Shown here piece by piece: positions 1 to 64,000 of a stretch of 64,000 nt of DNA. The notes beneath the pieces were generated by a model, which saw nothing but the letters and a program-made list of their open reading frames with translations, did not search any database and had not been told where the DNA came from. The stretch is from Paramacrobiotus metropolitanus (taxonomy: Eukaryota > Tardigrada > Eutardigrada > Parachela > Macrobiotidae), in assembly GCF_019649055.1 (NCBI RefSeq), contig NW_026570340.1, forward strand, positions 1 to 64,000. Direction: 5' to 3'. The translations under genes were made by a program, and so were the position numbers. Within the stretch, counting starts at the first letter, position 1, and every line of letters begins with the position of its first letter.

Positions 1-574
1 GATCAGCTGGAGAACGGTCGCGGGCATCGCGGATAATCGGCACTTCGGGTAACGGCAAAACGTTAGGTGGCAAACCCGGAAATTCAGCATTCTGCTGCAC
101 CTGAACTGGCAGAATTGCAGCCGGAGGAATAACAACGTTCAAGGCTGGCGGGCCATGTAAATTGACAGCAGGGTCGACACCATGGGGCTGACCTGCAACC
201 ACAGCTCCATTGCCTTGGATCGGATCCTGCGCATGCGGCGCTTGGTTTCCCGGGGGATCAACCTCCATGTCTGGGGCGGCAGCTGCCAGTGGAGCAACTG
301 GGTGAGGATCTCCATCAGGTACTTCAATAATTTCCGGTGCGCCCAGAGGTCGGCCATTACGACGCCAGTGATCGTTTCCGCGACGGAGATTATTGTCTCC
401 AAAATTCCGATGATTTCCTCGGCCGTACGGACGAAAATTGCCACGGAAAGAGCCACGGCCTCCACCCCTTCCTCGGTAATTATAACCGGCATTATTCTGC
501 TGCTGGTTGGAAGAAGAATGAAAGATGGCGTCTACCAACTTATCAAAAGCACGGTTAGGATCAATAGGCGGCAT
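1..574 (-). CDS. RGG-rich gag-like protein, C-terminus beyond window
   Basis: The reading frame runs from an ATG at 574 to the window edge without a stop. Residues about 35-75 are Arg/Gly/Asn/Phe-rich with repeated RG and RGG-type motifs, followed by a long Pro/Ala/Val-rich acidic stretch. RGG boxes bind RNA. The same composition occurs in the gag of the retrotransposon at 22.4-26.5 kb, so this may be the nucleocapsid-like part of another retroelement or an accessory RNA-binding protein. A polypyrimidine tract ending in AG lies just upstream (about 595), so the ATG may instead be internal to an exon. No catalytic domain is visible. Other frames here are open too, but only this one gives a coherent low-complexity composition. 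Confidence 0.55.
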   Translation of the reverse strand, partial: MPPIDPNRAFDKLVDAIFHSSSNQQQNNAGYNYRGRGGGRGSFRGNFRPYGRGNHRNFGDNNLRRGNDHWRRNGRPLGAPEIIEVPDGDPHPVAPLAAAAPDMEVDPPGNQAPHAQDPIQGNGAVVAGQPHGVDPAVNLHGPPALNVVIPPAAILPVQVQQNAEFPGLPPNVLPLPEVPIIRDARDRSPAD

Positions 575-1104
575 GCCCAAACTAGGGAAAACTAATGACC
601 TTTAACGGGAAGGTGAAAGAGGAAAGCGTGAAAATCACTGCCTACACACACTGAAAATCCAACACGCCAAAAAGCCGAAACGAAAATTCCACGATACTGA
701 TTTCTGCACTCTACACGCAGGTAATTTTATACCGTCTGCCAGCGTGAAAATTTAAAATGCGGCAGATTCCACAGGTAAAAGAGGCGACCAATCAGCGCTT
801 CGCGCTATATCCTTTTAATTCAACTTAATCAGGAGATCAGATCAAATCTAGGCACAACGGAAGATTCGGCACTGTGTTTACACACCGACACAGTACATAG
901 AGCGACCAGTTCATTGACTCAGCATGTATAAAATGGAGAAATAAAAATTGAAGAAGATGAGCAGAAAATTCCTCCCCTGCTCCATAATACAGATACGATT
1001 GAAAGTGTAACGACAAGGGAGCAATCAGAATACCAAGCAATGAGACAAATCATACGAACAGTAGCGAAAATAGTATGGTAGATTTAGAGCCACCCACAAA
1101 AGAA
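575..1104. other. Non-coding spacer
   Basis: No convincing ORF, repeat or RNA gene is seen. It may hold the 3' UTR of the gene at 1105-2555 and the 5' region or an intron of the gag-like ORF. Confidence 0.4.
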
Positions 1105-2555
1105 CTACAATTCAGCTGAATACGGCTGCTGCTGACCATAAATTGCCGGCTCCGCAAATTCAGGCGAATCCTCATGAGCAACAGCTGGAACAGGCGGAAC
1201 AGCAGGTACAACTGGCTGCAGAGACGGCAACGGATCTACATCCATCCCTTCCCAGTCCGAGTCATTTTTATCATCAATTTCCATGTCATCTTCCGCTTCA
1301 TCGTCAGCGTTTTCGTCGGCGGACACAGCCGCAGCAGGATCATCACTGTCATCGTCGTCCGATGAAGAAGTGTCGGTCTCAGACGAGGACGATGAAGATA
1401 CCTCTTCGTACTTGCGCTTTTGACCACGAGAGCGAAGGTAATACGGTCCAGCTGAAGTAGATGGTTCAGATTCGGCATCTTTCACACCTGCTGACACAAC
1501 AGCCGCTTGGCGTGAGACCGCATCCGCTCGCTGACGGTTGCCAATTTCTTTAAACAAACCAATAAAAACAGGATTTAAATACAAATATTGCCGTCGAAGT
1601 TCAAGTGCAATCGGCGTAGGCAATCGAGAAGTGAGGGAACAAAGATCAAAACGATGAATTAACGTTCCATTCGGGTATAAAAAGTGGGATAGGTACAATT
1701 CCGAATAGCGGGGATGGAAACGATTAAGGCCGGAAAAATAGGCCTGAGAAATAACAACATCCTGCTCACCGTTCTTGTTGGCCATTACCATTCGTGGAAA
1801 CACTGCTGAGGACGAGCGCTTGCGGGCCGTTTGTTTGGTCTTATACACCGGACGCGGTGCCTTTGGATTGTACGGCACATATAAAATCCCACCACGTTTC
1901 AGATGTTCATCGTCTACATACAGTGAAAGTACAACAATATATGACTGAACAAAAGCAGAATGAGGGTAAGCAATTGCATAAGGGAACCAAACGAATAGAA
2001 GACAAGCTCCGGGAAAGCTACAACATTACGGTAAGGCAACATAACAATACCTCGCTGTGCTCGTACTGACGGAGTTTCAGACGATTGTGGCTCTTCGTCC
2101 GTAAGATCTGGAATGCCCAGTTGTCGTGAGGGGCTACTCTGCTGTTTCGCAGGTTTTTTCGGAGAAGGCTGGCGAATCTCCACGTCAGGATTAGCAGGAA
2201 ACTTGCCACGGCGGTTTCCACGGCTTACCACAGTTGCATCACGGCGGGCGATGGCACGACGCTCACTTTCGCGATAACGACGCCGCAGCGCTGCTGAAAC
2301 TTCTGCTCCACGGCCAGTAGAAGGCTTAGGACTCTTTGGCGCGGCAACACGCCCAGATGGTCCTGCTTGTTGAGCAGAAAACGCTGGCTGCGAGGAAGTA
2401 CGGCGAGAAACTCGTGCTCGAGTCACTCTGCTGGATGTCTGCGCCTCATCACTTTCGGGTGAATATCCAAACGGCAACCCTGCCAACTCTCTGCGTTGTC
2501 GAACAACAGGAACAACAGTCTTACGCGCAGTGGGTTTTCGCGGAGTTGCAGACAT
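1105..2555 (-). CDS. Basic/acidic disordered protein, two exons
   Basis: Exon 1 is 2555-2051 and exon 2 is 1913-1105. The donor GAG|GTATTG and acceptor TGTAG|ACG join in phase 1 and give 437 aa. The start is the ATG of MSATPRKP; the open frame further upstream is hydrophobic and looks like UTR. Residues 1-165 are Arg/Lys/Ser/Pro-rich and disordered. The middle (about 180-260) has an ordered-looking stretch (LNRFHPRYSELYLSHFLYP). Then come an RSRGQKRKYEE basic cluster and a long Ser/Asp/Glu tract (about 310-390). Basic clusters plus an acidic tail suggest a nuclear or nucleic-acid-associated protein, by inference only. No family was recognised. It is transcribed divergently from the gene starting at 3152, about 600 bp away. 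Confidence 0.6.
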
Positions 2556-3151
2556 CTTTAAACTGATAAATATGACTACAATAGAAAATGTCCAACAAGG
2601 GGAGAAATGAATCAAGTATACGTAAGACCAAAAAACCACAACAAAATAAATAGTTAACTACAGTGCGGTTAATACGGCACCGACACCGGGAATTAAAGAT
2701 ACAGGTGATCCGTCAGACAGCGGTTGACAGGCGACAAGCCGAATTTCACCAAGTTTCTAACACTTAATTCGTCTACGCTGGACAAAAGTCTCCATTGATT
2801 TATCGACAAAGGGTTTGTAAAATGAAAGTATAAAAACTAGAATTTTTCCCCAATATACATCTGCAGCGCGTAACAAATAGTTAAAAACACAAACGTAAGG
2901 AGAAAACACGCGGCTGGGAAATATTCGGAACATAGACCGGAAACTGCATAGTTTCCGCTCCAACTGACACCTCGGAGTGGCTGACAAGCGACGGAATGCC
3001 GCATCGTGAGCACAGGAAATATCAGCTGTTCACTCATAACACTAAAAACGAAGAACCCCACAATATCTTATTCTTCTGTGGTGACGGTTTCCTTTGTTTT
3101 ATTTCTGTTCTTTCTTTATTTTATTTCGTATTTTAACCAACTTATCTTATA
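2556..3151. promoter_or_regulatory. Divergent intergenic region
   Basis: This 596-bp gap separates two start codons on opposite strands and presumably carries both promoters. The end next to the plus-strand gene is T-rich (3070-3150). No clear TATA box or repeat was identified. Confidence 0.35.
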
Positions 3152-4530
3152 ATGTCTGGGCAGCCCGGAGAACCATCAGCAGAGACAGATGCGATCGAGC
3201 ATGCTCGGTATTGGAAAGAGCGCACACGGGAATCTGTGCAGTTAGCCATGGATGCACCTTTGACGGAGAACGAAACCGCTAAAAGCCGACGACAGCTGGC
3301 GATGCATACGGCCGCACATGCCTGCATTCTCGAGGCGGATATCACTGGCTTTTACGTGGATATTGCGGCTATTAAGGAGTTCGTACATGATATGCACACG
3401 GACTTCACTGCGGATCGCGTTGAAGTATTTTTGGAGGACGCCATTAACGCTGGAATTTTACTGAAGAAGATGGCGCGCGACGGACGCTTCGTGCTAGAAG
3501 TCGCTGAAGAAGTGTATCGAAGCCGTAAGGTGAAACTGGTGGATACTTACAGCAAACTTCGCTGCATGATCCGAGCCATCCTCTATCACGGACGATACGC
3601 CATGAGCCGGCCGGAAATTCAGCAATGGGCTACCGGGACAAACGATCTACAGCTTGAAAACTACGAGTACTGGTTCAACCGCGGCCTACATCGGCTCTTG
3701 GAAAAGAAACAGATTGTGATGGTCTATGGAAATCTGTATGTCCACAGCTGCATTGACTTGTGGCTGCGCAGTATTCGCGGTTGTTGTCTGTGCGACACTC
3801 TGGCTCAAACAATCAGTAAGTTTGCAAAATTACGAATATCGATACCAAGGCATTGTGCCTACACTTGCTTACAAGTTTGCAGTAGTGTTAGTCATTTGTA
3901 CCGCCGCAACTGCACCTGCTCTTTTCTTCGATATAATGATTCGTATAATTTACAGATGTGAAAACGGCAACACTAAAGATCGAAAAGAATGGAAAAGAAA
4001 TGGAACAGCATGTGACCGACGCCAGCTTCGGCTATGTTGGCGAGGACGTCGAATTAATCGTGGATGGAGTCATGGAGCGTTTGGAGGCCATCGAGCCAGC
4101 GAAGAACAACACTATCGGAACCAACATGCTTGTTCGTTCCAGTAAGGATGCTCGGATCAAGCAGGAGCCAATTATCACGTTGAGTCAATTGAAAGAAATG
4201 AATGCTCGTCCGCGATATGTGACATGCAAAAAGAACGAACAACGTGACAAAACCCAGAAAAATAACCGTGACGCAGCAAAAGCTAAAAAAGCGAACGCCA
4301 AGGCTGAAAAACCGGGCGACGACAAAACGGTTAACAACATTAAAGACATCGATGAACTGCTGAAGATGGTGGAGAGCGAACAGGTCATCATGAAGAACTG
4401 TAAGGCACTGGTGAACACCTTAAAGGCGCGTGTGTACACCGATACCAATCACGTGAAGTATGTACGGGAGGCTTTGGAACAACGCATGGCCAACATCAAC
4501 AATGCCAAGGAAAGCGTGGATTTAGATTAG
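3152..4530 (+). CDS. Protein with two winged-helix-like domains
   Basis: Exon 1 is 3152-3815 and exon 2 is 3956-4530. The donor ATCA|GTAAGT and acceptor TTTACAG|ATG join in phase 1, giving 412 aa. Residues about 60-115 (core FLEDAINAGILLKKM then GRFVL) and 135-200 (core NRGLHRLLEKKQIVMVYGN) both follow the helix-helix-helix-wing pattern of winged-helix domains. The second resembles linker-histone H15 folds; this is pattern recognition, not a search. The C-terminal third is Lys/Ala/Asn-rich and helical (QKNNRDAAKAKKANAKAEK), ending in a coiled-coil-like segment. A DNA- or chromatin-binding role is the simplest inference. The neighbouring divergent gene also encodes a highly charged protein. 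Confidence 0.65.
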
Positions 4531-4900
4531 ATTCTGGCGTTTTATACATCTCTGGCGGCTGTCTAAATAATTTGTTGATAATTCAGCCGGTTCTCCTATA
4601 TCCTGGTTGTATTTTACTTTTGGATCTGAGTTTAATTTTATTGACTTCGGGATTAATGCTCGTGTAATTCCTAATCTCCTTGTCCGTACAGATCTCGTCA
4701 TTTGAGTTTTAACACAGATTTTGATAAAAAAGGAATAACTGCTGCGCATGATGATATTATGGAACTCAACCGCAGGCATTGTGGACGATCAGACCATAGT
4801 ACACCGATAGGAAAAGCTGTAAATTCCAACCAGTTGATTTAATGTGCACACTAATTTAATTTCCAAAAATACGGGACATCCACGTAGATCAGCATCAACA
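4531..4900. other. Non-coding spacer
   Basis: This lies between the winged-helix-like gene and the tRNA-like array. Nothing recognisable is seen. Confidence 0.4.
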
Positions 4901-4906
4901 AAGACC

Positions 4907-5019
4907 AAAAAGAGATAAAAGGAAATTTTCTAAGAAACAAAATTGGTCTTAATGCGGAATTGAACCTGGGGTCTAGCTGCACAGCTGCATCCTGTTCTTG
5001 CCACTACGCCAGCGTGACT
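4907..5019 (-). ncRNA. tRNA-like Pol III unit 1
   Basis: A box TGGCGTAGTGGC at 5011-5000, B box GGTTCAATTCC at 4966-4956, TTTTT at 4911-4907. This is the most tRNA-like A box of the set, but the acceptor ends are not complementary. Confidence 0.5.
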
Positions 5020-5346
5020 ACGCACATTTCCGATCAATTATTTAACATCGGAAGCGCCACATGTATGTACGTTCCATTATTATACAAAAATATAGAGGCG
5101 AAAAAAAAAGAGCTCTAACCATGCAACATGCAACCTGAGATTATCAAAGAGGTAGTAATTGTAATGAATGGCCATCATTCTCAGCCATCGTACTACGAAG
5201 TCATTCGATTGCAAGTGAACAAACGAACACACGCACTGTCACTTCAATGATAAATGCATTTGTGCGCCGCTCGTACAATTTAATTCTGAATCTCCAGGGA
5301 CTACTGTCAGTACTTTTCCAAGGCGATTATAAAAATATAAGACAAG

Positions 5347-5461
5347 AAAAATAACTTTTCCAGAAAATGCAAATCGATAGTGAGGGATTTGAACCCGAAA
5401 CCTTTTAGTTTCCCCGTTACTGTAGTTCAACGGTGCAAAGCACTACACTACAACATTCTAC
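5347..5461 (-). ncRNA. tRNA-like Pol III unit 2
   Basis: A box TGTAGTGTAGTGC at 5452-5440, B box GGGTTCAAATCC at 5396-5384, TTTTT at 5351-5347. Confidence 0.5.
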
Positions 5462-5557
5462 GACGGTAACTTTTAAGTTGCTCAACGGAAACGATCGCAA
5501 AATTATCTTTGACAATGTCAACACATTATTCCCCATTACCATAAAAATAAAAACCCG

Positions 5558-5668
5558 AAAAAGAAGGTTTTCAAAACTCGCAGCTTAACTTTGGGGCCTT
5601 GAACTCTAGACCTGTGAAGCAGTTGGTAAACGAGAATTCCCGGTCTAGCCACTACGCTACGGGGTGCT
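5558..5668 (-). ncRNA. tRNA-like Pol III unit 3
   Basis: A box TAGCGTAGTGGC at 5659-5648, B box GAGTTCAAGGCC at about 5606-5594, TTTTT inside CTTCTTTTTCGGG at 5562-5558. Confidence 0.45.
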
Positions 5669-6107
5669 CTACGTAAAAGCCCAGTTAACTTTGACACCGG
5701 AAACGCTATGTCGTGTATAAAATAAATGTCGTGTATAAAATAAATGTGTATAAAATAAAATCGAGCGTCAAGGGGCTAAGTTCAGTATTCAGGCACAAAA
5801 AATACCGAAAAATGTGGTTTGTAAGTACAAATTTCAAGCATTTCTATTGAAAAGCATGGAGTAGCTCCTTCTTGTGACTCTGCAAGTGAGCCGCTATACT
5901 ACAAATGCTTCACTACAAGTGGACCCGAGATTTCGGTAAGTAATTTCCTTGATTATTTACTCGGCCACCACACTACGAAATCATCCAACAGAATACCACA
6001 GCATAAGACCCACTTGATTTTATGAAACCGCACGTTTGTAACAGTCACGGGATTTAAATTACGACTGCCAAGATCTTAGATAAGGCAAGAATAAAAATAT
6101 AAAAACC

Positions 6108-6222
6108 AAAAAGTGAGTTCTATAAAATTGCAAACTAATTTTAGCCGGGTTTCGAACCTGAAACCTTCAAATTTGCCCATTGTTGTAGTTCAACAGTGTA
6201 GAGCACTATACTACATGATCGT
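6108..6222 (-). ncRNA. tRNA-like Pol III unit 4
   Basis: A box TGTAGTATAGTGC at 6215-6203, B box GGTTCGAAACCC at 6158-6147, TTTTT at 6112-6108. The B box is close to the tRNA consensus. Confidence 0.5.
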
Positions 6223-6320
6223 ACGGTGTTAGTTTTAAATTCTTTCATCGGAAAAGATCATAGAATTACGTTCATCATAGGCGACGCATTTGTGGGTGTC
6301 ATTGTAAAAATGTGAAACCC

Positions 6321-6432
6321 AAAAAGAAGGTTTTGAAAATATGCGATTTAATTTTGGGGATTTGAACTCTAGACCTTGACACAGCTGATTAGCGTGGATT
6401 GTCGGTCTAACCACTACACCGCGGATTATTCT
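6321..6432 (-). ncRNA. tRNA-like Pol III unit 5
   Basis: A box GGTGTAGTGGTTAGACC at about 6422-6406, B box GAGTTCAAATCCCC at 6369-6356, TTTTT inside CCTTCTTTTTGGG at 6325-6321. Confidence 0.5.
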
Positions 6433-6596
6433 ACACCGGGAGTAGTTTAAACGAGACACCGGAAGCACCATGCATTATAACAATATAGCCGTTCAAGATT
6501 GTAAGGTCCGATACACCCGCTCATCCATTGTAACGATAATATTCAAACCGGCAACACCAGAACATTGATATATTAGACTACAATAATATAATATCG

Positions 6597-6708
6597 AAAA
6601 AGAAGGTGTGGCAAAATGTGCATTAATTATGGGGGTTTGAACCCAAAGCCTTAAGTTAACCGGGTGGTTGCAGAGATTTGCCACTCAACCACTACACTAC
6701 GAAATCTT
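6597..6708 (-). ncRNA. tRNA-like Pol III unit 6
   Basis: A box GTAGTGTAGTGGTTGAG around 6701-6685, B box GGGTTCAAACCCC at 6644-6632, TTTTT inside CTTCTTTTTCG at 6601-6597. Confidence 0.5.
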
Positions 6709-6836
6709 TCAACGAAAACGACATAAGCAATACGCTAGGGATTGTAGATTTGTGTGTTGCTCGTGAATGACTCAAATAAAACTGGTGTCACAACACAGAA
6801 TACAAAAAAAATACACGTTTGAAGGATATAAACCCG

Positions 6837-6950
6837 AAAAAGAAGGTTTATGAGAATGCTTTTATTATTATTGTAGGTTAGAACCCCGGACCTAGCAGAG
6901 AGTCGCCTAGTATTGTTCTCCTGTCTAGTCCACTACGCCACACAAGGCAT
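6837..6950 (-). ncRNA. tRNA-like Pol III unit 7
   Basis: A box GTGGCGTAGTGGACTAG around 6941-6925, B box GGGGTTCTAACC at 6887-6876, TTTTT inside CTTCTTTTTCGGG at 6841-6837. Confidence 0.45.
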
Positions 6951-7096
6951 CGACAAAAACTATTGTCATGCAATATCGTACAGTTAACACCGCTAGAGTT
7001 TCACTTTTGTAGCGATCGTTCTCAAAGTAGAATAAGCCATACTTCACATTATTTAATCCAGTGTCCTAAAATATGAAAGCATAAAATAATAAAACC

Positions 7097-7198
7097 AAAA
7101 AGGAAAGTGTATTTACAAAATCGCGTTTTTATATGGATTAGAACCTCCGACCAGCACGAAGCGAGTAACGGGAGTCACTACTACACCAGCGGGGTCGT
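7097..7198 (-). ncRNA. tRNA-like Pol III unit 8
   Basis: A box GCTGGTGTAGTAGTG around 7190-7176, B box GGAGGTTCTAATCC at 7148-7135, TTTTT at 7101-7097. This is the most diverged unit. Confidence 0.4.
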
Positions 7199-7199
7199 T

Positions 7200-7686
7200 C
7201 TACGCAATATTAAGATAAACGGTAGCGCCAAAGCGTGCTGTTGTGGACGTCGAGCAATGCATAATCTGTGTGTAGGTTGCCCGCTACAGAATGTAAAATG
7301 TGCGAACCAACAGCGGAATCGGCAACTACGTAAACATTATTATATTCGCACACCACACAATAATCAAACATTCGAACGAACGGAAAAAGAAAACGCAAGA
7401 ACCATGTTGTTATCCGCACGGAAAACAGCACAGCAAAACTCCCAAACAAAACTAAAATCATCATAACCCTACAACGAACCAGGAGATAAAATTGTGAACG
7501 AGACTCGGAAAATGTGAGATCGCAAAAGGACTATGCTGCCGAGCCGCAACTGAGCCGCAAAACTAACATCAAGCTATCAGAACAAGTGCGTTCTACAAAC
7601 CCAAAGAAAGACATCCGACTAAATACTATACATTGGAGCAACGCAAGGAAGGCTCCATTCGAGGGCTCCATTGAGTCGATCCAACA
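7200..7686. other. Non-coding spacer
   Basis: Open frames on both strands lack coding character. Nothing is supported. Confidence 0.35.
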
Positions 7687-7869
7687 CTACGGATTTTTCA
7701 ACGGAAGCTTGGAAACAGCCTCCTTCACGGCAATCCTCTTCCTCTCGAAGCGGTGCTGGGCTTCAGTGCGTTGAGCCATTTTCTGCGCGACAGATGCTGT
7801 CCATTCCGAAACACGGGTTTCCAGCGCCTGTTTGGCCGCTTCCTTTCGTTCACGTGCAGGAGGAGTCAT
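7687..7869 (-). CDS. Small basic helical ORF (60 aa)
   Basis: The start is the ATG of MTPPARERKEAAKQALE. The 60-residue product is Lys/Arg/Glu/Ala-rich, predicted helical, and ends in a TAG. No splice donor was needed to reach the stop. Composition resembles the neighbouring unrecognised genes on the same strand. It could be a complete small gene or one exon of a larger one. No family is known to me. Confidence 0.35.
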   Translation of the reverse strand: MTPPARERKEAAKQALETRVSEWTASVAQKMAQRTEAQHRFERKRIAVKEAVSKLPLKNP

Positions 7870-8316
7870 AGTGAACGAAGCTGTCACAGCGATAACAATA
7901 ACACGGGACAAGAACTTGTCCCAGAGTAATAAGTGCAAAGATAAGGGAACAAGTGCTGGGATATATTCAGTATGAGAAAAGGTGTAGTGCAGTGACAACT
8001 ACCGTACGCGAATCTACGGCAGAGTGCGTATATAGCAGAAAGTGCAACAACACTTTCCGACCCTGTCAGCGTGTTCAGTAGAGTGAGTATATTAAGATAA
8101 TATACACGCATGAAATTAGGTTTATAAAGTTGCACTCACGATATCATTTTGATTTTTAATTCCTTTTTGTTTTGAAACTTATAAAGTTACTACGGAATAG
8201 GCGAAATCATTTGACCACTACAAGATACAAAAAGACAAGCCATAACAATGCAGCTTGATCACAACGATAAAGAAAGAGCATCACGCATTTAAACATTAAA
8301 AGTGCAGCGTCACTAC
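7870..8316. other. Non-coding spacer
   Basis: This would contain the upstream region of the 60-aa ORF. No repeat or gene is seen. Confidence 0.35.
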
Positions 8317-8851
8317 CAGAGGTTGCCCATCTCCATTTTAATACGGGAATGGATCCCATTTTTTCCCCATTTTCCATTTTTCCATACTAAAATGGTATGG
8401 ATGGGAAAATTGCATTTATGGATGGAGATGGATGGGGAAAACAAAGAAATGGGGCGGAAATGGGAAATTTAGAAAATATGATAAAAATAACGAATTAATA
8501 GATTTTTACAACAATTTTCGTTGTCCAAATTCGCAAAAACTATCGACAGCTTCGCGCTTCGCGCGAAATTGTAATCCCTTGAATTAATTTTTAAATGGTA
8601 TGACCGAAAAACGTTCGGCAAAAACAGCGCTGAATTTACGCTTCGCCTGAATAGCTGATTGTGAACAAGGTGTTCCGCAACTCGGTTTTTGCTTGTACGC
8701 TTTAATTTTATTTTTAAAAAATGGGCCGCTGAAATGGGGGCGGAAGAAAATGGGTCCGATCCAAAAATTATGGAGCGGGAATGGGTGGTAAAAACTGTAA
8801 GAAAATGGGGTATGGATGGGATATGGAAAAAGCAGAAATGGGCAACCTCTG
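8317..8851. mobile_element. hAT-like non-autonomous element, degraded
   Basis: Terminal inverted repeats CAGAGGTTGCCCAT at both ends fit the hAT end consensus (YARNG). TCACTAC flanks both ends, with about four extra bases at the right, so the 8-bp target duplication is imperfect. The interior is full of ATGG/GGGAAAATGG-type subterminal repeats. No transposase is present. Confidence 0.55.
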
Positions 8852-8999
8852 GGACTCACTACCTTTATACACGTCAAAGATGCCACATCCGGAGATCAAC
8901 TAAACACGCAGAGAAAGAACGGCAGGAATTTAAAGAGAAAAGGCCTGTACCATTTAAATCTTAAGCCGTTCAAAAAGTGCAGACAGGCGGCGATCCTCT

Positions 9000-9731
9000 T
9001 CACTTCCAGTAATTATAAGGAATTCCGCGCAAGGAGTGACGCTGCACAACGATGTGCTTACGCTTTTTCTTCTTCGGTGATTCTGGGATCGGAGGCTTCA
9101 CGTTTACCCAGAGCATCTCTACTGGCAAAATCTTAGTAGGGTCCAGCATATGGGCCTTCTCATTCCACCAGTCAGCGAAATCTGGATCCGGGCCTTTCCA
9201 ATCATCTAGGTTGCCAGATCCCCACAATTTCGGGACAGGTTCATCATCAATGGTCCACAAGATACGGCCACAAGAGCCTGGGCCGTTATTATTGCACTCG
9301 ACACAACAGCGTTCCTCCTCCAGAATACGGTTGTTCTCTTCGATTCGACGCCTACGACGCGTACGGGGAGATTCTGGCTTAGGAGGCATCGGCGGAAGGC
9401 CCAAATCTTTACGGATGCGATCTGCTGCAGCGCGAACCACCAAAGTATCAGGTCCAGGCCAAATTCCACGACGGACGTAGTAAAACTCTGTCTGATCCGC
9501 ACGGATCTCATCCTCCGCGTAATTAACCAACATTTCATACCTTTCAGGGTTTTCTACTATAATACACATAAAAGAGGGTTTCATCATTAAACAAGTATGA
9601 AATCCTCGGGAACCGAGAGATAGGGTGTATGTCAACACCAGGCACTTACAACGTAGTTTCTCCGCATACTCATCCGAAATAATGCGGCCGAAGCTACCTT
9701 TGAAGCTAAAGGTGCCTTTAAAAGAATCCAT
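9000..9731 (-). CDS. 212-aa protein with Cys cluster and basic tail, two exons
   Basis: Exon 1 is 9731-9650 (start MDSFKGTF) and exon 2 is 9556-9000. The donor CGTT|GTAAGT and acceptor TATAG|TAG join in phase 1. Features in order: a short N-terminal exon, a Pro-rich linker followed by TRRRRR (about residues 90-105), a Cys cluster (CCVEC then C about 8 residues on), a Trp/Asp/Pro-rich segment (DDWKGPDPDFADWW) and a basic SPKKKKRKH motif near the C-terminus that could act as a nuclear localisation signal. I do not recognise the family. It lies on the same strand as the ORFs at 10352-11115 and the retrotransposon upstream. Confidence 0.6.
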   Translation of the reverse strand: MDSFKGTFSFKGSFGRIISDEYAEKLRCKCLVLTYTLSLGSRGFHTCLMMKPSFMCIIVENPERYEMLVNYAEDEIRADQTEFYYVRRGIWPGPDTLVVRAAADRIRKDLGLPPMPPKPESPRTRRRRRIEENNRILEEERCCVECNNNGPGSCGRILWTIDDEPVPKLWGSGNLDDWKGPDPDFADWWNEKAHMLDPTKILPVEMLWVNVKPPIPESPKKKKRKHIVVQRHSLRGIPYNYWK

Positions 9732-10351
9732 CTTTAAAACACAACGGCGTAGATATACGGATATAAGTTTAACCCAAGGAATGAAGATTTTAAACTTAGA
9801 GAACCAAGAAAAAGTCGAAAAGACAAGTCTGTGCAGGAAAACTGCTGACACACACTACGGACAAACCGGAAACAGCTGTGTAACCCCAAGCTGCCACTGC
9901 CCTAACATTTTAGCTACAGTCGGGCGGTTGGAACAACGACTGTCATTTTCTGCGTGCTATTGCATGAAATTTTGAGTTTCTTAGGAAATTCTGGAATGCT
10001 TTTCGTTTTCCGTAATATCTGTGATATTTTCATGAAGTTAGTTTCGATTATAAAGCTGAACTAGATATTTGTTTCATCTGTATAATTTATCATGGGGGAA
10101 TGGAAACGCAGCCCTTATTTTCCTGCAGTATTACGGTAAGCGAGGCAAATACAGTATAGTTTATACACCGTAACACAATGCCAAAGGCTAATTGTAAAAA
10201 CTAAAACAGAAGGTTCTGTACAGGAATTTAAAACTAAAGGAAACTATTTCGGCCAGTAAAATAACGATACTTAAAATAGGAAAAACATAGCGCAGAAAAA
10301 TCATAGAACATAGGAGGCAACTTTGTACACTGTACAGATTTACAGAGGATT
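9732..10351. other. Non-coding spacer
   Basis: AT-rich sequence with no supported feature. It probably carries the promoter of the 212-aa gene. Confidence 0.4.
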
Positions 10352-10822
10352 TTATACCGCAGCGCCCATATCGTCATCATCATCTCGGCCGGGATGATGG
10401 CGTTTAGCGATCAAGTCGTCCAATTTGCTCGGGCCACGTTTCTCTTGTCCCTTCGTCAGCCAACGAACTTGCTGCAGGTAATCCGAACGACGGTGGGCTG
10501 AGTGCCAGCGTTCTTCAGCCTCTAATTGCAACTCAAAGTCAATATTCGAGACGGGATCGTTGGCATGTTGATTGTAGACATCCACGAGTGTGACGACAGC
10601 ACCGCGATCACCAAGTTCACCCGGGGCATAGTCCAACGCCGTAAGGAACTCGACAGGATTGCGCACAACATTGATGCCGTAATTCCGACGAAGTTCGCAG
10701 ACAATCTGCCCAATGAGCCATCCTTGACGGAAATCCACCCGCAGGTAACGAAGTAAAGCATAATGTGCATCCTTTGACAGATCCAAGGTGTGGACGAAGC
10801 GGTTATACTTGTCCAGCGTCAT
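10352..10822 (-). CDS. 156-aa helical ORF ending in an Asp run
   Basis: The frame starts at ATG (MTLDKYNRF) and ends with a DDDDDMGAAV tail. The body (residues 1-110) looks folded and helical. It contains LSKDAHYALLRYLRVDFRQG and LRRNYGINVVRNP, then a charged RWH/RRSD segment. No family is recognised. Its ATG overlaps the TGA of the preceding ORF as ATGA, so translation may be coupled, or the two frames may be one gene joined by splicing or frameshifting. Confidence 0.5.
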   Translation of the reverse strand: MTLDKYNRFVHTLDLSKDAHYALLRYLRVDFRQGWLIGQIVCELRRNYGINVVRNPVEFLTALDYAPGELGDRGAVVTLVDVYNQHANDPVSNIDFELQLEAEERWHSAHRRSDYLQQVRWLTKGQEKRGPSKLDDLIAKRHHPGRDDDDDMGAAV

Positions 10823-11115
10823 TTGCGATCACGGGCGTAATCATATGGCGACGGCGGAACGCCACAATCAACCATACGAGTCGACCATTCAAATGTTGGT
10901 TCTGGCCATCCGACATGAGGATCAGGATACATTGGCGGCTGAACATCTGCCGAGACATCTGCCAAAACCTGCACCGAATCCTCCGAGGAACTGATGGTAT
11001 CCTCATGCTGATAGGAAGGATGTAACGGGACTTTCGGGCGATGCATTTCAACAACGTATCCTAAATCGTAAGCCGTAAAGTCCGTATGATTAAGAGCAGA
11101 CTCGCGCCAGACCAA
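10819..11115 (-). CDS. Acidic, Pro-rich upstream ORF overlapping the 156-aa ORF
   Basis: The open frame is about 98 codons and its 5' limit is unclear: it begins near a hAT MITE and has no ATG upstream, so it is probably an exon whose start was displaced. It is rich in Pro, Glu, Asp and Ser (SSSEDSVQVLADVSADVQ, MYPDPHVGWPEP). It ends at a TGA that shares ATGA with the next start codon. Confidence 0.45.
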   Translation of the reverse strand: MVWRESALNHTDFTAYDLGYVVEMHRPKVPLHPSYQHEDTISSSEDSVQVLADVSADVQPPMYPDPHVGWPEPTFEWSTRMVDCGVPPSPYDYARDRK

Positions 11116-11145
11116 GACAATAATTAAATAACACGGACTTTGCGG

Positions 11146-11533
11146 TAGTGATGATTAAACTCTTAATTTTGCTGGGAATTAAACATTATGATTAACTCAA
11201 TTAAAATTATGGCAATTTTGATTATGCTGAGCATAATTAAAATTGCGCATTTTTAATTAAGCTTAAGCATAATTAAAATTCGTCAATTTTAATTATACTT
11301 AAGCTTAATTCTGAGTCAAATTATGAACAATATAAATAGCCTGATCAAAAGAAAACTGAATTTTGATTATGATAGGCAAAATTAAAATTGGACAATTTTA
11401 ATTATGCTCCAGTTTAATTAAAATTGTTGAATTTTGATTATGCTGATCATAATTAAAATTGATCAATTTCTAATTATGATAAGCTTAATCAAAATTATAA
11501 GCAAAATAATTATGATGAGTTTAATATTCACTA
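11146..11533. mobile_element. hAT-type MITE, 388 bp
   Basis: Perfect 8-bp target duplications CTTTGCGG flank it (11138-11145 and 11534-11541). Terminal inverted repeats begin TAGTGATGATTAAACTC and TAGTGAATATTAAACTC, fitting hAT ends. The AT-rich interior is built from alternating AATTTTAATTA / TAATTAAAATT subrepeats and has no coding sequence. Confidence 0.8.
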
Positions 11534-11781
11534 CTTTGCGGGTATAAACTTCGTTTTGCAGCTGCCTTCGAACGACCACAACGCAACTACTTTCCCAAAA
11601 GGAAGCAACGAACGCTACGTCACCGCAGACTATCCAATGGCGAGTGCGCGCGCTCAAACTGTACGTACACACAATTTTTGGGAATTTTCCAGGTAATTAA
11701 TAGATTAAGGCATAAAATTTCAATCTTTAAAAATTTTTCAAGATAAAATAAATGTACAAGTTTACACGGCCGCTCAGCCAT

Positions 11782-13389
11782 TTAATCCAAATTACATAAG
11801 GTACACATCTGACTAAATTTCGCTAAGTCGGACTTCATTTCCGGCCAGAAGAATCGGAGATTTTTATATAAGTAGTCATAGGGAGAAATAACACTACTGT
11901 ACTTGTGCAACAGTCGACGGTGCACCGATTCAACTAAAATTTTTCTCCACTGAAAAGGAATGAATATTTTCGAGATTCGTTTAGGGATATCTTCCTTCTC
12001 ACCATAATGGCAAATAATGCCCTTAATTTTTAGGACTAAAGGAAGATGCCGCGCCGCATATGGGGATTCTTCCAAGGTGCAGTCTCCATCAATTACAGCG
12101 TCCCACAACATGGTGTCGCTACACTCCATTTGCCGATACTTCCAGAATTCCTGCTTGTCCAAAACATCGTCAGTGATCACGCCCTGGGGCCAGAACTGCT
12201 CAACCGGACGCGCCCAAGCCGGGGCTGGAAGAATTCTGTCTTCTTCAATGACCGGGGGAGTTTTAGTTGACTGTGCCGGGCCGATCTCCATTGCCTTACA
12301 GGTAATTGGCGAAGTGTTACTGGCCAACGGTTCAACCGATTCAGATTGGCCTCCGCTCGGCTGGGATACATTCGGTGTGACCGGAAACCGATCATTCATA
12401 ATTATCCGCTTCTTATTATCTACCGATGGATCTCGTTTGCGCTTTTTATCATTATTTTGATTGATAAATCTCTCCACAGGTTTCACCACACGCCCGGAGC
12501 GGGTTTTCAAAAGCGGTACCTCTTCCAGTTGTTTATCCAGATATTCCGCATACTCAGCATCAAGGCGCGACGATGCTGAATCGACAGACGGAATTACCGG
12601 TGGCGGAGCAGGCGCCTCAACTAATTCATCGGGGCATTCCTTCTCGACACAGTCAAGTAATTTAGGTAACTGTTCGTCTTGTAAAATAGTATCAACATCA
12701 CGAAAGTTATAGGGCTTTAAACGACTAACGTGAACTGTATCAACTTTGACATTCCCACGCCGATTACTTTTTACTACGTAGTGGACTGGCCCTGACTGGC
12801 GAACAATTTCCCATCCGGCGGTCCAACGGGGCATCAAAGAGGGATTTTTGCCTACCTTTCTATGAAGTACATAAACCAAGACTTGATCTCCCGATTTATA
12901 CGAAACATGCGATATATTAGCATCATAACGAATTTTGTCTTTCAGCTTATGCCGGAACTCCTCTGCGTTCACCAGGTCCAAAGCCTCACCAAGGCCACGC
13001 TGCATCTGCTGAACGAAAACATGAGCGGGAATAACGAAATCTTCTTCAAAAGGGAGGAAGTTATTCACTGGTAAGCGCATCTCAGTGCCGTGCATCATAA
13101 AGAATGGTGTGCGACCCGTGCGTTCCACAACCTTACTGTTAAAGGCAGCGCAAAGAGCCGGGAGGAAAATATCCCAGTCACTTTGCTGTTCATTAACGTA
13201 CTTCGCCAACGCTTTTTTGATTTCTCCGACTCGTTTTTCGACCAAACCGTTACCCTGCTGGTGTCCTGACGCTGTAGGCGCATGAGCAACACCGGCGAGA
13301 GCAAGAAGCTCCCTAAACATTTCTGACATGAAATTACTGCCACGATCCGACGTAATATGAAGCGGCATACCAAAACTGTCAAAATCCTT
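11782..13389 (-). CDS. Retrotransposon integrase, C-terminal part plus extra H2C2-like module
   Basis: This frame carries the second half of the integrase catalytic core: SDRGSNF (second Asp) and, with exactly 35 residues between, the Glu of GNGLVEKR. The first Asp (WAIDVAP) is in the upstream frame, so D,D35E is complete. Then come a GPY/F-type module (MPRWTAGWEIV ... VSRLKPYN), a disordered linker with TRSGRVVKPVERF, and at the very C-terminus a zinc-finger-like domain (IPFQWRK, two His, FFWPEM, CTLC). This last resembles the integrase N-terminal H2C2 domain. A one-base frame change at an A run (13388-13391) separates it from the rest of pol. Confidence 0.8.
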   Translation of the reverse strand, partial: KDFDSFGMPLHITSDRGSNFMSEMFRELLALAGVAHAPTASGHQQGNGLVEKRVGEIKKALAKYVNEQQSDWDIFLPALCAAFNSKVVERTGRTPFFMMHGTEMRLPVNNFLPFEEDFVIPAHVFVQQMQRGLGEALDLVNAEEFRHKLKDKIRYDANISHVSYKSGDQVLVYVLHRKVGKNPSLMPRWTAGWEIVRQSGPVHYVVKSNRRGNVKVDTVHVSRLKPYNFRDVDTILQDEQLPKLLDCVEKECPDELVEAPAPPPVIPSVDSASSRLDAEYAEYLDKQLEEVPLLKTRSGRVVKPVERFINQNNDKKRKRDPSVDNKKRIIMNDRFPVTPNVSQPSGGQSESVEPLASNTSPITCKAMEIGPAQSTKTPPVIEEDRILPAPAWARPVEQFWPQGVITDDVLDKQEFWKYRQMECSDTMLWDAVIDGDCTLEESPYAARHLPLVLKIKGIICHYGEKEDIPKRISKIFIPFQWRKILVESVHRRLLHKYSSVISPYDYLYKNLRFFWPEMKSDLAKFSQMCTLCNLD

Positions 13390-16300
13390 TTATAGAAAAA
13401 TAATGCCAATGTAGCAGCATCATTCCTTTCAACTGCTTCTGCGACTATGTATTTACTCCCGTAGTCGACGGCGATAATTATGTTTTTGTTTCCAGATTCC
13501 GTCGTTGGAAGAGCCGGGGCGACATCGATTGCCCACACCAATCTAGGAGGAACTGTCGGGTTGGACTGTAGAGCGCCAGCCGGTGCGGTGGCGGGGACAT
13601 TCTGAGCAAGACACGCCGCGCAAGATGCACAGTAATTTCTGACTGACTCGAACATCCTAGGCCAATAAAAGTATTTGTACATTCTTTTGTAAGTAGCCAA
13701 AACTCCCAAATGCGCAGCTAAAGGTGAGTCATGATTATCCTGCAGGAACTGTAACCGCCAGTGTACGGGTACATACATGCAGTAGTAAATTTTGCGATTT
13801 AATTCAAACTTATAATAGACAACGCCTTGTTTTACAACAAACTTATTTAGGTGTAGCTGCTCATGCTCTGACATCTTTTCCTTTTTATTTTCTAGGAGCA
13901 ACCTCCATCGGACAATCCGGGCATCTCGAGACTGTTCTTCCGCCCAGGAGGAGGCTTTATCGTCTGTAATCAACTTCTGCACCTTATCCGCATCGAAGGC
14001 TTTCATATCTTCCTCAGAAATAGCTTTCACTTCGGCCGACATCATTTCAAATCGTATATCCGCATAGTCTCTTTCTAGAACCGCAAAACAACATTCGATC
14101 ATTGCTGCATCACCGGCAAAAGGGTAAGTCTGTCGATAATCAAATTCGATATCCGAATCATCTGAATCAGGTTCCGCTTGTTCTCCTGGGTTTCTGCTTA
14201 AAGCATCGGCTATTACATTGTCTTTTCCAGGGATGTGGACTGGTTTAGTATTAAACTGCTGGATATACAACGACCAGCGCCCCAGACGACCAGCAGCATC
14301 GCGCATATTATTCAGGAAAACCAGCGCCTGGTGATCAGTTTGGACTTCAAACTGATAGTCCGACAGGTAGTGTTTCCATTTCTTAAGAGCACAAATAACT
14401 GCATAAGCCTCCAGTTCTGTAGGAAAGTACAGCCTTTTCTGTGTCTCTGTTAATTTACGACTTAGGTATGCAATAGGTCTCCAATTCGTTGCCACATCCG
14501 TCGGTGTATCTCGAGGGCACTGCATAAGTACTGCGCCGACAGCGATAGTGCTGGCATCCACAACGACACGAGATAAAGCCTCTGGATCATAACGGGCCAA
14601 GACCGACGCCGTCACCAACGCTTCCTTCAATTGCTCGACGGCGCGACACTGATCTGTTCCCCATTCAAAGGTAACCTTTTTGGGAATAAGCTTTTGCAAT
14701 GGTTCTGCAATTTCTTGAAAATTCTTAATAAATTGGCGGTAATAGCCAACCATGCCCAAGAAGCGCAAAATGTCCTTCTTATCTTTTACAGGGCCAAATT
14801 CCTTAACTGCCTGTATCTTCTCTGGGTCCGTGCTGATACCAAATTGATCAACAGTATGTCCCAAGAATGTTATCGAATTTACGAACAATTCAGTTTTTTC
14901 AGGGTTGATAGTCCAGCCACACTCCTGGAGCCTCAGAAAAAGCTCCTGTAAATCCCGCATGTGATCGGCTAAGTTTTTGCTAAAGACGATGATGTCGTCT
15001 ATGAAAACCAGCACGTTTCTCCACTTCATGTTGGCAAGCGTCAAGTCCATCGCCCGCTGAAAGGCAGAAGGCGCGTCCTTTAAGCCAAACGGTAAGACTT
15101 TGTATTGAAAGGTGAACTCTTCTCCGACCATCGTAGTTTTACACCGATCTTCCGGTTTAATCTTTATTTGCCAAAAGCCACTTTTCAAATCGATCTTACT
15201 GAACACAGTAGCCTTATCGAGAGCATTTAAAATGTCGTCCACCCTGGGCAAAGGATAACTGCTGCCCATTAATCGTTCATTTAGTTTACGGAAATCAACG
15301 GTTAGTCGCCGGGATTTATCCTTCTTTTTTACTATACAGATAGGACTTCCCCACGCCGAATTAGTCGGCTCGATAATGCCATCCTTAATCATTTCTTGTG
15401 TTTTAGCTTGGAGCCACTTCCTATCTACAAACGATGTACGATACGGAGGAGTTCGAACCGGCAGACTCGTTCCTGTGTCAACTGAGTGCTCATAAATGGT
15501 GCAACACCCGACCGGACGAGCTTTAGTCGGTAACACCGATTTCGCTTGATAAAAGATATTTTTTAATTCTTCTTTGCTCGGGCAAATATCTCCCACCTTA
15601 ATTTTGGCAAAAGTTTCTTCCATTTCAGGATCGACAGCGCTGGGAGCGAAAAGCTGCAACTGCATCGCGACACATTCATTAATTTTCTCCGGGACTGGGG
15701 CACCTTTGTCATCACGAGGAATGCCGCAGGACTCATCATGATAATTCTCTTGAAACTCCGGGGAGTCCATCTGGTACACAGCGTCAACCAGAGCAACTTC
15801 GCCAAGGTGAGTTTGCTCATTCAAAACCAAAGGTTTATCCGATACATTAACGACACAAACCCGGCAATTACCATATTCATTCAACGTTAACACACCGTCC
15901 AACAGCACTGCATTTTTGTTCGTTTCCGGAATTTTTCCTTCATACAAAAACGGCTGCGTATAGAGATACTCATCCTGGAATTCCATAAACTGCTCATCAG
16001 ACATGGCCGTTGTTGCTCGAATTATTCCCTGTGAATGGGGCTGGATTATCACCGGTGAAGCCGGAAATAGCTCCATTTTAAAACAATCAATCGGACCGGG
16101 CTCTGGCTCAAAACGGTAAATATCCTGTTCCGCAAAATTTATTTCTGTTTGTGCTTGTGCCTGTTTCAGATGGGCGTCCCTGTACGCCAGCTCAATAGCA
16201 TCCTTCGTGTACACACATGCCGGGATTTCGGTAGACTCACGAACATCCTGCGACCGTTTTGGTAAGTTTTTAACCGCTGGTTGTTGTGCCGGAGCCGGTT

Positions 16301-17555
16301 GTACTGTCTCAGCCGACATCTGGCTTGCCGCCGCTCTATCCGCGTGTTCGCGCTTAACTCTGCGACTGTAACTGGACTTTTTGCGTCTGGGAGAACTCCT
16401 TCCCGAACCTTCCGATGACCGTTCAACATTTTCCACTGTAGTTTGGGGTGAGTTAACAGTTGTAGACTCTCCTAACACCTTCTGCTTTTGTATTTCGTTC
16501 CAGATTGCCCACTGCTCATTAATATTTACATTCGTGGGCGTGTCATACGTCGCTCTGACAGCCGGAGGTACCAAATCCGACATGTGCTGACTTGTTAGCA
16601 CATATTCTTGCGGTGAGCTACCAAGAATTTGGGAAGCAAGTACTCTTTGCTTCTCCGCCTGTTTATCCTCGTAGGAAGCCGGGCAAGGACCGATATCAAT
16701 GGGCCGCATATCTTCCGCAGGGATGAAGCTACCGTTCTCGAATTCACCTGCTGGTGCCGGGTTATCCTGCGAAAAGGTAACCTTACGTTTCCCAGTAGCT
16801 TTCTGCGCATGTAGTTGTTCCTTCCGTTTGGTTAATTCAAAATGTCGCCGATCATTCAGGGAATTTCTACACGTATCACAATTCTTTTCATAGCGCTCGA
16901 TTTCAATAATACAATCCGGCCAATAAAAAACTTTAATTAGATACGGATATAATTTTTCGCACCGGCCGTATACCTGCTTAAGTACTAAAATATCGTGAAA
17001 GCAAGCTATTAATTTCTGCCGCCATTGATAAGGCACGTAAATCCTGGGACATGCGCCGGAGTGATCAGGCACTCTGCACAGAATTCCTTCACAGATTGTC
17101 ATCCGATTGATTTCATATTTTGTATAATTCGTATTTGCATACGCCGGCTTCTTGTACATCTTATACCACATCCGGCTATCCACACACATCTGTTGGGTTT
17201 CACGCCAGAACTGTGGATCCCTGAACCTTCTTTCTGTAGGAAACAAGCCTTTATCCTGCGGTCTATCCATCGGCGACATCCACCTTTTCAACTCTGGATT
17301 CCGTGCCATGTAGGACGGATAATCGTGGACTTCATCGACGTCTCTACGGTCGCGTTCAACAGGTATAACGTTTAACAACTTGTTCTCCATACTGAGACAT
17401 TCCACCGATTTCGACGATTTTTCTAGGACGCCCATATACAAATATTTTGCTGCAGGATGCTGTTGTAGAACTGCGTCCAAGGATGAAATCTGAATGGGAA
17501 GTTGCAAGGGATCGTCACCCCACGAACTTGACGTGAACCAGAGTTGGGCACAGGA
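13388..17555 (-). CDS. Retrotransposon pol: H2C2-like module, RT, RNase H, integrase N-part
   Basis: Order: a degenerate H2C2-like module (VPYQWRQ ... VFYWPDC ... CDTC, about 16.86-17.04 kb); a Pro/Ser/Arg linker; a dUTPase-like beta region typical of post-protease gypsy sequence (about 15.8-16.1 kb); reverse transcriptase with LTVDFRKLN and FIDD catalytic motif (14.99-15.00 kb); RNase H (VVVDAST, ELEAY, TDHQAL); a canonical integrase H2C2 zinc domain (VPVHWR, HDSPLAAH, YFYWPRM, CASC); and the first integrase Asp (WAIDVAP). The frame is open from 17555 and overlaps the upstream frame by 133 nt in a -1 relation. I see no canonical slippery heptamer there, so a mutation is as likely as programmed shifting. 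Confidence 0.85.
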
Positions 17556-18273
17556 CTAACCGACACCGAAGACGAGGTACTCGAACTGCATGCCGGCGAC
17601 GGCTGACAGGTTTTTTCTTGTTTAATTGGCGGCTGGGGAGGCGCTTGTTCTCTTTCCCGCAAACTTGACTGCATATTATTTACAACTATTTCACCGCCTC
17701 CCCCACGAACTTGACTTGGTTCTGGGTTTTTCTCTGTCTTAATTTCCTTTTTGATTACAGGTTTAATCGGTTCGTCAGCGACCGAGGCTGCTTTCGGAAG
17801 ATACTGCCGGATCATTTCCTGCACCACACTTCGCACGAACTCGAGATCCCGCTGATCGGATCCCGCTTTAACTGGTGCTGCCGGCACGGGCACCACTTCT
17901 TTAATTTCCGCATTGACAGGAGCATCCGCGACTTTTATCGCCGGTGGCGGTTGAATTGGACGAGGCCAAGACTGTTTGGCTTTTTGTAAATGTAAGATAC
18001 AAATTTCTGGATCAGCTTTTGCCAAAATTAAATGTGCAGATTCGTATGGAACGAATTTCGCCTCTTTAGCGACACCAATTCGTTCTGTTAACATCAACGC
18101 TGGAATCAAAGGGGACGGTTTAACTCCGGGCGGAATTAAAGGGTCGAAGTCGTGGGAGCGAATAACATCCGACATGAGGTGAGTTTCACGACGTAAAAAT
18201 ACTGGCGCACCAGGCGATCTGCGCGAAAGGCGCCACGTCATCGTATTCATGTCCAGTATGAATGGTTTTGTAG
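17423..18273 (-). CDS. Retrotransposon post-protease linker region
   Basis: About 280 codons lead from the hAT insertion point to the pol frame. The first residues continue the fold after the protease (a strand containing FILDMNTMTWRL). The rest is a Pro/Lys/Val-rich linker with SSSTSSSVSVSPVP-like low complexity. The ATG-initiated frame upstream of 18273 belongs to the inserted hAT element and is fortuitous. The frame joins the gag-protease frame across the empty insertion site without a shift. Confidence 0.65.
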
Positions 18274-18299
18274 CTAAAAAGTAATGTTGCCGGAAGTGC

Positions 18300-18490
18300 T
18301 CCAATCTAAAATGAATTTCGAGTATTCGAAATTCAAATACACTACCGTTTGAATTCCGAGTAATCGGAATTGCAATTGCAGGCATTCCAATTCCGAGTAA
18401 TTGCAATTTAAATGGACGCTGTTGTAATTTCGATTATTCGAAATCTAATTTCCGACATTAGAATTCCGAGTATTCGGAATTGCAATGCAT
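18300..18490. repeat. Left subterminal palindrome array of the hAT element
   Basis: At least five variants of the palindrome GAATTCCGAGTANTCGGAATT or its AATTTCGANTATTCGAAATT form. In hAT elements such subterminal motifs are transposase-binding sites. Confidence 0.6.
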
Positions 18491-20519
18491 ATCATATGAA
18501 TTTTAAATAATTGGTTTTTAAAAAAGTTTTATTTAAAATTTGGATTTTAATTACAATGTACCATCAAACTACAAACTACGGAACTGGTAGTTGTACTGCG
18601 ATAATTACTTTAAGGGAAGTAGGAGCAAAAGGAAATTTCTTAGAGAATTAAGAAAGAGCCTTTGCCTATTTGGCACCCGCCTGGTGTGTTGACTGTTAAA
18701 CGATGATATACATTTATCAGTTCGGCGCACAATAAACTCTCCATAGCGAAAATTACAACAAAAATAGTTTTCCGTTTGAAGCTACCCCTGTTCTGGCTTT
18801 CACCGTCGCAAATGTAAAGACCAGCGATGTTGACGCAAACCTCAAAGTTAGCGCAGTCAACGGCTGCGTGCGGCAACTACAACGACGACGCATAAAAATT
18901 TGGTCAGCTTTTCTTTGGGGATTGGGTGAAGACACCAGCACCGGAACACAGGTCATCGGCGCAACCGGCCCCGGCGTCCTTGCTAAAATAACCTGCTCTT
19001 CACAAAAGAGGGTGATTGGGAGGGGAAGGACGACTTGTTACATGTAGTTCACCTTTACCTGATACAGCAGCAACTGAAATGCATTAAATACAAATGCACC
19101 ACTTCAAGTATCGTTGTTCTACATCCGCATTGCTCCTCCTGTTTGTACATCAGGATGTAAATCCCTGTGTATTTTACTTTTACACTAAAAAAGTGTAAAA
19201 ATAAAAGCAAAACCGGGTTGGAAATACTTGTAATTTATTTTTAAAACTGCACCAACTTGACCGCCCAGGGCTGTATATACCCAGACTTCATCAGCAGTGC
19301 CGGCCGGTGGTACCAACCGGAAACGAATGGTGGATGATTTTAAAGCTTTACATAACTCTAGATGTGGCTATAGACGCCACTTGGTTTTTTGTGCATAATG
19401 CGCAGGAGATAACGACTGGTAACGTGTGTCATCACGATCCGGAACTTTACGCTCCGAATGGTCAAAACAACCATACCGCACGTATTCAAGATACCGCGCT
19501 GCACAGCTCCGTTTTTTAACATACCCGTTCTTATCTCTATGAATCATAACTTACGCACCATAGTTCGCTGCACTGGCCGTATACCAGCCAACAGAGAAAG
19601 ATGCCTGACTTTTCGTATTGTTGTTTCCCAAAAAATTCCGGATTTTTTATTTGGTTTTTATGAGTGTTTTTGGTTAAAATTGTGGGCTGCATGACACGTT
19701 GTAACGATAAAAGCCGGTTAACTTTTAAATGTAGCTCACATACCGCTCTTTCAGAAACAAAAATGATCCAGATCAGCTTTTAATGCGCTAGTCAGAAATA
19801 TGGCCTCATTTACTATGCTTGCGGAATGCACGAGAATTACTCGTGCGGAGTTTCAGTTATTCCGTGCACTGGCCAAATACGGTTGCTAGAATATGGATGT
19901 TCCTTACTGTTAAAAAAGGAGAAACTCTATCCGAAACGGTAACGTTTTTTTCCACCTATGTTCTTAATTTCGCATCACCGCTTTCAGAAGGTTGGCCATT
20001 TTTTGTGCTTAACATTGGCTATTATGCTTCATGGTCGTAAGTTCATAACAACTGTGCAATTGATAATAATTATAACAATGACGATGCAGTGCTATGGTTA
20101 CATAACGCAATATCACAGTATTTTTAAAATGGGTACCTGTAAGTAATAAAGATGGTGTAAAAAGGGGTGCTTATGTAGCTAAAATAATTAACAAACCTGG
20201 GCGGGAGGGGTGCATATAACCGTTGCTGTTTCACATCGCCCTCACTCTCAGTATTACATAGTATGTTTATGGTTACGCGCGCGAGCCTCCCGCGCTATGA
20301 GTTTCGGCTACGCGCGAGAGCATCTCGCGCTATGAGTATTGACTACGCGCGGGAGTTTTTCCCCGCACAAAAAACTACTAACAAAAAGTTTGAATTGTGT
20401 ATCCAATACGACAGGGCAACTAACAATTACGGCAAGGTCACCTTTTAGTGATGTAAAACCAAAATCTGACCTTACCGGCGTTTCACATTTTTTGATAATT
20501 TGACTTTTCACAACTCTCA
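18491..20519. other. hAT interior, left part
   Basis: No intact coding sequence is seen. At 20265-20355 there are about three imperfect copies of a roughly 30-bp hairpin unit based on TACGCGCGAGAGCATCTCGCGCTATGAG-like sequence, longest exact core CGCGCTATGAG. Confidence 0.4.
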
Positions 20520-21740
20520 GCCGTTATGGCGTCAGAACTTAAAGTGGGAAACAGTGGAGCAAAGGAGCCAGCGAACACATCAAGTGCATCAAGTCGTTAT
20601 AAATCCTGGCGGCAATGCCAAAGCATCAACGACGCATCCGCTTCATGACACGTTCCCGGGGAAGGCTTTCTTGTGGATAGTAGTCATACTACCATCCTTA
20701 CGTTCCGCCTACAGCTCAGTGAAGCCGGTGTGAAAGAAAGCTGGCGCTTACCGCCCACACCGGCGGAATTCAATTCCCACAAAGAAAAAGCATTACGATA
20801 ACCCTGAAAAGTTACTGCCAGGCGATGGTGCGTCTTAAGCTTGTGGATGGCGTGATGGATGTCACCAGGGCAGCCGAACATTCCCGAAGCCGCAGCAGAA
20901 GCCGATTTGCCAGAGCCAGAGCATCCTACTGTAAGCAACGTTTTCGCCCCTGATTTTACGACGTTCAGAGTCAGACCTCGCGGAACCATTAAGCCCCGCT
21001 GTCGGCCGTCGAAAGAAAGGCGCCATGAACGGTTCAATCAGACAGCCCAAACGTCATCGCAACCAGTCCAAGCCATGCCCCAGCCTGCCGACACACCGGT
21101 TCCCGCTTACTCAAACAGTCCCTCCGCAGAAAGGAACGATACGAGCATGGCGAAAACAAGCGGCTCGGATTTGCAGCTAAGACTCCTTAACGCATGGATC
21201 TATCTGCTGCTCAATCTAATTTCCTCAGAAAGGCGGCCTAGAACTTCCTGCAGAGTTGGATCTGTACCAAAATAACGACCTGTGCTTCCCAAGGCCACGT
21301 TTCCACATGCGGATGCATGGAGAAAACCTTGTGCAGTCCACGTTTAACGGTTTAACGGATTGTTTAACGCACCACTATGTTTGCGCGTTGTACAGCTGTG
21401 ACATCCCCGGTCTTGTCCGGATCTACTATTCAACGGGTCAAATGCCCAGACTTGCTGAAACTACAGTGGCATTTCCTGTTTGCCCATCTGGCATCTGGAG
21501 AGCAAGGGTCAGATCAGCATCGAGTACGACCCAGTTTACGGGCAATCACCTGGAGGAAATAAGTGCCTAATATGACTGTATGCTCGTTTTGCCTATGACC
21601 TGTTATTGGGAAAGCAGATTCAAAACGCCAACTACGCCCGGGAGGACGAACTGCGCCACTGGTTTTTAACCATGATCGAAACCGGCACATTGGCGCCTCC
21701 TCCCAGATCGCGGGGTCGTAATCCGTGAATGTAAACCACG
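20520..21740 (+). pseudogene. Broken coding stretches inside the hAT element
   Basis: GC-richer sequence with several coding-like segments in shifting plus-strand frames. A 40-codon start at 20526 opens MASELKVGNSGAKEPANTSS. A second segment runs around 21215-21330 (LELPAELDLYQNNDLCF), and a third around 21580-21728 (YARFAYDLLLGKQIQNANYA ... RHWFLTMIETG). Stops and frame changes separate them. They may be a decayed transposase, a second hAT ORF or captured host exons. I could not match them to a known hAT motif such as the C-terminal dimerisation region. Confidence 0.35.
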
Positions 21741-22089
21741 CTGAGAGGTCATAACTGCACAGCAAAAGCAGCACATACGGTGGAAGTACGCCGGCGGTTG
21801 CATCTGCCCAGCGGATACAGATCAGTTTCGCTGTGAATATTGCTCTGTAACTAAACGATACAATAACTGTCGGTTCTGTTTCTTAAATTCACCATCTCAA
21901 GAAATGATGAATTCGACGTACGTAGACGTATGTTCGAGAAATGAACTGAAAAACCGTACAATTTCCAGTTTTTGCCATAACTAGTGGTCGAAAGTATTCT
22001 GCAAGATATTCTCGCGCAGTCTACTGTAAGATAATCATGACTCCAGTCTATTCTGTTAGTATTAATTAAATTTCAAAGAAATCGAAATC

Positions 22090-22340
22090 CAGAAAAGTCA
22101 CGTTTAAATTCCGAATATTCGGATTTTATTTTACCGCAGTTTAAATTTCGAATACTCGGAATTCATATTGCCCCATTTTGAATTTCGAGTAATCGGAATT
22201 CAAATTGCGGCCTTTTAAATTTCAAATATTGTATTTGAAAATCTAAAAAAATATTTTTAGATTACTTGGAATTGCAAATACTTGAATTTGAATTCCGAGT
22301 ACTCGGAATTGGTATCGGAATTCTTTCGCATGCAATTTCG
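22090..22340. repeat. Right subterminal palindrome array of the hAT element
   Basis: The same AATTCCGAGTANTCGGAATT-type motifs as at the left end occur at least five times, supporting that both ends belong to one element. Confidence 0.6.
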
Positions 22341-22367
22341 AGCACTTGCGGCAACACTACTAAAAAG

Positions 22368-25318
22368 TCTAAACCTAAAACAACATGGTCCCTGTCGAAG
22401 GTGGAACTCACCAGTATTGCGTGTTCAAAGGCCATCCCAAATTCATGGATTGTGACAACAACCGAAAGCGGTTCGATTAACTGTCTTCCCTGGTAGGCCG
22501 TGTGAACGACTCTGCCTTTAATGTGATCGGGGCACCGGTGAATATTTAATTTCAAATCATTTGCCATCTTTAATGACATAACAGAAATGCTAGAACCGGT
22601 ATCTAACATTGTTTTCACCTTCTGATAGTTTATATCAATTACAGAGTACCAAGCTTGTGCATCCAGCGTCGGCAACAAACATACATGATCTGCCAACGGA
22701 TACTGCGAAAAGTCCTGGACTTCCATTTTGTGGCATTGTGGCGTCGGCGACGATAGGCCTGCCGGTAAATCTAGCTCCATCATATTTATCTGTTGTTGCG
22801 GATTATTGTATCGAGCTAACAATTCTGCAGAAGGTTCATACTGACGAGGAAGTGCGAACTGATTCGTACAACCTGCTGCAGGATGTAATCCGTGGCAGCG
22901 GAAGCAAATTTCAATCCCACGATTTGTTCGCCATTTTTCTTTCTGGATATTCCGCTCGTCAAAAGGGGGCTGGCTACTAGCCTGCTGATTTTGTCGGTAA
23001 TTCTGATTCTGATTTTGATTTTGTTGACGATTATTATAACCACCACGTTGGTTATTGTTTCCACGACAATTATTATTTGGGCGGTAATTCCCACGATTAT
23101 AACCGCCGTTATTATTATTATTTACAGGACCATCCTGCTGATACTGCGGATCGAAATTCTGGACCGGCTGCTGAAATTGCGGCTGCATAACCGGCATCAT
23201 CGGATTCATCATCTGTACAGGGACTGGCATAGCAGCTTGCATCGGAATGGGCTGCTGGAACGTCTGCGCAAATTGCACTGGATGATGCTCGACAAATTGC
23301 GGTTGCTGATATACCGGGACCGGGACGAACTGTGGCTGGGGCACACTCAGGACAGGCTGCACTGGAGCCGCGGAATTTTGTTGCTGTGGAATCACCGTTT
23401 CAGTGTATGAACGGGAATATCCTCCGCGGGTATTCCCATAATTTCCACGACCTCCCCGATTCGAGTAATAATTTCCTCTTTGGAACGAGCCACCGCGGCC
23501 GCCTCTATTTTCATAATTCGAATTGTTATTATTACTGCCCGCACTTCTCGGTTCTGTGAATGCACTTTTCTGCGTCGATTCCGGGGCTTTCTTATCTTTA
23601 TTCATTCGCTTCCACAGTTTCTCACAGTCTTGGAGTTTCTTTTCAAATTCTGAATAATTCTTTGGTGATGCGTTGTAGATCTCGCGGAACCATGCTGGCC
23701 GGTGATCTTGTACACCCTCCAAGAGCGCTTCAACCTGCTCTTCGTCTGAAATTTTTAGCTCCTCGAACCATGGGAGGAAACTATCCAGGTAAGCACGAAC
23801 CGGCTCGTAAAGATCCAGCTTACAATTATTCATTTTTCTGCGAATATCAGCTTTAGACAATGAGCCGTTAAAATGCTCAATAATTGCCGGTTTGAAAAAA
23901 TCAGACCATGATTTGCCTTTATTGTCCTTCCAGAACTTTTCGAACCACTGAAAGGATGCTCCGGAGAAAGCACCGGTTACTCTACGACAAGTGACCTCAT
24001 CATTCCAGTTATTTGTGGTTCGACATTGCTCCACGTTCATGAGCCACTTCTGGATTTTTTCTGGATGAGAATCATCGAAGGTAAGTAATTTCATACTGCC
24101 TTCAGTTTTATCATTTCCTTTTTCCGCAAGCTTCGAGATTAATTCGACAACGCATTCTTGTGTAAGCGCTGCTCTATCCGATATTTGCGTTTGCTTGATT
24201 AACCATTCTTCCAATTGTGCACTTCTGGATGTGGATTCGTCACTGGCTGTGCTACTAGGACGACGGTGTTCGTCATCGGCTAGTATATCATCCATCAGAT
24301 CGTTTTCGATATCAGAACCGTCCCTATTTTCAGATCTGCGCGCATGACGAGTAACGTCATCGGACGTCCTTTTAAATATCTCTTGGCGCAAGTCTGCTGA
24401 CCGGTTTTTCTTTTGAGTGGTCGGCGCGGTTTCTTTTGGAATCTGACTTTCAGAAGACGAACGAGGCGTAGCGTGAGCTTCCGAAAATTCGACCCGTGAT
24501 TCCTGTCTGGGCTTCCGAAGGATGCCAGCCGGATTGGTTACGACAGCTGAAGGATGTTCATTGGATGTGGAGAAGTTCTGGGGATCAAACAGAGAAAGAG
24601 GAGTGGACCGCAACACATCACCTGTCGCTACCGGCGCCTCTCTTTCAAAATGTCTTTGACCTCCTCCAAGAGCAAGACCAGAATTTCTGAACTGGAGAAG
24701 TTCGTTGCACGCTTGCTTAAATTCATCCTCCAATTTGGTGAGTTGATCTTGTTTTTCGTACCATTCATCACGAAGCTGTTTGTTTTCTTCATATAAACGG
24801 TTACAATTTTGATCTTTCTCGAAGGCGGCAGCTTGTGCTTCCTTTTTCGCTTTAATCGCTAATTCACAATTAGCGCATTTTTTATCATTCTTAATGTCGC
24901 TCAGTTCCTTCTGGACTTTGCGATTATTTTCCTTTTCAGCATCCAGTAATCCTTCGAGCCGTTCAATTTCTTTTTGAGACTGCTCGTCCTTTTCCTTAGG
25001 AATATGCATCGGGCCAACCGTAGACAATTTATTAAGCTGTACATTGGCTTTAGTTAGATCCCGCTGCAGGGTATCCTCTTTATCTTTAGCGCGCTTCTTT
25101 TCATCGTCTAGGTCCTTAGAAAGCTTTTGGGACAGATTTTGCGCAACCGCTAAATTTTTACTGGTCAATTTATGCGCGTCTTTTTCCGCATTCAGGTCCA
25201 GCTGGGCTTTTGATAATTTCTGGTCTAAATCTGCAACCTGCTTCGCCGTATCAGGGAGTGTTTGGGCTTTAAAGCCGTCGATAGTAGTTCTCGCTGCCGA
25301 CAGCTCTCTGTGCTTCCT
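22368..25318 (-). CDS. Retrotransposon gag C-terminal part and aspartic protease
   Basis: Order: a continuing coiled coil (first about 170 residues); a Ser-rich linker; a retrotransposon gag core (about 23.6-24.0 kb; SFQWFEKFWKDNKGKSW, then VRAYLDSFLPWF); an RGG/Asn/Gln-rich nucleocapsid stretch; a CCHC-type zinc knuckle (CFRCHGLHPAAGC, spacing CX2CX3HX4C, one residue short of canonical); and a retropepsin-type protease with MLDTGSSISVMS and a VVLGLDFL flap-end motif. The frame is open from 25318 and overlaps the N-terminal gag frame by 50 nt in a +1 relation. The hAT insertion ends it artificially at 22368. Confidence 0.85.
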
Positions 25319-26534
25319 CTAATTGTTTTTCCAAATGCCGATTTGCATCCTTTAATCCGTCACGCTCATCTTTCATAGCATTAAGGGCATTTTGTGCGTT
25401 CCTGCCAACATCTCTTGATTGAGACAAATTGTCGGCCGCAATGCGCAATTCATTTACTAACCGGTCATTCTCGGTTTGTTCGTTTTCAAATTTAATGCGC
25501 ATTTCATTGTAATCTGATTGGAATTTTAATTTCAGATTACGTTCTGCATCCACACGAGCGTCCAGGGACATGGAGTTCCCCATTTCATCGACTTTTAATT
25601 TCGTAGTCGCTATCCATGTCCGCAGACCCTGGAGCAGCACGGGCATCGTCTTCCGGGCGACTAATCCCACATCTTGATCGGTTTGTGTAAGGGCTAGAAG
25701 CTCATCAACTTCCTTCGCCTTAGTTAGGAACTCTTCGTCAGGATGTTCGAAGTCTTTTTCCGAAACAAAGGCGTGTAATTTCAATTGAGACGGGTGGAAG
25801 GACATTGCGCCACCCATGATGCTTTTCTTTCTTGCAGATGCTTCCAAAGCTATCTCCGTATTTTCGCCAAACGCCATGTGAATAGGCGTATCATCCTCTG
25901 AATGGCTATCCAACTCGTCCATACTGAAGTTTGGAAGAGGTTGTTGCTTATCAAGGAGACTTTCCTCTGAAAGTGGTTCTACGAGCTTAAGTGGCTCTGA
26001 ATTTGGTTCACTACGAGTAGCTTGTTCTGGTTTCTCGTTAGTTTTCGGCTTTGCCGCTACCGCTCGTTTGGGTCGATCGTCAGAAACGGACTCCTTGGTT
26101 TTTACTCCAACTTTTGCAGCTGCCTCAAGCGCAATAAGAGCCGCTTGTCTACGATCTTCCACATTCTTCTTATACTCGGGTAACCACTTATAAGCCTTTT
26201 TTACTGCTTCGTTAAACTGTTCATCGGTAATATCCAGATAGGCTTCCGGAATGCACCGTTCAGTCTCATACCATCCATTATAATAGAAGGGAGCCTTTTT
26301 GTTTGGATCCACTGACTTCCCCAATTCTTGGAAATCTACCCACGCCTTACCACAGTAAGCTCTGGTTTGGTTGGGTGCCTCCAAGTTCAAGGCGAAGTAC
26401 ATTAACCCCAATGGAATTTCATCCGGTTTGAATTTAAATCTGGTTTGTGTCGCTGCTGCTTCATATGGGCCGATTATGACCTTATCTTCGGGAACCTGGC
26501 TTGACGCCTTGTTCCTATTTCCTGGATTAGACAT
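25269..26534 (-). CDS. Retrotransposon gag, N-terminal part
   Basis: The start is taken as MSNPGNRNKASSQ; the extra in-frame residues upstream are unlikely to be coding. Residues about 20-130 form an ordered N-terminal domain (PLGLMYFALNLEAPNQTRAY), followed by a charged linker and a long coiled coil (LKLKFQSDYNEMRIKFENEQ onward) that continues directly in the next frame. With the C-terminal part, gag would exceed 1,400 residues, far above a typical 300-600. The coiled coil probably drives particle assembly, by inference. Confidence 0.8.
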   Translation of the reverse strand: MSNPGNRNKASSQVPEDKVIIGPYEAAATQTRFKFKPDEIPLGLMYFALNLEAPNQTRAYCGKAWVDFQELGKSVDPNKKAPFYYNGWYETERCIPEAYLDITDEQFNEAVKKAYKWLPEYKKNVEDRRQAALIALEAAAKVGVKTKESVSDDRPKRAVAAKPKTNEKPEQATRSEPNSEPLKLVEPLSEESLLDKQQPLPNFSMDELDSHSEDDTPIHMAFGENTEIALEASARKKSIMGGAMSFHPSQLKLHAFVSEKDFEHPDEEFLTKAKEVDELLALTQTDQDVGLVARKTMPVLLQGLRTWIATTKLKVDEMGNSMSLDARVDAERNLKLKFQSDYNEMRIKFENEQTENDRLVNELRIAADNLSQSRDVGRNAQNALNAMKDERDGLKDANRHLEKQLEEAQRAVGSENYYRRL

Positions 26535-26654
26535 TCTTACGGTGCGTTCAGTAACTATTGTGCTACTGACTATCATAAGTTTCAAAAATTGCGATTGTGC
26601 AATTTAATTTCGCTAAACAGTCCTCCTTTAAGGTTTGAACTGTTCCGCGAAAGA

Positions 26655-27430
26655 CTTAAACACAGCCGACCTTTGCGGTTCGACTGAAGAACTAAATGCT
26701 AAAATTACTTTACCGCACTTTGCGTGCTGCCGTAATTTTAGCTTACAGGTCAATCACCGTTTGCCGGTGTTTACCTTTTCACGGTCACCTATCTCTAGCT
26801 GCTGATTTTTGGCTACCGCTTGCGGCTTGCCTTTATCGAACTGCTAGAGATACAGTACTACAGTACCGAACTAACTAATTACTACTGTCGACCTTTGCGG
26901 TTTCGACTATAGTACTTAATTTATTAAAATCAATCCGCTGCACTTTGCGTGCTGCAGTGATTTTAATTTATATTTTCCACACAGGTCAGTCACCGACTGT
27001 CTGTGTTTACGTTTATCCGGACAACTATCTCTGGCTGCTGATTTTGGCTACCGCTTGCGGCTTGCCTTTATTCAGCTACCAAAGATCCTTATCTCTCCAA
27101 GCCACTAACAATGGCCCAATGCTCACTATCTGATCTATCTGCTGGCCAGGTACACTGACACAACAGTTCACAGTTTATTCGCCGCGGTTACTGCTTTGCG
27201 CAGACAACCCGGAAATTACCCACAAAACACCACTCAATTCACACAGTCAACCTTTAAGGTTTCGACTGTTTTCCCTACGGTCCGATTAAATTAAATTTAA
27301 ATTTAATTGGCGAGGAAGCTCACCAGTGAGGAAGCTCACGATTGCGAGGAAGCTCGCCAAAATAAATTAACTAGGCCAGGTCAGGAACGCTGACCTCCTT
27401 CGGCGCACCTTTGCGGTTCGACGCCTTTCC
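26655..27430 (-). repeat. Structured retrotransposon leader with repeated hairpins
   Basis: A roughly 221-bp unit occurs twice in tandem (from about 26668 and 26889), sharing CGACCTTTGCGGTT, GCACTTTGCGTGC and GGCTACCGCTTGCGGCTTGCC. The motif ACCTTTGCGGTT, flanked by complementary arms, recurs at 26665, 26887, 27244 (as CCTTTAAGG) and 27402, forming four related stem-loops. GAGGAAGCTC-type triplicates occur at 27315-27360. In retroelements such leaders hold packaging and dimerisation signals. Confidence 0.65.
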
Positions 27431-27506
27431 TATACGGACCACTTTTACTGTAAATTACCACCAAACTTTCCACCAATAATTTTCTGTTACATCGGGAAAA
27501 TTAAAA

Positions 27507-27523
27507 GACACCGGTGGGCGCCA
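27507..27523 (-). other. Retrotransposon primer-binding site
   Basis: TGGCGCCCACCGGTGTC directly follows the LTR end (…ACGACA). TGGCGCC-type sites are complementary to tRNA 3' ends (…GGCGCCA). Which tRNA is used was not determined. Confidence 0.7.
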
Positions 27524-28104
27524 TGTCGTGTATAAGCGTTCACACCGGTTAAGGTTCCATGAACAATCTTTACTCTTCCACGCCTGTAATGCTCAATCGG
27601 TAGGCAACTCTCATCTCAACTGTAACAGATCCTTATGGTGGAAATGACGGACGAATCAGGAACACGAGAACTCAGGAATCCCTAAGCAGGAACGGTCTAA
27701 CCACAACTTCCGGTCGTAAGTCCTGTGAGGATCGGCAAGAGCTAGGACGATTGTGTCGCGAGCAAACCTGTGTACTAAGCGATAATCCGGGAACGACTAT
27801 GCACTTCCGTAGGAACAAGTATTGCTGCCTCTTTAATCCAATTCACAACACAGTTCACAACGCTAGGAAATCGTAATTAGAAAACAGTCTCAGAAGTCAA
27901 GTTAGCGACTGCTGAACCACTCGTGCCGATATTAGTGACAACCAGAACTTATATAGACCTCGCGTTATGACATCATATACACCGCTAGTGAAAGAGAACA
28001 GCAAATCACAGTAGAGATTGACTAGATTATCTGTTATGTTGCAGGTGGAAGGCGGACAGTCAGCATCCGTACGTACATCCCGGCGTGTGATCCTACTCCC
28101 ACAC
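27524..28104 (-). repeat. 5' LTR (outer boundary approximate)
   Basis: The inner boundary is fixed by the primer-binding site, with terminal bases ACA. A TGT start at about 28104 (TGTGGGAGTAGGATC) would give a TGT...ACA LTR of about 580 bp, with a TATA box in the middle. The second LTR copy needed to prove the outer edge is not in the window where expected. Confidence 0.5.
27948..27955 (-). promoter_or_regulatory. LTR TATA box
   Basis: TATATAAG within GGTCTATATAAGTTC on the minus strand, inside the presumed LTR and upstream of the leader. Confidence 0.55.
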
Positions 28105-28164
28105 GTCAGTGTTGTATTTGCACTTGTAATAAACATATTAAGAGCGATATTATCGTTGTAAGTG

Positions 28165-28345
28165 TTCTGCGCCTGATTGTCCCAAAACCAAATTTCCGAA
28201 AACGAAATTTCCTCGCGACGAAATGTCCTAAAACAACATTTCTCAAAACGAGATGCCCGCGCGACGAAAAGTCAGAAGAACGCGAAATGTCCTCGCGTCT
28301 GGATGTCCTGCGACGAATTGTCCCACGGCGTAAAGTCGCACTACC
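28165..28345. repeat. Minisatellite of CGACGAAATGTCC-type units
   Basis: About eight imperfect units of roughly 20 bp based on CGNGACGAAATGTCCT alternate with AAAACNAAATTTC. Related motifs (GAAATGTTACG) recur at 30.1-30.7 kb. Confidence 0.5.
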
Positions 28346-29015
28346 ACTTGGGCGTTTGGGCACTTGTCCGTGTGCGGTACAAGCACTCGTAGTAGTACTC
28401 TGTCCAAATGCAACGGGAAAAAGCCATCCAAAAAGCGATATGTGTTATGGGTACAATCCCCGAGCAGGATATCATTGAACAAGTGTTTTGCTATAGATCT
28501 CGTTTTTTTAGTACTCAGTTTGTACTTACATGTGCTGCTCATTAAAGACCATGCAGCGTTTGTCCATCGTGAAAAAGCATACAAAAATATGTAATGTATG
28601 CGATAGAATAAGCAGGGAAGCCAAAAAGCGGTAGGCGGAGCCTTTACTAACTATCTGTTCTACATTGTCATTGAAGCTTTTTCATTGCTATGTCAACTAA
28701 ACACACATCAGTTTTCTAGTATTTAGTACTAGTAAAGCACGTAACAACTCACATGGTAACCAGTATTAATTACCATCGTCAACATCACAAAAACGCAATT
28801 CATTGGTAAAAGCTCTGGAAAAGCTGCAGAATTCAAACGACACTGCATCATTTTGTTTCCGTCGTTTTGTTTTCAAAATGAGATCAGTCGAGTGAAGGAA
28901 CGGAAAGAGTACAACGGGAGTGTATTAGACCATCCTGTATTTTAAGATATTCGAGCACATGGGTGAACAATGTAGGCCCGCGCAACGAGAAACTGCGGGA
29001 GCTGCCACTAGGCTC
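28346..29015. other. Non-coding spacer
   Basis: No gene is supported. It includes the region 3' of the Tudor/F-box-like gene. Confidence 0.4.
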
Positions 29016-31752
29016 TCAGACGCGGTAGATTTCGTTGATGCCGTAGATGGCCATGCGGCTGAGTGTGCGTACATCCAGTTGGCGCAAGTCCACATGCTTC
29101 CACATGTCCACATTCCCCTCCGCGTCAAACCCGCTGAACCTGCAATGCAAATAGACGCAGGTCTAATTTCAAGCGCTACCAACGAGTAGCCGCACCGTCT
29201 ATAGGGCACTCACAGGATGATGTAGGTGTGGATAGATCCCCACTCCTCGGGATACTTGAGAGTGCGCACCCAGCGCGCGTGCACCGCCGTGACCTTTGTC
29301 AGCATCTCCTCCGTGACCGGCGGGAAGTGGACGTTCAGCGCCTGCATGAGCGCGCCGACATCTTTTCGCGGACTTCGCTGCATTTCAGAAGCAGCCGCGG
29401 AATGGTGATTTGCAGTTTGTCAATGTCCAGCGCGTGGGACTCTGTCGCCAGGGGCAGCATGAGGTCCTTCTCGCGGGCACGCAGGAGATGAGCGGGTTTC
29501 GGATTCGTCAGGTGCGGATCGCACTCGAAGGCGTGAAACATCGCCCGGCCAAAAAGGTCGCTGACGGTCCAATTGATCAGCAGAATGGCGTCACACAAGT
29601 GTTCATACTCTATTGCAATGCCCGCTGCCGGATGCTGCGAGAACCCTGTCGGGGAAATGCAGGAAATGGTGACCGGTTTGTCGCTAGTGCGGTCTTTGAA
29701 GACGATAAATTGCAGATGGGTTTCGCTGTCGTTCAGCCAGGGCAACACCAAAATGAAATGTTGTCGAACGAGCACTGGCAGAAAGGTGAGAGTGAGGGTG
29801 GCGGAAGTGATGGAGCGGCTCAAGAGAAGGGCCGCTTTGAAGCAGTTGTCCGCGTCGGATTGCAGGTCGCAACAGCTTTCCAAGGAGATGCTGACGTGCT
29901 CCGCCACGCGGGCGTCGCTCAGCAAAAAGTGCCACAACGCGCAGACCCTGTCGCAACAGTCACCACCATCAGGCATCAGTCACATGCGAGAGGCCTTAAT
30001 TATCTTTTAGCACGTGGTACGTTTCTTTTGTAAATGCCGTTTTGTTCTGGTGCATAGTTTGTACTTTGTACTCGTACCATGATACTTATTAAAGGTGCTT
30101 CTAGTTATAAAAAACGTAACACGACATTTCATAACTCGACATTTCACAACGTAACGTTTCACAACGTACATTTGATGACCGTAACATTTCATGACCACAA
30201 CATTTCGCAACCACAACATTGTGGTTGCGAAAAGTCCAGGTTGTGAAATGTTACGCCATGAAACGTTACGTCTCGAAAGCTATTTTATTGCTGTACGAAA
30301 TAGATTTTGTAATTTTTGGATGTAAGTGGATTAACAGGTATTTGAGAGGGCTTTTCAGAAATAATAGTAGTACCTACCATAATCTCCGTATTTGTACTGT
30401 CAAATATTAATTTTTTTATGTGTGGACAGCATGGTTAGGCAAAAAAAATTAACTTTATTGATTCTACCATTTGCCAAAAGCAGTAAAGATAATGTTGTTT
30501 TCTGCACTACGCAAAGTGCACTATTCTTTAATTGCGGAATAGAAGTTCCGGCTTGGTCATGAAATGTTTCGGTTGTGAAAAGTCCAGGTTGTGAAATGTT
30601 ACGCCATGAAACGTTACGTCTTGAAATGTCGGGTTGTGAAAAGTTAAACAATCATAAAAAAAGTACGTTAATAATCGACAAACTTCAGTAGTTATTTAAT
30701 TAGTGTTACCGTTTGGTCCTCATTCGGGAATGCACATCGAGATGACCCAAGATTTCGCTCTGCAAACACGGCGGCAAATAGCCAATTCCCGCAAACGACC
30801 ACTCAGCATCGCTGCTCAGATCTGCAGAGACGACAGGCAACGCATACCAACTGTCACAAATAACAACATACGAGCCAGGTTACTGACCGGCATCCGGTGG
30901 GCGGGCGTCTCGCCAGCTAATCGGCGGCAGACTATCCCGGCTCTGCAAATGCGTCCGCAGTACTTCGGCCAACGTTTCCTCCGTCTTGTGGGCCGTCTCC
31001 GCGTCCTTTGCGTAACTGGCGACGATGAACGTGCAACCGTCCTTCTCAACGCGCATGTGGAAGCGACAACGGTCGAGGAGGAAGTAGGGCCCACTGGACG
31101 CGTGTTGCCGCTTGAAAGCGTCGCGCAGATGCTTGACAACGCGGAATTTGTCGGAGGCGTCGCTGAGGACATTTTGCGCTTGTTCCAAGGGAATAAAGTG
31201 TTTGGTGAAGAGCAGGTCACTATCCCGCTCCAACAACGACGGACCCGGCGGCGGCCAGAGACCGGCAAGTTGACCTTTGTGTACTGGTTGAAAGAACTGG
31301 ATTGTGTGGTGTTCGAGACAGAGGTGGTGTGCCTGACAGTCGGCGCAGTTGGCAACCAGCCGCGTGGTGATGTGGAACATTTGACAGGATCTGGCACAAC
31401 CATTAACACAGCACCGCCAGGAGGCGCGTCGGAAGCAGAACGGTCCGTCAACTTCGTGACGCAGCGCCACGTAGCATTTCTGGTTGCCGTTGGCGGTGCC
31501 TGCCTCGCTCTCCCGGTAGAAGGGAAACGGCCAGATAGTGCCCATGTGGATCCACTCGGGCGGTGTCGTCGTGGAGTTGAAGTGGATGAGTGCGTGGTTG
31601 AAGTGGATGTGGGCGTGGTCGACTTCAATGTCTTGAATGTATCCCAGCCACCAAGTGTCGTCGTCCCTCTTCACCGCCACCGTGTTCTGGTAGCTCATCC
31701 AGTAATCCTCCGCCAGTAACGGCCGATACATCCCCATTTCGGGTTGATTCAT
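29016..31752 (-). CDS. Tudor-like/F-box-like multigene-family protein, possibly pseudogenic
   Basis: Exons: 31752-30884, 30850-30710, 29947-29214, 29139-29016; introns are GT-AG and phases agree. The N-terminus (VAVKRDDDTWWLGYIQDIEV) resembles a Tudor/Agenet barrel. A short tandem duplication gives HIHFN-HALIHFN. Exon 2 has an F-box-like helix set (LPPCLQSEILGHLDVHSRM, then RVCALW across the intron). F-boxes recruit Skp1 in ubiquitin ligases. Exons 3-4 carry LQITIPRLLL and LRQLDVRTLSRMAIYGI-type repeats typical of the family I recall from tardigrades. Two lesions: the first intron is only 33 nt and, being a multiple of three, could instead be an in-frame TAA; and exon 3 needs a one-base frame change near 29345-29375. 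The gene may therefore be dead, or contain sequence errors. Confidence 0.6.
30020..30680. repeat. Dispersed repeat and inverted minisatellite in intron 2
   Basis: The intron between the F-box exon and the next exon is filled by a dispersed repeat. Its left part (30020-30100) recurs inverted at 63900-63990. Inside are units of CATTTCACAACGTAACGTTT in one orientation (30118-30215), then the reverse (30216-30270, 30555-30655), which can form a long hairpin. ACAACATTGTGGTTGCGAAA sits at the turn. Confidence 0.6.
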
Positions 31753-32213
31753 TAATTGTCGATCTGCAACAGCAAAGCGTTCTACTTTGCATTTTACGCT
31801 GCACCAAAATATGCTAAATACGGACCTTTACGAAATAATCTGCGAAGCAATCTCGCATTACCTTCCCGCCTGAAAATATCGAGAATACCGGGGTATCTGT
31901 AACTACTGTATTGTTTTCTCTCGATGTTTTGGTAAGACAATGCCAGGTTGTGGGTTCGGTAAAATATTATTCAGTGGACAAATATTATTCCCCGGTTTCT
32001 AATAGGGTTCCAAAGGAGTCAAGTCAGTCAACGTCCTTTATAAGCGGAAAAGGTAGGTATCAGGCGTACGAGCCTGCGCCTGGTGCTCCGCCCATACTTG
32101 GCGTACTTGCACTCACTTACATGCCGTATTCGCTTCTCTTATGTACGTACGTGTGCTGCTGCACTGCACTCATCCGCTACCGCGTGTGCCACACTGACCC
32201 GTGAGCTGTACCG
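31753..32213. other. Upstream region of the Tudor/F-box-like gene
   Basis: No ORF is supported. CTGTTGCAG just before the ATG could be a splice acceptor for a 5' UTR exon. Confidence 0.35.
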
Positions 32214-32215
32214 TA

Positions 32216-32371
32216 GGGCGCGATTCAAGTATTACGTAACAAAAATTTTCAACTTTTTCGACCACCCCCCACCCTTTTGTGACCTTTATCCATGTATTAC
32301 TTATGGGCGGGTAACGCCAGTCGGACCCACCCCCCACCCCCTGAGCCGTTACGTAATATTTGAATCGCGCC
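32216..32371. mobile_element. TA-flanked MITE, 156 bp
   Basis: Inverted ends GGGCGCGATTCAAGTATTAC and GGCGCGATTCAAATATTACG are flanked by TA on both sides, with C-rich internal inverted tracts. The TA target suggests a Tc1/mariner-type or similar non-autonomous element. Confidence 0.7.
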
Positions 32372-32446
32372 TAGTCAAGCTGAACAGACAGAGCTACTTT
32401 TATAACTCTCTCTGTGCTCTATCGCTCTGTCTGTTCAGCTTGACTA
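32372..32446. repeat. Perfect 23-bp inverted repeat (hairpin)
   Basis: Arms at 32372-32394 and 32424-32446 are perfectly complementary and begin TAGTCAAGCTGAACAGACAG. The 29-nt loop is CT-rich. It abuts the TA-flanked MITE. It could be a tiny foldback element or a small-RNA-type hairpin. Confidence 0.7.
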
Positions 32447-33090
32447 CGGCTGTACTTGCTCTCTCGTCCCTCTCTAGCAGCACCACTCAGCGTTCATATG
32501 CTCGCGTTGGATAGAGTCCAGTCTGCGCAGCACACAGCTGATACGTCTGGCCGCGACATGCCGCCAGCACTATTCCACGCTTCGACAGACGCTCAAGAAC
32601 ACTCTCGCGGACACATCGCATTTTCAAGATATTAGGCCACACTGGCATCTTTGTTCTTCTTCCCGCAATCACGCGGTATTTGTTCAAAAAAGACATTTCG
32701 TGAGCTCCCTGCGCTTGCCTGTTACATAGGACTGGCGGTAATCTCCGTTGGCGCAACACTGAGTAATTAAGGTTTCTGCTGACGGCAAAAGATTAAGTTT
32801 AAGAGTTTCATTGTCGCTACATCAGCGCGACGGAGTTGTCTCCCTAAACTGTTGCTTACAGACACCGATTGGAGTTTGGTTGGCTTCGCCAACAAAACTT
32901 CGCCTCGTACTTGCACACTTCTACTCGCACTCTCGGAAAACACAGAGGCCGCGCCGTTTGTGAACGGCGCGCCACAATACCCTCAAATAGAACACTCATA
33001 GCCGGGTGCTGACTTCGCACTCAGGACCGGAAGTCCTGAATGTACGCATGCACAAGGTGTGTAGCCGGCATGGCCGGTTACCACACATCC
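32447..33090. other. Non-coding spacer
   Basis: Nothing recognisable apart from a short palindromic GCCGCGCCGTTTGTGAACGGCGC-like stretch near 32950 (core CGCCGTTTGTGAACGGCG). Confidence 0.35.
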
Positions 33091-33094
33091 TTAA

Positions 33095-33305
33095 GGAAAA
33101 TTGGTCAAGTACATGCATGGCGTCAAAAATGGGAAACATGCGCCAAAACTTTCGCTTTCGCGCACTCCGAAATCGCTTTTGCAGTATTAATTTTTGTGTC
33201 ATTTTAAAGCTACATAATTTGTATACATTGTTCGGAATATCTTTGTGCGCACAACATCCGGTTGCCGAGATATGGCGTACTAAAACAGGCCAAAAATTTA
33301 AATAA
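33095..33305. mobile_element. Half copy of the TTAA-type foldback MITE
   Basis: It starts after TTAA at 33091-33094 and shares TTTCGCTTTCGCGCACTCCG, TCATTTTAAAGCTA and CATCCGGTTGCCGAGATATG with the copies at 38.8, 62.2 and 63.6 kb. Only one arm is present. Confidence 0.6.
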
Positions 33306-35744
33306 CGCTGCCGCTCTTCTAATATTATTTTTATTTATGAATCTGCAAAGCCATCGTACTGTTTTGAATTTCGCAAAGTCATGTACAGTGTTCTGCTTGT
33401 TTTTTCTAGGTATTACCAAAGAAGAGTTGTTCAGCAGAAAATTTTTAAGCTAAACAGTTGCCAATCGTTACACTTTTTAGCTGCACCGGTAAAATTTCTC
33501 ACTCCGTTTTCTGCAAAAGCAAATTGTGTCCCACGTTATAGCTCCTGCTTACTTTGTTTCCTTCCTTATTCATTAAGATTGCCGACCATCACTTTCGGCC
33601 TGCTCGTCAAGCACGAAGGGGTAGTACGTTAACGTAGTAGTATTATTGGGCTGTGTTTCGGTTCTGTCAGTAATGCGTGTCAATGCATGTCACCGCCAAT
33701 AATGAATGTCCTACACTTACGTACCGAACAAGAACTGTTGACGTGTCCGTTCCATAATTTTTAGATTATCCGAGAAACAGAGACCTGGCTAGCATCGCAG
33801 CTACAGAGTACTACCTTCCATAACAGGTTATGAAGCAAGTTCCAGGGTCCACCTTGGATCGGCAGTCAGACTCTCCTGGCGCGCGTAAATCAAAAGGATT
33901 TTCAAGGGATTTATTAACAAGCACATCATCTGCGAATCTGGCATTTCACTTGATCACCGCTGGACTGTTGCGCTGCAGTAGAAAAGCGGTGATCTACTGA
34001 TTCTACTTTCTCCGGTTTTCACCCGAATGAAACGTCCTCACTCACCTTCACGCACTGTCCTTAACTCTGCTGTTAACATACTCGTACATACAGTACACGG
34101 TGTGTGCGAGTGACTAGAGCGCTGCTTCGCATGCGCTACTTGTGTACAACACTACACATCAACCGGCGCATAGGCTCCTCTGCGATCCATCGATGGATGT
34201 GGATGTCAATGTGAATGTGGGAAGTTGGATGTCTCCGCCATTTTGCCTCCCAGTTATCCGTAAAACTCGTACAATACGCTTGGTTTCCATGTGTATCTAG
34301 CTCTGTGTGTGTGTGCATGTTGTTATTTGCAGCTGGCGACTGGATGCACCTGCGATCGATATCGTCTACCAATTTAATCACATTGCCATCCGAGGAAACG
34401 GCCATAATTACTAATTACCACAACCTCCCAGCGGCAGCCGATCAATTCTATTACATTTTAGCAGAACAAGAAGCCGAAATAAAAATAGATATGAGGCATT
34501 TTTCTGAAATAATATTAGTAGCTTGACGAGTGCATCGGCTTTGGAAGATGAGAATTGAAGACGCAACAATTTCCAATCAACCCCATTAATGCGCAAGGGC
34601 CAATTGTACGCACAATTCCCAAAAACAGCGTCAATTTCCCGTGTAGAAACATACCAATCATACTCGTATGCATCGCACTATCGGCTCCAGCACTGCGCAC
34701 AGCACTTGTGTCGTTTCCTGAATCATCCCACGTTTTTAACCGCAGCGTTATCGACATCACAGCTCCGGCTGCCGCACGCCGAGATCACTTCTGCCTGGCT
34801 GCTGGCGGGCGGCGGCCCGTAAAGCGGCGGCCAGAGTATGTTGCTTTCATCTACCCACCCACCAGCTATACATGTTACATTCAGTACATATTACATACAT
34901 ATACATGTTACATGGCGCCCAGGAAGAGGAGGGTATACGTAACTATGTATCTCCTAGAGCATAGAAAGGTTATGCATGAATATCTGTACAATAGGTGGGT
35001 GCTAATACTATACGGTAGATGCATAAGTGGTACAGTCTGCACATGCACACTACTTCGAAGTTCGGGATTTGTATATTGTTCATTCACCTTGCAAATAACC
35101 TCTGCACAGGCACCGATGGCGCCATCACTACCTGGCGCCGCTGGGCGTTAACAACGCTTCCGCTCGTTCCGGATAGCCGCTCCAGCAGGGGCAGCAGGAG
35201 CCAACACAAACGAAATGCTACTTCCACGTTGAGCGAAAACGTTCTTTGATGCACGACTAACGGCCACTGCCCAACTTGACCTGAAGTCAACATAACCACA
35301 CTGTCCACATTTGCCTTCAGAATCAATTATGTACAAGACCGAATCAATTTCCGTCCGCCTGATATTCTCAGTAAGTAATTACTTTTTTAGTAGACACGCG
35401 CAGATTGCTCCAAGCAAAGCGACTAAAACCAAATCACGTATGTACAGTACTTTAATAGGCTTTTTAGCTTATAACTAAAAGCCAAAACAGATTGTTTTAC
35501 AGGCTACTGGCAACTTTATTAAGACGTATCTTAATGTTTTTGTTACGCTTTAAGTAATTATGAAGTTTATATTGAACCGGTTGACAGTACACAATAAACC
35601 TACTCGTGCCATTCGTTCAGTTGGCCATCCATAGTAAGTGAATGGGCGATAGTGGTACAAAATGCGGCCACCAGTTATTTCAAATTCCACTACCGGTTCA
35701 CAATTTAGCATAGCATACTTCACACGTAGTACTTTCAATTTTTA
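33306..35744. other. Gene-free stretch
   Basis: No coding, RNA or repeat feature could be supported. Several 60-200 codon frames are open but lack domain or composition signal. Confidence 0.35.
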
Positions 35745-35835
35745 AAAAAAACTTGAACCGTTTTCTTGCCACTGCGCCATTAAAAAAACAGTGACGGGAC
35801 ACTTAAGCCATGCAACCCAAGCCACTGCGCCACAC
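35745..35835 (-). repeat. tRNA-like (SINE-type) fragment
   Basis: Two A-box-like TGGCGCAGTGGC sequences (about 35833-35822 and 35786-35775) are followed by GGTTCAAGTTT and a run of eight T on the minus strand. This looks like a collapsed relative of tRNA-derived repeats. Confidence 0.4.
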
Positions 35836-36255
35836 CATGAATACTGCAGTCTCGCACTTCCAGACACTAGCAAAATCATTTTGCTCTTTGAAATTAGATT
35901 GAATATCGTAACAGGTTGCTATGCCAAAGAATTCATGCGTTATAACCAACATGCTCCATAATTACCGAATTTTCACCTTAACTGAAATTGCACTTCCATC
36001 GAAATATTTGTTGGCAAAGCTCGTACACGTGCGTATTGCAAGTTAAAAGGTAACGCTACGTGTAGTCGGTGCGAGTACAGGATGCCGGTTTGCGACACAC
36101 CGATGTTTTTTTTGTCAGTAGCGATGCGCTACTGCCGCTTGTGCTATTCAGGTGCGAGGACCCAAGTGAATCCTTAATCAAATGCGCGATTAATGCCAGT
36201 TAATGGAGCTGCTTCTGCCGGAACCGTACTCCGAGTACTTCTACTGCATATGCAG

Positions 36256-36314
36256 TATTTATTACCAGTAATTAGGTCGGATATCCGACCTAATTTAATT
36301 ACTGGTAATAAATA
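36256..36314. repeat. Near-perfect palindrome, 59 bp
   Basis: The arms TATTTATTACCAGTAATTA and their complement meet at GGTCGGATATCCGACC. The right arm has five extra bases (AATTT). Confidence 0.65.
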
Positions 36315-37203
36315 TTGTCTCCCGAATTTGCCAATGGCGCATTTACGAGGTATAAGACATTTCGCTAAACACACAGCCACAGTGTAGGAGTACAAACTCT
36401 TCATTTATCTGTACTGTACATGCATCACTAGACCATACATTACTAATACATTACTAGTAGTATTATAACGCAGTCTTCAGATTCGTAGTTGCCGTTCCTG
36501 GCGGTAGCGGTGAAAACATCGTCGATCGTCGACAATATCAAGCGAAGAGTATCAGTATATACAGTAGTTAACGTGCCCATGATGTCCAGAATGCCGGCGC
36601 AGTACATCATACACATCGTCCACCGAGCCCTCCTGCATTAGACCGGTTCCTTAAGGATTTTCTGAAAGGTCACCATAAGCAGCACATCGCCCAGCCCAAT
36701 AGATACCGCAGTGCGTGTTATAACCGCGTGCTTTACGTACATATAATTATGGGAATTAAGTTGGATACGAAAGCGGATGAATGTTGTCTAAGCGGTTCAC
36801 CATGTGTGACTAAATGTTCTGCCCAGCGGCAGCTTGCCATGAGCGTGACTAGACACATTCATCGGAAGCTATTTAATTTTAAACCTGATTTTAGTTTTCG
36901 TTCTTCCCGTTCGTACGCGACGTTCTAATAAATTAGCGCGGTGATCTGATCACAAAGTGAACTGGTGTTTTTCGATTCTGGTAATTGTAATCATAGCTGC
37001 TTCGTGACCTCGCACCCTTTTCCAACCTGAACAGTCGCAAGCTTCCTCGAAGCGCTGAATAACAATTTGAGTTGAGATGCTTTAAGAGCAGCGTTTTATT
37101 ATCAAGCTAACAAAAAGCTCTGTACAGGAGAAGACCATACAATTATTAAACAAAATGAGTGTATTACGTAATGTATGTCCCCGTAACATAGCGGACGCGG
37201 TGT
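36315..37203. other. Spacer with an exon-like stretch
   Basis: On the minus strand, about 36460-36720, a GC-richer frame reads coherently apart from one TAG (segments SIGLGDVLLMVTFQKIL and GILDIMGTLTTVYTDTLRLI). It may be a decayed exon. No family was assigned. Confidence 0.2.
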
Positions 37204-37515
37204 TTAGTTGTCCTGCATGGCGCCGGCGCGGTCATCCGCCTTGAGCAGCCACTGCACCGCGGCTTCCAGTTTGACTAGTCGGTTCTGCGCCTGCTGGAGG
37301 AGGCGGTGGTGGGCGTGGAGATGGCAGGCCATGTAGGCGAGAAGTCCCAGCAGCACCGTGACGCAACCGGTCACCATGCCCAGCACGAAGGCCAGCAGTC
37401 CCGGCGTGTCCATACCCTTCACGAACTGCACAACATAACCAATTACACAGGGACACTCCGTGCCGCTGACGGCCGTCCAGCCGTCGCCCGCTGACTGCAC
37501 CGCACTGGTATTCAT
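37204..37515 (-). CDS. Small single-pass membrane protein ORF (103 aa)
   Basis: The start is the ATG of MNTSAVQSAGDGWT. One strong hydrophobic segment (about residues 36-60, GLLAFVLGMVTGCVTVLLGLLAYMAC) precedes a His/Arg-rich juxtamembrane turn (HLHAHHRLLQQ) and a helical, coiled-coil-like cytosolic tail (RLVKLEAAVQWLL). The pyrimidine-rich sequence ending just before the ATG could be a splice acceptor region, so this may be a last exon. Local GC content is higher than the surroundings. No family was recognised. Confidence 0.45.
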   Translation of the reverse strand: MNTSAVQSAGDGWTAVSGTECPCVIGYVVQFVKGMDTPGLLAFVLGMVTGCVTVLLGLLAYMACHLHAHHRLLQQAQNRLVKLEAAVQWLLKADDRAGAMQDN

Positions 37516-38420
37516 GGCCAGGAACGGAAGAAAAAGACAACAGCCTGATGAATAAACGGAATCCAAACGCGGTTTTCTGCAGTATGCGTTAAAAACGATG
37601 CAGCGATTTATTTGGTTGGGTTGTCACGGCACAATTCGTGGGTTATAAACGGCAACCGAGACCTGGTCGCTATCTTCTATTCTGTTCGTTTGTTCTGCTT
37701 GCTGGATCTGTATGTATTCGTTGTACTGTATATTTCTGCACTTAATGCAGTCGGCGGAAAATACTCCGCGAAAACACATGACAGGTGTCAGTAGAATTGC
37801 CGGTTTTCTGAATGCTACAAGCCGGTGCGATTGCTGGTGTGTAATAGTCAATTACAAAGCGGAAACGGCGAATTGCCAACTTCCTCGAACTGCTCTCATT
37901 ACAGACGTTTAATGTTGTCAGGAAACAATACTTTCCCTGCTGGCAATTGGCAAAGTGAAGGGAAACTGCATTTCCATCGAAATAGAAATTAATGTGGATG
38001 TACAGCTTCCGTATTATATTGCACGAATATAAATTAATGCAAGATTCCATATGATGCCGGTTTGCGGAATCCTTACAGTAACAATTTACATAAAGATTTT
38101 GCAGCATCATTAACAAGAATATGTTTCATATTAGCGGATGTTAGCTGATTGTTGTACAACAATGAATTCAAGTACAAAACCAAAAATATAGCAAGTTATG
38201 ATTTAGTGGAATATGCTACAAATTAGAATATACTCGTGGAATTGTACATAAACATACACTGTGCAGATGGCCACTGACTGACTCATATTGACTCATATAC
38301 ACTGATACACTGACACTGACTCATATACACTGACTCATATTGTCACAGCGTGGCCATTTTTTCAACTACGTATATTATGCAAGCTGCATTATACAATTTG
38401 TAATATTATGCCGGGTTTAC
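37516..38420. other. Non-coding spacer
   Basis: It includes a short tandem of CACTGACTCATATA units at 38275-38345. Otherwise nothing is seen. Confidence 0.4.
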
Positions 38421-38533
38421 CGCATGGCTTCGGCCTGCGTGTGTAGGTCCAGATGCTGCAGCATCTCCGTTAGGAAGATAGATGGCAGCCGGTAAGTGAC
38501 GCAAACCAGCTGTCCGACAACTTGTTCCGGCAT
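38421..38533 (-). pseudogene. Orphan F-box exon of the 29-32 kb gene family
   Basis: It reads LPSIFLTEMLQHLDLHTQAE preceded by MPEQVVGQLVCV and ends CATGCG|GTAAAC. The F-box-like pattern and the phase-2 donor right after the MR codon match exon 2 of the gene at 29016-31752. No Tudor-like exon upstream or matching exon downstream was found, so it is a relic or part of an unseen gene. Confidence 0.55.
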
Positions 38534-38802
38534 CCGTGAGCGGCTTTCACTTCCTATGCAGCGTTCCACGCCTGAAAATACAGCGGACAACCGGTTCAGA
38601 ACACAACTGGAAGGGAGAAATCCTGCGACATTTACAAGTCTCTTCCCAAGAGGCGGGACGTAAAACGCAAATTTGTGTAAGGGTCGCTTTCACGCTGGTC
38701 TTAGAGTGCAAGCGTTTTGTTATGATTCTAAAATAAATCTAAAAAAATAATTAGGAATTCTTTTTACAAGTCAAAAAACATATGCAACAGTGGTTGGGTT
38801 AA

Positions 38803-39467
38803 GGACCATGGCCCGGTACATAGTGTCAAAAATGGTATACATACACTAAAGCTATCGCTTTCGCGCACTCCGAATCACTTTTTCATAATACTTTATGTCA
38901 TTTTAAAGCTAAATGATTTGTATACGTTGTTTCGAAAACCGTTTGCGCGCGCACCATCCGGTTGCCGAGATATGGCGCATTAAAATTGGTGAAAAGTTTA
39001 AATGCATTCTTGTGTATCAGAAGTCTAGTTATTACCCGATCTTGAGACTCGGCTGTAAAAGACATATGGCCATAAAGCCAGAAGTGAACCAATAGCAGAT
39101 CCATGGAATTTTTTCAGATGTAAAAATGAATTTTAAAATTTTTTCAATTCATTTTAAAATCGGAAAAAAAGCTATGGATCTGATACTGGTTCACTTTCGA
39201 CTCCAAGGCGATGTGACGCTCCTAGCAAAGTTCAAGAAAATCGGGTAATAACCAAATGTTCGGTACACAACAATGCATTTAAGCTTTTCGCCCATTTCAT
39301 TTCGTCATATCTCGGCAACCGGATGTTACGCGCGCAAACGATTTTCAGAGCAATGTGTACAGAGTACAAATCGTTAAGCTTCAGAATGACATGAAGTATT
39401 ACATAAAAGTGCTTCGTAGTGCGCGAACGCGAAAGGTTTATTACATGTACCGGGCCATTTTCCTTCG
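38803..39467. mobile_element. TTAA-type foldback MITE, about 665 bp
   Basis: The two long arms are inverted copies: GGCCCGGTACATAG at the left against CATGTACCGGGCC at the right. Shared internal blocks (TTTCGCGCACTCCG, CCGGTTGCCGAGATATG) meet at an AATTCATTTTAAAAT core. The left end abuts TTAA; the right-hand TTAA is lost. Confidence 0.75.
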
Positions 39468-40712
39468 CTATGTACGTTATGTACCGCGCCAAGACCATGT
39501 TCGTGGAATCGTACATCTTTTGTACGTCGTATTGCAAGGAAGGCTCCCTTCTATCTGTACAAGGCACAAGCACAAAATCAGTGCACACAGGCTATAACAA
39601 CAGACTACCTGTACACCACAGGTGACGTGCCCAGCGGAAGTAGGCCTGTCGCTAAAACGCTTTACGTTCTCCCACAATGCCGCTAAATACTAGTACTGTC
39701 TGCTTGTCAGAAGTTATCGATCACTGTTTTCACAGAAAGAACAGTTTTCACTGATAAAAATGTACATACAACTCTTTCGAGGTTACGAAATTTCTGTGCA
39801 GCTATTCACTGACGCAAAATGGATGCGCGAATACACTTTGGTTAAATAAGCGTCTTCTTTAGTCAAATGTAGTTCCGCAGACCAAAGCCAAAAGCCAAAC
39901 TGCGCTGACAAGATCCACCCGATACGGAACGGCTCGCCTTCACAGCAGCTGCGACCAGCCCACCGTCATTCCGGTCACAGCTGGCCCTGCAGATGCCGGC
40001 TCAGCCGACTGCAGGTTGGTCAGCTGCAGTCCATCCATCGGCAGTTGGATCGGTTGTACATCCTGCATTTTTAAACTAGTCGGGAGCCGGTTATGGCATC
40101 GAACTGAAAGGAGAGCCGGAATATGGAATTTGTCAAAGTATACCATAATCATTAACACCGGCCTTGTCACAGCAGCGCGGCGTCGGTGTGCGAGCGGAGG
40201 ACGAGACGGCGCGTTCCGCACATGACGCCGAAGCCGGCCGCCAGTCAACCGGGCAGATGTGCGCCTGTGGGCTGTAGCAGCGTGCCCGGCTTGGTTGATG
40301 GTTAGGTGCACGTGCAGACGCAGCAGCCAAATCAGGCTGCCAGCGATACTGCCACCGGCATCGCACTGCTGCTGCACCGGCACATGAGCTGTCCATGACG
40401 AAGATAAGGATGCTGATGCACCACTACCAATGGGAAGCCTCATCAGCCAAGAAACCCCGTATACTGTCAGGTGGGCAATTGCGCATACAGTGTTATCGAC
40501 CTCTGATTATGTCACGTGTTATGTCAATAATGATTGTGGTAATGGGGACCAGCAGTGGCAGTCTAGATCTGGGTTGACTTGTTAATTTTGAATCATTTTA
40601 GTTAGCTCTACCAGCGCAGGCTTATACTTGCTTAGATAAATGTGGATAATTGTGGTAATGCCAAGCGTGAACTGTTTATATATCACAGTGTAATATGCGC
40701 TAACACTCACTG
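39468..40712. other. Spacer with weak exon-like GC-rich stretch
   Basis: At 39940-40440 the minus strand is GC-rich with overlapping open frames, one ending PASAGPAVTGMTVGWSQLL. No frame is clearly coding and no splice model was convincing. Confidence 0.25.
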
Positions 40713-40902
40713 GGCGACGCGAGGTGAGAGCTGGGCGTGGTCCGGCCCGAGCTGCCGGACGCATGCACACCCGGTCGGCGGCATCCGCATTGCGAGAGTG
40801 GCGGTTGGAAGGGGCGCTACATGCCCGTCGGGCAGCCGGGAGGTCGGTACTGGCAGGCGCTTCTGAAATCCCGGCGGTCCGATGGGAGATTTCGGTGGTT
40901 TA
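40713..40902 (+). other. Exon-like stretch
   Basis: A GC-rich frame reads GELGVVRPELPDACTPGRRH then YMPVGQPGGRYWQALLKSRR and ends at TAA. It has coding-like composition and regular spacing of C, W and Y, but no upstream exon or start was identified. It may be a decayed exon. Confidence 0.25.
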
Positions 40903-43479
40903 ATTAATGTGTGACAGCGCCACTGTGTCTATACATGTCACGGCCCACGCGAGACCCATTCCTATGTCGTGCAGTCGTCGCACAGGGGATTTCTTGTTGG
41001 TGGTCCTTTGCTCTACACCATAGGCATGATGTGGGCCAAGTCTTCGAACCATTAAAACCTTTAAAACTGTTATTCTTACTACACTACCCTCGAGAACTCG
41101 AATCGGACATTCCGCGTTTTTCGGCTATTGTGACTGATTTGACGTAAGAGATACGTTTAGCTTATTAGTTATTATGTAGTTTTATTAATTTTGCGCTTCC
41201 GGTATAGAAGTTTCTATACTCCTCAAGTGAATTTTCCTTATTCGTAAATGGTGAAATTTTGCTCATAGTTTCACGGATGAGCACGCTTTCTTTCCCACTT
41301 GCAACGATAGATAATGTAGTGCACTGGGCTTGCATATAGTGGCCATCTTCTAACAGTAAGCGCAAACATTGCGCGAATTATGCATTAGACGGATCTTTAC
41401 GTGTCAAATAACAAACTTGTCCCGTAATTTCTAACGTAAAGACTACAGGTATTTAACATTTAGTACGCATGTAACGCGAAGCTTGGGGTACGAGCGATCG
41501 CCACTAATCTGAAACGATATAGTAATAAAGCTAATAAATACTGCAAATCATTTTAATCATCAATAAATTTATCCTTACTGTCACGTATTACAAATAGGGA
41601 TTTTAATACCACATGAACGCTGGCCAGTCAGTATGAGAACTGAACACCAAACAGCAGGAAATACGACTACCACAAAGCAACTGTTGCTAAGTACAACATG
41701 ACAACACTACACTTACTGCAGTGCGAAGTCCACTGATCACCTGAAAATAATTACAGATGCTTGTATATAAGTTGGTAAATTTGTGTGTACAAGTTTGCAC
41801 ATGCGTTTGTTTATATTATTTTATTTGCACAAATTGTACTGTATAGAAGTCTGTATATAAGTTTTTAAATTATTTTGTTGTATATATGTACGTCGGTGTT
41901 GTGCTAGTCGCGACGGGTCTTTAAAATTTGGTTTTCTTTGTACTGCTCCAGTCAATCTCGTGGTTGAGCAAGGGTTTTAAAATGATTCAGTAACACCTGT
42001 AAATGCTGTACCTGTAGGTATATGTTTCTGTACCGTGTAAGGTGTAGGTTCGGTTGCATTTTACTGTGCGTCGCGCAGGAGAATCCTTGGAAGCTTTGAG
42101 ACGTCTGAATGTTCACGAATCAGGTTGAAAACGGCACCTAGCTCTGCCACCTGCAATGATTTCTATAATTTGTTCTCTATTTTTCACCCGAAGTTGTGCA
42201 GAAGCAGCCCCTTTTTCGCACGAAAATCAAATTCAAAACGGAAGATTTCGAAAACTGCCAAATGTGAACCAAATCACGGTGCCATACCGGGCGGTGCCAC
42301 CTGCGTTATGCGCCGGAAGTCCCTGAGATTCGTTACTGTACAACGTTTAGCTTTGAGCTCTTCGTGAAGTCTTAATGTAATCAACCAGCAAATAGATATT
42401 TGCAGGAGTACAGGACAACTTGAAGGCAATCACTCATACGCATTTCGAATTACGCATGTTAAAGCGAATCAACAATAAAAAAATACGCAACACCTGTGCG
42501 GCCGACTGCTGTACATATCTACGTATTTGTTTGACGATGTGTGTAAGAGCTTGTCTACCGGCTATGGTGGCCTCTAATAATTAAAATGTTCCTCTAGCGT
42601 TCTGAATAAATGCAGTCAAAATGATTCACTTGATTAATGTTCTTTATTTTGGCTTCTGGTTTCCACATTTTTACGGGATAACTCCGAAACTTCGACTAGG
42701 CTTGTATTGGTCGTTGACGTTTCCTAAAAGATTAACTTTTATCATAGGTTTTGATTGCGGATAGAGGAAAAAAATCAATCACGTTTCGGCGGCAAGGTTT
42801 AGGGTCCCCTGGGGGTCCCCTCCTGCCCGCTTTCAAATTCGAGGGAAGTGTACTACTCTTACTAGCGTTAACGCAGATGCCGTGCGCTATCTTATGCTTA
42901 CTACAAATACAGTAAGGAACTTCGGTACTCGTACAGTAACTAATGGTAACGGTACCAGACATCCACTACCGTTTTCGGTAACGGTTTATTTTTATGTACT
43001 TTAAAATGGATGATGTTCTCTTATATTGTTCTCTTGTAGGCATGACTCCATTTTTTCAGTGATTTATATTTGCTTGCCGATAGAAAATGAGAAATAGAGC
43101 GCTATAATACTGGTTAGTACCCTGGTGTTTTATGTGTGTATGTACAGTAGGTGCTTCGCAATTCGCCTAGAATATAATACAAAATTTCTCCTGAATACGT
43201 TTGCTGACGGTCTTTACTACGTATTACACAAACTCATATTCCGCGGTACCCATTTTTGTGGGCGGTCATATTACCAGTTATCCTTAGAGTTAAAGTGCCT
43301 CCTAATGCAGGCAGCAGTATCAAAAAGAGACCAGCAATTATGTAGATCTGATTATAAATTGTGATGCAGGAGCAAGATAAAAGCGTAATAATAATCGCTT
43401 GTTGTCAACACTGCACCAGTGCCAGGAACATGTACCAGTTCAAACGCTTCTTTAACCAATTACAGATAGAAAGTTTCTT
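40903..43479. other. Gene-free stretch
   Basis: AT-rich; no supported gene, RNA or repeat. Confidence 0.4.
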
Positions 43480-43620
43480 ACGTTGTACTAACATCGTCTG
43501 CTGACACGCTCGTTTTTGTAGTAATACGTGCCAGCGCTATTAAGAGCATGTGGACAGCTGCATTAAATCAGCTTGCTGTTGTTGTTGAGTGTCGATTTCG
43601 CTGATAAGTTGCCGTGCACA
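43480..43620 (+). promoter_or_regulatory. Upstream region shared by the AChBP-like copies (copy 1)
   Basis: It contains the block AATACGTGCCAGCGCTATTAA and a GCTTGCTGTTGTTGTTGAGT-like segment before the ATG that recur before copies 2, 3 and 4. No TATA box is evident. Confidence 0.4.
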
Positions 43621-45894
43621 ATGTATAGATATCTTGTCAACAGCCTGCTATTTTTTTGCTGCGCCGCCGGACTCATTAATCGTAATAACAATATTATCGC
43701 GGCGAGCTCGGTGAAGACCTCGGCCTTGGTCCGGCAGCTCCTCGCCGCAGACGACGTCCACGTGCCGCCCAACGCCGACCAGCCCGGTCAGCCGGTGCGC
43801 GTCAACGTCGGCCTTCAGGTTGCCGGTGTACAACATGATGTAGGTACAGACAGAATAGCGGTGGCACTGCACTTACAGGATTTCCGCTGGCTTTTCACAA
43901 TTTTTAACTCGGCCTGGGGTGGCTGGCATTTTACAATTTCTCTTTTCGAGCGATATGTATGTACGTTTACTTAAAAGAACACGCCCGGTTTGTAAATTTT
44001 TTGCGCAAAAATACACGATTCATGGGTAACGCTACGAGTAGGATACCACCGCCCGCTATGTACAAGCGTGTACACCCTTTATAATTATGCGTTATTAGTG
44101 CATTCGGCATGGCTGATGTACCCAAATATTGATTTCGCATAAACAGATTTATCGTAAAATCGAAGAATCGGTTGAAATTATTTATTATCTAATTCGTCGT
44201 AGAATACAATCCATCATTGCTATAATTGTAGCATCGTGGTAAGTGTTCTGTGCACAGTCCCGTCTCATGTTAAGGGATTTGGCCCGGTACATAGCACCAA
44301 ATTTGTGTACATCCACGGCAACTTTCGCTGTCGCGCGCTCCCAAACCCATTTTTTTGCATTGCTTTATGATATTTTGTAGCCAAAGGATTCATATACATA
44401 GGCGAAAAAACCGTTTGTGCGCGCAACATGCGGTTCGGGAGTTATTAGTGAAACAGAATTCCAAAAGTTAAAACGCGCGAGGTGTACCAAAAGTCTCATT
44501 ATGAACCGATACTCTTCAAATTTTGCACGAAAATGCACATTACTATGAAGATCGTTTGGTACCGAACCAGCTTTCTATCATTTTTTTCAAATTTTAAATT
44601 AATTTTTAAAATTTTTGAAATTCATTTTAAAATTTGAAAAAAATGGTAGAAAGCTGGTTCGGTACCAAAACGATCTTCGTAGTAAGATGTGTTTTCGTGA
44701 AACCTTTGGAATTCTGCTTCATTAGTAACTCCCGAAACGGATGTTGCGCGCGCAAACGGATTTCACGCCTACGTTAATTACAAATCCTTTGGCTATAAAA
44801 TGTCATAAAGCAATGCAAAAAAATTGTGTAGGATTGCGCGACAGCGAAAGTTCGCGTGTACAATATGTACCCGAATTTGGTACTATGTACCGGGCCAAAT
44901 CCCTTAATTGGGACAAATTCTTCATCTGAGTCTTTTGATTGAACGAAGCTCGTCAATGTGCATATTGCAATTAAAGTAACACATAGCGGTTATTTTCTAA
45001 GCGTTTAATTGAATGTACAAAATGTGTTTACGCAAGTTTTCACGCTGTATGGCACTTGTTGGGTCTGTTCTAGCGCTCGGAGTCGGATTTGTTGATACTG
45101 CACGGCTTTCTAGACCTGCGCTGGGAAAACAGCCGTTTGGCGTGGGACCCGCTGCAGCACCACAATATCACTGCCGTACGGCTTCCGGCCGACCGTGTCT
45201 GGGTGCCCGACATGACACTGTATAACAGGTAAATATTGATTACTGGCGTACATGCTAATAAACCATCAACGGCAACGCAGAGTTCATTTATATCTATATG
45301 TCTTCTCTTCCTTTGAGTCTATGTTGGTGCATTCTTGAACAGCTACGATGCACGCAGTGGAGTGTTGCCGGCAGACAGGACGCTGGTGTTGGTGTATGCC
45401 AGTGGTAATGTCCTGTGGATACCGCGCGTGGCCTTCCCGCTGAGCTGCAATACAACGCAGAACACAGCCGGTGATAAAGTGCACTGTGCTATTAAACTAG
45501 GTACGTGCAGAAGAATCTGCCGTTTGTTGAGACTAAAATACACATAGTAATACGGTGGTTTTAATGACGCAGCTTCGTGGATGTATGACGCTTCGCTGTA
45601 CGCGTATCGCGTATCGCGTATCGCTGGTGGATGTTGAGTTGCTCACCGACAGAATCGAAACAGCCGGTAGTGTGCCTACGTACAGTATCTGCAGAATAAG
45701 CTTGTACAAAACCTTATGCAATGCTACAGTACAGTGTACTGTTTATTGCAGCCTATTCACATCTGTACAGTGGTTCCCGCTACCGTATAATCGACAGCAA
45801 GATAGAACGCAACGTCGTCTCATACGCCTGCTGCCCCGAGTCCTACCCGTCCATCGACATGACCTTTACCGCCCAACGAGCAGCGGCATCGTAA
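43621..45894 (+). pseudogene. AChBP-like gene copy 1, damaged
   Basis: Exons: 43621-43839, 45074-45228, 45343-45500, 45573-45666, 45752-45894. It encodes a signal peptide (MYRYLVNSLLFFCCAAG), the N-terminal helix and beta strands (VKTSALVRQLLAADDVHV), loop A (WVPDMTLYN), a 12-residue Cys-loop (CNTTQNTAGDKVHC), loop B (SWMYDA) and loop C (YACCPESYPSIDMTF), then stops at TAA. Two defects: the exon 3 acceptor used by the other copies reads GG instead of AG (an AG 13 nt on would keep frame but lose residues), and exon 4 carries a 28-nt insertion with three CGCGTAT units that shifts frame. After TAA the frame continues into QRLAWAAFILNSLLILLH. AATAAA lies at 45996. Confidence 0.7.
44274..44903. 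mobile_element. TTAA-type foldback MITE in intron 1 of copy 1
   Basis: TTAA duplications lie at 44270-44273 and 44904-44907. The inverted ends GGGATTTGGCCCGGTACATAG are near-perfect. The arms meet around 44590-44640. The piggyBac-like TTAA target is clear. Confidence 0.85.
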
Positions 45895-45951
45895 CAGCGA
45901 CTCGCTTGGGCGGCGTTCATACTCAACTCGCTGCTGATACTACTACACTAA

Positions 45952-47246
45952 TGCGCTGGGCTATTCGTCGTCCTAATTACTTTTTACTTATCGTTAATAA
46001 AATTGTAATAATATGTGTGTAATCTGTATGAGAATCGGCTTAAACTTATTAGCGCCGCGGTGTCTGTCCATAAAAGCGCTACCATCTCGGCACAGAACCA
46101 CGTTGGCCTTGTAACGCAGAAGATTAAATTGCCGATAGCGACCCGTGACGGTATCGTCCTCCGAAATGTTTTATGCAGAATGTGGGGATAAGAGCGACAT
46201 TAGTTCACTCATTTACACATAAAAGACCGTAATGCGATCTATTTGCAAGTTGCATACGTAATCGCGTTACCGACATGCACTGGTACCGAGTACAGATACA
46301 ACACATTATTTTTTTTTATTTAAAGGTACTGTAATCCATTAATCCAGCTACACGTTAAGGAAAATGTAATGTAAGTACAGATTCCTGCCGTGTGCATGTA
46401 TATGTACGATTATGTACGGTGTAGGTATGAACGTATGAGCAGCATGTACAATACTCGTATATGCGGATTGATATGGTGCACATTGCACATTATCAGTAAC
46501 TGCTGTACTCTGTATTCCGATGTATCTGAACGTTCTCCTATGTAGCGGGAGTATTTTCCAGTCCAGATAATTTTCTTAGGTTTCCTAGTGAATTGAATTC
46601 AAAGTGCATTAAGGATACGGCAGTGATAAAAACAGTTGAAAATCTGGAGGATTCGTGAAGGATATTAGAGGATTCTGTGGATACAAATCAAAATACGTGC
46701 CCGGAAACATTTAACGTGTACTATCCAAGCCATAGGCGATTTGTGTATCCGGTAATAGGCAATTTTACTTTCTTTCTGCTGGACCTGTAAGAGGGATCAA
46801 ATCTTCAGTAGCTTCAAGGCAGATGGAAAAACGGCACTTTTCAACATGAAGTACCATCACATAGCCATGGCCTTAATTAGAATTTTTTGGAAGTTAAATT
46901 TTTGCCAGCCAGAACCGTAAAAGCTACTTGAGTGTATTATAAAAACCCTTAATTTTAACGTCAAATTGCGCAGAAGTGCCTGAAAATTTCAGAGTAAAGA
47001 AAACTGAAATGGTATAAGAAAAATTCTCTTGCTTATTTGAGAGTAAAAAACTACAGCCTCAACGAAATTCCCGGACTATTCCAAAGTAAGAAAATATAGC
47101 CAGAGATACAACGAACAGCAAGAAACAAAGAATTCACCAAGTATCTGTATGTACGTACATACACGCATTTAGCTAACCGCTACGCTTTGCGCTTATCATT
47201 AGTTATAAGGAATGATCTTATAACACACTTGGTACACTTTTAGACG
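45952..47246. other. Intergenic, copies 1-2, left part
   Basis: It includes the AATAAA at 45996-46001 for copy 1. Otherwise no supported feature. Confidence 0.4.
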
Positions 47247-47862
47247 ATGCTGCGCTACGAATCGCTGTTGCGTTACGGATGGGAGCTCCGGTCTGTAAGC
47301 AGCATAAATGCCGATGCGGTGAAATGGTTGATGAAAAGGTCTGCACGGTTTGTCATGTTTGAAAAGCCAGGGGAGATTCAGGCGTCATGCAAGTCTGAAC
47401 AGCCTAATTCAGCAAAGCCTGGGTTCAGCAAAAGTTCCAGCTATTCTGAGCCACCTGGATTGTGCAGGTCAAATGGCAAGCGGCCGGACGGTTTATCACT
47501 TTTCCCCTGGAAGAACGGCCTCCCTTTGATCTGGGATGTAACAGTGTGCGACACGTTTGCTATGTCGTACATCGCCGGCTCATCAGAAGTATCGGGATCG
47601 GCAGCAGAGGATGCAGAAGAACGAAAGCGGCGTAATTATGAAGAACTCACCGATCGTTATTTTTTCCAACCTCTGGCCTTCGAAACTGCGGAAAGTTGCG
47701 GCGTCAGTACTCGTCAGTTCGTCAATGACGTTGGTCGACGCATAAAAGAACAACAGGAGAGGCGTTTTTGTGGCAGCGCATAAGTGTTGAAATTCAACGT
47801 GGAAATGCCGCTTCTGTTCTTGGAACTGTTGGTTGTTTAAAAGAGCTAGAGGAGTTGTTTTA
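47247..47862 (+). pseudogene. Non-LTR-type retroelement 3' fragment
   Basis: The frame contains NGKRPDGLSLFPWKNGLPL followed by IWDVTVCDTFAMSYI, EDAEERKRRNYEELTDRYFF and an RQFVNDVGRRI block. This is the conserved segment I associate with the C-terminus of reverse-transcriptase proteins of invertebrate retroelements. The usual ending (SVEIQRGNAASVLGT) follows in another frame after 47765, and the upstream part also changes frame (AKVPAIL), so it is a 5'-truncated, decayed copy. A second 3' fragment lies at 63710. Confidence 0.6.
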
Positions 47863-48317
47863 TTTGTTCTAGCTTTTGGTTACTTGAGTCTAAGTTTTTA
47901 AAGGGCATTTTCTTATACAATTTTGAAATAAAAAAATATTTAAAAAACAAGATCTTATAACAATAACTATAATAACTGATAAATAAAAAGAAAGTTATTG
48001 AAATGATATTGTAAATACTGCACGTTGCTTAAAAATCAACTGATGGGAAATTAACTGATTCCCTTTACAAGCGACGCATAGAAAAATACGACGTAAATCC
48101 AACGTGATATATACAGGGCGAATGTAAATGGTTACTAACAACCATTTACAGAATATTGCAGTAGGGCAATTCCCAGCGTCTCTGTTCTGAATTGGCTTAA
48201 TTATCCTTACAATTAGCGCTCCCAATTAAGCAATAGATATCATGCAGAATCGCTTATGACTTGCGATGCCAGAGCTAGATAAGAGCGTAATAATGGATTG
48301 CCGCCAAGATTACACTG
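47863..48317. other. Intergenic spacer
   Basis: AT-rich 3' sequence of the retroelement fragment, then unremarkable sequence. Confidence 0.35.
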
Positions 48318-49077
48318 TAGAGATGGGCATCGGATAGGAATATCCGATTTTATCCTATCCGAATCCGAATTTCGGATAGGATAAAGGATAATTATCCGAA
48401 CCGTTCGGATAGGATTAGGATAAGGATAATGCCCCGTAGCCTACGGATAGGTTCGGATAATGGGTGCTTGTCCGAACTTTATCCGAGAATCGAAATAAAT
48501 TATTTGCGCTGTTAGACTACAAGAACCACAAGCGGTAGCAGTGACACTGCAACATTAAAGATTGTCGCAGCAACAAGAAGCAGTTGTTCTTTTGTGCTAT
48601 GCTGCATAATTAACCGTAACTGCAGCTTTCGTTTCGCTTTTTGTACGGAGCAAGCAACATGATTTACGCATTTGCACCAGTTTATTATTCCATCGGTTTA
48701 ACGTAGGATCGGAACACAACCGTGTCGAAGGCAATGAAGTTTTGATCATCGTTATTGTTAAGGAGAAAATCTTTTTGACTCGGTATATTAATGGCGGCGA
48801 TGTAACTTAATCGATAACGTTATTAACTTTGTCGATAGTAACTTTTTTTAAATTAAAAAAAACTATGCGCTGAATGTCGAGTCTGAATTTTTGGTTTTTT
48901 GTTAAAAATTGTGTTTTTGGACAATTATCCGGTTATACTCGGATATCCGAGGGTCGGATAAGGATAGGATAAGTATAAAGAAATAAAAAAAATTCGGATA
49001 AAAGGTCGGATAAGGATAATTTTAAAAAGTGTCGGAGAGGATAAGGATAAAGAAACCTTATCCGATGCCCATCTCTA
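48318..49077. mobile_element. hAT-type MITE, 760 bp
   Basis: Inverted ends TAGAGATGGGCATCGGATA are flanked by a perfect 8-bp duplication TTACACTG on both sides. Subterminal zones are arrays of GGATAAGGATA and its complement. No transposase ORF. Confidence 0.85.
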
Positions 49078-49089
49078 TTACACTGCACT

Positions 49090-49305
49090 AGTTCCGTAGT
49101 TCGCGAGGTACATAATTATAATGTATGTACTGCGAACGCTTTTTAGCAATCAAGATAAAACTGCATATACACCAGATAGCTGTCACATTCGTTCTTGCAG
49201 CAATACGAGCCTTCGCTATTAAAAGACTGTGTAAATCTGGATTAAGTGGAGGCCCTTAACACTGCTGTTTTGCTGACTATCGACTCCGCCGATAATTGGC
49301 CGACA
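49090..49305 (+). promoter_or_regulatory. Upstream region shared by the AChBP-like copies (copy 2)
   Basis: AGCTGTCACATTCGTTC and AATACGAGCCTTCGCTATTAA, then AATCTGGATTAAG, match the regions before copies 3 and 4. The hAT MITE ends about 10 bp upstream of the conserved block. Confidence 0.4.
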
Positions 49306-51541
49306 ATGTACATCCACAGCCTGATATTTCTTTGCTGCAGCGCCGGGCTAATTTTCCATAATGGCAATATCATCGCGGCCAGCTCGGAGAAGACGTCGGC
49401 CTTGGTACGGCAGCTAATCGCCGCTGACGACATCCACGTGCCGCCCAACGCCGACCAGCCCGGGCAGCCGGTGACCGTCACCGTCAGCCTTAGCGCTGCC
49501 GGCATACAACATGACGTAGGTGCAGGCTGTGCAGCTCACTATGACCCTGCGCTCACAAAATTTTGTTGAATTTTTGCAGCTCTTAACTTCGTCAGTTTGT
49601 ATGTTCCTGTCACGTACTTTGTAAATACATTTTATCAGTTTACGAGCCCGGTGGTTAATTTTGTGCGTAAACGCACCGCGAAAAATGCAGATTCATGGGT
49701 TAAGGTGATCTCCATACTCTTTAAAAGACATGGACATTTATGGAAAATCCGCTCACCGTTGAAGAGTTATGGGGAGTGCGAGTTGCGCTATTCAAACGCA
49801 ACTCGCACTCCTCATAACAAACCGAGTTGTGAGCTATACCACGTTACGCTATCATAGACCGTATATATAACGTTCATGAGTGTTACGTACCTTAGCGTAA
49901 AGTTTTCCTTGGTAGCGAGTTCACCCGTGGTCGTACACCTATGGTTATGTGTGTGTTCACCTATGGCCCTATGGTCACAGTCCACGCTTTCGCCTTTCTC
50001 ATGCCCTTGTTAGCCATCTGTATAGACAACGAGAAATTATCAAATACTTAGTCGATTCCTTTGATGTCTTGTTATTTCCGGCTCAGGTCGCTGTCTAAGC
50101 TCATGTTTGTTTTGTTGTTCATTTAGTTCTCAGTTGAGTATTAATTACTGAACAGGCTGAAACTTTATAGTGTATTGCGCACTTTAATACGGATGCTGCA
50201 CGCGTATCGGTATCACTAATAACTCGGGGTAAACAAAAATAGTTAAGTTACATATAACTGCCAAGGTTTGGTCCGTACTCCATACCAAGGCTCGCCACGC
50301 CCCACTGTACGCGATCCGTTACAATGTCCGTGCAACTGGCAGGGCTGGTGCACGACAAATATAGATGTCGTATAAACATATATACCGCAAATCGACGAAT
50401 TACAGTTACTCGAAGACTTTTTCCATCGAATTTGTTTTTTATAATAAATCATCGTAAAACTGAATTTATTATTGCTATACTTAATGTACATCTGTGTTCT
50501 AGAGCGCCAGCATTGCGCTTAATACGCACTACTCTACATGTACTTTTATGGAAGGAATTACTGTAATCACTTAGCTTCCAAATACTATAGAAAGGCGTGA
50601 CAAAAAACGCTCTTCGTGGCATCTCGCGCGCGGTATTAGGATCTCACTGTGTTCGGTGCAAACTACTATAATTATACCGGTAATTTTCCCGCTTTGGCGC
50701 CAGCATTCATGTTGTACTTGTTTCTGTCTGCTTTAAGCGTCGGCAGCCGGATGTGGTCATACTGCACGGAACCCTGGAGCTGCAATGGAAGAACAGCCGT
50801 CTGACGTGGGAACCGCAGCAGCACAACAATATTACCCTCGTACAGCTCCCTGTCGAACATGTCTGGCTACCCGACATTACGCTGTATAACAGGTTAATTA
50901 GTATTGTACGTCATATGATCAACTGCAACGTCAGGCGCATTTCTACGTTGTGTTTCTAGAGCTTCTGCTAGTGCGTCCTCTAGCTGCGACGATGCCCGCA
51001 GTCAAGTGTACCCGGCGAACCGGAGGATGCTCTCGGTGCATTCGGAGGGCTCGGTCACGTGGATAGCGCCAGTGTCCTTCCCGCTCAGCTGTAATAACAC
51101 AGTCGGCGGTGGTGAAGTGCACTGCGCCATTAAACTAGGTATGTACATTCATCGGCAGCGCAAGTTGCGAATTCGTCGTTTGTCGCGAGTACATTAAATG
51201 ATTTGGTTGTTTTTAATGTAGCTTCGTGGACGTACCATGGTTTGCTGATTGACTTGAAGGCCGGCAGTGACAAAATTCAGGCAATCGGTAGTTGATTTTA
51301 GTAGTCTCGAGATATACAGTACATACAGCACGATGTCTATAATGCGGTAAATATTACGGGGCACTGTACACTGTACTGTGCATTGGTGATAGCAGACTAT
51401 GTCGATTCTTCCCCGCTCGGGTCAAACTACCGTATAACCAACAGCACGGTAGTCCGCAACGTCGTCTTCTACGCCTGCTGCCCAGAATTATTCCCGTCCA
51501 TCGACATGACCTTTACAGCCAAAAGAGCAGCAGCGTCGTAG
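49306..51541 (+). CDS. AChBP-like ligand-binding-domain protein, copy 2
   Basis: Exons: 49306-49515, 50738-50892, 50972-51138, 51222-51287, 51396-51541; GT-AG introns in phases 0, 2, 1, 1; 247 aa. A signal peptide (MYIHSLIFLCCSAG) is followed by the Cys-loop-receptor ligand-binding fold: SEKTSALVRQLIAADDI, LELQWKNSRLTWEP, loop A WLPDITLYN, a short Cys-loop (CNNTVGGGEVHC, 10 residues between Cys), loop B SWTYHG and loop C FYACCPELFPSIDM. N-glycosylation sequons NIT and NNT are present. There are no transmembrane helices M1-M4, as in AChBPs. The loop D aromatic position is Thr here. The stop is TAG right after AAAS, with an in-frame hydrophobic tail (VFILSSLLLVAR) after it. The product is predicted secreted. 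Confidence 0.75.
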
Positions 51542-51598
51542 CTACGTCTCGGTCCGGGTGTCTTCATACTCAGCTCGCTGCTACTAGTGGCACGCTAA

Positions 51599-52044
51599 TA
51601 CTTTAATGCATTCCCAGCTGATTCGTCATGCCCTTACGTTCTGTTAACATTAACGCCGCTGGTACACGAAAGTACTGCTCTGTACGGAATTATTATAAAA
51701 GCGGAGGAATGTTGTCAAAGGGTTTCTTAAAAATCTTGTCTAATCTCGCCAATTTCGTTGCGCTGTGGTGTGTAAGTGCTTGGTTGTCTTTACAGCACAG
51801 AATATAACAAATACAACTTTACATTTTTAATACAAATTTAACAATTTTAATCAGTGTGAACCTACGGAAGCATACGATATGTGCATTCTCTGTTGCCTAT
51901 TAGAATATGGAGACTTTAGATCTTCTTGCCTAACATAGAAGAGGATGGTGTGTGAGCATGGAGTTTTACGTTTCAAAATTCAAATGTATATATACTTACG
52001 CTTTAATTATTATCTTGTTCTTTCTGCTTCTTAAACAATATCCT
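51599..52044. other. 3' flank of copy 2
   Basis: No supported feature. Confidence 0.4.
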
Positions 52045-52240
52045 AATCCAGATTCAGATCTATATTGCCACGAATGGGATACACCAGAGCCGGCAACCAG
52101 AAAAGACTGACCAAAACCAATATTATAATATGAAAGCCCGTAGTCGAAAACCCGGCCAGATAGTATTAATTTCTTTCAAAACCTCTTCCGCTTCGAACGC
52201 CAAAGCGGAAGAGTTTTGACTACCTTCACCAAATGTAACT
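52045..52240. repeat. Left direct repeat flanking a minisatellite
   Basis: About 90 percent identical by eye to 53629-53815 (shared GCCACGAATGGGATACACCA and AAAACCCGGCCAGATAGTAT). This copy alone has an extra CTCTTCCGCTT...AAGCGGAAGAG hairpin. Confidence 0.7.
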
Positions 52241-52409
52241 AAATTATTATAATAATCATTGTCATCGTGCTATTTTTAATCAGGCAGTGTTGCCACGTAA
52301 ACCAACTAAAATATACTTAAGTATTTCCCACTACTTAAAATAGCAGAATGAATTTAATTAGCAGACCGTTATTACGACAAGAACGGCTACATATCTAACG
52401 TCCGTCTGT

Positions 52410-53335
52410 TCAATCAGTGATAGAGCGAACTACCGCCACTATTCAGTGCACAAACCCGTTATTTCAGGGAGTGACCGAAATACCACTATATTCTAGTTAA
52501 AATAGCCCGCTAAGCCAGTGATCGACCGAACTACCACTATGGATATCTATGTGAGCGGTTGACTGAGCTGTCATTACCGTCCGATGCACCAAGCCCAGTG
52601 GGTGAGCGGGTGACCGAGCTACCACTGCCCTCCATGCGCAGAGCCCGGTAGGTGAGCGGGTGAAAAGCCCGATAGGGAACGAGTGACCGAGCTTTCATTA
52701 TTGTAGAGTGTACGTGAGTGACCGAACTACCAGTCTACCACTGTGGTCCAGTTGACAGAGCCAAAAGGTACGAATAAAAACGATTAAAACAGAAATTCAA
52801 ATCGATCGCCCCTGTCTACAAAAAAAGCGAAGGCGAAGCCGAGGTGACCGAGCTATCACTACTATACCGTGCACAGAGTCCGCTAGGTAAACGAGTGCAC
52901 AGAGCCCGATAGGTGAGCGGGTGACCGAGCTACCACTGCTGTCCGGCGCAGAAACCCGTTAGGTGAACTAGTGACCGAGCCACCACTACTGTCCATGCAG
53001 AGCCCGGTCGGTGAGCGGGTGACCGAGCTGTCACTACTGTTCAGTGTACAGAGCCCGTTAGGTGAAACGAGTGACCGAGCTCCACTACTGTCCGGCGCAG
53101 AAAGTCCGTTAGGTGAGCGGGTGACCGAGTTCCCACTACTGTCCGGTGCAGAGAGTCTGTTAGGTGAGCAAGCGACCGAGCTACCACTACTGTCCATCAA
53201 ACAGAACCGTTAGGTGCGCAAGTAATCTAGGTACCACTACTGACCAGACATGCACTACCGGGCTCACACCACTTTCCAGTGAAAAGAGCAAACGAAGTGA
53301 CGAGTCACCGAACTAGTGATCCAGTGCACTATCAC
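52410..53335. repeat. Minisatellite, about 51-bp unit
   Basis: Repeats of GTGAGCGGGTGACCGAGCTA followed by CCACTACTGTCC and a CAGAGCCCGTTAG-type spacer. The densest part is 52850-53230, where the period is about 51 bp, so some strands give repetitive but probably non-functional ORFs. Confidence 0.75.
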
Positions 53336-53628
53336 TGTTTCGAATTGCATACCTTATAAACTGACATTTCGGCTTTCTTTTCGGGTAGGGGATATCGTAA
53401 AAATTATCTGTACCAGACTGTATGTACATTGTACAGCCAGAGGGAATGCTTTCAAGGTTGAGAGAATCATGAGCTGATTTTTATATAAAATTCGTGTTTG
53501 CCCTATTGCTTGTACCGATCATGTTTCGTTTCGTTTCATGTTATTCCAATAAATATTCATTCAAATTCAAATAAAATGGCCATGGACCACAAGAAACGCG
53601 GAGGCGAAGCCGAGGCTGTTTCTTGTTC

Positions 53629-53815
53629 AGATCTATATAGCCACGAATGGGATACACCAGAGCCGGCAAACCAGAAAAGACTGACCCAAACCAGTATTAT
53701 ACTCTGAAGCCCGTATTCGAAAACCCGGCCAGATAGTATTCATTTCTTTCAAAACCAAAGCGGAAGAGTTTTGACTAGCTTCACCGAATGCAACTAAATT
53801 ATTATCAGATTCCTT
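53629..53815. repeat. Right direct repeat flanking a minisatellite
   Basis: Same orientation as 52045-52240, so the minisatellite sits between two direct repeats, as in a composite or terminal-repeat element. GCGGAGGCGAAGCCGAGG before it also recurs near 52820. Confidence 0.7.
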
Positions 53816-54569
53816 ATATTCATACAATCTTGCCGTCCAAAACGTAACTAAATTTGTTTTTTATGGATTCGTCAACGCGTGGTCAGTTTAAGTCAAGCTT
53901 GGTCTTGAGAAACTCCATATTTTTCGTAGGGTGTCATCCTGAATTTTAATTTTTTTTAAAACGTTCTGGTCAGAAAATTTTTCAAACGGTTCTGAAGTAT
54001 AGGAAAACGTAAGGAGTACTTAAGAATACTTAAGCATTCATAAGGAAAGATTACGTACTGTACTGTAACCATGGATATGTGTTTATTAGTAAATAAGTAT
54101 GTAAGTAAAATTCTGAAAGAATTAGCCGAATAAAACGATCACAAAGTACGGCTGTGTATTTTTGCCGTCCAACCCGTAAGACGTAAGTGGTCATAGGAAG
54201 CAAGTAAAAGAATCGTAGAGCAGTCAGATATTTGAATCCGTCCAAGAGGGTAGTGCCGAGCGCGGAGCGCGAGGCATACCTTGTAACCATTATTATACAA
54301 ACGTTGTGTGCGATACTTTACTGTTTGATGTACTCGTACTTGGTTGCATTTTCAAACTGCAAAGTTCTTTGGCAGTGTACGAAACGTGGCAGCTTTGTGT
54401 CAAGGTACACCATAGCATCGCTAACCGTATCGTGATAAGTTGTGGACCTCTTTTTGCTCATTGGCGTACCCCATTGTATCCTTACAGTATTCTTTACGTA
54501 TCCCTCAGGTATCCCATTATGAATTATAAGATATCCTACGAAAACCTAGAAAAACCTACGAATACTTGA
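53816..54569. other. Non-coding spacer
   Basis: No supported gene or repeat. Confidence 0.35.
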
Positions 54570-54785
54570 CGGAAGTGACCCAGTACATGGTACAAATTCG
54601 TGTACGTGCATGAAAACTTTAACGTTTTTTGTTTAATTTTTTTGAGTTTTCTTTCAGCCATAACTAACGAACCGGATTTTGCACGCATAAGCGGTTTGTT
54701 CGGGAATGCGCGACAGTTGATTTTTGCATGCTCGTACACCAATTTGGTACCATGTGCCACTCCCTTAAAAAAATACCGTGTCACT
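54570..54785. mobile_element. Small foldback MITE related to the TTAA family
   Basis: Ends GTGACCCAGTACATGGTACAAATTCGTG and GTACCATGTGCCACTCCCTTAA are inverted relatives (shared core GTACATGGTACAAAT against its complement). Shorter than the other family members. Confidence 0.5.
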
Positions 54786-56289
54786 CCCTTAAACAAATTA
54801 ACGGGATACATGAAGCATACACGAAGGATGTTGTAGAATACGCAGGTTAAAAAGAGTGACAGCATTAGCAATATTCGCAATACGTGCAGAATGCAGAATA
54901 CTACGTTATGTTTGCATGCGTACCACACTATCCTCCACCTACCTTCAAATATCCTGCGGAATACAGCTTTGGTAGTTACGAATAACTGTTACCATCGTAT
55001 CCCAAGGCATATGTTTGCCGTATCCTCAATGTATCCGTCAAGTATTCCGATAAGTATCCGTCAAGTATTCCGGTAATTATCCGTCAAATATCCGGGGCAT
55101 CTCTCAAGTATCCCGATAATATTCTGAGATTTTTCAGTGGAAAGCTTTCGGAATGTGTAATGGAGACTGGAGAGATACGGTGGGATACGGCAGTGGTTAA
55201 AAAAAGCATAAAATTTAGAAGATACATGGAGCATACGTAGAGGATACTGTGGATACAAATCAAAGCACATGCCTGGAAAAATTAAACGTTTACTAACCAT
55301 GTCCTGTATTACGCGACGCATAGGCAGTTATATACCTTCCTGCTTCCGGATATCGTAGTCCGGCGGCGTGCAATGCCGTACATGCCCGGTTTCTACCGGT
55401 GCGTGTTCGGGCAGGATTTGCGTGCCCGTCGACATCCTAGCAGCCTTTGACGGTCCCCTCTGGCCGCCACCCGGGGCCACCAGGTCCCACTGCCGTGTCC
55501 TATCCGTTCCGTCCCTCCTGGAAAGCCTCCTCCTGACCACGTACAACTACTGGATGTGGCGCCACCACCGTGGGTTTATCCGTGGGTTCCCCCGGAGCTT
55601 TTATAATGCCCGCTGCACGGGTACCGACCACGTGACGTCTAACCCGAATCGGTGGTGATCAGCGAGTGCGCCAGGAGTCCCGGCCGCGCTACATCCGGGA
55701 TAATACATCCACTCGCGGCCGGTATTGAGAACTGCGCTGTCCGTCGTGATGTCTATCGTTCGGCGCCAGTACAGGGGAACATGCAACGGCCGCCCAGCTG
55801 TTTGTTATTCGGCATCGTCTCCGCCGCGAGCAAAGTGTCCTTACGTGGCGGATGCTGCCGGAAACATTTTATTGTTGCTGCTCCTAATGTTTTTATTTGG
55901 AGTATGCAAAATGTACAGGCGTTTTGATGTGGCGCACGCTCACAGATGGCGCCATGTACGCACGGTAGTTTGCATCGCATTCGCAACCGGCAACAGTCCA
56001 GTCAGTGCACTCCGGAATATACGTAGTTAGTATTGTAGTAGGCAATTCCAAAATGTTTGAATGTTTGTCCTTCGTAATTTTTTTTAACTGACGATTAATT
56101 AGTAGCTGGAATCAAAATGTCAAGACAGTAAAATGCCGCAGGGTTAGTTTGTGCTGAAGCTTTTCAAAACCGAGAATTCAAAACCGACTGAAAATCATAC
56201 AGACTTCGACGCTGGAAAAGGTCACGACCGCCCGGGGTGGCAGCGTGATGCGGTTTTGTACTGAAAACAATTTCGGTCGCATGTAGACT
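54786..56289. other. Spacer with GC-rich exon-like fragment
   Basis: Around 55600-55760 the minus strand reads SAVLNTGREWMYYPGCSAAG then DHHRFGLDVTW, coding-like but without start or splice context. A shorter relative (CNTGRDW) occurs on the minus strand near 61160. Probably relics of one unknown gene or element. Confidence 0.25.
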
Positions 56290-56599
56290 TGATTAAGAAC
56301 TGCGATGCAGGAGCTGCTCGGGTAGGTAAAAACGTTATATGCGAGTACATATCGCCAGTTGTACACTGCACCAATTCGCAAGGTGCATTGCATGTACGAG
56401 CGCGAACGCTTTTTTAATGCGAATCAAGATACAAAGTGCATGAAATGGTACGAAATTGATCTTATACCAGATAGCGGCCACATTCATTCCTGTAATTGCA
56501 GTATAATCGCGGAACATGGGTAAAGCTGGATTAGTTCTTGGCCATTAACGTTGCCGTTGTTGTTGACTGTTGATTCCGCTAATACATAATCTGCCCACA
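56290..56599 (+). promoter_or_regulatory. Upstream region shared by the AChBP-like copies (copy 3)
   Basis: GATGCAGGAGC, ACTGCACCAATTCGC, CACATTCATTCCTGTAAT and TTCTTGGCCATTAACG are shared in order with the 300 bp before copy 4. Confidence 0.45.
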
Positions 56600-58993
56600 A
56601 TGTACCCCAGTAGCATATTATTTTTTTGCTGCAGCGCCGGACTAATTTGCCATAAAAATATAATCGCGGCCAGCTCGGTGAAGACGTCGGCCTTGGTCCG
56701 CCAACTTATCGCCGCTGAAGACGTCCACGTGCCGCCCAACGCCGACCAGCCCGGTCAGCCCGTGCTCGTCGAAGTCAGTCTCCAAGTTACCGGTGTACAA
56801 CATGATGTAGGTACAGGTGCAGTGACGCTGACACTGCGCTTAAGCGCACAAATTTGCTTGTATTTGAAACTCCCACGTTCTTCGATTTTTATATTCAACG
56901 TATTCGATTTCAGTATATTGTGAATCGATAGTTACCTGTAATAACAGATTGTGTATATTTACCCCCATACTTTTCATCGAGCACGCGTTCACTTAACATA
57001 AAAATACTGTGGACAGCGTCACTCATCACGTGTTCGTGGCGCCTGGCAGATGTGTGCTAATCAGCTTCATCTTTTATTAGCTACATTATCAATAGATTCA
57101 TATATCCTTACGTCCTTATTTTTTGGAAATTATCTCCTAAAGCAAGATTAATTTTTTCAATAAGTTGATAATTTTATAAAATAGAGCATCGCACAAACGT
57201 TCCTACCTTTATCTTCAAAAAAGTGTTAAGTTTTGGAGAAGGTTTACCTCTGATTTTTTGAGCCTCCAGAGTTTCGAAATTTTAAAAATATCTGGAAACC
57301 TGAGTGCCTCAAGATCTCACGGTCTAAATTGTCTAATTTATATGTGATTTCTAAATACCTAAAAGCTGGCCCGCGGCCCGTATACCGCATTCATTCACGT
57401 AGCGGCTCTTTGATACTGGTGGTAGCTTGGGCATTCACCAACCTTGAAACCTAATTAATATGTGTTTAATTTATTTTAATAAATACTGAATAGCTTGACT
57501 GCATGGCTGAAAATCTTACAATTAATAGCTAAAGATGCAGCCTGCGACGTCACCTTGGACAACCGTTGATTGTTTCCCACAGGTTTCCATTAATTCTGCG
57601 CTGAAATACCGGCTGAATGGCTTTTTATGGGCATCCTGTAAATGATCTCACTCCATCCATTTTATCACCGTTTAAATATTATCTGTCGTGCCAAAAAATT
57701 CAAGTTCTCAGTTCGTTAGATCGGCAATATAAAGTTACATCAAAAACATGAAAACAAACCGTGAAAAAAGCAAACAAGAAGAAAATTACGGAGGCTTTCA
57801 CAGTTGTTATGAAACTGGTCCAATTTAACCGGAAAGGTAGATAACTGTCCGCATTTCTACATGTTTAAAATATTTTCGTAGCTAGCCTCGCTGGGGTTTT
57901 ATATTAGAAATATTTCTCAAAATCTTTTTTATTGCTCTACGAAGTATATTTTGCGTTTCTTTCATTCTTCCATACCTCAAACACAACTGGTGGCGCCCTA
58001 GCGCGACCGATACTTGTAGTTACATTACATATGTTCTGTTATGGTTATATATTTGCATCTGCCTGCGTTCGGTGTACACTAATTTATGTGTACAAGTACA
58101 CCGAGCACGCTTCTGTCTGATCAGCTATGTATCTGTGACTCCGTAGCGTCCGGAGTCGGATCTGGTCATAGTGCTGGGATTTCTGGACCTGAACTGGAGG
58201 GACAGCCGGCTGACGTGGGAACCTCAGGAGCACCACAATATTACTGCCGTACACCTCCCCGCCGACCGCGTCTGGCTGCCGGATATTACGCTGTATAACA
58301 GGTTAGAATTAGCGGACTGCAGTCTATCTTCTGACTGTACATACGGACGATACGATCAACTGTTTTCTCTGGGCCTTTTCTCTGCGTCTAGTGCATTCAT
58401 TAACAGCTACGATACGCGCAGTCGAGCTGTGTTCCCCGGCGAAAGACAGCTGGTGTCGGTGCGTTCGGACGGCACTGTCATGTGGATCCCGCGCGTGACC
58501 TTCCCGTTGAGCTGTAATAGCACGCGGAATGCAGCCGGTGATGAAGTGCATTGTGCTATCAAACTAGGTACAGTATATGCATCGGCAGTTGAACTGCGGA
58601 TTGGCCGTTTGTTAAAAATAAATGATAATGATTTAATTGGTTACGATGTAGCTTCGTGGACGTACGACGCTTCGCAGATCGACCTTCGGACGTGGGGCGA
58701 CATAACTCACAGACACGGTAGTGTGTCTGTATATTATAGAATATGAGTGAAGCTGTATTGCACAACAGCGCATGTTGACTATTGCAGACTACTCAAATCT
58801 GTATTCCTCCCGTGATTCCAGCTACCGTATAATCGACAGCACGGCAGTCCGCAACGAGGTCTCCTACTCTTGCTGCCCACAAGCCTACCCGTCCATCGAC
58901 ATAACCTTTACGGCAAGAAGTGCAGCAGTATCGCCACTGCGACTCGCTTGGGCTGCTTTCATACTCAACTCGCTGCTAATAATAATACGGTAA
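56600..58993 (+). CDS. AChBP-like ligand-binding-domain protein, copy 3, GPI-type tail
   Basis: Exons: 56600-56806, 58147-58301, 58392-58567, 58652-58717, 58788-58993; phases 0, 2, 1, 1; 269 aa, all frames intact. Signal peptide MYPSSILFFCCSAG; helix and strands VKTSALVRQLIAAEDVHV and FLDLNWRDSRLTWEP; loop A WLPDITLYN; Cys-loop CNSTRNAAGDEVHC with 12 residues between Cys, the AChBP length, against 13 with an FPF motif in channels; loop B SWTYDASQIDL; loop C YSCCPQAYPSIDITF. After the last strand comes a small-residue site (SAAVS), then a C-terminal hydrophobic tail (LAWAAFILNSLLIII) with no pore helices. This resembles a GPI-attachment signal. NIT and NST sequons. AATAAA at 59090. Intron 1 is 1.3 kb and shows no other gene. 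Confidence 0.8.
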
Positions 58994-59738
58994 TACCACT
59001 TAAATACAAGTAATAATGCGGTTGGATGTGCACCGGTACTTTGTTCTGCTACTATACATGTATAATAATGCCGCTGGCAAATTCTGTATAATAAAATTAA
59101 TGAGAGTCCTGTGCACCGAATGTTGGCCTTGTAATGCAGTGCAGGCGTTTAACTGCAGATAACGCTCAGTGCCACTATCGTCAGGGAATCGTCAGAAACG
59201 TTTTATCATTCAACTTTTATGCAAGATTTGCGATAAGAGCGATGTTAGTCTACAGGCCAAACCCTACACGACAAAACAGTAAAACCAGCACGTTGAAAAG
59301 TAAGTATAAAATTTAAAGAAGACCGGTTTGTAAAGAGGAATTTGGTACATTTGTCTGCATGGAAAAATTTTGGAATCTTATTGTAATAATATCTCCCGAA
59401 CACCAATAGTGTATACAAAATTCGGCTACACAATGTATCGTAAACAACGTAAAAAAGTGTAGAGGAGGATGTTTTGGTGCGTCGACCCGAGCTTAGCGCC
59501 ATGTAGCGCTTTCGTAATGAATCACATGCGGTGTTCGTAAATCCAAGCCTTCAATAAAGTTCTACAGTAATCTTCTTCGCTATCTTCGCCTGTCGGCCTC
59601 GGTCACGCTGAGCTCCTTCCTGTGCGCACGATACCGTTCCAATACGGTTATAATCGGCCGCCGGCCGTTCATAAAAATTTTAAGGTCTGATCTCTGTACA
59701 GTGCAAATGTCTATGTCATATATATATATATATATATA
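58994..59738. other. 3' flank of copy 3
   Basis: AATAAA at 59090-59095. A GC-rich stretch at 59585-59680 is open in two minus-strand frames but not assignable. Confidence 0.4.
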
Positions 59739-59933
59739 AGAGGGGATATCAGTGGCTCACCTTGATGATCCCTGTACTTGCTGGCGTCATCCGGCTGGAG
59801 CACGCCGTTGTGGCTATACATGGTGCTTACGTACCGCGCCTGATTTAGCCATATGTCTGCCGTAACGTCACACTCCAGGCGGGTGACGACAGCAAAACAG
59901 GGGATTATCAAGGTGCGTTACTGACATCCCCTC
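59739..59933. mobile_element. Foldback MITE in a TA-repeat, family A
   Basis: Inverted arms AGGGGATATCAGTGGCTCACCTTG-like and CAAGGTGCGTTACTGACATCCCCT-like (shared core CACCTTGATNATCCC) are inserted in a (TA)n tract. The loop shares TGGCTATACAT and TACGTACCGCGCC, in reverse, with the element at 63375-63564. Confidence 0.65.
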
Positions 59934-61454
59934 GTATATATATATGCCCGTGGTTATATTAAAATATTTATGGTGCGTTTGTACCTTATGATAAAATTAA
60001 TAGCAGAATACCACGGGGTGTCGCATTCTGAAGGTGTGTGTTAAATTGTTATTGCCGGCGGTTAAAGTACATTTGTGTAGTGCTAATAATTTTATTATTG
60101 TAATGGCGTCGCATTAATTTCAATGCGGACATGGGACTTCTGTCTCCGGAATTGCAGTTGTTGGTGGTTCTAAAGAGCTTTCTGAAAAAAATGAATATGG
60201 AAGCGGAAATAATGCCTTGGTTGGTGGATAACTGAACTCCAGTACGCATATTGCATCAGGTATGTTACTGTTTAGCGTAATTCGAATTGCTTGTACAATC
60301 TTAAAATATAAATGGATTTGTATGTATAAGAGTAAGTGTGATCCTTGTTAGAAAATAATAATATTATGTGGAGAATATACTATAAGGTACGGGAACGGAA
60401 ACCGGAAGCATCGCACACTGGTGTCGGTTCTGTTATGTTCTGTTGTTCACCGTTATACAAGCAGAACTGCTTTAATGGCACTAGATACATTCTTTGCACC
60501 TACCTTAACCATTTTTAATGATTAAATTATTAACCAATCAAGCCCCAAGAAGTGCTTTACTTCGTAATAACTTAAATATTCGTAATAACTTAAGTATTCG
60601 CATATTAACCGTCCCATGGGTATAGATTATTATGCGGCGCGTAGGCCTTATTGTACAACGTGACACCGGTTTCTCCCCTTACGCCACAAGTTCTCCACAA
60701 ATTTAACTCTAATTTATTTTAACTGAAATCGCATCTGAGCGGGTAGCCCATTTCCGGATACGGTGACAGTCTAGCATGGGATAAAAAAATTATCATCATA
60801 CGAGAAATTCTTACGGAGTACACTCGCACACTATGAGCAGCTAAAAAAAACCTGGACAGCGGTCATTTAATTAAAACATCAGGCCGTGTACAATGTATTT
60901 TCAAAACAGCAAAGGGAATCCATGACAAGGAGCCTTATCGTTTCCGGCAGGTCAGTCGCGAGAAACGCTCGTAGCGGCAACTTACAACTTAATTATGTAA
61001 GGTACGTAATTATAGGCGCTACCGTTGAGAGAAGATATGCGGGCGTTGTGACAGTGTCGGCATGTGCGGATGGAGGAGCGTGATCGTCTTCCTTTCTACT
61101 CCCGGATATATAACCGATAGCTGCTACTGGTATATATCCGGGATAATAACAACCAGTCGCGGCCGGTGTTGCAAATCACTTTACAATAAACATTCAAATG
61201 ACTTTACCTGCATTCCTCTCTTGCAACAAACGATAATATCATAGGTTAGAAATATGTACGTTGTTCACTGGTTTGGAACTGTGGAAGCACAGGGATGCAG
61301 TATGTTGTCGACCGGCCGAATTATGGCGAGCTCATCCGGCGGCTGCAAAAACTTGCAAGTTGTAAAAACATCGGCAGCGACGCTGTAGTGTTACCTATCC
61401 TAAAAGGTACAGCGGTGCCGATTCCTTATTATGCGATCAATATTATGCAGACTT
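59934..61454. other. Intergenic, copies 3-4
   Basis: No supported gene. Relic CNTGRDW fragment on the minus strand near 61160 (see 54786-56289). Confidence 0.35.
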
Positions 61455-61780
61455 GATTGAAAACATCGATGCAGGAGCCACGTACAAAGGTAATATGGGA
61501 GTGTCGCCAGTGCAGGGCAGTGTATTGTACATACTGCACCAGTTCGCTAAGTACAGTACATTACACTACATGTAAGAGCGCGAGCGCTACTTACTCTGTA
61601 TCAATCAAGATAAAGAAAATTCAAATGGTGCGAAATCGATCTAATAACAGATTGCTGTCACGTTCATTCCTGTTATTTTGTAGTATAAACGCCGAGCCTG
61701 TGTAAAATTGGATTAATTCTTGGCCGTTAACGCTCCCGTGCTTGTTGACTGTTGATTCCGCTGATAAGTTGCCGTGCACG
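61455..61780 (+). promoter_or_regulatory. Upstream region shared by the AChBP-like copies (copy 4)
   Basis: GATGCAGGAGCC, ACTGCACCAGTTCGC, AGAGCGCGAGCGCT, AATCAAGATAAA, CACGTTCATTCCTGTTAT and TTCTTGGCCGTTAACGCT, in the same order as before copy 3. Confidence 0.45.
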
Positions 61781-63355
61781 ATGTATGTTAATAGTCTGAT
61801 ATTTCTGTGCTGCAGTGCCGGACTAATTGGACATCATAACAATATCATCGCGGCCAGCTCGGTGAAGACCTCGGCCTTGGTCCGGCAACTCCTCGCCGCT
61901 GAAGACGTCCACGCGCCGCCCAACGCCGACCAGCCGCGCGAACCGGTGGTCGTCGACGTTAGCCTACAGGCTACCGGGATACAACATGATGTAGGTACAG
62001 TAACGGCATACGTAACGGTAAACAAGGTTTCCTGGTATGCGGCTCTCATGGTACTTCCATTTTAACTCCAACGTATTTCTCAAAAGGATGTTCAACCGAT
62101 AACTAATTAAAATAATACAAAGAGCCTTCCAAAAGTAACTTTCCCTATTTTATATCTCTCTCCACAGATGCATTCAGCTCTTCATACAGATATTTTTATG
62201 AACGTCATCCATCGTTTAGTCAAAGTAAAATATTATCTAGGCTAATTGGGACTGCATTACTAAATACACTAAAACTTTAGCTTTCGCTCACTCTCAATCA
62301 CAGTTTTGTAAATAATGTCCTTCTAAAGCTGAATGATTTGTATACACACACGATTAAATTCATTGTTGTGAAAACCGTTTGCCGCGCAACATCCGGTTCA
62401 TAGCACTTTTCCATAATTTTCAAATGAATTTTAAAATTTTTGAATTCATTTTAAAGTCGGAAAAAAATGCTATGGATCTGGTATTGGTTCATTTTCGACT
62501 TTTTGGTCATGTGTCTTCTGCAGCAAAGTTTCAAGAAGATCGGATAATAACCATAGAAGTACTTGTGGTACACAACAATTCATTAATTAAATTTTTCGTC
62601 CATGTTCTGCGCGCAAAACGTTTTTTTCAGAACAATGTATACAAATCATTTAGCTTTTGAAGGACATCAAGTATCATTACAAAATTGATTCGGAGTGCCC
62701 GAAAGCGAAAGGTTTTGTGTATGTATCCAATTTTTGACACCATGTACATTTTGATACGGGCTATTTCCCTTTAGTAGTGGAATTTGAAATTTCATTGTGT
62801 TCGGTTAAAATGAATTTTCTATATACCTGTCATTTTCCCGCTTGTAATGAATTATACCACAAGCCTTCACGGTGTACTTGTCAAGTTGTTCCGTCTCGTC
62901 TGCTACGTGGCCATAGCGTCGGGAGTCGGATTTGGTAATCTTCCTCGGATTTCTGGATCTGAGCTGGACGAACAGCCGGCTGACATGGGACCCGCTGCAG
63001 CACCACAACATCACCGCCGTACGCCTTCCGGCCGACCGTGTCTGGCTGCCCGACATCACGCTGTATAACAGGTTATTATTGATTAGTAGCGGACGGGCGT
63101 CCGTCTTCTGACTGTAGGTTCATAGATACGATCAATGGCAATGCCGGGCGCATGTCTCCTCTGTTTTCTTTTCGTCTAGTGCGTTCATTAACAGCTACGA
63201 TACGCGCAGTCGCGCTGTGTTCCCCGAAGAAAAACAGTTGGTCTCGGTGCGTTCGGACGGCGCTGTCACGTGGATACCGCGCGTGACCTTCCCGTTGAGC
63301 TGTAATAGCACGCGGAATACAGCCGGTGATGAAGTGCATTGTGTTATCAAACTAG
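61781..63355 (+). CDS. AChBP-like ligand-binding-domain protein, copy 4, 3' end missing
   Basis: Exons: 61781-61990, 62917-63071, 63180-63355, with the same lengths and phases as copy 3. Signal peptide MYVNSLIFLCCSAG, VKTSALVRQLLAAEDVH, FLDLSWTNSRLTWDP, loop A WLPDITLYN, 12-residue Cys-loop CNSTRNTAGDEVHC. Exon 3 ends at a proper donor (CTAG|GTACAA). Exons 4 and 5 (loops B and C, C-terminus) are not in the remaining 640 bp, which are filled by mobile fragments. Either intron 3 is expanded and they lie beyond the window, or the copy is truncated. Confidence 0.7.
62243..62773. mobile_element. TTAA-family foldback MITE in intron 1 of copy 4, degraded
   Basis: Shared blocks CTTTCGCTCACTCTCAATCA, TCTAAAGCTGAATGATTTG, a central AATTCATTTTAAA hairpin and AAGCGAAAGGTTTTGTGTA at the right. 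The ends no longer show TTAA. Confidence 0.6.
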
Positions 63356-63374
63356 GTACAAGTACAGTATATAA

Positions 63375-63564
63375 GGGGCAAAACTAGGCACCTTCCACCG
63401 CTCCCCTGTACTGCTGCGTCACCCGCCTGGAGTTTGACGTTGCGGCAATACATTTGGCTAAATCTGGCGCGGTACATAAGCGCCATGTTCAGCCCCAACG
63501 TCAAACTCCAGTCGGGTGATGGCAGCAGTACAGGGGAGCGGTGGAAGATGCTTGGTTTTGCCCC
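63375..63564. mobile_element. Foldback MITE in intron 3 of copy 4, family A
   Basis: Near-perfect inverted arms of about 67 bp starting GGGGCAAAACTAGGCACCTT are flanked by TATA/ATATA. The loop contains GGCTAAATCTGGCGCGGTAC. Same family as 59739-59933 but the loop is inverted. Confidence 0.8.
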
Positions 63565-63581
63565 ATATATTCATCAGCAGA

Positions 63582-63713
63582 TTAAGGGAAATCACCCGGT
63601 ACATGGTGTCAAAAACGGGATACATACACTAAAACGTTTTCTTTCGCGCACTCCGAATAACGTTTTGTAAGTAATACTTTATGTCATTCTAAAGCTAAAT
63701 GATTTGTATATCG
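63582..63713. mobile_element. TTAA-family MITE fragment
   Basis: TTAAGGGAAATCACCCGGTA followed by TTTCGCGCACTCCG and TCATTCTAAAGCTAAATGAT. Truncated where the retroelement fragment begins. Confidence 0.6.
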
Positions 63714-63823
63714 AAATCCAACGAGGAAATGCGGCATCGATCTTGGGGGCAGCGCCGATGGGAGCGAATTCAGATCAAATTTTCTCTGTGATTAGGCCGC
63801 ATCTATCGATTGATGCTTATTGA
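63710..63823 (+). pseudogene. Non-LTR-type retroelement 3'-terminal fragment
   Basis: An open frame reads IEIQRGNAASILGAAPMGAN and ends at TGA. This is the extreme C-terminus of the same protein family as the fragment at 47247-47862, which ends SVEIQRGNAASVLGT. Strong 5' truncation is typical of target-primed insertion. Confidence 0.6.
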
Positions 63824-63879
63824 GTGATTGATTATTGTGAGAATGTGTAGCGTTTCCCTTACTAACTAATAATAAAAAT

Positions 63880-64000
63880 TTGCAAGAAATATTTGTATAC
63901 ATTGTTCTGTGTTTATAACCTTTAATAAGTATCATGGTACGAGTACAAACTATGCACCACAACAAAACGGCGTTTACAAAAGAAACACTTCCTCTATGCT
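63880..64000. repeat. Inverted copy of the dispersed repeat at 30020-30100
   Basis: The complement of this stretch matches the left part of the intron-2 repeat (shared ACTCGTACCATGATACTTAT and GTTTCTTTTGTAAA). The repeat continues beyond the window. Confidence 0.65.

What the first reader, a model, noticed from the sequence alone, without database searches (positions are those of the whole stretch)
43621..63355. Tandem array of four AChBP-like genes (ligand-binding domain only)
Four genes with identical five-exon layout encode a secreted nicotinic-type ligand-binding domain and nothing else: signal peptide, loop A WxPDxTLYN, Cys-loop, loop B SWTY, loop C YxCC, then a stop just after the last beta strand. 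Free-standing acetylcholine-binding proteins are established in molluscs and annelids. A clustered array in what looks like a tardigrade or other ecdysozoan would be new to me. The sequence shows the architecture; ligand binding and function are inferred.
Basis: partly seen in the sequence, partly recalled or inferred. Interest (0 to 1): 0.92.

Follow-up and report, generated by a model that had tools for sequence, protein, structure and literature searches.

The report
Tardigrade acetylcholine-binding-protein-like gene cluster
A tardigrade genome carries a cluster of eight genes that encode only the ligand-binding part of a nicotinic receptor, several of them with a greasy tail that could hold the protein on the cell surface; this widens a protein family best known from snails but is not a new kind of system.

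Summary
The genome is the tardigrade Paramacrobiotus metropolitanus. Eight ligand-binding-domain-only (LBD) copies, not four, were found on the contig, with no M1-M4 match. Gene 4's exons 4-5 lie beyond the window. Five of eight frames are intact (g2, g3, g4, g6, g7), two are frameshifted (g1, g5), one is degraded (g8). Most site residues and the LBD fold are kept; intact copies show dN below dS. A Hypsibius protein and three unnamed database proteins join them in one clade (100/99). A putative spider AChBP is already published, and LBD-only proteins of springtails and gnats sit in databases, so this is a tardigrade branch of a known kind. Unusual points: the tail, the altered or missing Cys-loop, and RefSeq models splicing g1 exons onto g3. 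Ligand binding, anchoring and function are inferred.

The parts
43621..43839 (+). g1 exon 1 (signal-like N-terminus, N-terminal helix, beta1)
   Evidence: exact match to RefSeq proteins P0002, P0003, P0009
45074..45228 (+). g1 exon 2 (loop D W, loop A WVPDMTLYN)
   Evidence: PF02931 match
45343..45500 (+). g1 exon 3 (Cys-loop CNTTQNTAGDKVHC)
   Evidence: P0009
45573..45666 (+). g1 exon 4 (loop B SWMY) with about 28 nt of TATCGCG-like repeat (about 45599-45626, placed by eye) that shifts the frame
   Evidence: 94 nt against 66 nt in g2/g3; RefSeq P0009 ends here
45752..45894 (+). g1 exon 5 region (loop C YACC) ending at TAA before the tail; tail-like sequence continues after the stop
49306..49515 (+). 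g2 exon 1
   Evidence: P0008
50738..50892 (+). g2 exon 2
50984..51138 (+). g2 exon 3 (my model; RefSeq starts it upstream near 50961)
51222..51287 (+). g2 exon 4 (loop B SWTY)
51396..51541 (+). g2 exon 5 (loop C YACC), stop TAG before the tail; intact 243-aa frame
56600..56806 (+). g3 exon 1 (RefSeq P0001 uses an earlier donor, after 56773)
58147..58301 (+). g3 exon 2
58407..58567 (+). g3 exon 3 (RefSeq starts at about 58390)
58652..58717 (+). g3 exon 4 (loop B SWTY)
58788..58993 (+). g3 exon 5 (loop C YSCC, beta10, tail, stop)
58916..58993 (+). g3 C-terminal hydrophobic tail RSAAVSPLRLAWAAFILNSLLIIIR plus stop: anchor or GPI-signal candidate
   Evidence: homologous stretch in 8 of 8 copies and the C4 paralogue
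61781..61990 (+). g4 exon 1
   Evidence: P0006
62917..63071 (+). g4 exon 2
63195..63355 (+). g4 exon 3; exons 4 and 5 lie outside the window at contig 66027-66095 and 66180-66337

Best explanation
A tandem family of tardigrade acetylcholine-binding-protein-like genes, partly decaying. Each intact copy makes a signal-peptide-led nicotinic ligand-binding domain without a channel. By analogy with AChBP the subunits should form rings of five with a cholinergic site at each subunit interface, capturing acetylcholine or a nicotinic toxin outside the cell. Copies with an intact frame and open tail (g3, g6, g7) are most likely held on the cell surface by a GPI signal or a short membrane helix; copies whose tail is cut by a stop (g2, g4, and the C4 paralogue) are released. 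Shown: gene models, no channel exons found, fold match, nearly complete site residues, tail homology, dN below dS. Inferred: signal peptide cleavage, pentamer, ligand, anchoring, buffering or trapping function.
For: Eight LBD copies and no PF02932 match on the contig. Ten RefSeq proteins map exon by exon. Pfam LBD E 2e-24 to 2e-33 in 5 of 5 intact models. PDB sequence matches of g3 led by Aplysia AChBP, its chimeras and nAChR LBDs, best E 2.6e-26, 285 distinct sequences, 60 shown. AlphaFold model of g7 (RefSeq P0004) mean pLDDT 82.5, Foldseek E 3e-19 to an nAChR and 9e-19 to an AChBP. Loop D W, loop A Y, loop B W and first loop C Y kept in 5 of 5 intact copies; vicinal CC in 4 of 5 (not g6); second loop C Y in 4 of 5 (F in g2) (residue roles recalled). 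dN/dS 0.31-0.54 over 10 of 10 pairs; 0 of 1000 bootstraps at or above 1 in nine pairs, 1 of 1000 in g2-g4. Tail pN/pS 0.35 in g3/g6/g7, 0 of 1000 at or above 1. Tail helix in the model, residues 255-272. One clade with Hypsibius P0016 and P0015 (94/83), and with P0123 and P0124 added (100/99).
Against: No RNA-seq reads, binding data or proteomics could be examined. A random open frame on the contig ends in a similarly hydrophobic 25-mer in 138 of 3386 cases, so one tail alone is weak. The tail ends in Arg and g7 has an Arg inside the hydrophobic stretch. The former tails of the truncated copies also show pN/pS below 1 (0.53, 8 of 1000 bootstraps at or above 1), so the constraint is not cleanly tied to an open tail. 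The relatives outside Paramacrobiotus (P0015, P0016, P0123, P0124) have no such tail. Two copies are frameshifted and one is degraded. g6 lacks the vicinal cysteines. Exon 4 and the LBD part of exon 5, which carry loops B and C, are the least constrained (0.64 and 0.58).
Confidence: 0.6

Rival explanations
1. All copies are simply secreted soluble AChBPs; the 3' hydrophobic stretch is an extension without anchoring function.
For: Stops remove it in 3 of 8 copies and in the C4 paralogue; Hypsibius P0016 and unnamed P0015, P0123, P0124 have no tail; charged residues in or at the end of the tail; 138 of 3386 random frame ends look as hydrophobic.
Against: Homologous stretch at 9 of 9 P. metropolitanus loci, open in five; pN/pS 0.35-0.41 in the tail-bearing sets; the layout small residues, short spacer, about 15 hydrophobic residues, stop is that of a GPI signal (recalled rule).
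Confidence: 0.3
2. A decaying set of truncated nAChR paralogues with little or no function left.
For: g1, g5 and g8 are broken; g4 lost part of the tail; dN/dS 0.31-0.54 is only moderate; the tail could in principle be an M1 relic.
Against: Five of eight frames are intact at synonymous distances of 0.36-0.72; dN below dS in 10 of 10 pairs; a clade that includes a Hypsibius LBD-only protein suggests long persistence; the M1-relic idea finds no sequence support (shuffles reach the score in 141-1698 of 2000 over 12 of 12 comparisons).
Confidence: 0.15
3. Regulatory subunits: the LBD-only proteins co-assemble with full-length nAChR subunits and act as dominant negatives or assembly decoys rather than free ligand traps.
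For: Nicotinic principal-face residues kept; many loci elsewhere in the genome with both LBD and M1-M4 matches (paired by eye).
Against: Altered Cys-loop without the FPFD tip (CNSTRNAAGDEVHC in g3, against CSINVKYFPFDIQDC in the C20 receptor), as expected of domains that no longer face a channel; nothing here tests co-assembly.
Confidence: 0.12
4. Exons of ordinary full-length receptors whose channel exons lie in unassembled or unrecognised DNA.
For: The assembly is in 533 contigs, the PF02932 search is exon-wise and its counts are lower bounds.
Against: In-frame stops end exon 5 in the five copies that keep frame; after g1-g4 the next copy begins 3-20 kb downstream; 0 of 54 PF02932 matches on the contig; the RefSeq models have no channel domain.
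Confidence: 0.03

Closest known systems
Molluscan and annelid acetylcholine-binding proteins (Lymnaea, Aplysia, Biomphalaria, Capitella)
   Same: LBD only, signal-led, vicinal Cys in loop C, aromatic site, non-canonical Cys-loop, predicted fold
   Different: 24-29 percent identity in the listed structural matches to AChBPs; separate clade in the tree, grouping with mollusc or annelid LBD-only proteins not supported; eight-copy cluster with a C-terminal hydrophobic tail
Putative spider AChBP of Cupiennius salei (PMC4569296)
   Same: LBD-only in an ecdysozoan, atypical Cys-loop (16 residues there; 10-13 here)
LBD-only proteins of springtails and a fungus gnat (P0050, P0071, P0073) and similar unnamed proteins
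   Same: About 220-300 aa, signal-led, YxCC, no channel
   Different: Own clade (99/99), keep a P(Y/L)GEQ-type Cys-loop, no tail
Hypsibius exemplaris P0016 and unnamed P0015, P0123, P0124
   Same: Same clade (100/99) and a shared N-terminal PNAD/PNSD motif
   Different: 4 of 4 lack both Cys-loop cysteines and the tail; P0124 also lacks the vicinal Cys
Full-length nAChR subunits of the same genome (contigs C15, C20, C23)
   Same: LBD fold family, loops A-D, an exon end at LYN
   Different: They have M1-M4 and a 13-residue Cys-loop with FPFD; the array has neither

Membership tests
Acetylcholine-binding protein (AChBP) | Neur_chan_LBD domain as the only domain | tested here: met
   5 of 5 intact models; no PF02932 match on the contig
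Acetylcholine-binding protein (AChBP) | Cys-loop LBD fold | tested here: met
   AlphaFold model of P0004 (g7) and Foldseek match; one copy modelled, as a monomer
Acetylcholine-binding protein (AChBP) | Aromatic box and vicinal cysteines of an alpha-type site | tested here: met
   full set in 3 of 5 intact copies (g3, g4, g7); g2 has F for the second loop C Tyr; g6 lacks CC. Residue roles recalled
Acetylcholine-binding protein (AChBP) | Secreted, water-soluble | tested here: inconclusive
   Signal-like N-termini; g2, g4 and C4 end without the hydrophobic stretch, but g3, g6 and g7 carry it. No signal-peptide or GPI predictor available
Acetylcholine-binding protein (AChBP) | Homopentamer | not testable with these tools
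   Monomer prediction only
Acetylcholine-binding protein (AChBP) | Binds acetylcholine and nicotinic ligands | not testable with these tools
   No binding data
Acetylcholine-binding protein (AChBP) | Common descent with mollusc or annelid AChBP apart from nAChRs | tested here: inconclusive
   Deep forks open; only the clade with Hypsibius is supported
Nicotinic acetylcholine receptor subunit | M1-M4 channel domain | tested here: not met
   0 of 54 PF02932 matches on contig C120; 11 of 11 RefSeq proteins LBD only
GPI-anchored protein | Cleavable C-terminal signal (small omega site, spacer, hydrophobic tail) | tested here: inconclusive
   Sequence layout fits in g3; charged residues argue against; 15-residue hydrophobicity 2.07-2.71 in g3, g5-g8

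The most novel reading that the evidence does not exclude
Surface-anchored AChBPs: a Cys-loop ligand-binding pentamer hung on the membrane without a channel, from which soluble paralogues arose more than once by nonsense mutations in or before the tail, in an array whose transcripts also splice the 5' exons of one copy (g1) onto the 3' exons of another (g3), so that a copy broken in exon 4 still supplies a promoter and N-terminal half for hybrid subunits.
Probability: 0.25. Interest if true: 0.72.

Novelty: new variant of a known kind. Interest (0 to 1): 0.5.

Why it matters
The physiological role of AChBPs is still debated for molluscs (passages of PMC3423370). A multi-copy family in a tardigrade, in tailed and truncated versions and with a version lacking the vicinal cysteines (g6), would let one test whether such proteins buffer acetylcholine, trap toxins or act at the cell surface. 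It also suggests that LBD-only nicotinic proteins recur in Ecdysozoa more widely than their database names ('acetylcholine receptor subunit') show.

Tried and rejected
M1 origin of the tail: 12 tail-to-M1 comparisons, none convincing (lowest 141 of 2000 shuffles). Trees with mollusc and annelid LBD-only proteins: deep placement unresolved. Tree rows were picked by hand (39 and 47 rows, out of 122 and 218 proteins held plus my models); g1, g5 and g8 were left out of the trees and of the dN/dS counts because their frames are broken, and P0014 was left out. Other LBD matches without a nearby PF02932 match (C26, C14 at 266k and 1344k, C128 twice, C15 at 739k, C11 at 1313k, C4 at 928k; read off by eye): six regions covering all of these except C14 at 266k were fetched; only C4 at 928k is a close relative, the others are divergent and not resolved, so no claim is made on them. 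Literature searches for a tardigrade AChBP, GPI with AChBP, springtail AChBP, insect AChBP and tardigrade Cys-loop receptors listed no title or abstract start of such a report in the open-access library (listings only, apart from the passages named); subscription papers are not covered. The Capitella AChBP paper is not held, and whether P0129 is that protein was not checked. Segment-wise dN/dS stopped with a script error after its first lines and was redone.
Full report
What and where. The window is bases 1-64000 of contig C120 (410,675 bp) of a 169.8-Mb genome in 533 contigs. A protein search with the g3 model returned RefSeq proteins of Paramacrobiotus metropolitanus, Tardigrada, on a contig of exactly 410,675 bp, and 10 of 10 of those proteins map back onto C120 exon by exon, with one residue at a junction unplaced. 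The published assembly is 170.5 Mb in 684 scaffolds, Nanopore plus Illumina (passages of PMC8277472).

Copies. Searching C120:1-130000 with exon peptides gives eight copies: g1 43621, g2 49306, g3 56600, g4 61781 (all +, g4 ending at 66337 outside the window), g5 86617-87929 (+), g6 97749-95435, g7 108429-107158 and g8 about 113747-112940 (all -). In the seven modelled copies 28 of 28 introns are GT-AG. Five of eight frames are intact: g2 243, g3 264, g4 250, g6 266, g7 268 aa. g1 has a 28-nt excess in exon 4; g5 exon 4 is 65 nt, one short of g2 and g3, and loses frame; g8 has no recognisable exon 1 and is broken in exons 3 and 5. A one-base misassembly is reported for another gene of this assembly (PMC11191345), so g5 may be an assembly error. 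A ninth, dispersed copy with the same exon order lies on contig C4 near 928 kb (P0011, 246 aa).

No channel. Across the genome the LBD family gives 84 exon matches, exon 2 of 8 of 8 clustered copies among them, and the membrane family PF02932 gives 54, none on C120; the tool calls such counts lower bounds. RefSeq models of this locus have the LBD domain only (11 of 11 proteins, one of them the C4 copy).

The tail. That is so for g1 and g2. In g3 the frame goes on as RSAAVSPLRLAWAAFILNSLLIIIR before the stop, and g5, g6, g7 and g8 have the homologous open tail in exon 5; in g4 a stop falls inside it; in g1, g2 and the C4 copy a stop falls before it and tail-like sequence follows the stop. The simplest reading is that the tail is older than the cluster and was cut off more than once; g1 and g2 stop at the same codon and may share one event. 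The AlphaFold model has a helix at 255-272 there. The 15-residue hydrophobicity maximum is 2.07-2.71 in g3 and g5-g8; 138 of 3386 random frame ends of the stretch reach 1.9. pN/pS in the tail is 0.35 (g3, g6, g7; 0 of 1000 bootstraps at or above 1), 0.38 with g5 (0 of 1000), 0.41 with g5 and g8 (3 of 1000), and 0.53 in the truncated g1, g2, g4 (8 of 1000); the contrast is in the expected direction but not decisive. Among the 39 proteins of alignment A3, 4 have this tail (P0001, P0002, P0004, P0005, all from this cluster). I read it as a GPI signal or short anchor; this is inference. Origin from M1 is not supported.

The binding site. The intact copies keep loop D W, loop A Y, loop B W and the first loop C Y in 5 of 5; vicinal cysteines in 4 of 5 (g6 has SG); the second loop C Y in 4 of 5 (g2 has F) (roles of these residues recalled). 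The Cys-loop is hydrophilic and lacks the FPFD tip of the C15, C20 and C23 receptors of the same animal, with 10 (g2), 12 (g1, g3, g4, g7) or 13 (g6) residues between the cysteines. This is what one expects where no channel needs to be contacted. By sequence the nearest solved structures are Aplysia AChBP, its chimeras and nAChR LBDs with near-equal scores; by fold, nAChR LBDs and AChBPs again. Neither comparison separates AChBP from nAChR.

Selection. Pairwise dN/dS over the mature LBD is 0.31-0.54 for 10 of 10 pairs of intact copies; 0 of 1000 codon bootstraps reach 1 in nine pairs and 1 of 1000 in g2-g4. Exon 4 and the exon 5 LBD part are the least constrained (0.64 and 0.58), exons 1-3 more (0.30-0.35). 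The pattern fits working genes with divergent surroundings of loops B and C, not a dead array, although three of eight copies are broken.

Transcripts. I could not see reads. RefSeq names carry isoform numbers, and the proteins show alternative forms: g3 with an early donor in exon 1 (P0001), exon 4 skipping (P0003, P0007), a retained intron (P0010), and g1 exons 1-2 joined to g3 exons 3-5 over g2 (P0002; P0003 also skips exon 4). Such isoforms normally come from RNA-seq evidence (recalled), so the cluster is probably transcribed and g1 may serve as an alternative 5' part of g3. Mis-mapping between similar copies remains possible.

Relatives. A profile search lists 120 of 247 hits; I looked at the ends of 46 listed proteins with the LBD but no PF02932 label. 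Six of the 46 (P0017, P0029, P0034, P0079, P0099, P0100) have membrane-like C-termini or M1; by eye the other 40, except P0097 and P0118, end within about 35 residues of loop C. They include Hypsibius exemplaris, springtails, fungus gnats (Bradysia) and many unnamed proteins on contigs of about 1 kb. In a 39-row tree the P. metropolitanus copies, Hypsibius P0016 and unnamed P0015 form one clade (94/83); in a 47-row tree with P0123 and P0124 added the clade has 100/99, springtail and gnat proteins with unnamed ones form another (99/99), and the join to mollusc and annelid proteins is unresolved. 4 of 4 non-Paramacrobiotus members lack both Cys-loop cysteines, and the Capitella LBD-only entry P0129 does too. 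A third search gave no named protein of a tardigrade genus other than Hypsibius and Paramacrobiotus among the 120 of 276 listed; many listed rows have no name.

Known or new. A putative spider AChBP, the first outside molluscs and one annelid, was reported in 2015 (abstract and passages of PMC4569296). AChBP functions proposed for molluscs are suppression of cholinergic transmission, non-synaptic modulation, toxin binding and, for a relative, shell mineral control (passages of PMC3423370). No title or abstract start on a tardigrade AChBP or on an anchored AChBP turned up in the searched library (listings). The cluster is therefore a new tardigrade branch of a known kind, with an unusual tail. 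Function most likely: extracellular capture of acetylcholine or of nicotinic toxins, partly at the cell surface.

Counts were restated per call, the habitat of the unnamed database proteins is no longer claimed, results against the tail were added, and confidence was set at 0.60 instead of 0.62 because the weaker tail controls are now stated in full.

Noticed in passing
window 13095-17507 and 22262-25168 (-): Long open frames of retrotransposons: reverse transcriptase, RNase H and integrase zinc-binding domains in the first, gag-type aspartyl protease in the second.
   Followed up: partly
window 52611-53195 (+): Diverged tandem repeats around TGACCGAGCTACCACTACTGTCC, 7 matches with up to 3 mismatches against a mean of 0.00 in 100 shuffles, between g2 and g3.
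   Followed up: partly
window about 44220-44900 and 62350-62760: AT-rich, partly palindromic, MITE-like stretches sharing motifs such as CGCGCAACAT(G/C)CGGTTC inside the first introns of g1 and g4 (read by eye).
   Followed up: no
L012 (C120:95435-97749, -), g6: Copy with intact frame whose loop C has lost the vicinal cysteines (YYPSGPEAYP), a natural non-alpha LBD-only protein.
   Followed up: partly
P0016 (Hypsibius), P0015, P0123, P0124, P0129 (Capitella): LBD-only proteins without either Cys-loop cysteine, i.e. loss of the disulphide that names the superfamily.
   Followed up: partly
P0050, P0071, P0073, P0075 and many unnamed proteins (sources jgi, lgn): Numerous LBD-only proteins, most with signal-like N-termini, in springtails, fungus gnats and unnamed sequences on contigs of about 1 kb, named as acetylcholine receptor subunits or not at all.
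   Followed up: partly
L026 (C128:93501-100000), L024 (C26), L027 (C14), L028 (C15), L029 (C11): More divergent LBD exons with no PF02932 match nearby; could be further LBD-only genes or receptors with unrecognised channel exons.
   Followed up: partly
window 47247-47783 (+): 178-aa open frame between g1 and g2 without Pfam match; looks like a retroelement remnant (resemblance recalled).
   Followed up: no
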